Origin: Hyphococcus sp.
GTDB taxonomy: Bacteria; Pseudomonadota; Alphaproteobacteria; Caulobacterales; Parvularculaceae
Direction of reading: 5' to 3'
DNA length: 52,026 nucleotides
Assembly: GCA_028285645.1 (NCBI GenBank)
Contig: JANQOV010000072.1
Location: forward strand, 1-52,026
This document shows positions 1 through 52,026 of the stretch, in pieces. A program made the translations under genes and the position numbers. A model generated the notes under the pieces. The model was not told where the DNA came from. It ran no database searches and saw only the letters and a list, made by a program, of their open reading frames with translations. Position 1 is the stretch's first letter. Each line of letters opens with the position of its first letter.

Positions 1-152
1 GGAGTTCGAAGGTTCAGAGAAAGAATCAAGCAAACATAATGTAACCCTACAAATTTTGATTTATGGCAAGATTAAAGGAACGGCGCCAGGCGCCGTTCAA
101 AGCCAGTCTGCACATCAAAAAAAGAGCGCCAAGGTCAATCAGGTTGGCGCCA

Positions 153-2117
153 ATGAGCGCCACCATCATGACGGGCGATAGGGAAGACTTCGTTCCGAAG
201 CTAGGGCGTATTCGCGCCAGTGGCGGCAAGGCATCGAAGCGCTATCTCGGCAAGCTTTACGCGAAAATGGAAAAGGCGCGGCCAGGCGTCTTCGCAGCGA
301 AAGGAAAATCGACCTTCACGGGCAAACGGATCGGCCGGGGATCGGCGCATGCCACTGCGCACCGTGCATTCGCCAACTATCGCGCGCGCCGGGTCACCGT
401 GAAAATGCGTTCGGTGCGCCTTGGGGGCAATGGCGGCCCGAAAGCGCAGGCGCATCTTTATTATATCCAGCGGGATGGCACGGATCGCGAGCATGGGCCC
501 GGCAAACTATATGGCCCCGAACATGACGATGTGGACGGCAAGGCGTTTTTGGCGAAAGGCGAGGGCGACCGGCATCAATTCCGGATCATCCTGTCGCCGG
601 AGGACGCCGACGCCTTATCGGACCTCATCGATTATACGCGGGATGTCATGGCGGGCGTTGAAAACGATCTCGACACCAAACTCGATTGGGTAGCGGTCAA
701 TCACTACAATACCGACCATCCGCACACTCATATAATTCTGCGCGGAAAAGCCGATGATGGAAGCGACCTTGTCATCGCGCGCAACTACATCACCAGCGGC
801 ATTCGAAATCGGGCCCAGGAAGTCGCGACGCTGGAACTCGGCCCGCGCCACGATATTGAAATTGCACTGCAGCGCTTCGCCGAAGTCGAAAAAGAGCGCT
901 TCACGCCATTAGACCGGACGCTGATCGAGAAGTCACAGGGCGGTGTTGTAAAATTGGACCGGGCAGCATCACCCTTCGACCGGTTTCAGTTGAAGCTTAT
1001 GCGCGCCCGCTTGCGGCGGCTTGAAGCGATGAACATGGCGGCCCGGACGGACGGTGAATGGACCTTGGCGCCAAACCTTGAAACCGCGCTGCAGGAGATG
1101 GGCAAGCGCGGCGACATCATTCGCTCAATGCATGAAGCGCTCGGAAAAGATGTTTCGCCGGCGCAGGTGCGGGTTTTTGGCAATGGGAACGCGCCGAATA
1201 GACTCCTCGGCCGCGTCGCCGGTTACGGCGCCATTGATGATGGTCATGACAAGCGCTTCATGGCCGTCGACGGCGCTGACGGAAATCAATGGCGCATTGA
1301 AAGCAATTATGAGCCCGGCTGCGCGCCGCCTGTTGGCGCCATTGTCGAGATCGAAAAGTCAGCGCCAGGACCCAAAAAATCGGATCGCACCATCGCCACC
1401 ATCGCCAAGAAATCTAATGGCGTTTATTCAGATGACCTGCATCGTCAATTCGACTCATCAGCGAGCACCGAATATCGCTTTGCTCACAAGAGGCGTCTTG
1501 AAGCGCTGCGCAGGGCCGGGATCGTTTCAAGATCGCAAGACGGTTCATGGCGCATTCCGCAAGATTTTCTGGAGCGCACACAATCCTATGAACGCGCTCG
1601 GGTGCCGGCCCGCATCAGGACACTATCCTGGGTGGCGATTGAGCGACTGCAAGAGGCGAGGGCCGAAACGCTACTGGACGACTTTGTCCAAAGCGACCGG
1701 GAGGCGCCCGGCGTTGATCGCGGGTTCGGCGCCGAAATCAGAAAGGCTGTGACGGCGCGGCGGAATTGGCTTCAAGGTCAGGGTCTGTTGAATACGACCG
1801 ATCAAGCAAAGATCGATCGGGTGCGGTTGCGCGCGTTAGAACGCACTGCCATGAACGATGTTGCAGCCAACTTTGAAGAAAAGCTCGACAAGACGTTCAC
1901 TGCTTCGGCCGAGGGGCAAAAAATCGAAGGCCGCTACAAGCGACCCGTTGATCTGCCGCAGGGCCGTTTCGCCGTCGTCGAGCAGGCGAGGGAATTCACG
2001 TTGGTTCCATGGCGCGAGACGATCGAGAAAAGATGTGGCTTAGAAATCAGTGGCGTCATGCGGCGCGGGCGGGTGTCATGGACTTTTGGGAGGCAGAAAG
2101 GCGGGTTGGAGAGGTAG
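153..2117 (+). CDS. MOBP-type relaxase with DUF3363 C-terminal domain
   Basis: Conjugative relaxase (654 aa from this start) expected to nick the origin of transfer of the element and lead the strand into a recipient. The N-terminal half carries the family signature: an HLYYIQRDG block near residues 101-109 that supplies the candidate nucleophilic tyrosine, and a histidine cluster, NHYNTDHPHTH, near residues 183-193 for metal binding. The rest matches the DUF3363 region seen after this relaxase domain in alphaproteobacterial integrative conjugative elements. The frame is open from an ATG at 63, but the family normally begins shortly before an E/DxFxPxLGRIR motif, so ATG 153 or 168 is more likely; neither has a strong ribosome-binding site. 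The gene looks intact. In related elements traG usually follows directly, but here an 11 kb cargo intervenes and only a traG fragment is found at 13575. Confidence 0.88.
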   Translation: MSATIMTGDREDFVPKLGRIRASGGKASKRYLGKLYAKMEKARPGVFAAKGKSTFTGKRIGRGSAHATAHRAFANYRARRVTVKMRSVRLGGNGGPKAQAHLYYIQRDGTDREHGPGKLYGPEHDDVDGKAFLAKGEGDRHQFRIILSPEDADALSDLIDYTRDVMAGVENDLDTKLDWVAVNHYNTDHPHTHIILRGKADDGSDLVIARNYITSGIRNRAQEVATLELGPRHDIEIALQRFAEVEKERFTPLDRTLIEKSQGGVVKLDRAASPFDRFQLKLMRARLRRLEAMNMAARTDGEWTLAPNLETALQEMGKRGDIIRSMHEALGKDVSPAQVRVFGNGNAPNRLLGRVAGYGAIDDGHDKRFMAVDGADGNQWRIESNYEPGCAPPVGAIVEIEKSAPGPKKSDRTIATIAKKSNGVYSDDLHRQFDSSASTEYRFAHKRRLEALRRAGIVSRSQDGSWRIPQDFLERTQSYERARVPARIRTLSWVAIERLQEARAETLLDDFVQSDREAPGVDRGFGAEIRKAVTARRNWLQGQGLLNTTDQAKIDRVRLRALERTAMNDVAANFEEKLDKTFTASAEGQKIEGRYKRPVDLPQGRFAVVEQAREFTLVPWRETIEKRCGLEISGVMRRGRVSWTFGRQKGGLER

Positions 2118-2363
2118 AGCCTCTGAGCACGCAATTTCGGACATGAGCGCGTATTCATGAGCTTTTGGATTCTATCGCAAAACAGTCGTGAAAAGGCGTT
2201 GCTTCATGTCAAATCTGTAGACGATTTCGATAGCCGGTAGCAGAACGCGAAACTGAGCAATGTAACCTATTGATAAAATTTATAAAAATAGAATTTGAAT
2301 AAAATTTCTTGAATTTGCAGATTTGATATGCGATGGTCGATCCACCGTCCCGGAGTTCGCCTA
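2118..2363. other. Intergenic region between relaxase and cargo
   Basis: Non-coding stretch separating the GC-rich relaxase gene from the A+T-rich cargo. The part from about 2255 to 2325 is strongly AT-rich and is the likely promoter region for the 2364-4093 gene pair. No convincing -35/-10 pair, tRNA or transposase remnant could be identified. The composition change makes this a plausible left edge of the inserted cargo. Confidence 0.35.
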
Positions 2364-3011
2364 ATGCCTGTCGTTACAGAATCAATCGTTAAGCCTCTGT
2401 TAACACCGTTTCACCCTCAAATTCGCTCTGTCTTTGACATGGCGCGCGCGGAGGTCGCGCTGGTCGAAGCATTCCGTCGGGAACGCGGCCTTGCGGAATT
2501 ACGGTATCCACGAACGCTAGCCGATACGATCTACGATGCGATGTCTAACATCGTTGGGGAGGCATTTGATGCTGATGCCGATGTAAAGGTGATCTTCGAG
2601 GCTCAGTCTTTCAAAGTTCTTTTTTATCCACGAGGCCAGCAGCCGATTTTGGCGCGATTTAAAAAGGGTGATGACGAGGGTCGAGGCCAGAATCATCCGA
2701 CGCAAACGGTCATTGCTTTTAATGATCCGACTCAGTGTTTGCCAGGGTTTCCGGCAGATGCCGCCTGCGTCGACATCACTTACACGAATGATGAACTGGG
2801 CTCCGGGATCAATGAAGTCTTGATTGTCCACCGGGATGGCGACCGCGTGTTGTGGAGTTATTCCATCGACGATGCTGAGAGCGGCATTCATGATGACTAC
2901 AATATTGTGGAATTTCCGTCGGTCAGTGAACGGCCAGACGATGATGATGGCGAGGGCTTGGTTACGCCGAAAGCACCGGACGTGGATACCGAGCAATCGA
3001 CTGACGAATAA
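2364..3011 (+). CDS. Hypothetical protein coupled to an ImmA/IrrE regulator
   Basis: A 215-aa protein I do not recognise. Start chosen at ATG 2364 because GGAG lies at normal spacing before it; an upstream in-frame ATG at 2328 has no ribosome-binding site. The protein is probably cytosolic: no signal peptide or membrane segment is visible. The N-terminal 60 residues look helical, the middle is mixed alpha/beta with an FKVLFYPRG strand, and the last 35 residues are very acidic (DDDDGE near the end). Its stop overlaps the start of the XRE-ImmA/IrrE gene by one base (TAATG), so the two are almost certainly co-translated. That coupling suggests a partner or substrate of the metallopeptidase regulator, as in toxin-antitoxin-like or phage-repressor modules. 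This role is inferred from position only. Confidence 0.72.
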   Translation: MPVVTESIVKPLLTPFHPQIRSVFDMARAEVALVEAFRRERGLAELRYPRTLADTIYDAMSNIVGEAFDADADVKVIFEAQSFKVLFYPRGQQPILARFKKGDDEGRGQNHPTQTVIAFNDPTQCLPGFPADAACVDITYTNDELGSGINEVLIVHRDGDRVLWSYSIDDAESGIHDDYNIVEFPSVSERPDDDDGEGLVTPKAPDVDTEQSTDE

Positions 3012-4093
3012 TGGATAGTCGCGGTGATTTTTTGCGTCTCGCGCGTCAGCGGCGAGGCCTTACTCAGACTCAAGCTGCTCCAAAACTTAATTTGAAGCAG
3101 ACAGTTCTATCGCGAATGGAGAATGGACTCGTCGAAGTGACAGACGAGGCCATTGCTAAAGCTTCAGACGCCTATCAGTTCCCGAAAGAATTTTTTCTCC
3201 AGAATGAAACGGTTCTAGGGCCGCCGGTGAGTGTGCACCCGATGTTACGCGGAAATTCGAAGGTTGCCGCCAAAGACGTAGATATGCTGACGGCTGAGTT
3301 GAATATTCGTCTATTCAACATCCGGCGCTTCTTAGCGAATGTGGATTTATCTAGGTCGCTCAACGTCCCTGAACTACATATTGAGATGGAAGATTCGCCG
3401 AGAGCGGTTGCCAAAAAGGTCCGGCTTCACTGGCAGCTCACGCACGGCCCAATAAAAAATCTAACGCGACTGTTGGAAAGGGCTGGAGTCATCGTCGGAG
3501 TGTCTGACTTTGGTGGCGCACAAATCAGCGGAGTTATTTTTAGGCCTCCGTCTTCGCCCCCAATCGTATTATTTAATCCGACTCACCCCGCGGACCGAGT
3601 TCGTTTTACGCTGGCACACGAGCTTGGTCACCTCGTTATGCATCGGTTTCCAACTTCCACAATGGAGGATGAAGCAAACGAATTTGCTAGTGAATTCATG
3701 ATGCCTGCCGAGGAAATGCGGCAAGTATTTCGCGGTCGGAAAGTGACGATACAATATTTGGCGGCGCTAAAGCGTGAATGGCGAATGTCAATGCAGTCAT
3801 TGCTGATGTCCGCAAAACATGTCGGTGCAGTAAATTCAAACCAATATCGATATCTTTTTACACAGTTTAGTAAAAAGGGTTGGAGAACAAGGGAGCCCGC
3901 AGAGTTAGATTTCCCTCATGATCTGCCTGTTGTTCTTCCGGATATCATCAAAGTCCACCGTAACGATCTTGGTTATGATGCAGATGAGCTCTTAAGGCTG
4001 ACGCGTCTTTGCAAAGAGGAATTTGAAGCGCTCTATGGAGCAATTGACGGGAACAACTCACCGTCGCGGCCCACACTTCGCATCGTAACATAA
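3011..4093 (+). CDS. XRE-family HTH and ImmA/IrrE metallopeptidase regulator
   Basis: A 360-aa two-domain regulator. Residues about 6-58 form a Cro/C1-type helix-turn-helix (RRGLTQTQAAPKLNL followed by SRMENG). Residues about 150-260 are an ImmA/IrrE (COG2856) zinc metallopeptidase domain with HELGH at 203-207 and the downstream EDEANEFASEFMMP block at 219-232. Family members cleave a repressor or sense DNA damage and mobile-element induction. The C-terminal 100 residues are not assigned. The gene is coupled to the preceding hypothetical gene by TAATG. It ends only 9 bp before the stop of the convergent nucleotide-metabolism operon, with no room for a terminator. Composition is more A+T-rich than the surrounding chromosome. 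It is a good candidate for control of the facing operon or for half of a toxin-antitoxin-like pair, but no operator was identified. Confidence 0.88.
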   Translation: MDSRGDFLRLARQRRGLTQTQAAPKLNLKQTVLSRMENGLVEVTDEAIAKASDAYQFPKEFFLQNETVLGPPVSVHPMLRGNSKVAAKDVDMLTAELNIRLFNIRRFLANVDLSRSLNVPELHIEMEDSPRAVAKKVRLHWQLTHGPIKNLTRLLERAGVIVGVSDFGGAQISGVIFRPPSSPPIVLFNPTHPADRVRFTLAHELGHLVMHRFPTSTMEDEANEFASEFMMPAEEMRQVFRGRKVTIQYLAALKREWRMSMQSLLMSAKHVGAVNSNQYRYLFTQFSKKGWRTREPAELDFPHDLPVVLPDIIKVHRNDLGYDADELLRLTRLCKEEFEALYGAIDGNNSPSRPTLRIVT

Positions 4094-4102
4094 GTTATGA
4101 TG

Positions 4103-5299
4103 TCATTCGTCGGTGGACTGATCTTGTTTAGTCTGGCCGGATAGGGTTTGCAGATTGTTTAATTTGACTTCGTACTCTTCAGCTTTTTTTGAAAGAGATT
4201 CAATTTGGCTTTCAAGATTGCTTATTTTTTGAGCTAGCTCATTTTGAGTTCGTTCTTGCGCAAGCGCAATCTCATCTAAGCCAAATTGAATTTCTGCCGA
4301 ACCATTAGCGAGTGAATTTAATCCAGTTAAATGTCCCTCGATTGCCGTTTCAGCGGCTGAGAGTCTTGGTTCTAGTACTCTATTTTGAGCTCGAATTTCC
4401 GAATAAAAGGTTCCCCAAAGTGCAGCTACACCGATGACCACAGCCAAAACGCCTAAGAATCCGAGCCCCAGCATATCGTCAGCAGATTTCTTCGCTTTAC
4501 TTGCGGCGTCTCGGGCTTCTTCAGCTTGTCTCTTAGAATCGTAGAACATACTTGGTAGCGAACTCCGAATAGGAATTTCGCAAGGGCCGTTTTGTTTTGA
4601 TGCCTTCTTTAGATACTCATCAATTTCCCAAAAACCGCCTGTGGTGCCTAGCGGTCGTCGTCCGATCGGGGTCTCACCATCTTTGACGGCCGAAGTGGTT
4701 TTTGTAAATTCGAGCCAAATCAAGCCCTCGTTTCGCGGAATCGGATATTCTTTATCCGTCAAATTGTGCAGCGGAATACACAGCTTTCCCCAAAACCCGG
4801 GATCGATTAAGGGGCCCGTGCCTAGCAACAAGCCCCTATGAACATGTTGAATCTGAAGATTAAAGCGCAACGCGATGAATTCCGGTAAGCGGAAATCTAT
4901 ATCGCATTCAACGAACACAATAGAATTCGCTGGAACAATTAGATTATCGTTTTTCCTAGGGTCAAAGATCGTTTCGCGTTCACCGTCTTTATTGTAAAGA
5001 TATGCGACGTTCCCGATTTTGCCTTCGTATGCGGCTTTCTTTACCGGCGATTTTTTCTCATTGCTAAGGTAGAATGGCGAAATTAAGCCAGTTTCTAAAA
5101 CGTAGTCACGTATATGTTCGGCTGAAAGAAGTGATGCGGGAATTTTCGGAAATGGATCGGGGGCGGATTGCCCTTCAGTTTTTGGTTGATATTTCTCAGC
5201 TGCCTTCGCTGCGTCTTCTCTGCTTAATCGCAATTTCCCGATGTAACCACGTAGAGCATCCGCTTCATTGTTATTTGGCAAATTCTCGTTGGTCACCAT
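4103..5299 (-). CDS. Membrane-anchored dCTP deaminase/dUTPase-fold protein
   Basis: A 398-aa protein. Residues about 75-200 match the dCTP deaminase/dUTPase trimeric fold, including LRFNLQIQHVHRGLLL and the core IDPGFWGKL at 165-173 followed by PLHN. Aligned by eye to E. coli Dcd (IDPGWSGCIVLEFYN), the catalytic glutamate position is proline 176, so ordinary dCTP deamination looks unlikely. After this domain come a charged Ala/Lys-rich helix (255-275), one hydrophobic segment at about 277-297 and a long coiled coil (300-385, with LESQIESLSKKAEEYEVKL). The likely topology is a nucleotide-binding head joined to a membrane anchor. Its start lies 29 bp inside the 3' end of the PurA-like gene, so it is the last gene of that operon. 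Inference: a nucleotide sensor or membrane effector rather than a housekeeping enzyme. Confidence 0.82.
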   Translation of the reverse strand: MVTNENLPNNNEADALRGYIGKLRLSREDAAKAAEKYQPKTEGQSAPDPFPKIPASLLSAEHIRDYVLETGLISPFYLSNEKKSPVKKAAYEGKIGNVAYLYNKDGERETIFDPRKNDNLIVPANSIVFVECDIDFRLPEFIALRFNLQIQHVHRGLLLGTGPLIDPGFWGKLCIPLHNLTDKEYPIPRNEGLIWLEFTKTTSAVKDGETPIGRRPLGTTGGFWEIDEYLKKASKQNGPCEIPIRSSLPSMFYDSKRQAEEARDAASKAKKSADDMLGLGFLGVLAVVIGVAALWGTFYSEIRAQNRVLEPRLSAAETAIEGHLTGLNSLANGSAEIQFGLDEIALAQERTQNELAQKISNLESQIESLSKKAEEYEVKLNNLQTLSGQTKQDQSTDE

Positions 5300-6341
5300 T
5301 TTTGGCCTTTTTTGCTTCTATTACGTCAAATTCCGAAAAACCAAACCAGTCTATTGACTGCCCAATATCTGCTTCAGTTTTCGAGACAAATATTGAGATA
5401 TTGCTTGTGGCGTCTCCCAAATCAGTTGGATCGCCAATGTAGTCGAGATGGTTCAAAACAACCCTCGTGGGTTTGTTGGCCGCCAACGCGCGGCGAACTA
5501 GGCTTGCATCGAATTTGCCTACGCGGCGAAGTTTATTCGTAACCGTTGTGTATTCGCGCAAATCGAGTTTCTTGCCGGTTGTCGTGGCGACATCGTCCCA
5601 GGTGATTTCGTTCAATAGAGGACCTGAGTCTCCTGCGACACGGATTGGGAAGGAGCGCAACACTATTGTCACGTCATCAACGTCTAACGGGCTTATTCCC
5701 GCTTCGGCTAATGCTGCAGAAGCAGTTACAGATCGCGATGTTGCCTTTGGCCAGTACCCTCCGTCGAGCAGAGAAAGGCCAAAGCCCTGAGTGCCTTCGA
5801 TAATAACGCGGTGCTTCCTTGTTAGTTTTGATCGAAGCAACTCTGTCGTGTCGCAAACAAATTCAGATAGTGGCTCACAATGCTCGGCATCCGGTGAAGT
5901 CAACCGTAAGTTCTCTGCGCCACGAGCTGCCGCCGCCAATATTGCTGCACCGACACCGCTGCCGGTTGAGCCAATCGTTGAAACCAGTCCTGCGGTTCGT
6001 TCCCATCGTTTATGTGCGTCCGTGATAATGCGCGCATATTTGCTTACATATATACGATCTCTTGGGTACGCGAGCTCGTCAATTTCTTTAAGAAGAAGCG
6101 CAAAGTCGATGTATGAACCTGCCGGAAATACAACATCTACGTTGCGGTCAATGCACCCTGCGGGCAATTGCCGTAAAGCGAATTTCTTGCGGTTTCGGTC
6201 ATATCCCGTGTGACCTGAATTCGTTCCACCAACACGAACTACAGTGACAGGTTGGCCTTCAAATTTTCTTGCCAACTCAAGCGCAACTTTGCCTTTTCCT
6301 TCAGAGCCAAACTGACCGCCAACTATCACCGAGACCGGCAT
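5271..6341 (-). CDS. PurZ-like short adenylosuccinate synthetase homologue
   Basis: A 356-aa member of the adenylosuccinate synthetase family, close in length to archaeal PurA and phage PurZ and much shorter than bacterial PurA (about 430 aa). The GTP/IMP P-loop reads GGQFGSEGKGK at residues 8-18: the residue equal to E. coli Asp13 is Ser13. The downstream GGTNSGHT keeps the catalytic His (His44, E. coli His41). IGSTGSGVG, EGTQGFGLSL and RSFPIRVAG match further family motifs. From published work on phage PurZ as I recall it, loss of this Asp makes room for the 2-amino group of dGMP. The enzyme may therefore act on a guanine nucleotide rather than IMP, but this is inferred. AAGGGA precedes ATG at good spacing. 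It lies 20 bp after the fusion gene and overlaps the DCD-fold gene by 29 bp, making a tight operon. Confidence 0.87.
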   Translation of the reverse strand: MPVSVIVGGQFGSEGKGKVALELARKFEGQPVTVVRVGGTNSGHTGYDRNRKKFALRQLPAGCIDRNVDVVFPAGSYIDFALLLKEIDELAYPRDRIYVSKYARIITDAHKRWERTAGLVSTIGSTGSGVGAAILAAAARGAENLRLTSPDAEHCEPLSEFVCDTTELLRSKLTRKHRVIIEGTQGFGLSLLDGGYWPKATSRSVTASAALAEAGISPLDVDDVTIVLRSFPIRVAGDSGPLLNEITWDDVATTTGKKLDLREYTTVTNKLRRVGKFDASLVRRALAANKPTRVVLNHLDYIGDPTDLGDATSNISIFVSKTEADIGQSIDWFGFSEFDVIEAKKAKNGDQREFAK

Positions 6342-6361
6342 TATTTTTCCCTTTTTGTCGT

Positions 6362-8245
6362 TTACAGAAGAGTGGTGAGATTTTTCTCAAGGTCGGCTAA
6401 ACTGCCTTCGTTTTTGAGAGTCGCCTTTGCCAAGCTCTTCAAATTTATTACCTTCCTTTCGACTTCTGATTCGGATGCTGACTCAAAATCGCGATCGTTT
6501 ATCGAGCTATCCTTGCCAAGCCGATTGGAAAACCGCGCTTTCCGTAACTCCACCCCCGCCTCAATAAACAAGTGAGTGAAATTGGAGCCAAACTTCTCAA
6601 CTAGGAAGGCATGGTCTTCCGGGAATCTTAGACCATCCACCACGATTCTGTCACGTCCTTCAACTCTCCTGATTGTCCGTTCGGCGAGTTCCCGCTGTCG
6701 ACCAGACTTGTTAATCTCGCCCCCCAGCTGCTGGCGATTCGATCTGTTTACTTCTTGGCCTCGTTCTTCGAGAATTTCGTCGATAACGAGACTAAATCGC
6801 GTGTAGGCAAATCCTTTTTGCTCAAGAAATCTCGATGCGGTTGTCTTACCTGCTGCAATCGGGCCGCTGATTCCAATGACAACGGGGCGGTCAGTTGCGG
6901 TCATTTCCGGTATTATCAGAGGAGCTTCGTGCTCAGTTCCAAGTGCCTCAGAGCGCCCAGCTAAATGGAAAACACCGACTAAAGCAGATGTGATTGCATC
7001 CAATTCGTCATGAGTAACTTTATCGTCGTCGAACGTGCCAGAAATTCCGAAGTCTTGAAGTCCAATCCTCAGCCATTCAACGCCACGCCCCTTTCTGGGA
7101 ATGCGCATAATGTCTTGCGCGGCGCCGGGATAGCTTTCAATGACCGGTATTCCAAGCTTGCGAAATTTTTCCGCCAGCGAAATTCCGCGTGCGGTTAACT
7201 TTTGCATACTTGGAATTAGACTGGGATATACGTTTACGCCTCTGCGCTTCAGTTCTCGCTCGCATTCGCGCATGATGCCATATTTCTCACGGCTAGGGTC
7301 GTCGTCAAACACAGACAGGCGGCCATAGGGTAAGCAAAGCGGAGAATCGATTGAGACTAGAGTTGGCTCTGCATCAACGGTAGCCGTTATGAGGTCGTCG
7401 TCTGTAGATAAAAGGCGTGTGGCCGCTACGGTGCCATCCAATACGCACCAGCCAGTTGGTCGTTTTTCTGATCCGGTCAAGTCAATTCCAACTATGCGAG
7501 ATTGAGTAGCTGGGCTGTTGCCGAAAACGCTCGCGTAAGTTGCCGCTTTGCGTCCGTTGAGTCTGCGGCGTTTTCGAAAAGTGGGAAGTTCTTTCCAATA
7601 CTTGGGTGCCGACCACTCTTCGAACTGAATGGTTTTACTAAACAGATCGGATTGAAAACCAAGGCGTTTAATCGTCTTGTCGAAAATTGCTCCCATCGCT
7701 GCAATATCGACCCGATTATAAAAAATCAGTTCATTTAGAGCTTCTTTGTCGCCTCGAAGAAATCGGTGCCACAGCAACACCGCTGCCGCTCCATCAACAC
7801 TCTCTATTTCCTCGCGGAATGAAATTCCCAATTGTCTTTCTATTGACTTCTGACCGCCCTTAAGCCCGGCGCGTCGACATAAATACATTAAATCTATGTG
7901 AACGGGAGGGAGTTCAATTTCTTCGAACTCTTTCTTGAGAAATTTATTGTCAAAACGAATTCCATTGAATGTAATCATCGCTTCGGCATTTGAGGCAGCC
8001 GAAAGCAACGCATCCGGATTGTCGCCCTTAATAAGCGTTTGTGCTTTCCCGTCGAACGACCACCCTACTATCGTAATTTCATCATAGAAATGACTGAGGC
8101 CAGTGGTTTCAATGTCCAAGAAAAGTACTTTTTCGGGATGAGCGTGGCAAATGCTAAGCTCTTGCTGCAGTTTAGCCGGTACTACGTAGGGTCGGCGGTC
8201 ACTCCCCCTTCTATTCACTAAGTTCTTGCTCAGTGCCTTCGTCAT
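6362..8245 (-). CDS. RNase H-like exonuclease, DUF429 and nucleotide kinase fusion
   Basis: First gene of the three-gene operon, 627 aa, with three recognisable domains. Residues about 38-200 are a DnaQ/RNase H-like 3'-5' exonuclease of the YprB type: LFLDIETTGL (41-50), FNGIRFD (93-99), HIDLMYLCR (116-124) and YNRVD (176-180) keep the acidic metal ligands. Residues about 250-430 are a DUF429 domain (GIDLTGS, VSIDSPL, SYPGAAQDIMRIPRKGRG and HDELDAITSALV), also RNase H-fold and of unknown substrate. Residues about 454-610 are a P-loop kinase resembling dephospho-CoA/deoxynucleoside monophosphate kinases (GISGPIAAGKTT at 458-469, VVDGLRFPED at 535-544). Start is the first ATG, with only a weak ribosome-binding site. 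I know of no described protein with this domain order. Together with the PurA-like partner it points to processing or supply of an unusual nucleotide. Confidence 0.85.
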   Translation of the reverse strand: MTKALSKNLVNRRGSDRRPYVVPAKLQQELSICHAHPEKVLFLDIETTGLSHFYDEITIVGWSFDGKAQTLIKGDNPDALLSAASNAEAMITFNGIRFDNKFLKKEFEEIELPPVHIDLMYLCRRAGLKGGQKSIERQLGISFREEIESVDGAAAVLLWHRFLRGDKEALNELIFYNRVDIAAMGAIFDKTIKRLGFQSDLFSKTIQFEEWSAPKYWKELPTFRKRRRLNGRKAATYASVFGNSPATQSRIVGIDLTGSEKRPTGWCVLDGTVAATRLLSTDDDLITATVDAEPTLVSIDSPLCLPYGRLSVFDDDPSREKYGIMRECERELKRRGVNVYPSLIPSMQKLTARGISLAEKFRKLGIPVIESYPGAAQDIMRIPRKGRGVEWLRIGLQDFGISGTFDDDKVTHDELDAITSALVGVFHLAGRSEALGTEHEAPLIIPEMTATDRPVVIGISGPIAAGKTTASRFLEQKGFAYTRFSLVIDEILEERGQEVNRSNRQQLGGEINKSGRQRELAERTIRRVEGRDRIVVDGLRFPEDHAFLVEKFGSNFTHLFIEAGVELRKARFSNRLGKDSSINDRDFESASESEVERKVINLKSLAKATLKNEGSLADLEKNLTTLL

Positions 8246-8662
8246 TTAGAAATCAGCCGCCAAGTCAACTAGAATTTTTTGTCTATTCAGCTTCACGCAA
8301 AAGAGAATCATAACGACTACATTCAGTCGATTCCAGCCGGGCGTGGCATCTTTGAAAAAATTCCGCTTGCGAGCGGACAAATGTCTTTTAGAGCTAGGGT
8401 TTTTTGTTACTAAGAACCTATTGTGGAGAAGTCGGATAGGTTTCATTTCCACTTTGTGTTGTTCGATATAGATTCACGCCTTTTCATTATTGAGACAGCT
8501 TCGACAACAATAAAGTGTTACTGGAGCGTTCTAGCGTGTTTGCGGTTGCAGCAAAATTGAATTGCTCTCTGCGTGATGAGCATGTTCAGAGCGTTCAATT
8601 GCAGGCATTACCTAAATCTAGGCGCTCACCAAGACATATGTGTAGTCGACCTAACCTTTTCG
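8246..8662. other. Intergenic region upstream of the nucleotide operon
   Basis: About 417 bp between two minus-strand genes. The segment nearest 8245 is AT-rich and presumably holds the promoter of the exonuclease-DUF429-kinase operon, but I could not pick a convincing -35/-10 pair. A 68-codon open frame at 8246-8452 (minus) has no family resemblance and no clear ribosome-binding site and is not called. No tRNA, repeat or terminator is evident. Confidence 0.3.
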
Positions 8663-9172
8663 CTAAGCCGTGGCTCGGTGTCGAACGGACGGGCGACTAT
8701 GGACCGCACGACTCGCCGCAAGCGCTGCGGCAGCTTCTTGTTTCTGTTGAACTTTCGCCGATTTTGTTGGGACAAAGTCAGACGACGTAAGTCCTTGCCG
8801 GTTGCAGTAATTTCGCACAGCATTCAGCAAACTTTCGTCCAGCACCCTCAACTCGTGCTGATGTAAGAGGCCCGCTTCCAAATACCGACCCCAAATTTGG
8901 TGCAGAAATTCGATAGGCGTAACGTCATTTGACAATCTATCTTTATATTTCAATGGCGCGCGCTTCGGTAACGCGTTCGGCTTTGTTTGTTCTTCGCGCC
9001 ATTCAGGATCGTTTACAAATTCATTCATGACCGATCGATATGCGATGCGGCATCGTTCCTCGATGGCGCTCTTGCTCATATCGGCAGGCAATTCTTTTTG
9101 CGCAAATCGCCTGATTGCCGTCAAAAGAATACTTTGCTCTTTGCTTGGCTTGCGTGCTTTTTTTTTGTTCAC
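8663..9172 (-). CDS. Hypothetical basic helical protein
   Basis: A 169-aa protein of unknown function. The GTG start at 9172 is supported by AAAGGAGT eight bases upstream, a stronger ribosome-binding site than most neighbours have. The protein begins with a lysine-rich segment, is mostly charged helix (EERCRIAYRSVMNEF, TPIEFLHQIWGRYLEAGLL, DESLLNAVRNYCNRQGL) and ends in an Ala/Arg-rich basic tail. There is no signal peptide or membrane segment. Its basic ends would suit nucleic-acid binding, but no recognised DNA-binding motif is present. It lies on the same strand as the nucleotide operon, 417 bp upstream of it, so co-regulation is possible but a single transcript is uncertain. Confidence 0.68.
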   Translation of the reverse strand: MNKKKARKPSKEQSILLTAIRRFAQKELPADMSKSAIEERCRIAYRSVMNEFVNDPEWREEQTKPNALPKRAPLKYKDRLSNDVTPIEFLHQIWGRYLEAGLLHQHELRVLDESLLNAVRNYCNRQGLTSSDFVPTKSAKVQQKQEAAAALAASRAVHSRPSVRHRATA

Positions 9173-9508
9173 TACCCACTCCTTTGGCCGCCTTTCGCGG
9201 GCCCATCATTGGTTTGAAGAGTAAAGAAAAACGCTGAATTCTTGATCGCATTTTGGTCATCGCGGCGGCCGCGGATTTTTTGATCTGATTTTGATCATTG
9301 TGCACTTATTTGGCACAAGGTCAAGGAAATTCGTCAATTTGACCATTGACAGAATGCCTGTAACTGACTGATATCCAATGAGTATTTGAGCCACATTTGT
9401 CGTGGGAAATCTTGCCGCACGCTTCTGATTTGTCATCTGCCAAAATGACGAATCGGAAGCCATCAAAAAAATAATAGAGGGGGTTAAGCGCCAACAGCGC
9501 GGCGATGT
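9173..9508. other. Divergent intergenic region
   Basis: About 336 bp between the divergent genes starting at 9172 (minus) and 9509 (plus). It is AT-rich and includes closely spaced TTTTGATC-type repeats near 9278-9298 and a possible plus-strand promoter at 9346-9374. A 69-codon minus-strand frame here (9257-9466) has no supporting features. Nothing else is recognisable. Confidence 0.3.
9346..9374 (+). promoter_or_regulatory. Candidate promoter for the 9509 gene
   Basis: TTGACA at 9346-9351 is followed after 17 bp by TGATAT at 9369-9374. The -35 matches the consensus exactly and the spacing is ideal, but the -10 is a poor match. It would drive the plus-strand gene at 9509 with a leader of roughly 130 nt. 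Confidence 0.28.
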
Positions 9509-10522
9509 ATGACCATAATTGACAAGCTAAAGCAAGCGCTGGGATTTAGAGACGTTAAATCCCTTCGCGACGACATGCTCGATTTCTACGATAGTCGTGA
9601 ATACCCGCAAGCACTCGCAAAGACGTTGCCAGTCGGCGAGGCGCATGAGGGGCACATGATTCGAAGGAACCTCATTTACGATTGGACCGGCTTCAGAGGC
9701 GATCGAAACAAGCCAACTGTCGCGCCACGGGAACCCCGCGGAAGATTGTTTCTGAAGCTTTACCTTCTCACACGCGAGGACCGTTGTGCGGATCGCGCCA
9801 TCTACAATGAGTACGTTCAGGAGCTGTCGGGCAAAAATTTCGTGGCGGAGCGCGCCGATTTTGTGAGTATTCTTCTTGGCGCTGACGCTTGGTCCAAGGA
9901 TGTTTGGCATACGCATAAGGATCGTTGGTGTGGTGTTTACAGAATAATTCGATGGCATTCCAAGGAACACTGCTTGGTCGCCGACCCGATTGAATTGTCT
10001 GACGACAGCCGGACACGCATCATCGCGAAGAGCCAAATCTTTGAGCCCGCTGGGCGAAGCCAAATTGAAATGACGGGGCAGGCTGTGCCGTTGGCGTCCG
10101 CTCTCAATATCTCCCTGGTCACCGCCGACACGCCAAAGGCCCCTGCGCGGGTTCGGCATTTTCTGTTTGAGTCCGAAACCGCCGAACCTGATTTTTGGAT
10201 TGGAACTGCTGCGCGGACGTCGTTCTTCCACAACGAGCCGATCGCCAATCTTTGTCTGCTTGTTCCAATTCTTGAAGATAACGCCGTAGCCGTCTACCGA
10301 CAATGGGCTAAAAACGGGGCGGACTGGACCAGTATTCCACCCCCATTGAAGGGCAAAATCGGCCCGCTTGCCGACGATGCCGAAACCAAGCTCTTTTCGG
10401 CGGTCCTGTCGGAGAACGTCATTAACTCTGACGAGAGTCGATCGACTATCTCGACCGCATCGCCGGCGCTTATTCCCGTCGATCAAGCTCGAGTCAATGA
10501 TTTGCGTAAGGAGCATCGTTGA
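9509..10522 (+). CDS. Hypothetical protein, island cargo
   Basis: A 337-aa protein that I cannot assign to a family. The opposite strand is also open for most of this length, but the plus frame is preferred: it reads as a normal soluble protein (MTIIDKLKQALGFRDVKSL at the start, several aromatic-rich segments such as DVWHTHKDRWCGVYRIIRWH), while the minus translation is unusually Arg/Ser-rich. The only GAGGGGG lies about 25 bases upstream of the ATG, so the start is uncertain. No signal peptide or membrane segment is visible. The gene converges on the amidinotransferase gene with only 5 bp between the stops, so it may belong functionally to the sulfotransferase-amidinotransferase pair. No function can be given. 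Confidence 0.65.
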   Translation: MTIIDKLKQALGFRDVKSLRDDMLDFYDSREYPQALAKTLPVGEAHEGHMIRRNLIYDWTGFRGDRNKPTVAPREPRGRLFLKLYLLTREDRCADRAIYNEYVQELSGKNFVAERADFVSILLGADAWSKDVWHTHKDRWCGVYRIIRWHSKEHCLVADPIELSDDSRTRIIAKSQIFEPAGRSQIEMTGQAVPLASALNISLVTADTPKAPARVRHFLFESETAEPDFWIGTAARTSFFHNEPIANLCLLVPILEDNAVAVYRQWAKNGADWTSIPPPLKGKIGPLADDAETKLFSAVLSENVINSDESRSTISTASPALIPVDQARVNDLRKEHR

Positions 10523-10527
10523 GGCCC

Positions 10528-11511
10528 TTAACGCGAGTCGAATTCTCCTTCGATGTCAGGCGCTCGTGACACGACGCCCGTCGCACAAGCCATGCCGCCT
10601 TCCGCCGCTGCATATTCGCTAATGTCTGTTTCGTACACCTCAACGCTTTCACTTTCAAACGCCGCACGTGTTCGATCGCAACCTGACGGCATCACAATTT
10701 TCCTTGGGCCGATAGTTACGAAGTTCATTGCAAGGCGTTCGGTAATCTCCTCGACAGGCTCGAACTCAAGCGTTTTTATGCCATGCATTTTCAGAACTCC
10801 CCGCAGCTTATTGTTGCACGCGTCCGCCCTGACCGCCGCGAGGTCTCGGTCCAGAAAATTTACCGCTCCAAGCAAATGCTGCACCTGCGACGGCAAATCT
10901 ATCGTCATGATGGAAACGCCAAAAGGGCGAAATAAGTTCGTTAGTTGATACGCCGCGTCGATGTTAGTGCGCGTACCGACGCCAAGAAGGCCGACACCGG
11001 GCCGCAGCCACAATAAGTCAGCGCCTTCGAACGTTGCCTTTTTGACGACAGTTCCGAATATGGGAATGGCTAAGTCGGCTAGCGCCACCTGACAATGAAT
11101 CTCTTCAATCGCTCGTTGACGGGCGCCCATCCGCGCCATGACGGCGCCGAATTGGGTCGCATTGAATAGATCGCGTTGAAATAGAAAATTTGGACAACGG
11201 TCAAAAGGCCCACGTGCGTACACGACGCTAACCTCAACACCCAATTCCCCGTACAATGCTTTCAAGCCCTCGAATTGTGTCCGAAGTTCGTTTTCATTCA
11301 CAGGCCGGCGCATCAGATAAGCGGCGGCATTTTCGCGCGGAAAATCGATGGACGACGGATCCGCCAAAGTCACATGCCGTAACGGCATCCACTCTGATGC
11401 AACGCCAATCTGCGTCTTTCCGAACGCGTTTGCTGCAATTTCCGCGACAGAGGACTTTAGGCGCGGCTGATATCCCGCGCCGCCGAATGAACTTCTGAAT
11501 TCATACGTCAT
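10528..11511 (-). CDS. Amidinotransferase / arginine deiminase superfamily enzyme
   Basis: A 327-aa guanidino-group modifying enzyme of the arginine deiminase/dimethylarginine dimethylaminohydrolase/amidinotransferase fold. The visible landmarks are FQRDLF (about 111-116), FEGADLLWL (about 161-169, the acidic substrate-binding motif), a GTRTN turn, HLLGAVNFLD with the catalytic His (about 212), and GGMACATG near the C-terminus with the catalytic Cys (about 309). The Cys-His-Glu/Asp set therefore looks complete. ATG 11511 is chosen because AGAGGA sits 8 nt upstream; an in-frame TTG at 11517 is the alternative. The start overlaps the stop of the sulfotransferase gene by 11 nt, so translation is coupled. 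Whether it hydrolyses arginine derivatives or transfers an amidino group cannot be decided from sequence alone. Confidence 0.85.
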   Translation of the reverse strand: MTYEFRSSFGGAGYQPRLKSSVAEIAANAFGKTQIGVASEWMPLRHVTLADPSSIDFPRENAAAYLMRRPVNENELRTQFEGLKALYGELGVEVSVVYARGPFDRCPNFLFQRDLFNATQFGAVMARMGARQRAIEEIHCQVALADLAIPIFGTVVKKATFEGADLLWLRPGVGLLGVGTRTNIDAAYQLTNLFRPFGVSIMTIDLPSQVQHLLGAVNFLDRDLAAVRADACNNKLRGVLKMHGIKTLEFEPVEEITERLAMNFVTIGPRKIVMPSGCDRTRAAFESESVEVYETDISEYAAAEGGMACATGVVSRAPDIEGEFDSR

Positions 11512-12805
11512 AGTCAAATTCCTCTGCTAGTTCTCGGCATTTTCCGTCTTGGAGTCGCGGCGATATAAATTTCTCGCGATTGCGCCAGCGGTCCGGTGCG
11601 GGAATGGCGCCGCCCGGACCGCTATTTGCTACTGCTCGGTCGATCCAGGGCAATTCGGCAATGCTGTCATCGCCGATCGCGAACCGGCTCAACGCCGCGA
11701 GGCTCTTTCGCCGCTTGTGCGGATCAACAATGTCTTCAAACCGGAAGCGCTCATATCCGTCGCAAAACTCCTTCATATAGTTGATCGCCGCCCAATGAGC
11801 CGCGCTCCACTGGAAACCGGCTACGTCATAAACGTCGGCCATAGTGAATGACGGCCACAACGGCGGCATGTCGAATTTCCAATGTTTGAGGTCCAATACA
11901 CGGTCCTGATCGGGATAGAACACTTTCAAATCGTTGACCGCCGAATAATGAAAACCATCAGATACCCATCCGTCGACAAGGCCGTTGATGCTGGCGCCGG
12001 GATGGCGTGTCAGATGAATCACTTTGATCTCGGCATTGGGGAAAAGCGCTCGAATAAAGCCAGCGCGGTATACATTCGCCGGCGTCTTCAGGAGCAGCCA
12101 CTTGCGATTCAAATCATCGACCCGAGGCGGCTTGGACGGAGCCAAGGTAATAAACGGCGGTTCTTCGACAATCACATCCAGCTGTGATGCGAAATGGTCA
12201 GGCTCCAGGCCTGTCAACTCCCTCATCGCGTCCTTGTCGATATCGTAAAGAAAAGGATTGAAATCAGGATATTGTTCTGTCAGTCGCGCCAACAGAAATG
12301 TATTCACGCTTTTCCAGTCGTCGCGCGGAATTCGGCTGGCGTAACAGTCGTCGAGCGCATGAACAAAGCAAGCTGCAAACCGTTCCGGGTCCAGCCGTAC
12401 AGACGTATTGGCGTCTCGCGTCTTCCGGAATAGCTGGCGCATGTAATTTGCTCCGCTGACGGCCAGCCACATCACAGATTCATCACCGTTTTTGAACTTT
12501 ACCGGGTCTGTAATCAGGTCGCGCGCAATTTCGCGCTGCAATGTCAAATACCCATCTGTTTCGCGGAGAAAGCTTAGATCGTCCGCTGTCAACCGATCAT
12601 CGGCCATATCCGGTGGCGTCATCGAAACTTTTTTGAGGGCGACATTATTTTCACCCTGAAGACTGTAGATTTCAGGATGCTGTTTCAAGAATTCTGTCAG
12701 AACCGACGAACCGCTGCGGCTTGCGCAGGTCACCAACAGCAGCTTTTTTACTTTTGGCGTCCAATCCTCGCCGATGAACTTCATATAATCGGGCACCCGG
12801 TCCAT
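11501..12805 (-). CDS. PAPS-dependent sulfotransferase family protein
   Basis: A cytosolic sulfotransferase of 434 aa from this start. The 5'-phosphosulfate loop TCASRSGSSVLTEFL lies near residues 26-40, and the 3'-phosphate-binding motif HLTRHPGASINGL near 264-276. The intervening region is longer than in small-molecule sulfotransferases and resembles the large 'sulfotransferase family' proteins of bacteria. The frame opens at 12829, but ATG 12805 is preceded by GGAGAG at good spacing and is preferred. It is the first gene of a two-gene operon with the amidinotransferase. The combination suggests sulfation and guanidino modification of the same small molecule, peptide or glycan. No partner scaffold enzyme (NRPS, PKS) is present in the window, so the substrate is unknown. 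Confidence 0.87.
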   Translation of the reverse strand: MDRVPDYMKFIGEDWTPKVKKLLLVTCASRSGSSVLTEFLKQHPEIYSLQGENNVALKKVSMTPPDMADDRLTADDLSFLRETDGYLTLQREIARDLITDPVKFKNGDESVMWLAVSGANYMRQLFRKTRDANTSVRLDPERFAACFVHALDDCYASRIPRDDWKSVNTFLLARLTEQYPDFNPFLYDIDKDAMRELTGLEPDHFASQLDVIVEEPPFITLAPSKPPRVDDLNRKWLLLKTPANVYRAGFIRALFPNAEIKVIHLTRHPGASINGLVDGWVSDGFHYSAVNDLKVFYPDQDRVLDLKHWKFDMPPLWPSFTMADVYDVAGFQWSAAHWAAINYMKEFCDGYERFRFEDIVDPHKRRKSLAALSRFAIGDDSIAELPWIDRAVANSGPGGAIPAPDRWRNREKFISPRLQDGKCRELAEEFDYDV

Positions 12806-12875
12806 GTTTCTCTCCATCCACGCCATCATCGCGCATCTTGGCGTTTCCCCCAGGTGATCAAAAAATAATCAAATC

Positions 12876-12905
12876 TAGCTAACGCCGAAAAATATGTCCC
12901 GTCAA
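12876..12905 (-). promoter_or_regulatory. Candidate promoter of the sulfotransferase operon
   Basis: On the minus strand, TTGACG (12905-12900) is followed after 18 bp by TAGCTA (12881-12876), within a strongly AT-rich block upstream of the sulfotransferase start. The leader would be about 65 nt. The -10 is a weak match, so this is only a suggestion. Confidence 0.28.
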
Positions 12906-13320
12906 GCTGAAATCTAATATTTCTTTTTATTTTACAATGTTTTTTTGTATATTAGCATTCGCTCACGGCTCCACAAATTCGATATAGGAAGATCAAAAAG
13001 TCATCTACAGCTCGCAAGATCTTAGCATTTGGCTGACTGAGGCGGCCAGAAAACAAGCCTTTATACAAATTAACTTCCAAGAATTTCGCATTTGCGGCGT
13101 CGTGTCGAAACGGTAGAATAGTTTTCAATTATTTGAATCGGAGGACAGCGGGGCCTTCTTCTGGTTTTTGCCTTTGCCTGAATGCTGAGGTCTTTGTTGG
13201 TTTGGCTATTGTGCGCTCGGAGAAAATTCGGAAGTCCGCCCAGCGTGCGATTCCTAACCGGTTTTGGTGAGTACACCTCTGCTCTGCAGGGCTAATGCGG
13301 CTGGCCCATCCGCTCTCGGG
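12906..13320. other. Non-coding region between cargo and traG remnant
   Basis: Over 400 bp with no supportable gene. The first part (to about 12960) is AT-rich with T- and A-runs, and the rest returns to intermediate composition. Short open frames on the minus strand lack ribosome-binding sites and family resemblance. With the tandem repeat that follows, the region may contain transfer-origin or regulatory functions of the conjugative element, but no known oriT sequence was recognised. Confidence 0.3.
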
Positions 13321-13480
13321 TGCTCTCACCCGCTGTGAGGCGCTCTCAGGCGCTATCACCCTCGTTTAGATGCTCTCGACCGCTCTCCGCCGCATATAGG
13401 CGCCGACACCCACACATGGGCGCAAACACCCACAAACAGGCTCAAACACCCACAAACAGGCGCTCTTGCCCGCTAACAAG
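13321..13480. repeat. Degenerate 20-bp tandem repeat, about eight units
   Basis: The sequence falls into consecutive 20-bp units beginning at 13321, 13341, 13361, 13381, 13401, 13421, 13441 and 13461. The best-conserved pair is CGCAAACACCCACAAACAGG (13421) and CTCAAACACCCACAAACAGG (13441), differing at only two positions. Outer units are more diverged and centre on GCTCTCACCCGCT-like text. There are no spacers, so this is not a CRISPR array. The periodicity, about two helical turns, resembles iterons or multiple binding sites for a DNA-bending protein. It lies about 95 bp upstream of the traG fragment. Confidence 0.75.
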
Positions 13481-13516
13481 GCCCCATAACCACTAGTGAC
13501 AAAATTTGGTTCGTGA

Positions 13517-13555
13517 GCCGATGATCGGCGGCGTTGGAGAACAATTCCGTTCTCC
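13517..13555. promoter_or_regulatory. Two inverted repeats upstream of traG fragment
   Basis: GCCGAT-G-ATCGGC occupies 13517-13529, and GGAGAAC-6 nt-GTTCTCC occupies 13536-13555. Both lie between the 20-bp repeats and the traG start at 13575. They could be operators or part of a transfer origin. There is no T-run, so they are not terminators of the usual kind. Confidence 0.4.
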
Positions 13556-13574
13556 GTGAGATCGTTCGAGCCCC

Positions 13575-14192
13575 ATGACGCCAACCAAAATTCTCATCGG
13601 CCAGGTTTTCATTGTCGCCATGATCATTGCGGCGGCGATGTGGGTTGCGACCGGCTATGTAGCTGGCGTCTTTCACTATGATGCAGCGCTGGGCGCGCCC
13701 TGGTTCATCGCTCTCGGCCGCCCAATCTATTATCCCTGGCGGCTCTTTGAATGGTGGTACGCATACGAGCCTTATGCGCCGGCCGTTTTCCTCCGCGGCG
13801 GCGCCATTGCGGCGTCAGGCGGATTTATCGGCGCTGGCGTTGCTATCGCCGGATCCGTCTGGCGCGCGCGACAAAAAAAGAATGTCACGACTTACGGTTC
13901 GGCGCGATGGGCTGAAGTCCGGGATGTCGTCAAGGCAAAGCTCTTAAAGTCCCAAGGCGTCTTTTTAGGCGCATGGAACAATCGCTATTTGCGCCACGAC
14001 GGTCCCGAGCATGTAATGGCTTTCGCCCCGACCCGGTCCGGGAAGGGCGTCGGGCTTGTCATCCCGACGCTTCTTTCCTGGACCGGAAGCGCCGTCATTC
14101 ACGACATTAAGGGCGAAAAATTCCTTGCGAGCGATCGGGAATTCAGGCGTGCAAGGAAAAGGCTTCAAAGTTCATCGGCAAGTAGGGAGTAG
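13575..14192 (+). pseudogene. traG: TraG/VirD4 coupling protein, 5' fragment
   Basis: Type IV coupling proteins (usually above 600 aa) are membrane ATPases that deliver the relaxosome to the mating channel. Only the N-terminus is present. Two membrane segments are seen (residues about 8-32 and 72-96), then TTYGSARWA (105-112) and the Walker A region APTRSGKGVGLVIPT (151-165), followed by VIHDIKGE. The match ends near residue 181 (about position 14118). The remaining 24 residues of the frame are unrelated, Arg/Ser-rich read-through, and Walker B and the C-terminal ATPase domain are missing. The AlpA-like and integrase genes begin 120 bp later. The gene has therefore been truncated by deletion or by insertion of an integrase module and cannot support transfer. 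This is one reason to regard the element as decayed. Confidence 0.85.
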
Positions 14193-14238
14193 GGCTCTTG
14201 GCTGTAATTCAACTTTCGATGGGCCTATCAGCACGGCG

Positions 14239-14448
14239 ATGATTGAACCCATCCTTTTCACCGAGAAACAGGCGCGTGAGTATTTGGGCGACGTAAACCC
14301 TTGGAAGATCTGCCCGCCTATCAAGGTTGGCAAGCTGAACCGCTGGGCGCGCTGGGCGCTTGACGCCGCAGTCCAGGAACGTGCAGGTTTAGTTGGTGGG
14401 AAGGATACGAAGGAAGACGCCTATGCCGCGTGGAGGAATTCGCATTGA
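14239..14448 (+). CDS. Small AlpA/excisionase-like HTH protein
   Basis: A 69-aa protein starting at ATG 14239. The N-terminus, LFTEKQAREYLG, resembles the first helix-turn-helix of AlpA/MerR-type excisionases, which recognise the ends of integrative elements and direct the integrase to excision. The rest is short and charged (NRWARWALDAAVQER). It overlaps the integrase start by 26 bp, the usual arrangement for an excisionase-integrase pair. No good ribosome-binding site is seen. The assignment rests on the short motif, size and position rather than on a full domain match. Confidence 0.6.
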   Translation: MIEPILFTEKQAREYLGDVNPWKICPPIKVGKLNRWARWALDAAVQERAGLVGGKDTKEDAYAAWRNSH

Positions 14449-15454
14449 GCTTAAGGGCCTTCACAAAGTCCGTCGCAAGTTAGCGGATGGCAAATTCAGA
14501 ATGCACTACTATGCCTGGCGAGGTGGGCCGCGGGTTGAAGGTGTGCCGGGTACACCAGAATTTATAGCGTCATACAATGCGGCTGTCGCATCCTGTTCAG
14601 CGCTTCCAAGCGGTTCATTCTCAGCATTGCTCGGGCGATACCGATCCTCCGTCGACCACACGCGCTTAAAAGCAACAAGTCGTGCAGAAGAGGCCCGCCA
14701 TCTAGATATCATAGGGGAAAAATTTGGCGCCGCGCCGTTAGCAGCATTTGACGACAAGAGGATGCGTCTTGATGTCCGAGAGTGGCATCAATCAATGAAG
14801 GAAACTCCTCGAAAAGCAGACCTTGTACTGGGTGTCCTTCGAAAGGTGTTAGACTTTGCACGCAACGATGGATTGCTGGCGCTCAACGTTGCAGCAGGGC
14901 ACGCGCAACTTCACAAAGCAGATCGCAGTACAATAATCTGGACTAAAGATCAGATCGAAGCAATTTGTGCTGTATCATCCGCTGAGTTCAGTCGCGTAAT
15001 CCTTGTTGCAGCATATTCTGGGCTAGCGCGGGCTGACCTGTGTGCGCTCACATGGAATGCAATTGACGATCATTCAATTCAGTTTAGACGAAAAAAAACG
15101 AACGTGCTTGCAACCGTTCCACTCTATGATGAACTGCGTGTCGTGCTGAAAGACATTCCAAGGGGCGATTCAGTTAACGTGTTGCTCTCACCTCGCGGGC
15201 AACCATGGAAACCACACAGTCTCAGTCAAGCGCTGAAACGTGCAAAACATCGCGCCGGAATCGATGCCGATCTCCGCCTACACGATTTACGCGGAACATG
15301 CGTAACTCGGTTATACGCACTCGGATTAAATGACGGCGAAGTTGCCGATATTGTTGGCTGGGACGAGCGATCGGTTAGAGAAATCAAAAAGAAATACGTG
15401 GCGCGAGAGGCGGTTGCGACCGCTTTGATTCAGCGCCTAAACGGAACGTCGTAG
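14423..15454 (+). CDS. int: Tyrosine site-specific integrase of the island
   Basis: A 343-aa tyrosine recombinase expected to integrate and excise the element at the adjacent tRNA-Arg gene. The catalytic set is visible: Arg in YSGLARADLCALTW (about 203), HDLRGT with His287 and Arg290, Trp313 in the place of the second His/Trp, and the nucleophilic Tyr near 325 in KKKYV. An N-terminal SAM-like core-binding region spans about 60-160. ATG 14423 is chosen because AAGGAAG lies just upstream; a further in-frame TTG at 14393 would lengthen the protein by 10 residues. The gene ends 75 bp before the tRNA 3' end and is transcribed towards it, the standard layout for tRNA-targeting islands. The protein appears intact although the neighbouring traG is not. 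Confidence 0.92.
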   Translation: MPRGGIRIELKGLHKVRRKLADGKFRMHYYAWRGGPRVEGVPGTPEFIASYNAAVASCSALPSGSFSALLGRYRSSVDHTRLKATSRAEEARHLDIIGEKFGAAPLAAFDDKRMRLDVREWHQSMKETPRKADLVLGVLRKVLDFARNDGLLALNVAAGHAQLHKADRSTIIWTKDQIEAICAVSSAEFSRVILVAAYSGLARADLCALTWNAIDDHSIQFRRKKTNVLATVPLYDELRVVLKDIPRGDSVNVLLSPRGQPWKPHSLSQALKRAKHRAGIDADLRLHDLRGTCVTRLYALGLNDGEVADIVGWDERSVREIKKKYVAREAVATALIQRLNGTS

Positions 15455-15528
15455 CAACTTTTGCTGTAAACGGCCTGTAAACCGTCTGCACATTTCAACC
15501 TTTTCCACAGCGTAAGTCATTGATTTAA

Positions 15529-15560
15529 TGGCGCGCCCGAAAGGATTCGAACCTCTGACC
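15529..15560. other. Inferred chromosomal attachment site (att) at tRNA 3' end
   Basis: The 3' half of tRNA-Arg lies directly beside the integrase, which is where tRNA-targeting tyrosine integrases recombine. The tRNA is intact, as expected if the element restores it. I looked for a second copy of the tRNA 3' end (TGGCGCGCCCGAAAGG) leftwards to position 1 and saw none, so the other end is probably outside the window or degraded. The exact core is not defined. Confidence 0.55.
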
Positions 15561-15605
15561 CCCAGATTCGTAGTCTGGTGCTCTATCCAGCTGAGCTACG
15601 GGCGC
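15529..15605 (-). tRNA. tRNA-Arg (anticodon ACG)
   Basis: Read on the minus strand, the sequence folds as a complete 77-nt tRNA. The acceptor strands are GCGCCCG and CGGGCGC, the D-arm is GCTC/GAGC, and the anticodon stem CCAGA/TCTGG encloses the loop CTACGAA (anticodon ACG). The T-arm carries TTCGAAT, the discriminator is G and CCA is encoded at 15529-15531. It decodes CGU and, through inosine, other CGN arginine codons. Its 3' end faces the integrase gene. Confidence 0.97.
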
Positions 15606-15762
15606 GCGCGCCGTCTCGTCAGGCGAAGCGGCGGAAGGCGCGGTTTAACCCCATGGCGCGAGACAATGCAAGCGCCCCAGCGGTTCTGTTGGACGCGTAG
15701 CGCAAATTCCGCTTAATTCACCCCTTTCCGGCGGGCCGGGCGGCAAAGTTCTTGAGGGTTTT

Positions 15763-17550
15763 ATGCGATCTATGTGGGTGATTATCGGGCTGGCGGTCAT
15801 GACCGCAGCGTGCGGGCGCGCTGAGAAGGCAGAGGGGTCGGCAACGCCGATCGAACCCAAAGCTGAGATCACCGGGGACTGGTTCATCGCCGCCGCTAAC
15901 CCCTACGCGGCGGAAGCAGGCGCTGAGATTTTGCGCAAAGGCGGTTCTGCGATTGACGCGGCGATCGCGACGCAAACAGTGCTTGGACTTGTGGAGCCGC
16001 AGTCCTCAGGGCTCGGCGGCGGCGCCTTCATGATCCACTACGATCCAAACAAGGGCCTTCTTGAGACCTATGACGGGCGTGAAGTTGCGCCTGCTTCGGC
16101 AACACCTGACCGGTTTTTGACCGAAGACGGCGAACCCATGAAGTTTTACGATGCGGTTGCCGGCGGGCTTTCCGTTGGCGTGCCCGGCGTCGTGGCGATG
16201 CTTGAACTGGCTCATCGCGAGCATGGGGCGCTTGCCTGGCGAGACTTGTTTTCGCCGGCGATCGCGCTTTCGGAATCTGGTTTTGACGTTTCGCCGCGCA
16301 TGAATGGGCTTCTTGCGCGGTTTCCGCGGCTTAAGAAAACGCCGCAAGCGGCTGCGTATTTCTACGACGAGAACGGCGAGCCCTGGCCGGTCGGTCATGT
16401 GTTGAAAAACCCGGCTTATGCAGAAACACTTCGTCGAGTGAGCGAAGGCGGCGCGGACGCATTTTACAAAGGCAAAATTGCCAAGACGATCGTTGACGCT
16501 GTCAACAGCGCGCCCAACCCCGGCGGCATGACCCTTGACGACCTTGCGAATTATCGGCCGGTCAAACGCGAACCCGTATGTAGCACTTATCGCATGTTGC
16601 AGATCTGCTCCATGGCGCCGCCCAGTTCCGGCGGCGTTACGACCTTGCAGATTTTGAGCATGCTTGAGCGGTTCGACTTGGGCGCGGCGGGCGCCGGATC
16701 AATCGAGGCGCTGCACTTGTTGTTCGAGGCCAGCAAGCTCGCTTATGCGGACCGGCGGCAATATTTGGCGGATACGGATTTATCTTCGCTGACTGGCGGG
16801 CTGACACAGGAGGAGGTGATCACCGGTCTCTTGAACCCGCCTTATCTTGCGTCTCGCTCCAGCCTGATCGATTCGCAAACAGTTGCAGTCGACGTTACGC
16901 CCGGCGATCCTTCACTTTATACGCAAGATGAAACCACAGGGCGGTGGAGAAACCTTGCAGCGGATGCGTCGCCCGAGCCACCTTCGACCAGCCACTTTGT
17001 CATCGTCGATGGATATGGCCGGGTAGTTTCCATGACGTCGACGGTTGAGTTCGCCTTTGGCAGCCATCAGATGGCGGCCGGCATGATCCTCAACAATCAG
17101 CTGACGGATTTTTCCTTCCTGCCGGAGCGGGACGGCGCGCCGGTCGCCAATGCAGTCGCGCCGGGCAAACGGCCCCGCAGTTCTATGGCGCCGGTCATTG
17201 TGTTCGACGAGGAGGGTGATGTCTGGGGTGCGCTCGGCTCGCCCGGTGGTCCTGCAATCATTGGGTATGTGGTCAAGACGTTGATCGCAATGATCGATTG
17301 GGGAATGTCAACACAAGAAGCCATTGACTATCCCAACGCCGTACACCCGCGCGGCGAGGCAATCCTTGAAGAGGATAAGTTCGACACGCAAATTCGCGCA
17401 AGCTTGATGGCCCTTGGTCATGAGCCAACCGAGCGGGCCCTGACCAGCGGCGTTCACGCGTTTCGTATATTGCCCGATGGATCTTATGAAGGCGGCGCCG
17501 ATCCGAGACGCGAAGGCGTTTGGCTGACGGGAAGTGTAGAGGGCGATTGA
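15763..17550 (+). CDS. ggt: Gamma-glutamyltransferase, lipoprotein type
   Basis: Gamma-glutamyltranspeptidase (595 aa) cleaves glutathione and other gamma-glutamyl compounds in the periplasm. The N-terminus is a lipoprotein signal ending MTAAC (Cys17), so the enzyme is probably lipid-anchored. The family core begins NPYAAEAGAEILRKGGSAID; SSGLGGGAFM and APPSSGG follow. The autoprocessing and nucleophilic threonine is in STSHFVIVD (Thr409), giving a large subunit of about 390 and a small subunit of about 185 residues after maturation. Length is normal for the family. GAGGG precedes the ATG. Its 3' end overlaps that of the convergent histidine-kinase gene by 67 bp, which is unusual but leaves both reading frames intact. 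It is the first chromosomal gene beyond the tRNA. Confidence 0.95.
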   Translation: MRSMWVIIGLAVMTAACGRAEKAEGSATPIEPKAEITGDWFIAAANPYAAEAGAEILRKGGSAIDAAIATQTVLGLVEPQSSGLGGGAFMIHYDPNKGLLETYDGREVAPASATPDRFLTEDGEPMKFYDAVAGGLSVGVPGVVAMLELAHREHGALAWRDLFSPAIALSESGFDVSPRMNGLLARFPRLKKTPQAAAYFYDENGEPWPVGHVLKNPAYAETLRRVSEGGADAFYKGKIAKTIVDAVNSAPNPGGMTLDDLANYRPVKREPVCSTYRMLQICSMAPPSSGGVTTLQILSMLERFDLGAAGAGSIEALHLLFEASKLAYADRRQYLADTDLSSLTGGLTQEEVITGLLNPPYLASRSSLIDSQTVAVDVTPGDPSLYTQDETTGRWRNLAADASPEPPSTSHFVIVDGYGRVVSMTSTVEFAFGSHQMAAGMILNNQLTDFSFLPERDGAPVANAVAPGKRPRSSMAPVIVFDEEGDVWGALGSPGGPAIIGYVVKTLIAMIDWGMSTQEAIDYPNAVHPRGEAILEEDKFDTQIRASLMALGHEPTERALTSGVHAFRILPDGSYEGGADPRREGVWLTGSVEGD

Positions 17551-18998
17551 GGTGCGGCGTCTTCCGCCGGCTGCGGCAGCGTTATGCGAAATGTTGCGCC
17601 TTGGGCGTCGCTTTTTAAGAGCGATAGGTCCCCGCCATGGGCGTTTACGATCTCTGATGCGATAGCTAGGCCAAGTCCGGATCCGCCCGCCTTTTGCGAT
17701 CCCTTAAAAGGCTCGAACAAAACGGCGAGGGCATGCTCTGACAAGCCGGTTCCGTTGTCGGCAACGTCGATGGTAAGTTCACGGCCGTTTAGATGGGCGG
17801 TGACCGTAATTTCTCCTATATCGTGCTCGATGCCATTAGTATTGGCATCTTCCCCCGCCGCGGATTGCATGGCGTCAACAGCATTGGCGGCAAGATTAAA
17901 GAGACTTCTGTATAGCTGCGTGCGGTCAGCAACAATGGATAAGTCATCCGGGCAGTCGATCTCAAAGGTAACGCCCATCGCTGCAGTTGCGTCCTTAACT
18001 TCCTCGATCAATGTACGCAGTTGGAACTTTCCTTTGCGCAGCGCCGCCGGTTCCATCTTGCCGTAGAGCAGCGTGTCACGGCTGAGCGTAATCGCCCGGT
18101 CGAGCGCTGAAATAAGCCGTGGACTGAGTTTTTTAACCTGCGGGTCGTCGGATCGGGCGAGGCGGTCGGACATCAATTGCGCAGAGGCAAGAATGTTGCG
18201 CAAGTCGTGGCTGATCTTTGAAATGCCGGCGCCCAAAGCTGCGAGGCGGCGGCGCTCGCCAAGCAATGCGTGGATGCGTTTTTCCATATCCGCAAGACTG
18301 GTTTCTGCAATGCCGATCTCATCAAGGCGACCGCTTGGCGTGAGAATGTGCTCAACTCTTTCGGGATCATGTTCAAACACAGTGATGTTGGCGGTTAAGG
18401 ATTGCACTGGCTTGACGATGATCCGATTGAGCGCCCAGTAAACTAGCGCCGCTGTTAGTGTTGAGATAACCAAAGACAGCAAGGCAATATTCCGTGCGTA
18501 AATCCGCAGATCAGTACGCAGATCCCGCTGCGATACAATAATGTCCGCCTTGCCGAGCGGCATGTGTCGCGGCATGCCGATCACGCGAATGAAACTATCT
18601 CCGGTGGAAAACAGGGCGCCCCAAGGGTTTATGTATCTTTCGGCGAACGACTCGTTTTCCATGTCAACGCGATGGAGTATCGAGGGTCCGTGAGGATTGA
18701 TATCCGGCGCCAGGATGAGAACTTTCACGCCTTCTTTTTCCACCGTCACGCCTAATATGCCAGCAGTATCGAAGAGCTTCATCGCTACGTCTTCATCGAT
18801 CATCTCCTGCTGCGAACCGTCGAGAGCAAGGCCAACGAGATAAGCGCCTTCAATACGCTCAGCGAACCAGTCGGTTCGGTATTGCGCGATGGACGGGATG
18901 AGAACGACGACTTCCGCCACCAGCACGAAGAATACGGTGCAAAAAAGCAGCTTTGTCGACAGAGACTGGCCGCGCGGCGGTTGGGCAGGCGTCATCAT
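17484..18998 (-). CDS. Membrane sensor histidine kinase
   Basis: A 504-aa inner-membrane sensor kinase. Transmembrane helices at about 15-38 and 169-192 flank a periplasmic sensor region of about 130 residues. A HAMP-like linker follows (195-250), then the dimerisation/phosphoacceptor helix with H-box ISHDLRN (His264). The ATPase domain carries the N-box NAVDAM, G1 DNGTGL and G2 GGSGLGLAI. The protein ends in a short Pro/Ser-rich tail, whose coding region overlaps the end of ggt. No response-regulator gene lies next to it, so the partner is elsewhere and the signal is unknown. The start is the first ATG of the frame and is 9 bp after the stop of the upstream flavoprotein gene, so the two are probably co-transcribed. 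Confidence 0.93.
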   Translation of the reverse strand: MMTPAQPPRGQSLSTKLLFCTVFFVLVAEVVVLIPSIAQYRTDWFAERIEGAYLVGLALDGSQQEMIDEDVAMKLFDTAGILGVTVEKEGVKVLILAPDINPHGPSILHRVDMENESFAERYINPWGALFSTGDSFIRVIGMPRHMPLGKADIIVSQRDLRTDLRIYARNIALLSLVISTLTAALVYWALNRIIVKPVQSLTANITVFEHDPERVEHILTPSGRLDEIGIAETSLADMEKRIHALLGERRRLAALGAGISKISHDLRNILASAQLMSDRLARSDDPQVKKLSPRLISALDRAITLSRDTLLYGKMEPAALRKGKFQLRTLIEEVKDATAAMGVTFEIDCPDDLSIVADRTQLYRSLFNLAANAVDAMQSAAGEDANTNGIEHDIGEITVTAHLNGRELTIDVADNGTGLSEHALAVLFEPFKGSQKAGGSGLGLAIASEIVNAHGGDLSLLKSDAQGATFRITLPQPAEDAAPQSPSTLPVSQTPSRLGSAPPS

Positions 18999-19007
18999 AA
19001 CGGCATG

Positions 19008-20420
19008 CTAATCAAAGGCAGCGAGAAGCGATACTAGCTTGCGCGTGCGGTCTGAAAAAAGGGCGGGCGTGTACCAGGCGCCGGCCGTCCGTTTCGAGGC
19101 TTCACCGCGGGTCGGATAAGGCGCGATCATATTCGTGAAGGCCTTTATTTTCTGTTTATTCGCGATCGCGAACGCCCAAGCGCCAATCAAATCGCCAGCG
19201 TTACGGCCTACGATAGAAGCGCCGAGAATGCGCCCGCGTTTATCCGTCACGGCTTTTACAAGACCCTTTGTATCGCGTTCCGCCTGCGCCCGGTCATTTT
19301 CGCCAAAGGGCCATCGCACAACTTTGGCTTCGCCGTACTTGGCTTTTGCTTCGTCTTCGGTCAGCCCCACATGCGCAAGCTCAGGATCGCTATACGTGAC
19401 CCAAGGCGCCAGATGTTCGTTATTGGCGGCGGGCGTCTTGAACAGGATGTTCCTGACAATGATACTGGCGTGATATCCAGCCACATGGGTGAACTGCCTG
19501 CCGCCAGCGACGTCGCCAATTGCGTAGATGCGTTTGTTGGTCGTTCGAAGGCGTTTGTCGGTTGTAACGCCGCGCTTATCATAGGCGACGCCTGCGGCCT
19601 CAAGGTTGAGTCCTTCGATAGATGGTTTCCGACCCACCGCCATGAGCAAGTGCGATCCGGTAATTGTTCGATCGCCGATACGGGCCGAAACGCCGTCATC
19701 AGTTTTAGAAACGGCGTCGACCATCGCGTGTTCGATGATCTCAATTCCTTCCGCCTGCAGGGCGTCATGAACTACGGCGACGAGTTCGGGGTCATCTTTG
19801 TTGAGGATCGTGTCGCCTTCGATGATGGTTACGTCAGCGCCGAGCCGCGCATGGGCCTGCGCCATCTCAACGCCAATGGGGCCGCCCCCGATAACAATCA
19901 GACGCTTCGGCAGGGTGCGGTTTTCGAACAGCGTTTCGTTTGTCAGAAAGGGCGTCGCCTCAACGCCATTAATGGGCGGGACGAAAGGCGTTGATCCCGT
20001 CGCAATCACAAAATGCTTGGCGTTGATAACCGCACTGTCGGTTTTCACCTGACGCTCGTCAGAAAACGCGCCATGTTCGCGGATCACCATCACGCCCAAA
20101 CCTTCAAAGCGTTCCTGACTGTCGATTGGGGCGATGGTCTCGATGACGCTGCGCACATGATCCATCACCGCAGCGTAGTCGATGTCGGGTTCCACAGGGG
20201 CAACGCCGAACTTGCCGCTGGACCGCATGGCTTGTGCGCGCGCGGCGGCGGCGATCAGCGCTTTAGAGGGTACGCAGCCGGTGTTGAGGCAATCGCCGCC
20301 CATTTCGCCTTTTTCGAGGAGAACAACCTTTCGACCTAATTGCGCCGCGCCCGCCGCCACGGACAAGCCGCCCGAGCCGGCGCCGATGATGCAAAGGTCA
20401 GCGTCGATCGTCTGCGCCAT
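19008..20420 (-). CDS. Mercuric reductase-like pyridine nucleotide-disulfide oxidoreductase
   Basis: A 470-aa FAD/NAD(P)H-dependent disulfide oxidoreductase of the dihydrolipoamide dehydrogenase/mercuric reductase group. Visible are the FAD-binding CIIGAGSGGLSVAAGAA (10-26), the redox disulfide GGDCLNTGCVPSK (Cys44, Cys49), the NAD(P)-binding VIGGGPIGVEMA and the second FAD motif IYAIGDVAGG. Near the C-terminus, where lipoamide dehydrogenases have an HPT...E dyad, this protein reads APYPTRGEASKR, so the catalytic His is Tyr. That is typical of the mercuric-reductase-like 'orphan' subgroup. There is no heavy-metal-binding N-terminal domain or C-terminal vicinal Cys pair, so mercury reduction is unlikely. 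It follows the TVP38-type membrane gene by 3 bp, a pairing common in proteobacteria. The substrate is unknown. Confidence 0.92.
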   Translation of the reverse strand: MAQTIDADLCIIGAGSGGLSVAAGAAQLGRKVVLLEKGEMGGDCLNTGCVPSKALIAAAARAQAMRSSGKFGVAPVEPDIDYAAVMDHVRSVIETIAPIDSQERFEGLGVMVIREHGAFSDERQVKTDSAVINAKHFVIATGSTPFVPPINGVEATPFLTNETLFENRTLPKRLIVIGGGPIGVEMAQAHARLGADVTIIEGDTILNKDDPELVAVVHDALQAEGIEIIEHAMVDAVSKTDDGVSARIGDRTITGSHLLMAVGRKPSIEGLNLEAAGVAYDKRGVTTDKRLRTTNKRIYAIGDVAGGRQFTHVAGYHASIIVRNILFKTPAANNEHLAPWVTYSDPELAHVGLTEDEAKAKYGEAKVVRWPFGENDRAQAERDTKGLVKAVTDKRGRILGASIVGRNAGDLIGAWAFAIANKQKIKAFTNMIAPYPTRGEASKRTAGAWYTPALFSDRTRKLVSLLAAFD

Positions 20421-20423
20421 GAC

Positions 20424-21170
20424 CTAGGAACCATCAAGTTGCGCAGCGCGCTTGTTCAATCGCTTAAGAACGACGGGCAAAAGCGCGAGAAGCGCAAGTC
20501 CGATGATTGGCAACAATGTTTCCGGCTTTACCAAAATACCGCCGAGGGAAACGTCCTGTCCGGCATCGAAGGCAGCGCCGGCGGCGTTGCCGATACTGGT
20601 GTAAACAAAGGAACCGGGGATGATCCCGAAAAACGTGCCTATCAGGAAATTGCGGGTCGAGACGCCAATGACGCCGGCGGCAATATTGATCGCCCAAAAG
20701 GGAAACACAGGCACCAGGCGCAACAGGAACATGTAGTTCAACTCGTCTTCGTGAAAGCCTTGTTCCATACGTTTCACAAAGCCGCTGGCGCGCTGGCTCA
20801 AGATGTCTCCGAGCGCCGTCTTGGCGGCAAGGAAGATGCCGGTTGCGCCAAGTGTTGCAGCGATCACAACCAGGGCGACCCCTGGCCAAAGCCCGAACAG
20901 AAAACCGCCGAACACGGTCAGGATCGAGGCGCCGGGAAACGAGATGGCGACAGCGCCTGCATACGCCAGCACGAAAACCCCCATTGCCAATAAGGGTGCG
21001 CCCGCTACCCAATCCTGAAGCGCCTGACGATTGTCGCGCAGGGTATCGAGCGTGAAATAGCGGTGTGCGCCGGACGCGAAAAACACTATCAGCGCGACCG
21101 CGATCGCCGCCAGCGGCGCAATCCGTCGCCATAGCGGCTTGGGCTGATTTTCGGACAAGGGATCGGTCAT
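20424..21170 (-). CDS. TVP38/TMEM64 (DedA-like) membrane protein
   Basis: A 248-aa inner-membrane protein with about six hydrophobic segments. The central VTT-type region is AISFPGASILTVFGGFLFG followed by the charged cytosolic stretch FVKRMEQGFHEDEL and FLLRLVPVFPFWAINIAAG, the conserved re-entrant arginine/proline motif of SNARE-associated/DedA-like proteins. The family includes lipid scramblases and proteins needed for membrane homeostasis. It is the first gene of an operon with the flavoprotein (3 bp gap) and, probably, the histidine kinase. The start is the first ATG. Confidence 0.92.
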   Translation of the reverse strand: MTDPLSENQPKPLWRRIAPLAAIAVALIVFFASGAHRYFTLDTLRDNRQALQDWVAGAPLLAMGVFVLAYAGAVAISFPGASILTVFGGFLFGLWPGVALVVIAATLGATGIFLAAKTALGDILSQRASGFVKRMEQGFHEDELNYMFLLRLVPVFPFWAINIAAGVIGVSTRNFLIGTFFGIIPGSFVYTSIGNAAGAAFDAGQDVSLGGILVKPETLLPIIGLALLALLPVVLKRLNKRAAQLDGS

Positions 21171-21258
21171 AGCGAAATTTTGTGCACTCTAAATGTGTGG
21201 ATTGAGGGTCAGTCGCGCAGAATTCGCGGACCTAACCACAATCCGGACCGAAGCGTGA

Positions 21259-21296
21259 TATACTATTTTGAGAATTGCGGTCACATCGCGGTCACA
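21259..21296 (+). promoter_or_regulatory. Possible -10 box and direct repeat upstream of rpmH
   Basis: TATACT at 21259-21264 resembles a -10 element, but no good -35 lies 16-18 bp upstream. Just downstream, GCGGTCACA occurs twice (21277-21285 and 21288-21296), 11 bp apart and so on the same DNA face. The repeat may be an operator controlling the ribosomal-protein/RNase P operon. This is weak, sequence-only evidence. Confidence 0.3.
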
Positions 21297-21432
21297 ATGC
21301 CGCGAAGCCCGATCTCGGGATGAACGCCAATTTTCGGGCCCAGCCCCGCTTGACGACGCGCCGGCAAGGGTCTATTTCCCCGCTTCCTTGCGGCGCGCGC
21401 CGCCCCCAATTCTCGTCAAAAAGGGCAGAGAA

Positions 21433-21567
21433 ATGAAACGGACTTATCAACCCAGCCGGCTGAAGCGTAAGCGCCGTCACGGGTTCCGTGCGCGCAAAGC
21501 CACTAAAGCGGGCCGCAAAATCCTCGCATCGCGGCGCGCTAAGGGCCGCAAGAAGCTGTCGGCCTGA
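21433..21567 (+). CDS. rpmH: 50S ribosomal protein L34
   Basis: A 44-aa, very basic ribosomal protein matching L34 along its whole length ([20 protein letters not shown] at the start, then [14 protein letters not shown]). The ATG at 21433 has GGCAGAGAA upstream. It heads the classical rpmH-rnpA-yidC block. The frame is open upstream of the ATG but that part has no similarity to the family. Confidence 0.98.
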
Positions 21568-21590
21568 GCAAGCCCGAAAATAAGCCAAAT

Positions 21591-21962
21591 TTGAGCGGTC
21601 GCGGCGCAAATCAAGCGCCGCTGCGCCTGTCTGTTTTGCGCAAACGTGCGGATTTTCTGGCTCTGCGCAATGCTGAACGCGTAAATGCTGCGTCTTTCCT
21701 GATGTTGAGCCGGAAAAACCCAGAAATCGGGGAAAGCACGAGGCTCGGGCTGACCGTTACCAAAAAGCTGGGGGGCGCTGTGCGGCGCAACCGCATTAGA
21801 CGCCGCCTTCGTGCGGCCGCGCGGCAGGTTTTTCCCCATTTCGCATCGCCAGGTCGGGATTATGTATTGATCGCCCGCCCGGCGGCGTATGATCGCAATT
21901 TTGCCGCCCTGCTTGACGATTTGAAGCGGGCCCTTTTAAGGCTGGACGCCAAGTCTATATAA
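21591..21962 (+). CDS. rnpA: Ribonuclease P protein component
   Basis: Protein subunit (123 aa) of RNase P, which matures tRNA 5' ends. The core is seen as LRKRADFLAL, RLGLTVTKKLGGAVRRNRIR (the RNR basic motif) and DYVLIARP. No ATG or GTG is available at the expected position; the start called is TTG 21591, 23 nt after the rpmH stop. A TTG start may limit the level of this protein relative to L34. The gene sits in the conserved rpmH-rnpA-yidC order and is intact. Confidence 0.95.
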   Translation: MSGRGANQAPLRLSVLRKRADFLALRNAERVNAASFLMLSRKNPEIGESTRLGLTVTKKLGGAVRRNRIRRRLRAAARQVFPHFASPGRDYVLIARPAAYDRNFAALLDDLKRALLRLDAKSI

Positions 21963-22046
21963 GCTCGGGCGCAGGGCGCATATTCAGCGCCGCAAAGCGC
22001 GCCCCGCGCGACCGTCACCAAGCGAAAGTTATTCGAGAGCGATTTC

Positions 22047-23843
22047 ATGGACCGGAATTTTATTTTGGCGATTGTCCTTTCCATGGGCGTCTTGCTTTTG
22101 TGGGATTTGTTGGTCGGCGCGCCGCAACGTGAGGCAACGAAGGCTGCGCGGGAGGCTGCAGCCGCACAGCAAGAAGCCGCGGCGACAGAGAATGTCGATG
22201 TCGCAGGGCTGGACGGCATAACGCCGACGCCGGAAGCCATTACGCTCGAAGAAGCGCTGGCGGCGTCGCAAGGGCGGATTGAAATCGAAACGCCGACCTT
22301 CACGGGCTCTATCAATCTGGTTGGCGGGCGAATTGATGATTTGAGCCTGACGCAGTATCGCGAGGAGCTTGATGATACGAGCCCGATTATCCGCATCTTA
22401 ACGCCGCGCGAAGCCGAGCATGGTCACTATATTCAACAGGGCTGGATTGCCGGCGGCGACGTTAATGAAAACGCTGTTTGGTCAGCAGCGGCGGGCGCCA
22501 AGCTGACGCCGACGACGCCGATTACGCTTACCCGCGAAAAAGACGGATTGGTGTTTGAGAAAACCATTTCCGTCGATGAGAGCTACATGTTCGCTATCGA
22601 TCAGACGGTGCGCAATGCGGGCGCCGAAGCACAATCGGTAACGCCTTATGCACTCGTGATTCAGCGTGGCAAACCTGACGACCTTAAGAACTTCATGATC
22701 CTCCATGAAGGTCCGCTCGGCGTCATTGGTCAGACGCTTTACGAACGAAAATACGACAGGCTTCGCAAGAACAAAAACAAGACGGTCAATGAAAGCGGTT
22801 TTGGCGGTTGGGTCGGCATCACCAACAAATATTGGCTCGCTGCCGCGGTCCCGCCGCAGGCGGAGGAAATGAAGGCCTCGCTGACCAATGTCGGCACCGA
22901 AGCGGAACCAATCTTCAGAGCAAGTTATTCTCTGCCGCCGCGCTCGCTGGCGCCGGGCGAGACGATTTCGCTGACCTCGCATATGTATGGCGGCCCGAAA
23001 GACGTCGATATTCTTCAATCTTATGAAGCGAAGCCGGAAAATGGCGGTCTTGGCGTTTATGATTTCGACAAAGCGGTTGACTGGGGCAACTTCTTCTTTC
23101 TGACGCGGCCGATTTTTTACACCCTTGATTTCTTCGGTGATCTTATCGGCAATTTCGGCGTCGCCATTTTGATCCTGACTTTGATCATCAAGATCATCCT
23201 CTTTCCCTTGGCGAACAAGGGCTATGAGTCGATGTCGAAGATGAAGAAGCTGCAGCCGGAGATTGAAAAAGTCCGCGATCGCTATGCGGATGACAAGATG
23301 AAGCAGCAGCAGGAGCTGATGGCGCTTTACAAAAAGGAAAAGCTCAACCCGCTAGCGGGCTGTTTGCCGATCCTTTTGCAAATGCCGATTTTTTATGCGC
23401 TTTACAAAACGCTGTTCGTGACCATCGAACTCCGTCACGAACCTTTCGTTCTGTGGATCAAGGACCTGTCGGCGCCGGACCCGACGACAATCTTCAATCT
23501 GTTCGGTCTGTTACCGTTTGATCCAACCGCGGCGCCAGTCATCGGCGCGTTTTTAGGCATCGGCGTGCTGCCCATATTGATGGGTGTCGCCATGTGGTTC
23601 CAGATGAAACTGAACCCGCCGCCAACCGATCCGGTGCAGGCGCAAGTCTTCGCCATGCTGCCTTTCATTTTCGTCTTTATCTTTGCGCCCTTTGCGGCGG
23701 GGCTGGTGCTCTACTGGTTCTGGAACACGGCGCTTTCGATCCTGCAGCAATGGCTCATCATGAAGAAAAACGGCGTCACCATTGATTGGGGCGAACGGTT
23801 TAAACTGCCCGGCAATAAGAAAACGCCCGCGCCAGGCGAATGA
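22047..23843 (+). CDS. yidC: Membrane protein insertase YidC
   Basis: Inner-membrane insertase and chaperone (598 aa) that works alone or with SecYEG. The N-terminal signal anchor is [21 protein letters not shown] large periplasmic domain spans residues about 80-350. The conserved five-helix core follows at about 355-575, with [20 protein letters not shown], a cytosolic coiled hairpin ([20 protein letters not shown]), [20 protein letters not shown] and the last helices. It ends with a short basic tail. The stop overlaps the ATG of engB (ATGA), indicating translational coupling. Length and architecture are normal for Gram-negative YidC. Confidence 0.97.
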
Positions 23844-24496
23844 ACGAAACGCCGGACGACGAAAAGTTTTCATCAGCGGCGATTGAAGCGGGCCGAAAGC
23901 TCTTTGCCGGGCCCTGCACGTTCATGCTTGGCGTCGTCCGAATGGATGGTCTGCCAGAAGAAGGGCCGCCAGAGATCGCCTTCGCCGGCCGCTCTAATGT
24001 CGGCAAGTCATCGCTTTTGAATGCGCTAACGAGCCGCAACAATCTTGCTCGCGCCTCCAACACGCCAGGACGCACCCGTGAGATCAATTATTTCGACCTT
24101 GGCGGCGCGCTGCGTCTCGTTGATTTGCCGGGCTATGGTTACGCCCGCGCCTCGCGCAAGGAGGCGGAAGGCTGGGTGGCGCTGACGCGGGATTTTCTCC
24201 GCGGCCGCGCTCCCTTGCGCCGGGTTTGCGTCTTGGTGGACGCGCGTCATGGACTTAAACCAGCCGACATCGAAGTGATGGATATGCTCGATGTCGCCGC
24301 CGTCAATTACCAGATCGTGCTCACCAAAACTGACAAGATAAAGTCGTCGGCATTACCTGTGTTGATCAACGAGGTTGCGGGCGCGATTAAAAAGCGTCCC
24401 GCAGCGCATCCTTTCGTTCATGCGACGTCTTCGGAAAAAGGGACGGGGCTCCCAGAACTGCGTGCTGACTTAGCCGCGCTCGCCGGCGAGCATTAA
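23840..24496 (+). CDS. engB: Ribosome biogenesis GTP-binding protein EngB/YihA
   Basis: A 218-aa GTPase needed for late assembly of the 50S subunit. The G1 motif GRSNVGKSS lies at 50-58, [12 protein letters not shown] gives G2, DLPGYGYA gives G3, TKTDK gives G4, and ATSSEKGTG supplies G5. The start codon overlaps the yidC stop by 4 bp. Size and motifs are typical of the family. Confidence 0.97.
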
Positions 24497-24538
24497 TGGT
24501 AAGACTTTATTAACAATCCGCGACGCCAATCTAATCTC

Positions 24539-25489
24539 ATGGCCGCCCGGAAAAAACAAAAAGAAGCAGACAAGGCGCTCAGCGCTTGGCGCCGCGCCTT
24601 CACGGATTACTTGAAGGCCGAAAAGCGCGCCAGCCAGTACACGCTTAGAAACTACGGTGCGACCCTTGAGCGGTTTGACGCGTTTCTTGCCGCGCATCTC
24701 GGCGGCGTCGTTTCGCTGGATCATCTGGCGCGCCTTGAAACGAAAGATTTTCGCGGCTTTCTTGCGTCGCGCCGGGAAGAGGGATTGGCGCCGCAGAGCA
24801 TCAAGCTTGAGCTTTCTGCGCTAAAATCCTTTTACGGCTTTTTGCGCAAGCGCGCCGGCGTTGAAAATGATGCGATTGAAGTTATGCGCGGGCCCCGCGC
24901 CAAAGAGCGCCTGCCGCGGCCAGTAAGCGCGCCTGACGCCGACGCATTTCTTACTGCGGCGGGTTCGATGAAGACGTCGAATAATAAACAGGATTGGGAG
25001 CTGGCGCGGGACGCAGCGCTCTTTACCCTGATCTATGGCGCAGGGCTTCGCATATCTGAAGCGTTGTCGCTGCGCTGGGGCGACGCGCCCGTGCCGGAAA
25101 CGCTGCGTATCAAAGGCAAGGGTGCAAAGACGCGCGCCGTACCGGTGGTTCCCGTTGTGCGCGAAGCGATCGATGCATATGTTGATGTCTGTCCATTCGG
25201 GGTTGAAGCGGGCGATCCACTGTTTTTTTCCTTCCGCGGCAAAGCGCTATCGCCGCGGCTTGCACAGATGACCATGGCGAAACTGCGCGGCGCATTGGGT
25301 TTGCCAGAGTCAGCAACGCCGCACGCCTTGAGGCACGCTTTCGCCACGCATTTGCTGGCGGCGGGCGGCGACCTTCGGGCTATTCAGGAACTGCTCGGTC
25401 ATTCGTCGCTTGCGGCGACGCAGCGCTACACAAAGATCAACGCTGATGAGTTGATGGGCGTGTTCGACAAGGCGCATCCCCGGGCTTGA
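24539..25489 (+). CDS. xerC: Tyrosine recombinase XerC
   Basis: A 316-aa chromosome-dimer resolvase subunit. The N-terminal core-binding domain spans about 15-110. The catalytic domain has Arg171 (GAGLRISEALSLRW), Lys around 193-197, HALRHAFATHL with His262 and Arg265, LGHSS with His288, and the nucleophile Tyr297 in TQRYTKIN. The size and the conserved LGHSSLAATQRYT block distinguish it from the island integrase at 14423, which has a Trp in place of the second His. It follows engB by 42 bp on the same strand. XerC rather than XerD is preferred by overall similarity, but this cannot be settled by eye. Confidence 0.9.
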   Translation: MAARKKQKEADKALSAWRRAFTDYLKAEKRASQYTLRNYGATLERFDAFLAAHLGGVVSLDHLARLETKDFRGFLASRREEGLAPQSIKLELSALKSFYGFLRKRAGVENDAIEVMRGPRAKERLPRPVSAPDADAFLTAAGSMKTSNNKQDWELARDAALFTLIYGAGLRISEALSLRWGDAPVPETLRIKGKGAKTRAVPVVPVVREAIDAYVDVCPFGVEAGDPLFFSFRGKALSPRLAQMTMAKLRGALGLPESATPHALRHAFATHLLAAGGDLRAIQELLGHSSLAATQRYTKINADELMGVFDKAHPRA

Positions 25490-25498
25490 GTGCAGCTG

Positions 25499-26935
25499 TT
25501 ACTTCAGCCCGTGCTTTGTCTCGTAGGCTTTCAAGTCGCGCTTGAGCTCAGGCAACAGGAAGTAAAGCGCGATGATGTTTGGGATCGCCATGGCGAAGAG
25601 CATTGAGTCGATGAAGTTGATGATTGCTGATAAAGAAACCGCAGCGCCGGTGGATAATAACAAGCACAAGACAAGTTTGAAGATCACGTCAACGCGTTTT
25701 GTCGCCCCAAACAAATAGGCGGCGGCTTGCGACCCGTAAAACGCCCAACTCACCAGCGTTGAAAAAGCGAACATGACGGATGCTATGAGAAGTATGTAAG
25801 GAAACCAGCCGAATGTCTGTTCAAAAGCGGCGGACGTGATTTCAATGCCGACGACATCAGGATTGAACAGGAACGGCTCGTAAACGCCAGTCACAATGAC
25901 CACGAGCCCAGTCAGCGTGCAGACGATGACTGTGTCGATAAAGGGTTCAAGGAGCGCCACATAGCCTTCTGTAAGCGGTTCGTTGGTTTTTACCGCCGAG
26001 TGGGCGATGGCTGCGGAACCGACGCCGGCTTCACTTGAATAAGTTGCGCGGCGCATGCCGTTGATGAGGGCGCCCACAAGCCCGCCGCCAGCGGCGTCGA
26101 GCCCGAAGGCGCTTTCGAAGATGGTAACGAACGCTGCGGGCAGCGCTGGAATGTTGAGCGCTAGAATCAAAAGCGCGGAACCGACATATAACAGCCCCAT
26201 GAGCGGGACGATGATCCGTGCGGCGCCGCCGATGCGTCTAATGCCGCCAAGGATAATGTAAGCAACGCCCGCCGACATGATGACGCCGAAGATAACCGGC
26301 GCTGATATGCCGGTGACATTGGCGAATTGCGCATGTGCCTGGTTCACCTGAAAGACGCTGACGGAAGCGCCCATGCACATGATGGCGAAAAAAATTGCCG
26401 CCGCCTTGCCAAGCGTCTTAAGGCCGAGCCGTGAAAACACTTCTTCGATGTAAAACATCGGCCCGCCTATGGTGCGGCCGTCCGGCTCGACGCGGCGATA
26501 CTTCACCGCAAGCGTGCACTCGGCGAATTTCGCCGACATGCCGAAAAAGCCCGCAAGGATCATCCAGAAGATCGCGCCGGGTCCGCCAAGGGCGATGGCG
26601 ACGGGTACCGAGGCAATATTGCCGAGCCCGACCGTGCCGGATAGCGCCGCTGACAGCGCCTGAAAATGTGAGATCTCCCCTTGCACTTCCGACGGTTCAA
26701 GATGTTCGCGCGGATTAAACAAGAGATGCCAACCATGGCGAAACCCGCGGACATTGATGAAGCCGAAGGAGAAGGTGAGGATAATACCTGCTGCGATCAG
26801 CCAGATCACGACCAGAGGCAAAGAAACGCCGGCGACATTGACAGAATAGAAGATGATCGATGAAACGAAATCGCTGACCGGCGTCAGCGCATTGTTGATC
26901 TTGTCGGCGAGTGTCGCCTCGTCGCCATTGGCCAT
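25499..26935 (-). CDS. AGCS-family alanine/glycine:sodium symporter
   Basis: A 478-aa inner-membrane transporter of the alanine or glycine:cation symporter family. About 10-11 hydrophobic segments are seen, with the family motifs SGTVGLGNIASVPVAIALGG, GGPMFYIEE and ATYSSEAGVGSAAIAHS. It imports small neutral amino acids with sodium. It follows the M14 carboxypeptidase gene by 12 bp on the same strand, which suggests an operon in which released amino acids are taken up. Its 3' end converges with xerC. Confidence 0.93.
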   Translation of the reverse strand: MANGDEATLADKINNALTPVSDFVSSIIFYSVNVAGVSLPLVVIWLIAAGIILTFSFGFINVRGFRHGWHLLFNPREHLEPSEVQGEISHFQALSAALSGTVGLGNIASVPVAIALGGPGAIFWMILAGFFGMSAKFAECTLAVKYRRVEPDGRTIGGPMFYIEEVFSRLGLKTLGKAAAIFFAIMCMGASVSVFQVNQAHAQFANVTGISAPVIFGVIMSAGVAYIILGGIRRIGGAARIIVPLMGLLYVGSALLILALNIPALPAAFVTIFESAFGLDAAGGGLVGALINGMRRATYSSEAGVGSAAIAHSAVKTNEPLTEGYVALLEPFIDTVIVCTLTGLVVIVTGVYEPFLFNPDVVGIEITSAAFEQTFGWFPYILLIASVMFAFSTLVSWAFYGSQAAAYLFGATKRVDVIFKLVLCLLLSTGAAVSLSAIINFIDSMLFAMAIPNIIALYFLLPELKRDLKAYETKHGLK

Positions 26936-26947
26936 GAAGGGTTTCCT

Positions 26948-29530
26948 TTAGCGCGCGCTGGTATCGTAGTTCGCCGGCTCGATCAAACCGCCAAAGAACA
27001 ACGCGTTCAAGAACAGTTTATCAGACCCGAAAAAGGTAGCGCGGAAAGACGGATCGTCCGCGAACAATATGACCGCGCCGCGCCGCACCGGGTTGGCGGT
27101 CAGCATTGGCGTGCCAGCGATTTCTTCCAAGCGCCTGTCAGACGCATAGCCGGAGAGCAGCGGCTCATCCGTATAGAGTGCAACTGTCGCAACCGGGTCT
27201 TTTGGGGTTTTGAGAACGTCCTCCATCGCGCGCATTGTGGCGATCCTTCGATCGCTATGGCCATAAGCAATCGGGTGCGTGGGATCGAGATCACTCTCGA
27301 AAATGGCGCCGCCAATCACATGTTCGGCGTCTTTGAGGGGTTTGTTCGCATAGTCAAAGCGCAGCGGCGGCGCTTGTTCTTTGGCTTCGTTAGTTTCATC
27401 GTCGGCGCCGTGCAGGGCTTCGCTCAGCAGGGCGTTCTGCGCCCAAAGCGAGGCGCCTTTGGTCGCGACGAAAACGCCGCCCGCCTCGACCCATTCTTTG
27501 AGTTTAGCCGTCGCTGTTTCGTCAAGCGCGCCGCCATGGGGCAAAACAATATGCGTGTATTTTGTAAGATCGAGCCGCGGGAACACATCTTTCTGGCGCA
27601 AGGTGACGGCAATGTTCATGCGGTGATCCATCAGGTGCCATAATTGCCCGGCGCTATACCGCGATACGCCGCCATCAAATAAGAGGAGTACGGAAGGTTT
27701 TCCAACAGTCGCCGCGCTGTTGGTGCTGCCGAGATCGCCGCCACCGGCTGCGGCGTTGCCGCTTGTCAGGGCGAAAATATCGACGCCGTCTTCTCGCGCG
27801 ACTTGTTGCGCCAATTCATGAATGTTTGTCTCGGCGATAGTCTGCCCGGCAAAGGGGACGAAGATAGCGCCGCGATCAAACCGACGTTGCTGACCTGCAA
27901 TGGTCAGGGTTTTTGGCTCCATCAATGCGCGAGTTAAGATGTCCGCCTTCTGGAAACGGTAAAGCGCGCGCGGTGCGTAATAATCCCGCCAATCGAAAAT
28001 ATAGCCATAAGTTGCGCGTTCCGGCGCCGCTTTTGCGATGGCGCGCGCGGTTGCGGGATTGCCGAGCAGGGACTGATTATACCGCACGCCGTCAAGACCG
28101 GTGTAGTCAAGGTCATAAGCCAGCGGCAGGGTCCAGCCCGATACGTCATAGAAGATGTTTTCTTCAAACTCCGTAAACCGATCAAATACGCCGCGGACCA
28201 GCCGGAATTGCGACTGCGCGAGGGGCACGATAAAGCTTGACCTGGCGCTATATCGCCGCCCGCCTGCCTCGAGATCGCGCGATAGCGCGAAGACTTCAAT
28301 CTGGTGGCGGTTGAGCAGGTCAAGAAAATGATCAAGGCGTGCTTCATCGCCATTAGTGGTGAATACATAAGCCTTGGTTGACAAGCCGCGCGCTTCCTCG
28401 CGGACGCCGGCAAAGAAACTGCGCTGATAAGACCTTAATGCGGTGCGGTTTTTGCGGCCGCCCTCAATGGTGGTCAACGACGTATTGAAATGAATACGGA
28501 TGTTTTGCGCATAGGTGCGTTCGCCATTGTCGGTTTCAACGGCGCCGCCGCGCGCGGCTGCGGCTTCGAAAAGGATGCCTACCGCGCCGTTGACCGAGGG
28601 ATAAGTCGAGCCCTTGCCGATGTAGAAATTATCGAATCCGTCTTCGGACGTATAAAGCTCACCCTCGCCATCAAGCCATGCCGCATGTTCTTCGGCGATC
28701 GCCGCCAACAGCTCGCGTTGACGATCGGGAATGAGTTCATTTTTGCGTTTCGGTTCGCCGGGGTGAAAATAGTAAGTGGCGTTTGAGCCCATCTCGTGAA
28801 AATCCGCCGACACATTCGGTTTCCACTCGTGCCATTTGGCGATCCAGGCTTGTGCTTCCGGCTGCGTGAGCAGCAGCCAGTCGCGATTGAGATCGAACCA
28901 ATAGTGATTGGTGCGCGCTTCGATCCATAAATTGTGTTGCGCGTGTTGCGGGTCAGTGACTTCCGCTTCGCTGCCGAACGTGAAGACATGATTGATGCGA
29001 CGCGAATGACCGTCAGGGTTGAAGATCGCGACCATGACAATAACGGTTTCTGCAAGGGTCCGGTCAATCTCTTCGCCTTGCGCCGCCGCCAGGTGATAGA
29101 GCGTCGGGATCGCCGCATCCATGCCGGAGCTTTCAGCGCCGTGTACGCCGTAATTAAGCCAAACCACAGCGGGACCATCTATGTCGGCGTTGGCTGGAAC
29201 TAATCGCGCTTTGTGCGCTGCTTTAATTTCATCGATACGCGCCTGGTTTTCCGGCGATGTAATGGTGAAGAAGAGGATCGGCCGCCCTTCGTGAGAAAAG
29301 CCGATCGTCTCAGCGGTGATCCGATCTGACTGCTGCGCCAGGGAGCGGAGATAACCGACCATGACATCATGGCGGACCGGTTTTTCGCCAAGCCCGTAAC
29401 CAAAAAACGCATCAGGCGTCGTGATGGCGGCGTCATAGGAAACACCTTCAACTTTGTAGTATGAAATCGGTTCTGCGCTCGCGCCTAAAGCGAAAAGCGA
29501 CAGCAACAATCCTACGAAACTCGCGCGCAT
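26948..29530 (-). CDS. Secreted M14-family zinc carboxypeptidase
   Basis: An 860-aa exported metallocarboxypeptidase. The N-terminal signal peptide is RASFVGLLLSLFALGASA. The M14 domain follows: HGAE (His130, Glu133) supplies two zinc ligands, NPDGHSRRIN is the substrate-binding block, and VSADFHEMG carries the third ligand. The remainder (about residues 380-860) is a large C-terminal region typical of long periplasmic M14 proteins, with a DJ-1/GATase-like stretch (VLLLFDGGVSRYSAGQLWHL; THIVLPHGG). It probably trims C-terminal residues from peptides in the periplasm. It is the upstream partner of the AGCS symporter gene. Confidence 0.93.
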   Translation of the reverse strand: MRASFVGLLLSLFALGASAEPISYYKVEGVSYDAAITTPDAFFGYGLGEKPVRHDVMVGYLRSLAQQSDRITAETIGFSHEGRPILFFTITSPENQARIDEIKAAHKARLVPANADIDGPAVVWLNYGVHGAESSGMDAAIPTLYHLAAAQGEEIDRTLAETVIVMVAIFNPDGHSRRINHVFTFGSEAEVTDPQHAQHNLWIEARTNHYWFDLNRDWLLLTQPEAQAWIAKWHEWKPNVSADFHEMGSNATYYFHPGEPKRKNELIPDRQRELLAAIAEEHAAWLDGEGELYTSEDGFDNFYIGKGSTYPSVNGAVGILFEAAAARGGAVETDNGERTYAQNIRIHFNTSLTTIEGGRKNRTALRSYQRSFFAGVREEARGLSTKAYVFTTNGDEARLDHFLDLLNRHQIEVFALSRDLEAGGRRYSARSSFIVPLAQSQFRLVRGVFDRFTEFEENIFYDVSGWTLPLAYDLDYTGLDGVRYNQSLLGNPATARAIAKAAPERATYGYIFDWRDYYAPRALYRFQKADILTRALMEPKTLTIAGQQRRFDRGAIFVPFAGQTIAETNIHELAQQVAREDGVDIFALTSGNAAAGGGDLGSTNSAATVGKPSVLLLFDGGVSRYSAGQLWHLMDHRMNIAVTLRQKDVFPRLDLTKYTHIVLPHGGALDETATAKLKEWVEAGGVFVATKGASLWAQNALLSEALHGADDETNEAKEQAPPLRFDYANKPLKDAEHVIGGAIFESDLDPTHPIAYGHSDRRIATMRAMEDVLKTPKDPVATVALYTDEPLLSGYASDRRLEEIAGTPMLTANPVRRGAVILFADDPSFRATFFGSDKLFLNALFFGGLIEPANYDTSAR

Positions 29531-29607
29531 GTTTGAGCCCTCCCAATGATTGGGGAAAGCATAGCGGCGCGTGCGCGAATGTCACGATGCGCGGCGCTGC
29601 GAAGCGA

Positions 29608-30774
29608 TCAAAGTCCGGCGAGTGCTTGTTCGAGATCGCGCTTAAGGTCGCCTACGTCTTCGACGCCGACAGAGAGCCTCACCAGCGCATCATCGACGCC
29701 AAGTTCTGCACGCCGTTGCGGTGGAATGGATGCATGCGTCATAATGCCCGGATGCTCGATAAGGCTTTCAACGCCGCCGAGAGATTCTGCAAGCGTGAAA
29801 AGCGAGACCCGCTCAAGCATGGTCTTGGCGGCGTCGAGCCCGCCTTTGAGAAAGATCGTCACCATGCCGCCGAAGGCGGACATTTGCCGTTTTGCCGTTT
29901 CATGCTCGGGATGAGATTTGAGCCCGGGATAACTGACTCGGTCGATGGCGCTATGACCTTCCAGCCATGTTGCGAGCGCCATTGCATTTTCACTTGACCG
30001 TTCAAGGCGCAGGGCGAGCGTTTTCAGTCCACGGAGCGCCAGGAAGGAATCGAAAGGCGCCTGGATGCCGCCGATTGAGTTTTGCAGGAAAGCGAGCTTT
30101 TCAGCGAGGTCAGAATCATCGACGACCAAAACGCCGCCAATAACATCCGAGTGCCCGCCGAGATATTTGGTTGCGGAATGCATCACGATGTCAGCGCCGA
30201 AATCGAGCGGCCGCTGGCAATAGGGAGAGGCGAAAGTGTTGTCGCAGCCAACCATCAGGCCGTGTTTGTGGGCGATCTTCGAGATGGCCTCGATATCGAC
30301 GATTTTCAAAAGCGGATTGGTCGGCGTTTCTATCCAGATCAGTTTGGTTTCGGGCTTGATCGCCAGTTCCAGATTTGCGGGGTCTGTTAGGTCAACATAA
30401 GTAAAAGACATATCGGCCGAGTCGCGGCGCACGCGTTCGAACAGCCGAAAGGTGCCGCCATAGACGTCGTCCATTGCGACGACGTTGGAGCCCGCCGGGA
30501 AAAGCTCCAGCATGGTTGAAATCGCCGCCATGCCGGAGGCGAAGGCGAACCCATGCGATCCGTTTTCAAGATCGGCGATGCACCGCTCATAAGCAAAGCG
30601 CGTTGGATTGGCGCCGCGGGCGTAGACAAAGCCTTTGTGCACGCCGGGGCTTTCCTGGGCGTACGTGCTTGTCTGATAGATCGGCTGCATGACTGCGCCG
30701 GTGGTCGGGTCATGGGTTTGGCCCGCATGGATAACACGCGTTGCAAAAGCGGGGCGGTTCTTGTTGTCGGTCAT
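29608..30774 (-). CDS. Cystathionine gamma-lyase/gamma-synthase family PLP enzyme
   Basis: A 388-aa Cys/Met-metabolism PLP enzyme. The PLP-binding lysine is in SATKYLGGHSD. The N-terminus TRVIHAGQTHDPTTGAVMQPIYQTSTY and the later ESLGGVESLIEHPGIMTH are family signatures. Sequence alone does not separate gamma-lyase from gamma-synthase. A cystathionine beta-synthase gene lies 3 kb upstream on the same strand (32638-34032), so reverse transsulfuration (homocysteine to cysteine via cystathionine) is the most economical reading, which would make this the gamma-lyase. The length is normal. Confidence 0.92.
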   Translation of the reverse strand: MTDNKNRPAFATRVIHAGQTHDPTTGAVMQPIYQTSTYAQESPGVHKGFVYARGANPTRFAYERCIADLENGSHGFAFASGMAAISTMLELFPAGSNVVAMDDVYGGTFRLFERVRRDSADMSFTYVDLTDPANLELAIKPETKLIWIETPTNPLLKIVDIEAISKIAHKHGLMVGCDNTFASPYCQRPLDFGADIVMHSATKYLGGHSDVIGGVLVVDDSDLAEKLAFLQNSIGGIQAPFDSFLALRGLKTLALRLERSSENAMALATWLEGHSAIDRVSYPGLKSHPEHETAKRQMSAFGGMVTIFLKGGLDAAKTMLERVSLFTLAESLGGVESLIEHPGIMTHASIPPQRRAELGVDDALVRLSVGVEDVGDLKRDLEQALAGL

Positions 30775-30854
30775 GAGTGAGGGGTCTCCGGCATCCGTTC
30801 ATTCGCAGAGTATCGATGCCGGACATAACCCGTCGCGCAGCGCCGCGAAAGGGC

Positions 30855-30877
30855 CGCCTTGCGCAGATCGCAAGGCG
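30855..30877 (-). terminator. Possible terminator downstream of aqpZ
   Basis: A perfect 9-bp inverted repeat, CGCCTTGCG/CGCAAGGCG with a 5-nt loop, lies 25 bp beyond the aqpZ stop on the minus strand. The following text is GCCCTTT, so the U-tract is poor. It may be a weak intrinsic terminator or an mRNA 3' end stabiliser. Confidence 0.4.
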
Positions 30878-30901
30878 ACCCATTTATGAGCAGTTACACC
30901 G

Positions 30902-31597
30902 TTAGGCGGTTTTCGCGCCAAGAACGCCTGCGCGGTAAAGACCGCCGGCAATGGCGGCGCCGATTAGCGGCGCGACGATGAATAGCCACAGTTGTGAAAT
31001 CGCATTGCCGCCAACCAGTACGGCAGGGCCAAAGCTACGGGCCGGGTTCACTGAAACGCCAGTCACCTGAATGCCGACGATGTGAATGGCGACAAGCGTC
31101 AGGCCGATGGCGAGGCCGGCAAAAGCGGCGGGCGCGCCGTCCTCCGTAGCGCCGAGAATGACGATGAGGAAAAGCGCCGTCATCACGACCTCGAAAATCA
31201 ACGCGGCGGTCATTGAGTATTCGCCGAGATAGCCGTCGCCCCATCCGTTTTGCCCAAGACCGTTTACGGCGATGTCATAGCCCGCATTGCCTGATGCGAT
31301 CAGCAGCAGCAATCCAGCGCCCGCGAGCGCGCCAATAAACTGCGCCGCCCAATATTGCAGCATTTCCGGGGCAGACATGCGACCCGCCAGAAATGCGCCG
31401 AATGAAACAGCGGGGTTTACATGGCAACCCGAAATCGGGCCGATGCCATAAGCCATGGCGACAATGGCGAGGCCAAAGGCGAACGAAATACCGAGCTGGC
31501 CGATTTCCGCACCGGCAAGCACTGCTGATCCGCACCCGAACAAAACAAGCGTCAGTGTACCAATAAATTCGGCAGTGAGTTTCTTAATATTTTTCAT
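30902..31597 (-). CDS. aqpZ: Aquaporin Z
   Basis: A 231-aa inner-membrane water channel with six membrane helices and the two NPA half-helix motifs, HVNPAVSFGAFLAGR and SVNPARSFGPAVLVG. GFVxGP-type variants are absent, so it is more like AqpZ than the glycerol facilitators. The frame is open for 54 codons upstream, but ATG 31597 has AGGAGGA immediately before it at ideal spacing, and the protein from there aligns with the family start (MKNIKKLTAEFIGT). It is a stand-alone gene flanked by possible promoter and terminator sequences. Confidence 0.95.
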   Translation of the reverse strand: MKNIKKLTAEFIGTLTLVLFGCGSAVLAGAEIGQLGISFAFGLAIVAMAYGIGPISGCHVNPAVSFGAFLAGRMSAPEMLQYWAAQFIGALAGAGLLLLIASGNAGYDIAVNGLGQNGWGDGYLGEYSMTAALIFEVVMTALFLIVILGATEDGAPAAFAGLAIGLTLVAIHIVGIQVTGVSVNPARSFGPAVLVGGNAISQLWLFIVAPLIGAAIAGGLYRAGVLGAKTA

Positions 31598-31784
31598 GGA
31601 ATCCTCCTGCGTGATCTTCCACGGCAGTAAAATAGAGAGATTGAATGGGTGTGACAAATTCGTGTTTGTGCGTCGCAGCGAAAATTCCGCAGAGATTATC
31701 CGTTCCCGGTGTATTTTTGTTTGCGGAATGATTTTCGCCGAATCGCCTTCCACAATCACATTTTGGTTTTGTTTACTTGGAGCC

Positions 31785-32249
31785 TTAATTTCGCTGTTTT
31801 AGCTTCACCAGCGTTTCGTCAAGCGTTGACAAAAATCGAGACCGGTCGGCCTTTGTCAAAGGGGGAGGGCCGCCGACATGATCGCCACCGCCACGCAAAT
31901 CCGTCATGATCGCGCGGGCGGCAATGGCACCGCCGATCATGTCGAGCGTAAAGGGTTTTCCCGTCGGGGCGATGACTTGTGCGCCGGCTTTCAAGCACCT
32001 GTCCGCAAGCAAAATGTCGGCGGTGATAACAACGCTGTCAGTGTTCGACGCCTCGGCGATGAAATCATCGGCGGCGTCAAAGCCGTCGCTGACAACAACG
32101 CGTGTCACCAGCGGGTGATCGGGCACGCGTAAGCCTTGATTCGCAATGATAGAGACCGGTGTGTCGTGACGGAACGCGACCTTGTAGATTTCCTCTTTCA
32201 TTGGGCAGGCGTCGGCGTCAACGAGAATGCGGATTTCTGATTGAGCCAA
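31785..32249 (-). CDS. YaiI/YqxD family protein (DUF188)
   Basis: A 154-aa protein of the UPF0178/DUF188 family, which has a PIN-like fold and is of unknown function. Conserved motifs are ILVDADACPMKEEIYKVA, VSIIANQGLRVP, VVITADILLADRCLKAGA and LRGGGDHVGGPPPLTKADRS. The aspartates in the first and third motifs could bind metal. The length is normal. It is a single gene 42 bp downstream of the ArsC-like gene on the same strand, so co-transcription is possible. Confidence 0.93.
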   Translation of the reverse strand: MAQSEIRILVDADACPMKEEIYKVAFRHDTPVSIIANQGLRVPDHPLVTRVVVSDGFDAADDFIAEASNTDSVVITADILLADRCLKAGAQVIAPTGKPFTLDMIGGAIAARAIMTDLRGGGDHVGGPPPLTKADRSRFLSTLDETLVKLKQRN

Positions 32250-32290
32250 CTATCTGCTTTCAGGTTGCGCCGAAGAGGCGAGGGCGTGGG

Positions 32291-32638
32291 TTAAACACCA
32301 AAAATGTCGTGCTTGTCTTTGGCCCAGCCCACATGCACGTCGCCTTTGTGTTCAATCACCGGACGTTTGATCAGTGCAGGATGCTTTTCCATGAGTGCGA
32401 TGGCTTTTTTCTCGTCTACGCCCGCCTTGTCCTTGTCCGAAAGGCTCCGCCAGGTTGTTGAGCGTGTGTTCAGGAGCGCCTCCCAGCCCGCCGCCTTCGC
32501 CCATTTGGTTAGATATGCGCGGGTGACGCCGTCGGCGCGGACATCGTGAAAGTCCGGCTCGTGGCCTGCCCCTTCAAGGGCTTTCAGCGCCTTACGGCAG
32601 GTGTCGCAGTTTTTCAGACCGAAGAGTTTCATCGACAT
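32291..32638 (-). CDS. ArsC/Spx/YffB-family reductase-like protein
   Basis: A 115-aa thioredoxin-fold protein of the ArsC/Spx family, YffB subgroup. The LKNCDTCRKALKAL motif near the N-terminus carries Cys11 and Cys14, and HPALIKRPVIE is the C-terminal signature with its arginine. Subgroup members are probably glutathione- or thiol-linked reductases rather than arsenate reductases. Its ATG overlaps the stop of the cystathionine beta-synthase gene by one base (TAATG), so translation is coupled. That places it next to sulfur-amino-acid metabolism. Confidence 0.92.
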   Translation of the reverse strand: MSMKLFGLKNCDTCRKALKALEGAGHEPDFHDVRADGVTRAYLTKWAKAAGWEALLNTRSTTWRSLSDKDKAGVDEKKAIALMEKHPALIKRPVIEHKGDVHVGWAKDKHDIFGV

Positions 32639-34032
32639 TAAGCCACCTGCAATCGCAAATAGTTGAGCAAATCCGTACGCGTAATCAGGCCCTCGAATTT
32701 TCCATTGTCGAGGACGACGGCGACATAGCCCTTGGAGAAAATCGGCAACAGGTCTTCAAGGGGCCGTGCGGCCTCGAGGGTTTCAACGCGATAGGTCATG
32801 GCGGATTTGACCGGGTCCTTGAACTTGTCGCGGTTTCTCACAACGGCAAACAACAAGTCTTCCTCGTCAAGTAATCCGGACACTTTTCCGTCATCGTCGA
32901 GCACCGGCAATTGCGAGATGTCGTAGAGCTTCATCTTGCCGTAAGCCTGCATCAGCGTGTCATCCGGCTTGACGGTGACGGTGGCGTGCTCGGAATGGCG
33001 CCGCGTGATGAGGTCAGTCAAATCGCCCTTCGGCGCGCGCTTCAAAAACCCCTGATCATACATCCAGTAATCATTGAACATTTTTGACAGATATTTGTCG
33101 CCCCGATCGCAGACAAAAGCGACGACGCGCTTTTTCTCTTTTTGCTCGCGGCAATATTTCAGCGCGGCCGCGAGAATGGTGCCGGAGGAAGAGCCGGCGA
33201 GGATGCCCTCTTTCTTGAGGAGATCGCGCGCCGCCTCGAAACTTTCCTTGTCGGTGATGCCAAAGGCTTTTTTGACGTGTGACAAGTCTGCAATATCAGG
33301 AATAAAATCTTCGCCGATGCCTTCCACCAGCCAGGACCCCACTTCATTGGGGATCGAGCCTTTGTTGACATAATCGGTCAGTATAGAGCCTTTTGGGTCA
33401 GCGAGGATGATTTCAGTCTTGGGTGAGGCGTTGGTGAAAAAGCGCGACAGACCCGTGATCGTTCCAGCCGAGCCGACGCCGGCGACAATGGCGTCAACAT
33501 CGTCGTTCATCTGCCCGAGGATTTCCGGTCCGGTTGAAGTCTCATGCGCTTTTGGATTGGCGGCGTTGCCGAACTGGTTGACGTAAAACGCGCCGGTTTC
33601 TTCCGCGATGCGTTCCGCCATATCCTGGTAGTATTCCGGATGCCCTTTGCCGACATCGGAGCGCGTAAGGCGCACATCGGCGCCAAGGGCTTTTAAATGG
33701 AAGATCTTTTCCTGCGCCATCTTGTCGGGAACGACGATGATGGTTTTGTAGCCCTTTTGCGCGGCAACCAGCGCTAGTGCGAGGCCGGTATTGCCAGCGG
33801 TTGCTTCGATAATCGTCCCGCCGGGTTTTAGCTTTCCTTCGCGCTCGGCGGCTTCGATCATCGCGACGCCGATCCGGTCCTTGATGGAGCCGCCGGGATT
33901 GTTGGCTTCGAGTTTTAAGAACAGTTCACAAGGGCCTGTGTCGATCTTAGAGATCTTCACCATCGGCGTTTTGCCGATCCCCTCAAGCACATTGTCGAAG
34001 ACGGGGCCGTGGGGCGTTTCCTGCATGCGCAT
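32638..34032 (-). CDS. cbs: Cystathionine beta-synthase with CBS domains
   Basis: A 464-aa PLP enzyme that condenses serine with homocysteine to give cystathionine. The catalytic part (about 1-325) has the PLP lysine in GGSIKDRIG, the TAGNTGLALA substrate loop and the phosphate-binding GSSSGT. The C-terminal 130 residues hold two CBS domains (DTLMQAYGKMKLYDISQLPV and the pair ending GLITRTDLLNYLRL). The architecture is that of true CBS rather than cysteine synthase, although O-acetylserine-linked activity cannot be excluded. It is co-translated with the YffB-like gene. With the gamma-lyase-type gene at 29608 it completes reverse transsulfuration. Confidence 0.93.
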   Translation of the reverse strand: MRMQETPHGPVFDNVLEGIGKTPMVKISKIDTGPCELFLKLEANNPGGSIKDRIGVAMIEAAEREGKLKPGGTIIEATAGNTGLALALVAAQKGYKTIIVVPDKMAQEKIFHLKALGADVRLTRSDVGKGHPEYYQDMAERIAEETGAFYVNQFGNAANPKAHETSTGPEILGQMNDDVDAIVAGVGSAGTITGLSRFFTNASPKTEIILADPKGSILTDYVNKGSIPNEVGSWLVEGIGEDFIPDIADLSHVKKAFGITDKESFEAARDLLKKEGILAGSSSGTILAAALKYCREQKEKKRVVAFVCDRGDKYLSKMFNDYWMYDQGFLKRAPKGDLTDLITRRHSEHATVTVKPDDTLMQAYGKMKLYDISQLPVLDDDGKVSGLLDEEDLLFAVVRNRDKFKDPVKSAMTYRVETLEAARPLEDLLPIFSKGYVAVVLDNGKFEGLITRTDLLNYLRLQVA

Positions 34033-34196
34033 CCTCCCAGATCGATGCGGAGCGGCTTAACGCGCCGCGGGCCCTATCGCAAGAGAACACGCGTTTACGC
34101 GCCGGCGCGTTGAGGGCGACGCCGGTAGTTTGCAAAACTTCTAAAAATATCGGCCAGCTATTGTTTGGCTGCGCCGGCCGCCAGTGCTGCTCGGGA

Positions 34197-34427
34197 TCAG
34201 GCGTAAGCCGCAAAGATAACGCCGAGAGACGCAAACAGCGTCAGCAAGACAAGCGCAAGCAAACCAGGCGACGTTCCGGGACGCAGATTGTTGAGCGCCA
34301 AACTCGGCTCCCTTGCGATGCGAACGATCCCTGTGAGAAGCGCGACTGCGAATAACAACGCTGCAGCGATTGCTGCGGCCTCGCCCGACATGAGCGCTGA
34401 TATGTATCGTTGCGGCAATTCAGCCAT
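34197..34427 (-). CDS. Small two-helix membrane protein
   Basis: A 76-aa protein of unknown function. It has a short N-terminal segment, a hydrophobic helix AAAIAAALLFAVALLTGIV, a loop with several charged and Pro residues, and a second helix LLALVLLTLFASLGVIFAAY at the C-terminus. AGGAGAG sits six bases before the ATG, which supports translation. It is probably an inner-membrane protein with both ends on the same side. No conserved family is recognised, and it lies between mnmC and cbs without tight coupling to either. Confidence 0.65.
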   Translation of the reverse strand: MAELPQRYISALMSGEAAAIAAALLFAVALLTGIVRIAREPSLALNNLRPGTSPGLLALVLLTLFASLGVIFAAYA

Positions 34428-34479
34428 GGCCCTCTCCTGCGTACCCTGACAAGCTTAAATGTGGCTGTAGCCTGCATTT

Positions 34480-36405
34480 TCAAGATTTTTGCGCCGATTT
34501 TCGTTTCAGCGCCCGGATGAAAAACCGCGCCGGGTGCAACCGTTGGCTGACTTCATGGTCAACTGGCGAAGGCGCGCCTGTCAGCTCAGCGACAATCACC
34601 GCAGCGGCAAGCGGCGCCGTCACGAGACCCCGTGATCCAAGTCCGGATAAGACGTAAAGTCCGGGCAGCATGCGTCCAGTCGGATAGTCCTTAACGCGGC
34701 CCTGGCGCAGCCCGTCATAAGCGCTTGCATAAAAGCCCCAGTCAGGGACGGGGCCGACTACCGGGACGCCGTCAGGTGTTGCGCAGCGCATGGATGCCCG
34801 CGATTGCGCCGCGCCTGTGTCGAGCCCAGCGGCGATCTCCGGCAGAAAACGTTTGATCGATTCGATGTTCGACCTGGTCGCATCACTCGATGGCTCAATA
34901 TTGTCGCCAAGGCTAGCGTGTTCATAGGTTGCGCCGATCACAGCCCCGTTTTGCGGCGCCGGCGCTGCATAGGTTCCTGAGGCGACAGCGCTATCCGGCG
35001 CATTTGCGTTTTCGAAGATATCGATCTGCCCGCCGAAACCCCTCAGCGGCATCGAACGCAGTTGGGCGAAGCGCAGGGCGTCCAGCCCATTAGCGACGAT
35101 CACGGCGTCATAGGTTTCGCTAGTGTTGTCGCCGATGAGTCGCCAGCCCTTATCCGTTTGGCTGATTTGCTCAATGCGCTCGAGTTTTACCGGGTCTTCG
35201 CTGATCAGTTGGCTGACGAACGTTTGTGGATCAACGACGCCGGCTTGCGGAAAGAAAAGCGCACCCTCTTCGCATCGCATCCAGTCCGCTGGCAAGGGGC
35301 GCAAAGTCTCAAGTTTTTCGAGTTTGTCTTTGTCCGTATCGTTTCTGGGCAGCCACCTTGCGCCGCAGGCGTTGAAAAGTGACGTCGACGCGGCTTCGTT
35401 AAATTCGTTCAGTAGACGAAGCGTATGCAGATAGGCGCTTACATGAAACCGGGCGGCGGGCGACCATTCAGCGTCAAGGCGCGGCATAATCAGCCCCGCC
35501 GGATTGCCGGAAGCGCCGGCAGCAGGCCCCTGATGATCAAAGAGCACCGGCGCCAAACCAGCGCGGCGGCATTCATAAGCAAGGCTTGCCCCGGCAATGC
35601 CGGCGCCAATAATCGCGACGCGCGCGCCGGATGCCAGAAGCGTTCGCGCATCGCTTTGAAACCACGGTTTGCGATTGGAGCGGCGGGCGGGAGCTGCTGT
35701 TAGCGTTCCCGTCAACATCTCCCGTTTGCGGCCAAAGCCCGGCCGTTTTTCAATGTCGAAACCGGCGTTAATGAGCCCACGCCGCACGTCCCCAGCGACG
35801 GTGAACGTCGAAAAGCTCGCTCCTGGCGCCGACAAGCGAGCGACGGCTTTCATCAAGTCTGGCGACCACATGGCGGGATTTTTTGCGGGGGCAAAACCGT
35901 CAAGAAACCAGGCGTCGACTTTGGCTTCTAGTTGATCAAGCGCTGCGCCAGCGTCGCCGTAATAGAGAAGCAGCGTTATGTCGTCGGCGAAAGCGATGCG
36001 GTGCAAGCCAGCGACCGCCGGCGGTGAAGCGGCGCGCAGGTCTGCTGAAATGGACGCGAGTTCCGGCCACGCAGCATGCGCGCGCTCCATGTCCTCACGG
36101 TGCAAGGGGAACGCTTCGATGGAGAGAAGAGTAAGGCGGGCGTTCGACGGCGCCTTTTTTCGCCACAAGGCGACAGTGCTTAGGAAATTCAAGCCAGTTC
36201 CAAAGCCGAGCTCGCCGATAGCTAAACGTTCAGCGGTTGCAAAACGACGGGCAAGGTTGTTGCCGTCCAAAAATACGTGTGCGGCTTCAGCGGGCCCGTC
36301 GCCAGAAAAATAGATGTCGTCAAAAAAAATGGACCGGGGCGCTAATCCGTTTTCGGACGCGTCCCAGTCCAGCTTTGCTTGGTCTATGCCCTTCGCCGAT
36401 ATCAC
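34480..36405 (-). CDS. mnmC: Bifunctional tRNA mnm5s2U biosynthesis protein MnmC
   Basis: A 641-aa fusion enzyme that finishes 5-methylaminomethyl-2-thiouridine at the tRNA wobble position. Residues about 1-240 are the SAM-dependent methyltransferase (MnmD) with IGELGFGTGLNFL and DAWFLDGFAPAKNPAMW. Residues about 255-620 are the FAD-dependent demodification domain, starting VAIIGAGIAGASLAYECRRA and ending with a GLGSRGLVTAPLAA block. Both halves look complete. It stands alone on the minus strand. Confidence 0.95.
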   Translation of the reverse strand: MISAKGIDQAKLDWDASENGLAPRSIFFDDIYFSGDGPAEAAHVFLDGNNLARRFATAERLAIGELGFGTGLNFLSTVALWRKKAPSNARLTLLSIEAFPLHREDMERAHAAWPELASISADLRAASPPAVAGLHRIAFADDITLLLYYGDAGAALDQLEAKVDAWFLDGFAPAKNPAMWSPDLMKAVARLSAPGASFSTFTVAGDVRRGLINAGFDIEKRPGFGRKREMLTGTLTAAPARRSNRKPWFQSDARTLLASGARVAIIGAGIAGASLAYECRRAGLAPVLFDHQGPAAGASGNPAGLIMPRLDAEWSPAARFHVSAYLHTLRLLNEFNEAASTSLFNACGARWLPRNDTDKDKLEKLETLRPLPADWMRCEEGALFFPQAGVVDPQTFVSQLISEDPVKLERIEQISQTDKGWRLIGDNTSETYDAVIVANGLDALRFAQLRSMPLRGFGGQIDIFENANAPDSAVASGTYAAPAPQNGAVIGATYEHASLGDNIEPSSDATRSNIESIKRFLPEIAAGLDTGAAQSRASMRCATPDGVPVVGPVPDWGFYASAYDGLRQGRVKDYPTGRMLPGLYVLSGLGSRGLVTAPLAAAVIVAELTGAPSPVDHEVSQRLHPARFFIRALKRKSAQKS

Positions 36406-36439
36406 GGCAGTAAGGCTTAGCGGCTAATTGCCGATTTGT

Positions 36440-36967
36440 TTAGGCTTTCGCCGGAAAGCGAAAGAAATTCTCGAAAGCTTTGCTGTCAGCAAAGAAGCTC
36501 GGGGCTTTTGCTTCCGCGAACGGCTCGGCGTTTTTACGCGCGAGGTTGATCGAGCGCTCGGTGATTTCTTTCGTGCGCTCAACGCGTGCTTCGAAAAGGT
36601 TTGTCCAGTAGTCGCGCTGAATTTCGAGCGCGTCAGTCAAGGATTTTGCTTTTGTGAGATCGTTGGCGAACTGAACAGCATCCGCAACTTCTTCGCGGGC
36701 AGCTTCTGCGATTTCAGAAGAAACGTCAGTTACGTGTTCGCGTGTGCGGTTGAAGCCTTCATTGACGGCGCCCGAAAGTGTTTCGAACTGGTCGCGAAGT
36801 TCTTCGGCATTGCCGGAGAAGTCGCCGAAGGCTTTTTCGAACTGCTCGCGAGCGGCGGCGGTGTAGTCTTCAACGGACTTGAATACGCTTTCAGCCGGCT
36901 TTGCGGCTTTTTTGGCGGCGGGTTTTGCGGCGCCGGCAGCGGTTGTCTTGGTGGTTGCAGCGGTCAT
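36440..36967 (-). CDS. Phasin family protein
   Basis: A 175-aa phasin, expected to coat polyhydroxyalkanoate granules or act as a small helical chaperone-like protein. The N-terminus is Ala/Lys/Pro-rich (AAGAAKPAAKKAAKPAESVFK). The phasin domain lies at about residues 28-140, all helical: YTAAAREQFEKAFGDFSGNA, TREHVTDVSSEIAEAAREEV and LTDALEIQRDYWTNLFEARV. The gene stands alone, and no PHA synthase lies nearby. AGGGAGGTCCCA precedes the start. Confidence 0.93.
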   Translation of the reverse strand: MTAATTKTTAAGAAKPAAKKAAKPAESVFKSVEDYTAAAREQFEKAFGDFSGNAEELRDQFETLSGAVNEGFNRTREHVTDVSSEIAEAAREEVADAVQFANDLTKAKSLTDALEIQRDYWTNLFEARVERTKEITERSINLARKNAEPFAEAKAPSFFADSKAFENFFRFPAKA

Positions 36968-37113
36968 TGGGACCTCCCTGGTTTATGCATCATCTGCGGA
37001 GTTGCGGCGCTGTTAATTGTGCGCTGCAACATGCTGAGCGTTACATAGAGACTTTTGTGCAGTGCAGCAAGGCCTCTAGAAGAATATTTTGTGAAATTAT
37101 TTACGCTTTAATT

Positions 37114-38313
37114 TCAACGCATTAGCGCGCTTAGTACTGTTGTTGACGCATATCCGTCCGCCGGAAGGCCATTGGCGGCTTGCCAGCGACGCAGCGCCGC
37201 TTTGGTGCCGGCGCCGATAATGCCGTCCACGGGTCCAGGATCATAGCCGCGGTCTTTGAGCGCCTGTTGTAGCGATTTGCGCTGTTCAAGACTCAAGGGC
37301 TGATCTTCCCGCGGCCATGCGGCCACCACAGAATGATCGCTGCCGGCGCCCCGTTCGCTCAACATGGCGACGGCAAGGGCGTAGGCGGTGGATCGATTAT
37401 ATTTCAAAATGGAGCCGAAATTGCCGAACACCAGAAACGCAGGACCTTTGGCGCCGGCGGGCAGGATCAGCCTGCCGCGGGCGTTCGGGTCAAACCGCTC
37501 AAAGAGCCGATCGCCGCGCACGCCTTCGACGCCGCCCGCCGCCCACTCAACAACCGGCTTGCGAATCGAAGCGTCGGCTAGCGCATAGTCAAATCCGGCC
37601 GGAAGACGAACCTCAAGGCCCCAGCTTTCATCGGACTTGAATTTCGAAGCGCTTAAGTAATTTGCGGTGGAAGCGAAGACATCGCCGAGATTGTTCCAGA
37701 TATCGCGCTTGCCGTCCCCGTCATGGTCGATGGCGTAAGCGAGATAGGTTGTGGGTATGAATTGGGTATGGCCCATAGCGCCGGCCCAGGATCCGCGAAG
37801 CTGATCGCGCGAGGCGTATCCGTTCTGGATAATCTTCAGGGCGCCCATCAACTGCGATCGGCCGTAACCCGTGCGTCTGCCTTCAAAAGCAAGTGTTGCG
37901 AGGGCGGCTATGGCGTCGTGATCGCCCATGATCCGACCGTAGGAGGATTCAAGTCCCCAAATGGCGACCAGGATTTCGGCATTAACGCCATATGCGCTTT
38001 CGATCTGCGTTAGAAGCGAGCGGTGCTCCGCCAGCATTGTGCGCCCCTTTTCGATGCGCGTTTCCGATACGGCGCTGTCGAGGTAGTCCCAGATGGCGCG
38101 TGAAAATTCAGGCTGGTTTTCGTTGAGTTCATAAACCCGTTGATTGATCGCAACGCCGGCGAATGCTTCATCCAAAACAGATTTCTCGATGCCGGCGGCC
38201 ATGGCTTCTGCGCGAAACCCTTTAAGCCACTCTTCGAAGTCGCCGGTTTGCGCTGCAACTGTCTGGAGCGCCGTCATTGCGACGATGCCGAAGACCGCGA
38301 TCAACTGTTTCAT
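37114..38313 (-). CDS. Lytic murein transglycosylase (MltB-like)
   Basis: A 399-aa exported peptidoglycan lytic transglycosylase. The signal peptide is MKQLIAVFGIVAMTALQTVAA. The SLT_2/MltB catalytic domain follows at about 25-325, with the catalytic Glu122 in WGLESSYGR and the conserved GSWAGAMGHTQFIPTTYLAYA. A C-terminal peptidoglycan-binding domain (about 335-398) reads LQQALKDRGYDPGPVDGIIG. No lipobox cysteine is present, so it is soluble in the periplasm rather than lipid-anchored. Confidence 0.94.
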   Translation of the reverse strand: MKQLIAVFGIVAMTALQTVAAQTGDFEEWLKGFRAEAMAAGIEKSVLDEAFAGVAINQRVYELNENQPEFSRAIWDYLDSAVSETRIEKGRTMLAEHRSLLTQIESAYGVNAEILVAIWGLESSYGRIMGDHDAIAALATLAFEGRRTGYGRSQLMGALKIIQNGYASRDQLRGSWAGAMGHTQFIPTTYLAYAIDHDGDGKRDIWNNLGDVFASTANYLSASKFKSDESWGLEVRLPAGFDYALADASIRKPVVEWAAGGVEGVRGDRLFERFDPNARGRLILPAGAKGPAFLVFGNFGSILKYNRSTAYALAVAMLSERGAGSDHSVVAAWPREDQPLSLEQRKSLQQALKDRGYDPGPVDGIIGAGTKAALRRWQAANGLPADGYASTTVLSALMR

Positions 38314-38460
38314 GCGGGGATCCCCTCAAACACAAATCACTCAAAAGCCAGAATTAAGCCAAGCCTGCCACGCCCGCAAGGCGGGAATATGGCGGGGTTC
38401 AACTCCGCGATTGATGCCCCTATGCTGCGCGAAAACCGCGTACCGCCAGGAGACTCCAAA

Positions 38461-40182
38461 ATGAACAAACTGCTCGCTGTTTCGTTGATCGCGCTTTGCG
38501 CTGCAGCATGCGGCCAAGGCGATAACGCCGAAACAAAGGAAACGCAGCCGGAAAACACTGCAGCAGATGCGACGCAGGCGACGGACACAACAGATGGTAA
38601 CGGCTTCGTTGCCGATGAAGCAGCGCTCCGGGCGATGCGAGCTCAATTCGCGGTGGTCGAGATGAACCCCGACACGTCGTTTCTTACGGACGAAGAACGC
38701 GCGGTGATTAACAAGCTGAATGAAGTCGGCGTTTTGATGTCGGAAATCTATTTGCGACAGCGCAGTCCCCATAATCCGTCCTGGCGCGCCGAAATTGCCG
38801 CAAGCGACGAGCCGGACAAGGACCTATTGCTGAACCTGTTCGACTTGCATTTCGGTCCCTGGGACACGCTCAACGAAAACAAGCCCTTTTATGGCGATGC
38901 GCCGATGCCGTTGGGCGCAGGGTTTTATCCGCCCGACATGACCAAAGAAGAGTTTGAACAATGGATCGCTGATCATCCGGAAGATGAAGACGCGTTTCGC
39001 TCCGGCTACACGATCATTGTGCGCGATCCGGCGAGCGGCGGACTTGAAGCGATTCCCTATTCAACAATGTATGCGGCATGGCTTCAGCCGGCGGCGGCGC
39101 TGATGCGCGAAGCCGCCGACATGACCAGCAATGAGAGTTTAAAAAACTTTCTGAACTTGCGGGCAGATTCGTTTTTGTCAGACGACTACTACGAGTCAGA
39201 AATCGCGTGGATGGACCTTGAGGGTCCCATCGAAGCGGCGATCGGACCATATGAAGTCTACACGGACGCGTTGTTCGGCTACAAAACCGCATATGAAGCG
39301 TTCATTACTGTCAAGAATCCCGAAGAAAGCGCTGCGCTCGCCAAATACAAAGATTTCCTGCGCGACATGGAAGCAAACCTTCCGGTTGATGAAAGCTACA
39401 AGAATTTCAAGCGGGGTTTTGAGTCGCCGATTGCGGCGACCTATCAGGTGCACGGCGGCGGCGATAATGTCCCGGGCGTTCAGACCATCGCCTTCAATCT
39501 CCCGAATGACGAACGGGTGCGTGAAGCGAAAGGCGCGAAGAAGGTCATTCTCAATAATGTTCTCGGCGCCAAGTTCGATCGCATCCTTGCGCCCATGGCG
39601 GAGCTGGTGCTGGTTCCGGAACAGGCTGGGCTCCTCAAAAAACAGCACATGCAAAACAAAACGCTGTTTCATGAGCTTTCGCACAGCCTCGGACCGGGCA
39701 CGATTACCGTCGATGGCGAGGAAACAACGGTCGCCGCGCAATTGCAGGAGCTTTATTCGCCCATCGAAGAAGGCAAGGCCGATGTCATGGGCGGCTACAA
39801 CGTACTCTATATGATGGAACGCGGCGAACTTTCAGCAGACGAACGCGACAGCTATCTTGCAACGCATTTTGTTGGCCTGTTCAGGTCCATGCGTTTCGGC
39901 ACTGTCGCCGCCCATGCGCGCGGCGCTGCTTTTCAGTACACGTATTTCATTGAGTCAGGTGCTGCGACCTGGGACGAGGAAGCCGGCCGGTTTAGGCTCG
40001 ATTTCGATAAGCTCGCGCAAGCGATGAGCGACCTAACGGCAAAAGTGGTGATAGTGCAGGGCGACGGGAATTACGACGTAGCAAAGACGTTCCTCGACGA
40101 TTATGCGAAACTCGACGCCAGAGCCGAGGGGGTGATCGCCTCCATGACCGAGCTGCCGGTCGATATTCAGCCGATTTATTAA
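38461..40182 (+). CDS. M49 (dipeptidyl peptidase III)-like lipoprotein metallopeptidase
   Basis: A 573-aa lipoprotein: the signal peptide ends LCAAAC (Cys17), followed by a low-complexity acidic/Thr linker. The body resembles bacterial dipeptidyl peptidase III relatives: the zinc motif is HELSH at 404-408, with EEGKAD at 436-441 supplying the third ligand. Classical M49 enzymes have a hexapeptide HELLGH; here it is a pentapeptide, as I recall for the Caldithrix enzyme. It probably removes dipeptides in the periplasm. ATG 38461 is preferred because CAGGAG lies just upstream; the frame is open for over 100 codons before it without any similarity. It is divergent from the transglycosylase gene. 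Confidence 0.88.
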   Translation: MNKLLAVSLIALCAAACGQGDNAETKETQPENTAADATQATDTTDGNGFVADEAALRAMRAQFAVVEMNPDTSFLTDEERAVINKLNEVGVLMSEIYLRQRSPHNPSWRAEIAASDEPDKDLLLNLFDLHFGPWDTLNENKPFYGDAPMPLGAGFYPPDMTKEEFEQWIADHPEDEDAFRSGYTIIVRDPASGGLEAIPYSTMYAAWLQPAAALMREAADMTSNESLKNFLNLRADSFLSDDYYESEIAWMDLEGPIEAAIGPYEVYTDALFGYKTAYEAFITVKNPEESAALAKYKDFLRDMEANLPVDESYKNFKRGFESPIAATYQVHGGGDNVPGVQTIAFNLPNDERVREAKGAKKVILNNVLGAKFDRILAPMAELVLVPEQAGLLKKQHMQNKTLFHELSHSLGPGTITVDGEETTVAAQLQELYSPIEEGKADVMGGYNVLYMMERGELSADERDSYLATHFVGLFRSMRFGTVAAHARGAAFQYTYFIESGAATWDEEAGRFRLDFDKLAQAMSDLTAKVVIVQGDGNYDVAKTFLDDYAKLDARAEGVIASMTELPVDIQPIY

Positions 40183-40224
40183 GGTCGGCTTTAACGCCGC
40201 TGCGACTACGGCGAAAGAAGAGGC

Positions 40225-40422
40225 ATGATCCGTTTAATCGTCGTTCATGTTGTCTTGGTGTTGGCCTTGCTCGCCGGGTTCGCTCTGATGGAGGGCGCTT
40301 ACGCGCTTGCAGTGCTGGCGGGCGGCGTTGGCGTTCTGGCCGCAATCGGCGGCGTTTTGGCGGAATTACACAAGCAAGGGAAAAACAATGAAAAGAGCGG
40401 CAATAGCAGCCCTGTCGATTAG
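40225..40422 (+). CDS. Small membrane protein upstream of serine hydrolase
   Basis: A 65-aa protein with two hydrophobic helices (IVVHVVLVLALLAGFALM and ALAVLAGGVGVLAAIGGVLA) and a polar Lys/Ser-rich tail. GAAGAGG lies upstream of the ATG. Its last 35 nt overlap the start of the serine-hydrolase gene, so the two genes are probably translationally coupled. No family is recognised. The opposite strand shows only a shadow frame. Confidence 0.65.
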   Translation: MIRLIVVHVVLVLALLAGFALMEGAYALAVLAGGVGVLAAIGGVLAELHKQGKNNEKSGNSSPVD

Positions 40423-41776
40423 CGCCTCTTTGGTTAGCGCAGCGAAGGCTGACGATTTTACTCCCGATCACCTTTCTTTGGTCGCCGGCTACAAGGCGGC
40501 TTTCACTTGTTCAGCGCATTTCAATGCGGGCCGGACGGTGGAACAAATTACAGGCGACGAACTTCACCGCATTTATCCGGGCTACCGCGCAGCGCTGGGA
40601 ACGCTGCCTGCAGCGGACGTGGACGAAAAGAAAAAGCGCGTATCCGTTTCCTTCGGTGATGGTTTCCCGCCGCGCGTTGCACAATGGCGTCCGCATCTCG
40701 GCTGTGTGCAATTGCCAAGCGGCGCAGACGGAGCTCGTGTTCCGAGGGTCTCCATCAAACAAACACGCAAACTGACGCAACCTTTGCCCACAGCGCTGAG
40801 CGACGATGCAGGTCTGCAAGCGGTTGTTTCCGCCGCATTCGATCGCGCGACTTATGGGGAAGGCACGGAAACGACAGCACTGGTCGTGGTCAAGAACGGC
40901 GTTGTGATTGCTGAAAACTATCGGGAAGGGTTCGACGCCACAACGCCCCAGCGAACTTGGTCTGTTGCGAAATCAATTGCGGCGACGATTATCGGCGCTG
41001 CGGTTGAGGATGGATTGATAGACATTGACGAGCCCGCTGCGCTTGAAGCCTGGTCGGCGCCCGGAGATCCGCGCGCGGCCATTAAAGTTGTTGATCTCTT
41101 ACATATGTCGAGCGGGCTTGACGCCGGCCCTGCCGGCAATCGAACCGACGATGTTTATTTCGGCGGCGGACGCGCTATTGATCACGCGATCACCCGCCGG
41201 CTCATCGCAACACCTGGGTCGCGGTGGTTCTACGCCAATAACGATACGATGATCCTGATACGGACATTGCGTGAGCGGATGGACGACGACCAGGCGTTTC
41301 TGGCTTATCCTTTTGAAAAGGTTCTGCATCCGATCGGCATGGACCATACATTTCTTGAAACTGACTGGAACGGCGATTTTATTCTGTCGAGCCAGGTGTG
41401 GACAACCGCCCGGGACCTTGCGCGGCTTGGCTTGCTTTATCTCAATAACGGCGTTTGGGAAGGCAAGCGCATTCTCCCTGAGGGCTGGGCGGACTTCGCA
41501 GTGACGCCTGCGCCCGACCAGCCTGCGCCGCAGCGCTCCGACGGCAGCCAGCGCGGCGGCTATGGCGCGCAATTCTGGCTATTCGGCCCCCGCCACGGCC
41601 TTCCGGAAGGAACCTATGCGGCGCTCGGCAATCGCGGGCAGCATCTTGTGATTGTTCCCGAGCGCAACGTCCTGATTGTCCGGCGCGGCTTTGACGACAA
41701 TGGCGGCGCCCGTTTTGACATCATAAAATTTGCCGTCGACGCCCTGGCGGCGTTGCCGCAGGATGCGCAAGACTAA
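40388..41776 (+). CDS. Periplasmic beta-lactamase-fold serine hydrolase
   Basis: A 462-aa exported serine hydrolase of the class C beta-lactamase/esterase fold. The signal peptide is MKRAAIAALSISASLVSAAKA. The SxxK motif lies in TWSVAKSIAATIIGA, a YxN-type motif appears in FYANNDTM, and QFWLFGPRHG is near the C-terminus. Members act as esterases, D-amino-acid peptidases or lactonases, and true beta-lactam hydrolysis is not implied. ATG 40388 is preferred for its clean signal peptide; the frame is open upstream from 40307 but that part overlaps the small membrane gene. It is followed by the yajC leader. Confidence 0.9.
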   Translation: MKRAAIAALSISASLVSAAKADDFTPDHLSLVAGYKAAFTCSAHFNAGRTVEQITGDELHRIYPGYRAALGTLPAADVDEKKKRVSVSFGDGFPPRVAQWRPHLGCVQLPSGADGARVPRVSIKQTRKLTQPLPTALSDDAGLQAVVSAAFDRATYGEGTETTALVVVKNGVVIAENYREGFDATTPQRTWSVAKSIAATIIGAAVEDGLIDIDEPAALEAWSAPGDPRAAIKVVDLLHMSSGLDAGPAGNRTDDVYFGGGRAIDHAITRRLIATPGSRWFYANNDTMILIRTLRERMDDDQAFLAYPFEKVLHPIGMDHTFLETDWNGDFILSSQVWTTARDLARLGLLYLNNGVWEGKRILPEGWADFAVTPAPDQPAPQRSDGSQRGGYGAQFWLFGPRHGLPEGTYAALGNRGQHLVIVPERNVLIVRRGFDDNGGARFDIIKFAVDALAALPQDAQD

Positions 41777-41930
41777 GCGGGCGACGTTTCGGGGCTCAGC
41801 TCCGCTTTCGGCGGCAAAATGACCGAATTTCCATTGCCGGGAGAATTTGCTCGGCCTTGGCCAACAGCGTCGTTGCAACCCGGGGCGTGATCGCTATATA
41901 TCCGCCAGTCTTTATTCATGCGGGGCAGGC

Positions 41931-41952
41931 GACCGGCGTTTCGGTCTTTTTT
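41931..41952 (+). terminator. Weak terminator-like hairpin upstream of yajC
   Basis: A 5-bp stem GACCG/CGGTC with a 6-nt loop is followed by six T residues. It lies 55 bp before the yajC start. It could end transcripts from the serine-hydrolase gene or act as an attenuator in the yajC leader. The stem is short, so the call is tentative. Confidence 0.3.
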
Positions 41953-42006
41953 GTCTCCGCCACTGCAAAGTGCCGGTTCCAGCCTTCCTTAAGGAGATCA
42001 TGCCCC

Positions 42007-42333
42007 ATGTGGATTTCGCCCGCTTTTGCTCAGGCTGACGCCGCAGCGCCCAATCCGTTTATCCAGCTCGCGCCGCTGATTTTCATTTTCGTGATTTTCT
42101 ATTTTCTCTTGATCCGCCCGCAACAGCAGGCGCGCAAAAAGCATCTCGAAATGGTCACCAACGTCCGCCGCGGCGATGTTGTTGTGACCGCCGGCGGCAT
42201 TGTCGGCAAGGTAACGAAAGTGCTCGACGATACGGAAGTCATGGTTGAGCTTGCGGACAACGTCACCGTCAAAATCGTCAAGGCGACTTTGAGCGACGTC
42301 CGCACCAAAACCGAACCCGCCAACGATCAATAG
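42007..42333 (+). CDS. yajC: Preprotein translocase subunit YajC
   Basis: A 108-aa single-span membrane protein associated with SecDF and the Sec translocon. The hydrophobic helix FIQLAPLIFIFVIFYFLLI precedes the hallmark RPQQQARKKHLEMV and a small beta domain (RRGDVVVTAGGIVGKVTKV). ATG 42007 has AAGGAG at appropriate spacing; the frame is open further upstream without similarity. It leads the yajC-secD-secF operon, 38 bp before secD. Confidence 0.96.
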   Translation: MWISPAFAQADAAAPNPFIQLAPLIFIFVIFYFLLIRPQQQARKKHLEMVTNVRRGDVVVTAGGIVGKVTKVLDDTEVMVELADNVTVKIVKATLSDVRTKTEPANDQ

Positions 42334-42371
42334 GAAGGGACTGGGCTCGACCGAACAGAGCGCAGGCGGCC

Positions 42372-44003
42372 ATGCTTCAGTTTACGAGAATTCAAACCGC
42401 GGCTGTTTTGGGCCTTGTCCTGTTGGGCGCGATTTTCGCTGCGCCGAATTTTCTAAAAGAGGAAACACGAGAGAGCCTGCCCGCCTTTTTGCCAAAGGGC
42501 ACAATCAATCTCGGCCTCGACTTGCAAGGCGGGTCTTACCTGCTGCTAGGCGTTGATACGGACAAAGTCATCGACGATCGCATGCGCGCCATGATGGGAG
42601 AGATCAGGCGCGAATTGCGGCCAAACCGTTCGGCGGGACGCGAGCGCATCGCCATCGACAATCTCGCTTATAATCCGCAGACGGATGTGATCAGTCTTCG
42701 CTTGCGCGATGCGGGCGATGAAGATGAAGCGGAAACGCGCATTCGTGATCTCACAAGGGGCGGTCTTGGCGGCGCGCTGGGCGGGATTGGCTCCCGGGAA
42801 TACACCGTGTCCGCCAGTAATGGGCGCATCGACGTCAGCATGACGCCGGAAGCCAAGCGGGCGATTGCGTCAAAAGCGGTTAGCGATTCAATGGTGGTGG
42901 TGCGCCAACGGATTGATCCCGCCGGCAATCGCGAAGTCTCGATCGCGCCGCAGGGAACAGACCGGATTGTGGTGCAGGTGCCGGGCGACGATGACCCCGA
43001 GGCGCTGAAACGGATCATCAATCGTTCGGGCCAGCTCAGTTTTCACCGTCATGATCCATCGGTCGACGCCCAAGACGCAGCGGCGGGGCTGTTGCCGCCA
43101 GGGCGCATCTACGTGCCATACACAGAAAGCGAAGGCCCCGGCGGGTTAGTATTGTTCGAAGACCCGGAAGTCACCGGCGACATGGTGGTGGACGCCTCCA
43201 TGAGTCAGAACACGGACGGCGGCGGATTCCAGATCAATTTCCGGTTTGATTCTCGTGGCGCGCGACGTTTCGGCGATTACACGCGAGACAATATTGGCGC
43301 GATTTTCGCCATCGTTCTTGACGAGCAGATCATTTCCGCGCCGCGGATTCAGTCGGCGATTACCCAAGGGTCGGGCCGCATCACCGGCAACTTCACCGCT
43401 GTCGAAGCAGCGGAAACGGCGCTTCTCATTCGCTCTGGCGCGCTGCCGGCGGAATTGACGACCATGGAGCAGCGCTCGGTCGGGCCAGACCTTGGTCGCG
43501 ACTCCATCGAGGCCGGAACCATGGCGTTGATCATCGGCTTTGCTGCAGTGATCGTTTATATGGTGATCAGCTATGGCCGGTTCGGGATCTATGCGGACCT
43601 TGCCCTTATCGCCAATGTCATCTTGATCGCCGGCGCGCTATCGCTGTTCGGCTCGACACTCACCTTGCCGGGCATTGCCGGCATCGTCCTCACCATCGGC
43701 ATGGCTGTTGACGCGAATGTGCTGATCTTTGAGCGCATACGCGAAGAACTTCTGAATGGGAAAGCGCCCATCAATGCTGCGGAAACCGGCTACCAAAAAG
43801 CCTGGTCGGCGATCATTGACGCTAATGTGACGACATTTATTGCGGCGCTCATCATGTTCCAGCTTGGCGCAGGCCCTGTGCGCGGTTTTGCGATTACGCT
43901 TGCCGTCGGCGTCGTTACTTCGGTCTTTACTGCTTATGTGCTGACGCGCGTTTTCGCTGGCGGATACCTTCTGTCCAAACGTCCAAAAGAACTCAAACTG
44001 TAA
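42372..44003 (+). CDS. secD: Protein translocase subunit SecD
   Basis: A 543-aa proton-driven component of the Sec pathway. The first membrane helix is AVLGLVLLGAIFAAPNF, followed by LGLDLQGGSYLLLGVD, a large periplasmic domain to about residue 365, and five C-terminal membrane helices, including the conserved GMAVDANVLIFERIREEL. All features of a full-length SecD are present. The order yajC-secD-secF is typical. Confidence 0.97.
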   Translation: MLQFTRIQTAAVLGLVLLGAIFAAPNFLKEETRESLPAFLPKGTINLGLDLQGGSYLLLGVDTDKVIDDRMRAMMGEIRRELRPNRSAGRERIAIDNLAYNPQTDVISLRLRDAGDEDEAETRIRDLTRGGLGGALGGIGSREYTVSASNGRIDVSMTPEAKRAIASKAVSDSMVVVRQRIDPAGNREVSIAPQGTDRIVVQVPGDDDPEALKRIINRSGQLSFHRHDPSVDAQDAAAGLLPPGRIYVPYTESEGPGGLVLFEDPEVTGDMVVDASMSQNTDGGGFQINFRFDSRGARRFGDYTRDNIGAIFAIVLDEQIISAPRIQSAITQGSGRITGNFTAVEAAETALLIRSGALPAELTTMEQRSVGPDLGRDSIEAGTMALIIGFAAVIVYMVISYGRFGIYADLALIANVILIAGALSLFGSTLTLPGIAGIVLTIGMAVDANVLIFERIREELLNGKAPINAAETGYQKAWSAIIDANVTTFIAALIMFQLGAGPVRGFAITLAVGVVTSVFTAYVLTRVFAGGYLLSKRPKELKL

Positions 44004-44018
44004 AGGCGTAAGGACCCC

Positions 44019-45020
44019 ATGCACTTCAAACTGATCCCCGACCGCACAAGCGTTCCGTTTACGAAATACCGTTTGATCGCGGCTGCGGTCTCTGGCTTGT
44101 TGCTGGTGGGATCGGTAGTCGCCCTTATGACCATGGGCCTTAATTTCGGCGTTGATTTTCGCGGCGGCGTCACCATCGAGGTTGCCGACTCGGAGCCCAT
44201 CGATGTTGGCGAAGTCCGCACCGCCATCGGCGGGTTGGGACTTGGCGATGTTAAGGTTCAGGAGATCCAGGATTTTACGGGCTCAGAACCGGCGGTTGTC
44301 GTCTTTATCGAACAGCAAGACGCAGCCGCCGTTGAGCCGGATGCAGAAGGCGACCCAACGGCTAATCAAGAGCGCGCCGACGAATTAGCGCAACAGGCGG
44401 CGCTTTCCGCAGCGCAAACGGCGTTGCGGGATCTGCTCGGCGAAGATGTCGAGTTCCGAAAAATTGAAGTCGTCGGTCCCGCAGTTTCAGGAGAGCTGAT
44501 CCAAAAAGGCATCATCGCCGTTGTGCTCGCGCTTGGCGCCATGTTGATCTACATTTGGTTCCGGTTCGAGTGGCAGTTTTCACTCGGCGCGATTGCCGCG
44601 CTCGCTCATGACGTCATCATCACGCTTGGCGTCTTCTCGGTAACGCGCCTTGAATTCAAGCTTGAAATTATCGCCGCCATTTTGACCATTGTCGGCTATT
44701 CCATGAACGACACGGTTGTCGTCTATGACCGCGTGCGGGAAAATCTGCGCAAGTACAAGAAAAAGGATCTTGCGGAGCTTCTTGATATTTCGATCAACGA
44801 AACCCTGTCGCGGACGATCATGACCTCCGTGACGACGCTTTTAGCGCTGGTTTCTCTTTACATTTTCGGCGGCGAAGTGTTGCGCGGGTTCACCTTTGCG
44901 ATGATCTGGGGCATTTTGATCGGCACCTATTCGTCGGTCTTTGTCGCCTCGCCGCTGTTGTTAACTACAGGGGTCAAGCGCGACTGGTCAAAACAGAGCG
45001 CTGCAACAGCAACGCCCTGA
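44019..45020 (+). CDS. secF: Protein translocase subunit SecF
   Basis: A 333-aa partner of SecD. The first membrane helix leads into LNFGVDFRGGVTIEV, with a short periplasmic domain that includes an Ala/Glu/Asp-rich insert (EQQDAAAVEPDAEGDP). The C-terminal helices carry the conserved GYSMNDTVVVYDRVREN. It begins 15 bp after secD in the same operon. Its size is normal for the family. Confidence 0.97.
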   Translation: MHFKLIPDRTSVPFTKYRLIAAAVSGLLLVGSVVALMTMGLNFGVDFRGGVTIEVADSEPIDVGEVRTAIGGLGLGDVKVQEIQDFTGSEPAVVVFIEQQDAAAVEPDAEGDPTANQERADELAQQAALSAAQTALRDLLGEDVEFRKIEVVGPAVSGELIQKGIIAVVLALGAMLIYIWFRFEWQFSLGAIAALAHDVIITLGVFSVTRLEFKLEIIAAILTIVGYSMNDTVVVYDRVRENLRKYKKKDLAELLDISINETLSRTIMTSVTTLLALVSLYIFGGEVLRGFTFAMIWGILIGTYSSVFVASPLLLTTGVKRDWSKQSAATATP

Positions 45021-45258
45021 CTTCTAACCCGCCGAAAGCCTTGCCAGACCTCAAAAATCTTCCGGCTCGGGGCGCGAAGGCGTCACAAAAATATCACGCT
45101 CTCGGCAAAAGATCAGGCTTGGGAAGTGCTGCCCATTGACCTTGAGCGCCCTTGTCACCGATCCTGAACATGCTCTCGGGATACGTTCTGCCAGACATTC
45201 TGCTCGGAGGACCTCACGCGCAAAAGCGCGGAGTTCAACAACGTAAGAGGGCTCTCCG

Positions 45259-48200
45259 ATGTCAAACAATGCACGGGCGCGCATTGCGCCCAGATCATTA
45301 GGCTATTTCCTTGGAACCAGCACACTGGCGATTTCGGCGGTATTGGCGACGCCGGCGTTTGCACAAAACGAAGGTGCAGAAGCAAGTGACAACGATGACG
45401 TCATTGTCGTCACCGGCACGCGCATTGAGCGTCCGGCGTTAGAAGCGCCATCGCCGATTACGTCTGTCACGTCGGAAAACATCGCTCTCTCCGGCGAGAC
45501 GAATATCGTCGAGTTTCTAAATGAAGTGCCGGCGCTTGTCGGATCGCAAGACAATGACGATGCAACTAATCTTGGAATCGGGACGACCGGCGTCAACACG
45601 CTGAACCTGCGCAATCTCGGCAGTAATCGCACGCTCGTTCTGGTCAATGGCCGCCGCCATGTTGGGGGTACGGCATCGTCAACGGCGGTCGATATAAACA
45701 CGATACCGGTTGATCTGATTGAGCGCGTTGACGTTTTAACGGGCGGCGCGTCAGCGGTCTATGGCGCGGACGCCGTCACCGGCGCCGTCAACTTTATTAT
45801 GAAGGACGATTTTGAAGGACTGTCCGTACGCGGCCAAGGCGGTTTATCGCCGGACGACGGCGACGCTGAAACTTATTTTGCAAGCATTCTCGCCGGTACA
45901 AACTTCGCGGATGACCGGGGAAACATCGCTGTTTCATTTGAGTATTCAAAAGAGAACGGCATTAACGCGAATGACCGTTTTACGAGCACCGAATGGTTCA
46001 CGCTGCTCGACAATCCGGACTTCGATCCGAATGGTCCGGATGTGCGTCAACGCGTTTTCTTGGCGGATTCGACAATCGCTTTTGCAAGCCCGGAAGGCGC
46101 TGTCGCAATCGACTTCTTTGACGGTTTTGACCTGCTCTTCGACTTTGAAGGCGATGGCGATCCGTACGATCTTGGCCAGCCGATTAGCTTCCGCAACACG
46201 ATCGGCGGCAGTTCGACAAGAAACCTCGACTTTATCGGCAGCCTGACGTCAGACATTGAGCGCTATGTCGGGAATGTTATCACGCACTACGACTTCAGTT
46301 CGAACGTGCGCGGTTTTCTTGAGTTCAAATTCGCCCAGGTTGAATCGGCGTCCGAGGGTAGCCCGACCTTTAACGACCTGGTGCCAATTCTCGTGAACGA
46401 AAATCCATTTACGCCGCAAGCGATCCGTGATGCGGCGGCGCTCGCGGGAACTGATACGGTGTATATATCTCACGATACGTTCGAACTCGGCCGCCGGGGC
46501 GAAGACATTACACGCCGCACTTTCCGGGTGGCGACCGGACTTGAAACGACGGTCTTCCCGTCGACGTTCGACAACCTCAATCTTGTTATGTCCTTCGTTT
46601 ACGGACGCACGTCAGAAGACTTCATCGCCACCAACAATCTCGTCCTCGACCGCTTCTATGCGGCGCTCGACGCGGTGGTCGATCCGTCAACCGGTCAGCC
46701 GACATGTCGAACCAACCTCGATCCGACGGCGCTACCGCCGCAAATTCCGTTTCCGGGCGGTTTCGGGTTCCTTGGTTTCTTCGATGCGTTTAACACGACC
46801 GTTACGCCTGACAATTTCGGCACGACGCCATTCTTCACGCCGGGTTCGGGCAGCGGGTGCGAGGCGCTTAATTTGTTCGGCCTTGGAAACGCATCGCAAG
46901 CGGCTATTGACTTCGTCAATGACGACAGCCTTCGCACCGGCAAGCTTGATCAGCTTGTTGTATCTGCGACTTTGTCAGGCGACTCATCCGGCGTATTCGA
47001 ACTGCCCGCAGGACCTGTCGGGTTCGCGTTCGGTTTGGAGTATCGGGACGAAAACAGTGAGGACTTCCCGCCGGAAATCAACATATCAGGCTTTACATTC
47101 GGCAATCTGATCAGGCCGACAATCGGCGAATATAATGTTTTCGAAGGGTATGGCGAAATCAGCGTGCCGCTGATCAAGGATAGACCTTTTGCTGAATTAT
47201 TCGCAGTGGATGCGGCGTTTCGCGTTTCCGATTATTCAACGATCGGCGGTACGCTCGCATGGAATGTCGGCGGCGTCTATTCGCCGGTCGAGGACATAAG
47301 GTTCCGCGGCACCTATTCGAAAGCGGTTCGCGCGCCAAATATTAGCGAGCTTTTTAGCCCGCAAAACCAGTCCTTCTTCCTGCCTGACGACCCGTGCGAC
47401 GTTGACAATATTCCGCTTGCATCGAATCCGGGACTGCGGGCTGCGAATTGTTCAGCGATCCTGACGCCGCTTGGCGTCGATCCCACAACCTTCCAGGGCG
47501 ACGATATCTTGAACGCGACGTTCCCGGGCGTGCTTGGCGGCAATCCAGATCTCACAGAGGAAAAAGCGACGACTTGGACCGCTGGCTTTGTGTATCAGCC
47601 GCGTTTCATCGACAATCTTACATTCACGGCGGACTATTTTAACATCAAGATTGCGGACGGCATTATCCCGCCCGCAAGCCAGGACATTGTCGATCAGTGC
47701 GTCGATTTGCCGTCAATCAACAATAACTTCTGCTCGCTCATTGATCGACGAGCGGACGGCGGATTGAGTTTCCTCTCCGTGGTGCCGGTCAATGTGGCGT
47801 TTTTTGAAACGTCAGGCATAGATTACGAAGTCAATTATCTCTGGGATCCAGCGTCCGTCGGTCTCGAGAATATCGGTCAGTTCAATCTAAGATACATTGG
47901 CAGTTACCTTGAGCGTCTTGACGTCGTCAGTCTGCCTGGACAGCAAGCCGATGAAGAGCGAGATGAAGCAGTTACTTTGCTTGGCGATGACGCGCCGGTG
48001 CACACAGGCGCACTGGATTTGACATGGTTGTATGAAGCATTGACAGTTAACTATCGGTGGCGCTTTCGCGATCGCATTTTCCGGGATGAGATCGACGAAT
48101 TCGATGCTGCAGCTGATCAAGGCATCATCTTGTTTGAGCCTGGAAGATCATCCGCTCTTTCAACGCACGACGTTCAAGTCCGATATTCTATCCGCGAAAA

Positions 48201-48324
48201 TGCGGATATCTATGTCGGCGTTAACAACATGCTGAATCAGCGGCCTGACATTGGGTCGACAGGAACGCCTGTCAGTCCGATTGGTCGATTTGTGTATGCT
48301 GGTTTCTCGTTTGAATTAAACTAG
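45259..48324 (+). CDS. TonB-dependent outer-membrane receptor
   Basis: A 1021-aa outer-membrane transporter. The signal peptide ends near ATPAFAQ, followed directly by a TonB-box-like DDVIVVTGTRIERP, a plug domain (to about 190, including LRNLGSNRTLVLVNGRR and GASAVYGADAVTGAVNFIM) and a large beta barrel ending in the aromatic-terminated strand FVYAGFSFELN. It resembles the large TonB receptors of oligotrophic alphaproteobacteria that take up peptides or carbohydrates, but the ligand cannot be predicted. No regulator or enzyme gene accompanies it. It is followed by a strong bidirectional terminator. Confidence 0.94.
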   Translation: MSNNARARIAPRSLGYFLGTSTLAISAVLATPAFAQNEGAEASDNDDVIVVTGTRIERPALEAPSPITSVTSENIALSGETNIVEFLNEVPALVGSQDNDDATNLGIGTTGVNTLNLRNLGSNRTLVLVNGRRHVGGTASSTAVDINTIPVDLIERVDVLTGGASAVYGADAVTGAVNFIMKDDFEGLSVRGQGGLSPDDGDAETYFASILAGTNFADDRGNIAVSFEYSKENGINANDRFTSTEWFTLLDNPDFDPNGPDVRQRVFLADSTIAFASPEGAVAIDFFDGFDLLFDFEGDGDPYDLGQPISFRNTIGGSSTRNLDFIGSLTSDIERYVGNVITHYDFSSNVRGFLEFKFAQVESASEGSPTFNDLVPILVNENPFTPQAIRDAAALAGTDTVYISHDTFELGRRGEDITRRTFRVATGLETTVFPSTFDNLNLVMSFVYGRTSEDFIATNNLVLDRFYAALDAVVDPSTGQPTCRTNLDPTALPPQIPFPGGFGFLGFFDAFNTTVTPDNFGTTPFFTPGSGSGCEALNLFGLGNASQAAIDFVNDDSLRTGKLDQLVVSATLSGDSSGVFELPAGPVGFAFGLEYRDENSEDFPPEINISGFTFGNLIRPTIGEYNVFEGYGEISVPLIKDRPFAELFAVDAAFRVSDYSTIGGTLAWNVGGVYSPVEDIRFRGTYSKAVRAPNISELFSPQNQSFFLPDDPCDVDNIPLASNPGLRAANCSAILTPLGVDPTTFQGDDILNATFPGVLGGNPDLTEEKATTWTAGFVYQPRFIDNLTFTADYFNIKIADGIIPPASQDIVDQCVDLPSINNNFCSLIDRRADGGLSFLSVVPVNVAFFETSGIDYEVNYLWDPASVGLENIGQFNLRYIGSYLERLDVVSLPGQQADEERDEAVTLLGDDAPVHTGALDLTWLYEALTVNYRWRFRDRIFRDEIDEFDAAADQGIILFEPGRSSALSTHDVQVRYSIRENADIYVGVNNMLNQRPDIGSTGTPVSPIGRFVYAGFSFELN

Positions 48325-48343
48325 TCATCACACTATCGCATTG

Positions 48344-48374
48344 AAAAACCCCGGCGACACCGCCGGGGTTTTTT
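48344..48374. terminator. Bidirectional intrinsic terminator
   Basis: AAAAACCCCGGCG and CGCCGGGGTTTTTT pair with a 4-nt loop (ACAC). The hairpin is GC-rich with a run of T on one strand and of A on the other. It lies between the convergent TonB-receptor and sodB genes and can serve both. Confidence 0.93.
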
Positions 48375-48394
48375 GTTGTCGCCTACGCGTGCGC

Positions 48395-48997
48395 CTAAAC
48401 CTTTGTGAGGTTCTGATTGGCAAAGTCCCAATTAATGAGCTTGTCGATAAAGGTCTCGATATAGGCGGGTCGCTTGTTCTGAAAGTCGAGATAATAAGCG
48501 TGCTCCCAAACATCCATGGTTAGAAGCGGCTTGCAGCTTTGGTCGGTCAAGGGCGTTTCCGCATTCGGCGTTTTGCGGATTTCAAGTTTGCCGTCCTTCG
48601 CGACCAGCCAGGCCCAGCCGGAGCCGAATTGCGCAGCGCCAGCGTTCGCAAACTCTTCTTTGAAACCGTCAAGGCCGCCAAACGTGTCTTTGATCGCTAA
48701 AGCAATATCACCTGTGGGCGCGCCGCCGCCCTTGGGCGCCATGGAGTTCCAGTAAAAGGTGTGATTCCAGACTTGCGCGGCGTTGTTGAAAACGCCCGCC
48801 TTGGCGCTGTCGCCAACAGCGTCATGAATAATCTCTTCAAGGGCGACATTCGCCAAAGGCCCACCGTCAATCATCTTATTAAGCTTGTCCACATAGGCCT
48901 GATGGTGCTTGCCATAGTGAAAATCGAGCGTTTGTTCGGAAATATGCGGGGCCAGATCGCTGCGGCCATAGGGAAGGTCGGGAAGGGTAATCGTCAT
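48395..48997 (-). CDS. sodB: Superoxide dismutase, Fe/Mn family
   Basis: A 200-aa cytosolic superoxide dismutase. The metal ligands are recognisable: HHQAYVDKLN near the N-terminus (His27), His in WNHTFYWNSM, and Asp and His in DVWEHAYYLDFQNKRPAYIE. FGSGWAWL and the Gln/Gly pattern around it suggest an iron-type enzyme (SodB), although Fe/Mn preference is not certain from sequence. The start is a normal ATG with GAGGATC upstream. The divergent neighbour at 49138 is transcribed the other way. Confidence 0.95.
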   Translation of the reverse strand: MTITLPDLPYGRSDLAPHISEQTLDFHYGKHHQAYVDKLNKMIDGGPLANVALEEIIHDAVGDSAKAGVFNNAAQVWNHTFYWNSMAPKGGGAPTGDIALAIKDTFGGLDGFKEEFANAGAAQFGSGWAWLVAKDGKLEIRKTPNAETPLTDQSCKPLLTMDVWEHAYYLDFQNKRPAYIETFIDKLINWDFANQNLTKV

Positions 48998-49137
48998 CTT
49001 TGATCCTCAATTGAACCTGCGTCGCACTTGCGTGTGGCGGCGGCTCACGGTTTAATGGGTTGTTTTCGTTGCGTTTCCAGAAGCAGGCAGGGTCCGGGGA
49101 TCGCCATTCCCTGGAAAGAGAAGAGGGAGACCAACCC

Positions 49138-49764
49138 ATGACAGCGGTTTTGACCAATCTGAGAAATGCGGTGATTGCGGGCTGCGCGCTCGCGGTCGTT
49201 CTGCTGCTACTTTATCTGACGGTTTGGGGCGGCGCTCTTGACGCCAGCTTCTGGCGTTTCTTTTTCCGCTGGCTGCACGTTCTGTCCGGCGTGATGTGGA
49301 TCGGGCTGCTTTGGTACTTCAACTTTGTGCAGATACCGACCATGCCGAAAATTCCTGACGAACAAAAACCGGCAATCGGAAAACACATTGCACCGGAGGC
49401 GTTGTTCTGGTTCCGCTGGGGCGCCATGTCAACGATTGTAACGGGGCTCATTCTTGCTTACTTAAACGCCTATTTCTTGAGTGTGATGACCCTTGGCGCT
49501 TCAACTGGCTTTGCCGTCCCCGGTCACACGGCGCTCGGCATCGGCATGTGGTTTGGCATCATCATGTGGTTCAACGTCTGGTTTGTGATTTGGCCGAACC
49601 AGCAAAAGGCGCTGAATATCGCAAACAAGTATCCCGACCTTTCCGCCGACGACAAAGCCAAGTCAGCAAGAACCGCAATGCTGTTTTCAAGAACAAACAC
49701 GGTTTTGTCGGTGCCGATGCTGTTCTCCATGGTGGCGGCGCAAGGTCTTTTCCGGTTGTCTTAA
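49138..49764 (+). CDS. PuuD-like urate hydroxylase-domain membrane protein
   Basis: A 208-aa membrane protein with about five helices, resembling the integral membrane domain of PuuD-type urate oxidases and related proteins. Visible motifs are FFRWLHVLSGVMWIGLLWYFNFVQ, PEALFWFRWGAM, GMWFGIIMWFNVWFVIWPNQ and the final NTVLSVPMLFSMVAA. Conserved His and Trp residues could bind haem. The C-terminal cytochrome c domain of full-length PuuD is missing, so urate oxidation is not proven. ATG 49138 has a GAGGGAGA box upstream. A hairpin follows the stop. Confidence 0.85.
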   Translation: MTAVLTNLRNAVIAGCALAVVLLLLYLTVWGGALDASFWRFFFRWLHVLSGVMWIGLLWYFNFVQIPTMPKIPDEQKPAIGKHIAPEALFWFRWGAMSTIVTGLILAYLNAYFLSVMTLGASTGFAVPGHTALGIGMWFGIIMWFNVWFVIWPNQQKALNIANKYPDLSADDKAKSARTAMLFSRTNTVLSVPMLFSMVAAQGLFRLS

Positions 49765-49769
49765 GAACA

Positions 49770-49800
49770 AAACTGCTGCGCGCCTTGCGCGCAGCAGTTT
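49770..49800 (+). terminator. Hairpin after the PuuD-like gene
   Basis: A perfect 14-bp inverted repeat, AAACTGCTGCGCGC/GCGCGCAGCAGTTT with a 3-nt loop, lies 5 bp after the stop. The T-tract is only three long, so it may act as a terminator of moderate strength or as an RNA 3' end stabiliser before the next gene. Confidence 0.6.
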
Positions 49801-49840
49801 GGGATTGGGGACGGCGTAAAGAGGCGCCGATGAAATTGCC

Positions 49841-50554
49841 TTGGCGAAGCCTGTCATCCAGTCTGCAGCCGAGTGCCTGAAACTCGTCAGGCAACGTGAC
49901 GAAGACAGATGGCTCGCGGCGCGCTATGCCGGCGACGCCGACCAGCGCAAGCTGATCGCGCTCTATGCTTTTCATACGGAATTACAGCGCATTCCGTCGC
50001 TTGTGTCGGAACCGCCGCTCGGTGAAATTCGCCTACAGTGGTGGCGCGAAGCCTTTGATGAAATACGCCAAGGCAAAATGCCGCGTGCGCATCCCGTCGT
50101 TCAGGAAATTGCTGCGGTGAACTTGCTGGCGGATGACGCGGCGGCGGCGCTGATGGGATCAGCGATCGACGCCACGGCGCGCCTCCTATATGACAAGACA
50201 TTCGCCGACATAAACGATCTAACAGCATTCCTTGAAAACGCGGTTGCTTACGTGGATGTGGCGGCTGTGGGTCTTCTTGGTGGCGATGCGTCGGATGAAG
50301 AAGTGCGGTGCGCCGGCGTTCTCTTTGCGTTGGCGCGGGACGGAGCGCAACTTGCACCTAACCTTGACGCTGAGATTTCGACATATGCCGCCGACCAACA
50401 ATATGCAGGCGAAAACCTGCGCAGGCTTACCCCCCGGCAAACGCCGGCAGTTTTGCATCTGGTGCTCACCAAGCGCTACTTGAAAAAGCAGGGACGTTTT
50501 CCGGTGGTTAAACGGCTGATGCTGCTGCGCGCCATGTTGACGGGTAGGCTTTAA
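49841..50554 (+). CDS. Squalene/phytoene synthase-like protein (NDUFAF6-type)
   Basis: A 237-aa protein of the squalene/phytoene synthase superfamily. It shows DEDRWLAARYAGDADQRKLI, ALYAFHTELQRI and GEIRLQWWREAF. The aspartate-rich DxxxD substrate motifs of real prenyl synthases are not seen, and the pattern is that of the alphaproteobacterial/mitochondrial NDUFAF6 group involved in respiratory complex I assembly. The start called is TTG 49841, because no ATG or GTG is in frame at the expected position. Function is inferred from the family, and prenyl-transfer activity is unlikely. Confidence 0.85.
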   Translation: MAKPVIQSAAECLKLVRQRDEDRWLAARYAGDADQRKLIALYAFHTELQRIPSLVSEPPLGEIRLQWWREAFDEIRQGKMPRAHPVVQEIAAVNLLADDAAAALMGSAIDATARLLYDKTFADINDLTAFLENAVAYVDVAAVGLLGGDASDEEVRCAGVLFALARDGAQLAPNLDAEISTYAADQQYAGENLRRLTPRQTPAVLHLVLTKRYLKKQGRFPVVKRLMLLRAMLTGRL

Positions 50555-50802
50555 ATGGCATTCGTTACCCGTGACAAGGCAAAGACATTTTTGCAGTCGT
50601 TCCCGAACAGCAGAAAAGGCGCCGGTAAAAACGGCGTACTAATGTATTAATAGATTAGGACAACTCATCCTTACTTCTCGTTTTAGCGTTAATAGATATG
50701 GCGCTAAGCTGCGCTGACGACCACCAGCGCCGAATGAAGGTCGGTCTTTGCTTGCAGGGATTAAGAACGCTACTCATGCGTTGCTGACGACACAGCGCCC
50801 AA

Positions 50803-52026
50803 TTAAGTATGATGTTCAATATGTTCGTCGATGAGCGCCTTGTTATACGCAGCAAGCGCCTTTACTCGAGAGAGATAGCCGACAACGATATCTGGTTCCG
50901 ATGTCGCCACGACCGGCAAGCCGTCCTCATGAGTTTCGTTCAGAATGGCGAGCGCTTCGCCAAGCGATTGGCGCCGTTCAAGACGCACAGCCTCTTTTGA
51001 AAGCGGCGCGCCCGGCGGCATCTTTTCCATAACGTCGCGCACCCTGATGGTTTGCAGAATGACCCCTTGCGGTCCTTCCGAGAGATCATAGCCGCGGCGC
51101 GATAGCTGCCAGTGGAAGAAGGACTTGCCGCAAATCGCCTGAACGATCAGCGTCGCCAGCGCTACGGAAACCATGAGTGAAATGGTGATGCCGTATTCGC
51201 CAGTCATTTCAAACACGATGAGTGTTGTCGAAATCGGCGCGCCGAGCACTGCGCCGCCGACGGCGCCCATGCCGACCATAGCGTAGTAAACCGGGCTTGC
51301 AGTTGCGCCTGGAACAAACTCCGCGAGGGTTGCGCCGAACGCCGCCCCCGCCAACGCGCCAATGACGAGACCCGGCGCGAAGACGCCGCCGCCAAACCGG
51401 CAGGAAAGCGTTACGACGGTTGCGGCGCTTTTTGCGAGCACCAGAATGATCAAAAGGGTGATTGCGTATTCGCCGTTGAGCGCATTGGTGACCGTTTCAT
51501 ATCCGACGCCGAAGACTTCCGGATAAAAGGCGCCGATAAGGCCGATGATGATCCCGCCGAGGGGCGGCAACAAAAACAGCGGAAGACCAAAAGCGTGCGC
51601 CGTCTTTCGGGTTTGTTCCGTCAAGCCGCGCACAGACAAGAGAAACACCGCTGCGATAAGCCCGCATATGACGCCGAGATTGGCCGACAACGCGATGTCG
51701 ATAGCTGCAGCGGCGCCGTAATCCGGCGGCGCAAAGGCGGGAAAGTCGCCCAGGTGAATGCGTGTGATGATGGCTGATGTAACGCTCGCTGCGGCGATGG
51801 GGCCGAATACTGACAATGCGTAATTGCCGAGGATGACTTCGAGCGCAAAAAGCACGCCGGCGATCGGCGCATTAAAGCTCGCCGCTACAGCCGCCGCTGC
51901 GCCGCAGCCGAGCAGCGTGCGTCTATGCTTGGCGTTAAAACCGAAATGCCGATCCAAAACGGAAGCGATGGTGGCGCCCAAATGAACTGCAGGGCCTTCT
52001 CGTCCGGCGCTGGCGCCGGCGCCCAA
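50803..52026 (-). CDS. ClC-type chloride channel/transporter, partial
   Basis: The C-terminal 407 residues of a ClC-family protein, and the N-terminus runs off the right window edge. The visible part starts with the selectivity and gating segment GAGASAGREGPAVH, whose Glu is the gating glutamate, then APIAGVLFALEVI with the internal proton glutamate, GGGVFAPGLVIGALAG and TLIVFEMTGEYG. The last 110 residues form a cytosolic region with CBS-like repeats (VRDVMEKMPPG...DGLPVV). Presence of both glutamates suggests a Cl-/H+ exchanger rather than a channel. It lies 248 bp from the end of the NDUFAF6-like gene and converges with it. Confidence 0.93.
   Translation of the reverse strand: MGAGASAGREGPAVHLGATIASVLDRHFGFNAKHRRTLLGCGAAAAVAASFNAPIAGVLFALEVILGNYALSVFGPIAAASVTSAIITRIHLGDFPAFAPPDYGAAAAIDIALSANLGVICGLIAAVFLLSVRGLTEQTRKTAHAFGLPLFLLPPLGGIIIGLIGAFYPEVFGVGYETVTNALNGEYAITLLIILVLAKSAATVVTLSCRFGGGVFAPGLVIGALAGAAFGATLAEFVPGATASPVYYAMVGMGAVGGAVLGAPISTTLIVFEMTGEYGITISLMVSVALATLIVQAICGKSFFHWQLSRRGYDLSEGPQGVILQTIRVRDVMEKMPPGAPLSKEAVRLERRQSLGEALAILNETHEDGLPVVATSEPDIVVGYLSRVKALAAYNKALIDEHIEHHT

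Follow-up and report, generated by a model that had tools for sequence, protein, structure and literature searches.

A mobile three-gene operon uniting a PurZ-like synthetase, an exonuclease-kinase fusion and a DCD-like membrane protein is a candidate nucleotide-based anti-phage system

Our analysis of a 52,026-nucleotide stretch of Hyphococcus sp. DNA (the window) revealed that three of its minus-strand genes form one operon, encoding an exonuclease-DUF429-kinase fusion (EXK), a PurZ-like synthetase, and a membrane protein with a domain resembling dCTP deaminases (DCD-like). This trio is rare, absent from close relatives and horizontally spread, and its gene content corresponds to none of the systems in PADLOC 2023. 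We tentatively regard anti-phage (abortive) defense as its most likely role.

The five genes that the initial annotation had arranged in two convergent transcription units were all confirmed (Table 1). They lie, as described there, in an A+T-rich block (G+C of 45–50% at 2–10 kb versus 52–61% in the rest of the window, the exception being 12–13 kb at 49%). The proposed integrated element was likewise borne out, with a relaxase, a T4SS coupling-protein fragment, an integrase and a tRNA-Arg all in the window, and integrase homologues adjoin both a further trio locus (L004) and a locus of sister architecture (L083). No candidate att repeat of at least 20 bases was found in positions 1–16500, and the contig start may lie inside the carrying element. 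Scanning for promoters and terminators gave no signal above that of shuffled sequences.

Table 1. Features of the operon, the neighboring gene pair and the carrying element (positions in the window)
Feature	Position	Strand	Match or basis
DUF3363 relaxase of carrying element (context)	63–2117	+	Pfam
Protein of unknown kind, separate two-gene module	2364–3011	+	phrog_15813 5.5e-7
XRE + ImmA/IrrE protein, separate module	3011–4093	+	Pfam Peptidase_M78 8.7e-20
DCD-like membrane protein, operon gene 3, 398 aa	4103–5299	-	TIGR02274 1.3e-4
Likely C-terminal coiled coil	4130–4372	-	matches coiled-coil proteins only, and weakly
Predicted single transmembrane helix, residues 272–302	4394–4486	-	hydropathy peak
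DCD/dUTPase-like domain, about residues 51–205	4685–5149	-	
PurZ-like synthetase, operon gene 2, 356 aa	5271–6341	-	NF038379 1.9e-71; phrog_1211 2e-71
EXK, operon gene 1, 627 aa: 3'-5' exonuclease + DUF429 + P-loop nucleotide-kinase-like domain	6362–8245	-	
P-loop deoxynucleotide-kinase-like domain	6365–6898	-	PRK08356 5e-12, below cut-off
DUF429 domain (RNase H-like fold)	6905–7498	-	0.0015, below cut-off
RNase_H_2 (DEDDy-type exonuclease) domain	7676–8125	-	Pfam, 3e-29
T4SS coupling-protein fragment	13575–14192		Pfam
Tyrosine integrase adjoining tRNA-Arg (context)	14393–15454	+	
tRNA-Arg	15529–15605		

EXK, PurZ and DCD-like genes occur in the same order in all 13 loci retrieved with PurZ as bait and in both of those retrieved with the DCD-like protein, and this order holds down to 46%/33% identity. 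The co-occurrence expected of the three operon genes was thus found in 15/15 loci, in mostly different surroundings. More specifically, the EXK-PurZ gap ranges from -22 to +14 in the 12/12 loci with intact frames, i.e., the genes overlap or nearly abut, and the DCD-like gene of the window overlaps the end of the PurZ gene by 29 bases. Distances of the three proteins agree (Mantel r of 0.81, 0.48 and 0.50; p of 0.0001, 0.0034 and 0.0043, respectively; 13 rows), with those of the DCD-like protein tracking the other two only moderately. Full-length EXK relatives, 56–62% identical, were found at 12 loci. None was present in 61 other genomes of the same family, and a search of 384 other genomes of the class with EXK as bait, scoring the top three candidates in each, gave no further full-length relative but a stand-alone exonuclease domain. 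A reading of the five genes as mutually unrelated cargo holds for the left-hand XRE-ImmA pair relative to the trio, but is refuted for the trio itself by 15/15 ordered loci, and we give this explanation practically no weight.

In contrast, the suggestion that all five genes constitute one system was not supported: the left pair and the trio occur independently. The unknown protein of the pair (longest frame beginning at 2328) is encoded in 0/13 PurZ-baited trio loci, and an ImmA homologue in 1/13, with 28% identity and an unrelated partner. The anticipated recurrence of the ImmA pair was seen in 3/3 plasmid relatives of the unknown protein, in which an XRE/ImmA-type gene comes next. The XRE-ImmA pair is therefore a separate module that travels without the trio. 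Its XRE-ImmA protein resembles RmrA of RosmerTA, matching the PADLOC RmrA models (2.5e-55), whereas its partner, in the place of RmrT, hits none of the PADLOC models at E 0.1.

A phage-derived modification cassette, likewise put forward at the outset, is disfavored. A search of 50,697 phage records with EXK came back empty, which makes a phage cassette unlikely, although PurZ does have phage relatives there (210 of the records; best identity 42%, to an Arthrobacter-phage enzyme). Pattern scans of viral contigs were almost empty, with one weak exonuclease-domain match for EXK and none for the DCD-like protein. DatZ, MazZ and DpoZ, which would accompany PurZ in a Z-genome pathway, were absent from the eight proteins of 63–10522 (relaxase scanned in Pfam only) and the four of 10531–15451 (Pfam only). 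In contrast to the PurZ/PurZ0 enzymes of 2-aminoadenine (Z) phages, the PurZ of the trio lies in bacterial islands and is joined in its operon by the kinase-exonuclease fusion and the membrane protein.

Judged by its active site, the synthetase is PurZ-type, in line with the initial proposal. Ser13 (codon 6303–6305) replaces the aspartate of PurA, with Ser in 14/14 rows, and this serine together with an RV[AG]xxSG loop is found in 24/24 bacterial rows (types A–C; types B and C are described below) and in seven phage rows, whereas two PurA rows and a deazapurine-cluster homologue have Asp and lack the loop. Judged against the PurA rows, the window enzyme carries the insertion after RV. In S-2L PurZ, S23 and V241 are the corresponding serine and valine, and both border the dGMP pocket; the RV preceding the insertion faces C2' of the sugar (PMC8342488). 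By score, the synthetase stays under the curated cut-off of NF038379 (240.7 versus 300 bits), and PurA models also score under their own cut-offs. We accordingly place it in the PurZ clade by its predicted active site and not among NF038379 members by score. With 12 alphaproteobacterial rows it forms a bacterial clade of its own (support 100/99), to which PurZ0 is closest (84/81). Its best PDB match is 7vf6, "PurA-like adenylosuccinate synthetase", and 0 PADLOC 2023 families match it. R. leguminosarum homologues overlapping annotated folE (seven plasmid records) were excluded from the family; L019, the sole one of these records read, keeps Asp, has no loop and lies in a deazapurine-type cluster.

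In EXK, residues D44, E46, D99, Y176 and D180 of the RNase_H_2 domain, which we take to be the DEDDy motif, are invariant in 13/13 rows, as are D255, D300, D413, E414 and D416 of DUF429, whose match is conserved in every row despite its sub-cut-off score. Invariant in all 13 rows (x aside) are also G461-P-x-A-A-G-K-T-T469, presumably Walker A, and D537-G-L-R540 of the kinase-like domain. Judged from these alignments, the exonuclease and kinase motifs are intact. PADLOC 2023 gave only partial-model matches to EXK (dCTPase, 1e-8; candidate PDC-S44, 1.6e-6). The P-loop domain of anti-phage dCTP deaminases (AvcD/Dcd, PADLOC dCTPase) is akin to the kinase part of EXK (PDLC02373 1e-8, NF041025 0.01); unlike in those systems, no deaminase domain was found in EXK and the DCD-like protein lacks the E. 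coli Dcd motifs. No CD-NTase or other cyclase of CBASS or cyclic-nucleotide systems was detected in the trio (Pfam/PADLOC).

The DCD-like protein scores 21.7 bits against TIGR02274, far under the cut-off of 92.8 for dCTP deaminases, and has a weak profile match to PDB 8y1w (6e-5). It keeps DPGxxG and N of the dCTP deaminase/dUTPase fold (E. coli Dcd, Dut; 8y1w), and differs in adding a transmembrane (TM) helix, a coiled coil and a new invariant RGLLxGTGPL, which is part of the longer invariant motif RFNLxIxxVxRGLLxGTGPLxDPGxxG. The TM hydropathy peak recurs in 15/16 rows, and the coiled-coil region is poorly conserved in the alignment. When the comparison is anchored on DPGxxG-N, RSSLAR of E. 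coli Dcd becomes QIQHVH in the window, and the catalytic Glu becomes an invariant Pro; the RSS shift was also seen in the HMMER alignment, and hhalign with E. coli Dcd returned a probability of 1% with the motif region not aligned. Loss of Glu alone is not decisive, because 8y1w, itself named a dCTP deaminase, has Met at the aligned place, but it keeps RSS. With both Glu and RSSxxR lost, we rejected E. coli-type dCTP deaminase activity; the domain has probably ceased to deaminate dCTP. In an hhalign comparison with E. coli Dut (probability only 7%), D166 falls on the LIDSDYQG motif, the Asp of which is catalytic; as this Asp is kept, hydrolysis by the DCD-like protein is possible. No PADLOC 2023 family matches it.

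As had been anticipated for a single system, conservation near other defense genes in mostly different surroundings was observed: 7/13 loci lie near restriction-modification (R-M) or UvrD/GajB-like genes, although L008, L009 and L012 are not independent because they have an R-M flank in common, and several trio loci carry restriction systems. At the other 6/13 loci no defense gene was individually identified, L011 among them having an S-subunit homologue. The PADLOC scan, covering 95 of 137 flank ORFs, gave 245 families for these 95 proteins versus 34 for 90 control proteins; a single R-M protein can hit many models, which inflates these tallies, and the control, which includes a type III methylase, is above zero.

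From these features we infer a role in defense, and with it a product, a direction of signaling and an effect on the membrane. dNMPs would be freed by the DEDDy exonuclease/DUF429 part or by phage-driven breakdown of host DNA; PurZ would join dGMP and aspartate into N6-succino-2-amino-dAMP (dSMP), which host enzymes would turn into dZMP; and the kinase domain with host NDK would yield the di- or triphosphate. The DCD-like domain would bind this unusual purine deoxynucleotide, and the TM helix and coiled coil would then damage or reshape the membrane, so that the infected cell stops. Candidates for the product include dSMP and dZMP, and it may be another compound. Kongming (KomA, KomB, KomC), with dITP (PMC12948488), provides precedent for an unusual deoxynucleotide as an immune signal; the likeness lies in the proposed logic only (dNMP to unusual deoxynucleotide, dNMP kinase, effector sensing), and the trio differs in that its kinase is operon-encoded and its output would be a membrane protein. 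Neither a deaminase nor a SIR2 domain was found in the trio (Pfam), and PADLOC release 2023 may lack Kongming models.

Poisoning instead of signaling is an unlikely alternative. PurZ and the kinase would make dZTP (or dSTP), nucleases or hydrolases would cut normal purine dNTPs, and phage (or all) DNA would take up 2-aminoadenine and fail, with the DCD-like protein as a membrane-tethered dNTP pyrophosphatase like DutZ of PurZ0 phages. The S-2L datZ-mazZ-purZ triad incorporates Z into the DNA of E. coli and is toxic (PMC8342488), and in PurZ0 phages dATP and dGTP are hydrolysed by a Dut-fold enzyme (PMC12884076); the kinship to PurZ0, the weakly aligned D166, and a dUTPase-annotated gene near PurZ in Wayne, Archimedes and Rasovi point the same way. 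Against this, the phosphate-binding RSS motif is gone, a pool enzyme needs no TM anchor, the 13 trio (type A) loci have no homologue of the HD gene of the sister types, and that gene is nearest to 5'-dNMP phosphatases, not DatZ. Metabolic salvage of deoxyguanylate or damaged purine nucleotides would suit a trio in which the catalytic domains recognized all act on nucleic acids or nucleotides, and DUF429 and NUDIX co-occur in other settings (PMC3985635); rarity, absence from close relatives, defense-gene neighbors and the membrane anchor make a function with no phage link improbable.

Equally improbable is a toxin-antitoxin-like or plasmid-maintenance module, in which one part would be toxic and another restrain it with no dedicated anti-phage role: the trio sits on mobile DNA and one sister type could contain such a pair, but a sensor-effector cascade better accommodates the defense neighbors and several enzymes whose catalytic motifs are intact. 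Anti-restriction, i.e., a cassette that modifies or shields the DNA of its carrying element as Z does for phages, is scarcely probable. The relaxase and integrase genes of the element, the plasmid-borne sister types, and the partial block of restriction cleavage by Z (PMC12884076) fit it; however, the trio contains neither a polymerase nor an HD dATPase domain, the host replicates integrated DNA, the membrane protein would have no role, and restriction systems, the opposite side, lie in several loci.

Nucleotide-based defense as a kind is already known, and the trio points to a precise, testable candidate, a dGMP-derived purine deoxynucleotide, that could act as immune signal or as poison. PurZ in the cited literature is a phage enzyme for Z-DNA, and no bacterial PurZ operon appeared in the titles or abstract openings of the open PMC literature searched. 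A bacterial PurZ clade held in one operon with a kinase, an exonuclease and a membrane protein of its own, on mobile DNA and frequently next to defense genes, suggests that bacteria turn the same chemistry on phages, or that phages acquired it from systems of this sort.

Two sister architectures (types B and C), carried on plasmids of which several are typed conjugative, reuse PurZ with other outputs, some beside defense-type genes. A wider immune family is possible, though doubtful: a core of PurZ and dNMP kinase would make a 2-aminopurine-type deoxynucleotide from dGMP of DNA destroyed in infection, and exchangeable outputs would be a DCD-fold membrane sensor-effector (types A and B) or a DUF7002 protein, perhaps an ADP-ribosyltransferase, in some genomes paired with a Macro-domain protein (type C). 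If so, phage Z-DNA synthesis and such immunity would be two branches of one enzyme family. The DUF7002 and IrrE-Macro proteins of one sister architecture may form a toxin/antitoxin pair; the ADP-ribosyltransferase reading draws on a putative ART motif, a structure search with DUF7002 gave no credible match, and no paper on it was found in the open PMC literature. The HD gene of types B and C was rejected as DatZ, since PHROGs places it with 5'-dNMP phosphatases (phrog_318, 2e-62, versus phrog_7076, 4e-7); its best PDB match is Atu1052.

Searching genome contigs with the window PurZ retrieved 13 relatives in alphaproteobacteria (loci L004 to L016), and tblastn located EXK (the exonuclease-DUF429-kinase-like fusion) at 13/13 and the DCD-like gene (membrane-anchored dCTP deaminase fold) at 13/13 of these loci, in the same order and on the same strand as with PurZ. 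Independently, the DCD-like alignment was used as bait; besides self matches, it hit only L035 (one in 398 genomes of the phylum) and L076 (one in 398 genomes of the order). The initial annotation had placed the three genes in one operon, and all three occur in order at every PurZ-baited and both DCD-baited loci, including L035, which is distant from the window (46%, 46%, and 33% identity for PurZ, EXK, and DCD, respectively); 77 other genomes of its class yielded no match. EXK as bait revealed no further full-length copy in 385 class genomes (best three candidates per genome scored), and a lone exonuclease domain in one genome. Where frames are intact (12 loci), EXK-PurZ spacing is -22 to +14 bases; both frames are broken in L016, the DCD gene of L010 is set off by about 300 bases, and L011 carries two DCD genes. 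Moreover, pairwise distances of the three proteins agree (Mantel r 0.81, 0.48, and 0.50; window plus 12 loci, L016 omitted and L011 represented by its second DCD copy). The trio is a real, conserved PurZ operon, of which our literature searches found no description.

Within PurZ, Ser13 is invariant in 14/14 aligned rows. In a 34-row tree, this Ser and an RV[AG]xxSG loop are present in all 24 bacterial rows (type A, i.e., the trio, and sister architectures B and C) and in seven phage rows, and two PurA rows and a deazapurine-cluster homolog carry Asp and no such loop. Both motifs contribute to the dGMP pocket of S-2L PurZ, which their Ser and Val help to line (PMC8342488). Types A and B group with phage PurZ0 with moderate support (84/81), in a tree that the program flags for long branches. 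PurZ by itself does have phage relatives, in 210 of 50,697 records (best 42%); EXK has none in 50,697, and a pattern scan of viral contigs, a selective type of scan, gave one EXK match (30%, exonuclease domain) and none for the DCD-like protein.

Across 13 EXK rows, the DEDDy-type residues of the exonuclease, the acidic residues of DUF429, and the Walker A motif of the P-loop domain do not vary. Similarity searches place the P-loop domain near dNMP kinases (phrog_139, 1e-6), AdkA-like proteins (4.5e-5), and the P-loop part of an anti-phage dCTP deaminase (1e-8). DUF429 is an RNase H-like family (PMC3985635).

The DCD-like protein weakly matches solved chain 8y1w, named dCTP deaminase (6e-5). 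When its 16-row alignment was compared with E. coli Dcd, anchored on DPGxxG-N, RSSLAR of Dcd corresponded to QIQHVH in the window, the Dcd Glu to an invariant Pro, and a new invariant stretch, RGLLxGTGPLxDPG, was evident. The domain thus appears to retain a pocket but not the deaminase chemistry of the E. coli enzyme; 8y1w also lacks the Glu (Met there) yet keeps RSS, so the Glu loss should not be over-read. An Asp aligned with the Dut motif is retained, so the protein may still act as a hydrolase. The Dcd Glu and the Dut-motif Asp have catalytic roles. A single transmembrane helix is predicted in 15/16 rows.

Gene calls and profile searches of the window recovered the five genes in two convergent units as initially annotated, but their proposed unity as one system was not borne out: by tblastn of eight window proteins against L004 to L016, the unknown protein was found at 0/13 trio loci and the XRE-ImmA homolog at one (L006, 28% identity), where the ImmA gene also faces the trio and has a partner unrelated to that of the window. 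The unknown protein was matched in 3 of 72,556 plasmid records and, apart from the window's own, in none of 142 class genomes; in 3/3 plasmid matches an XRE- or ImmA-annotated gene follows it, and the trio is absent from the stretch viewed. The ImmA pair is thus a separate two-gene module. Its XRE-ImmA protein matches PADLOC RmrA models.

The window, one contig of a 163-contig genome, does carry the A+T-rich integrated block: G+C falls to 45-50% at 2-10 kb, and the element encodes a DUF3363 relaxase, a T4SS coupling-protein fragment, and an integrase adjoining tRNA-Arg. EXK was found in none of 61 other genomes of the window's family, 27 of them from the window's genus, some being incomplete drafts; this absence points to horizontal gain.

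Recurrence beside other defence genes was likewise observed, with restriction-modification (R-M) or GajB-like genes by 7/13 type A loci: a complete type I R-M set flanks L009 and, judged by homology, L008 and L012 (the three share flanking R-M genes and so are not fully independent), L013 has type I methylase and restriction subunits, L010 and L015 methylases, and L006 a GajB-like helicase. L011, outside this count, has an S-subunit homolog; in flanks of other type A loci no defence gene was individually identified. At 1e-10, PADLOC families numbered 245 among 95 trio-flank proteins (of 137 ORFs of at least 150 aa) vs 34 among 90 control proteins (of 107 ORFs from 11 stretches, including a type III methylase), these counts being non-independent events. 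A ~240-aa family with an N-terminal QNRYxGDIGDY-like motif lies beside 7/13 trios, and at some of them its gene overlaps that of the DCD-like protein; no homolog was found among window ORFs, and the L005 member matched nothing in Pfam, NCBIfam, PHROG, or PADLOC.

Coordinates of the features discussed
Locus	Positions	Strand	Feature
Window	4103-8245	-	EXK, PurZ, DCD-like trio
Window	2364-3011; 3011-4093	+	ImmA pair
Window	8663-9172	-	Adjoins trio; no Pfam/PADLOC/PHROG/NCBIfam match at E 0.1
Window	9509-10522	+	As preceding row
Window	10528-12829	-	Overlapping arginine-deiminase-family and sulfotransferase genes; apparently same element as trio
L005	10726-11439		~240-aa family
L013	12169-12903		~240-aa family
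L014	12092-12838		~240-aa family (four more loci have members)
L035	9248-9853		Small kinase-like gene after DCD gene (dTMP kinase model 0.009, weak); possible fourth member
L023 (Dyadobacter chenhuakuii plasmid)	5974-6594		Stand-alone DUF429 protein, 56% identical to EXK domain, other phylum; directly follows NCBIfam DS2_3 anti-phage match (435 bits vs cut-off 630; annotated diadenylate cyclase)
L024 (Rhizobium beringeri plasmid)	8016-8789		Shorter DCD-like protein, C-terminal hydrophobic segments by eye; after AAA ATPase and UvrD helicase pair; no PurZ within view
L017	10612-11943		ThiF/E1-like protein (weak, below Pfam cut-off) adjoining type B PurZ operon
L084	6644-10275		IrrE-like protein fused to Macro domain, kinase-PurZ, DUF7002
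L085	1783-5143		Homolog of the L084 IrrE-like protein, kinase-PurZ, DUF7002
L019	7375-15721		PurA-like gene with folE, purB, queC, queE, IMPDH, nitrile hydratase, 6-carboxytetrahydropterin synthase

What is shown is the anatomy, conservation, and context of the trio. From its parts we infer a route in which DNA breakdown would yield dGMP, PurZ would convert it to dSMP/dZMP, the kinase would raise this product to the di/triphosphate, and the DCD-like pocket would sense the nucleotide, with the membrane as output. A precedent is Kongming (PMC12948488), which shows that immune signalling can rely on an unusual deoxynucleotide produced from a dNMP with the help of a dNMP kinase. The main alternative is poisoning by the PurZ-derived nucleotide instead of signalling: the S-2L triad introduces Z into the DNA of E. 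coli, with toxic effect (PMC8342488), and PurZ0 phages hydrolyse dATP and dGTP with a Dut-fold enzyme (PMC12884076). A defence role for the trio is probable; a specific nucleotide-signalling defence cascade is a tentative reading, somewhat short of an even chance.

PurZ matched 41 plasmid records, of which 12 were read for gene content. Type B (HD phosphohydrolase, PurZ, DCD-like protein) is on two S. medicae plasmids. Type C, on eight Rhizobium/Agrobacterium/Sinorhizobium/Methylobacterium replicons (protein families from one member, L018), has PurZ with a kinase fused at its N terminus, followed by DUF7002; an HD gene and a 450-aa gene lie close by (8/8 each). Four further type C loci from 385 class genomes retain DUF7002 (4/4), two of them with the HD and 450-aa genes; in the other two (L084 and L085) an upstream IrrE-like gene or homolog replaces the HD gene. 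This arrangement, with the Macro fusion in L084, suggests DUF7002 as a possible ADP-ribosyltransferase whose antidote would be the Macro protein. L084 adjoins homologs of type I R-M genes, and L083 has an integrase homologous to that of the window. Defence-type neighbors of type C are AbiJ-NTD4-annotated in Kim5 (L018) and AbiE- and SIR2-annotated in CB3171 (L022), and A. fabrum (L020) has AAA and UvrD genes nearby; none was obvious at the remaining plasmid type B/C loci. Two matches were rejected as PurZ: one on a Natronorubrum plasmid is ordinary PurA, and that on the R. leguminosarum plasmid (L019) keeps Asp and lies in a deazapurine-type cluster, which looks like a plasmid 7-deazapurine pathway.
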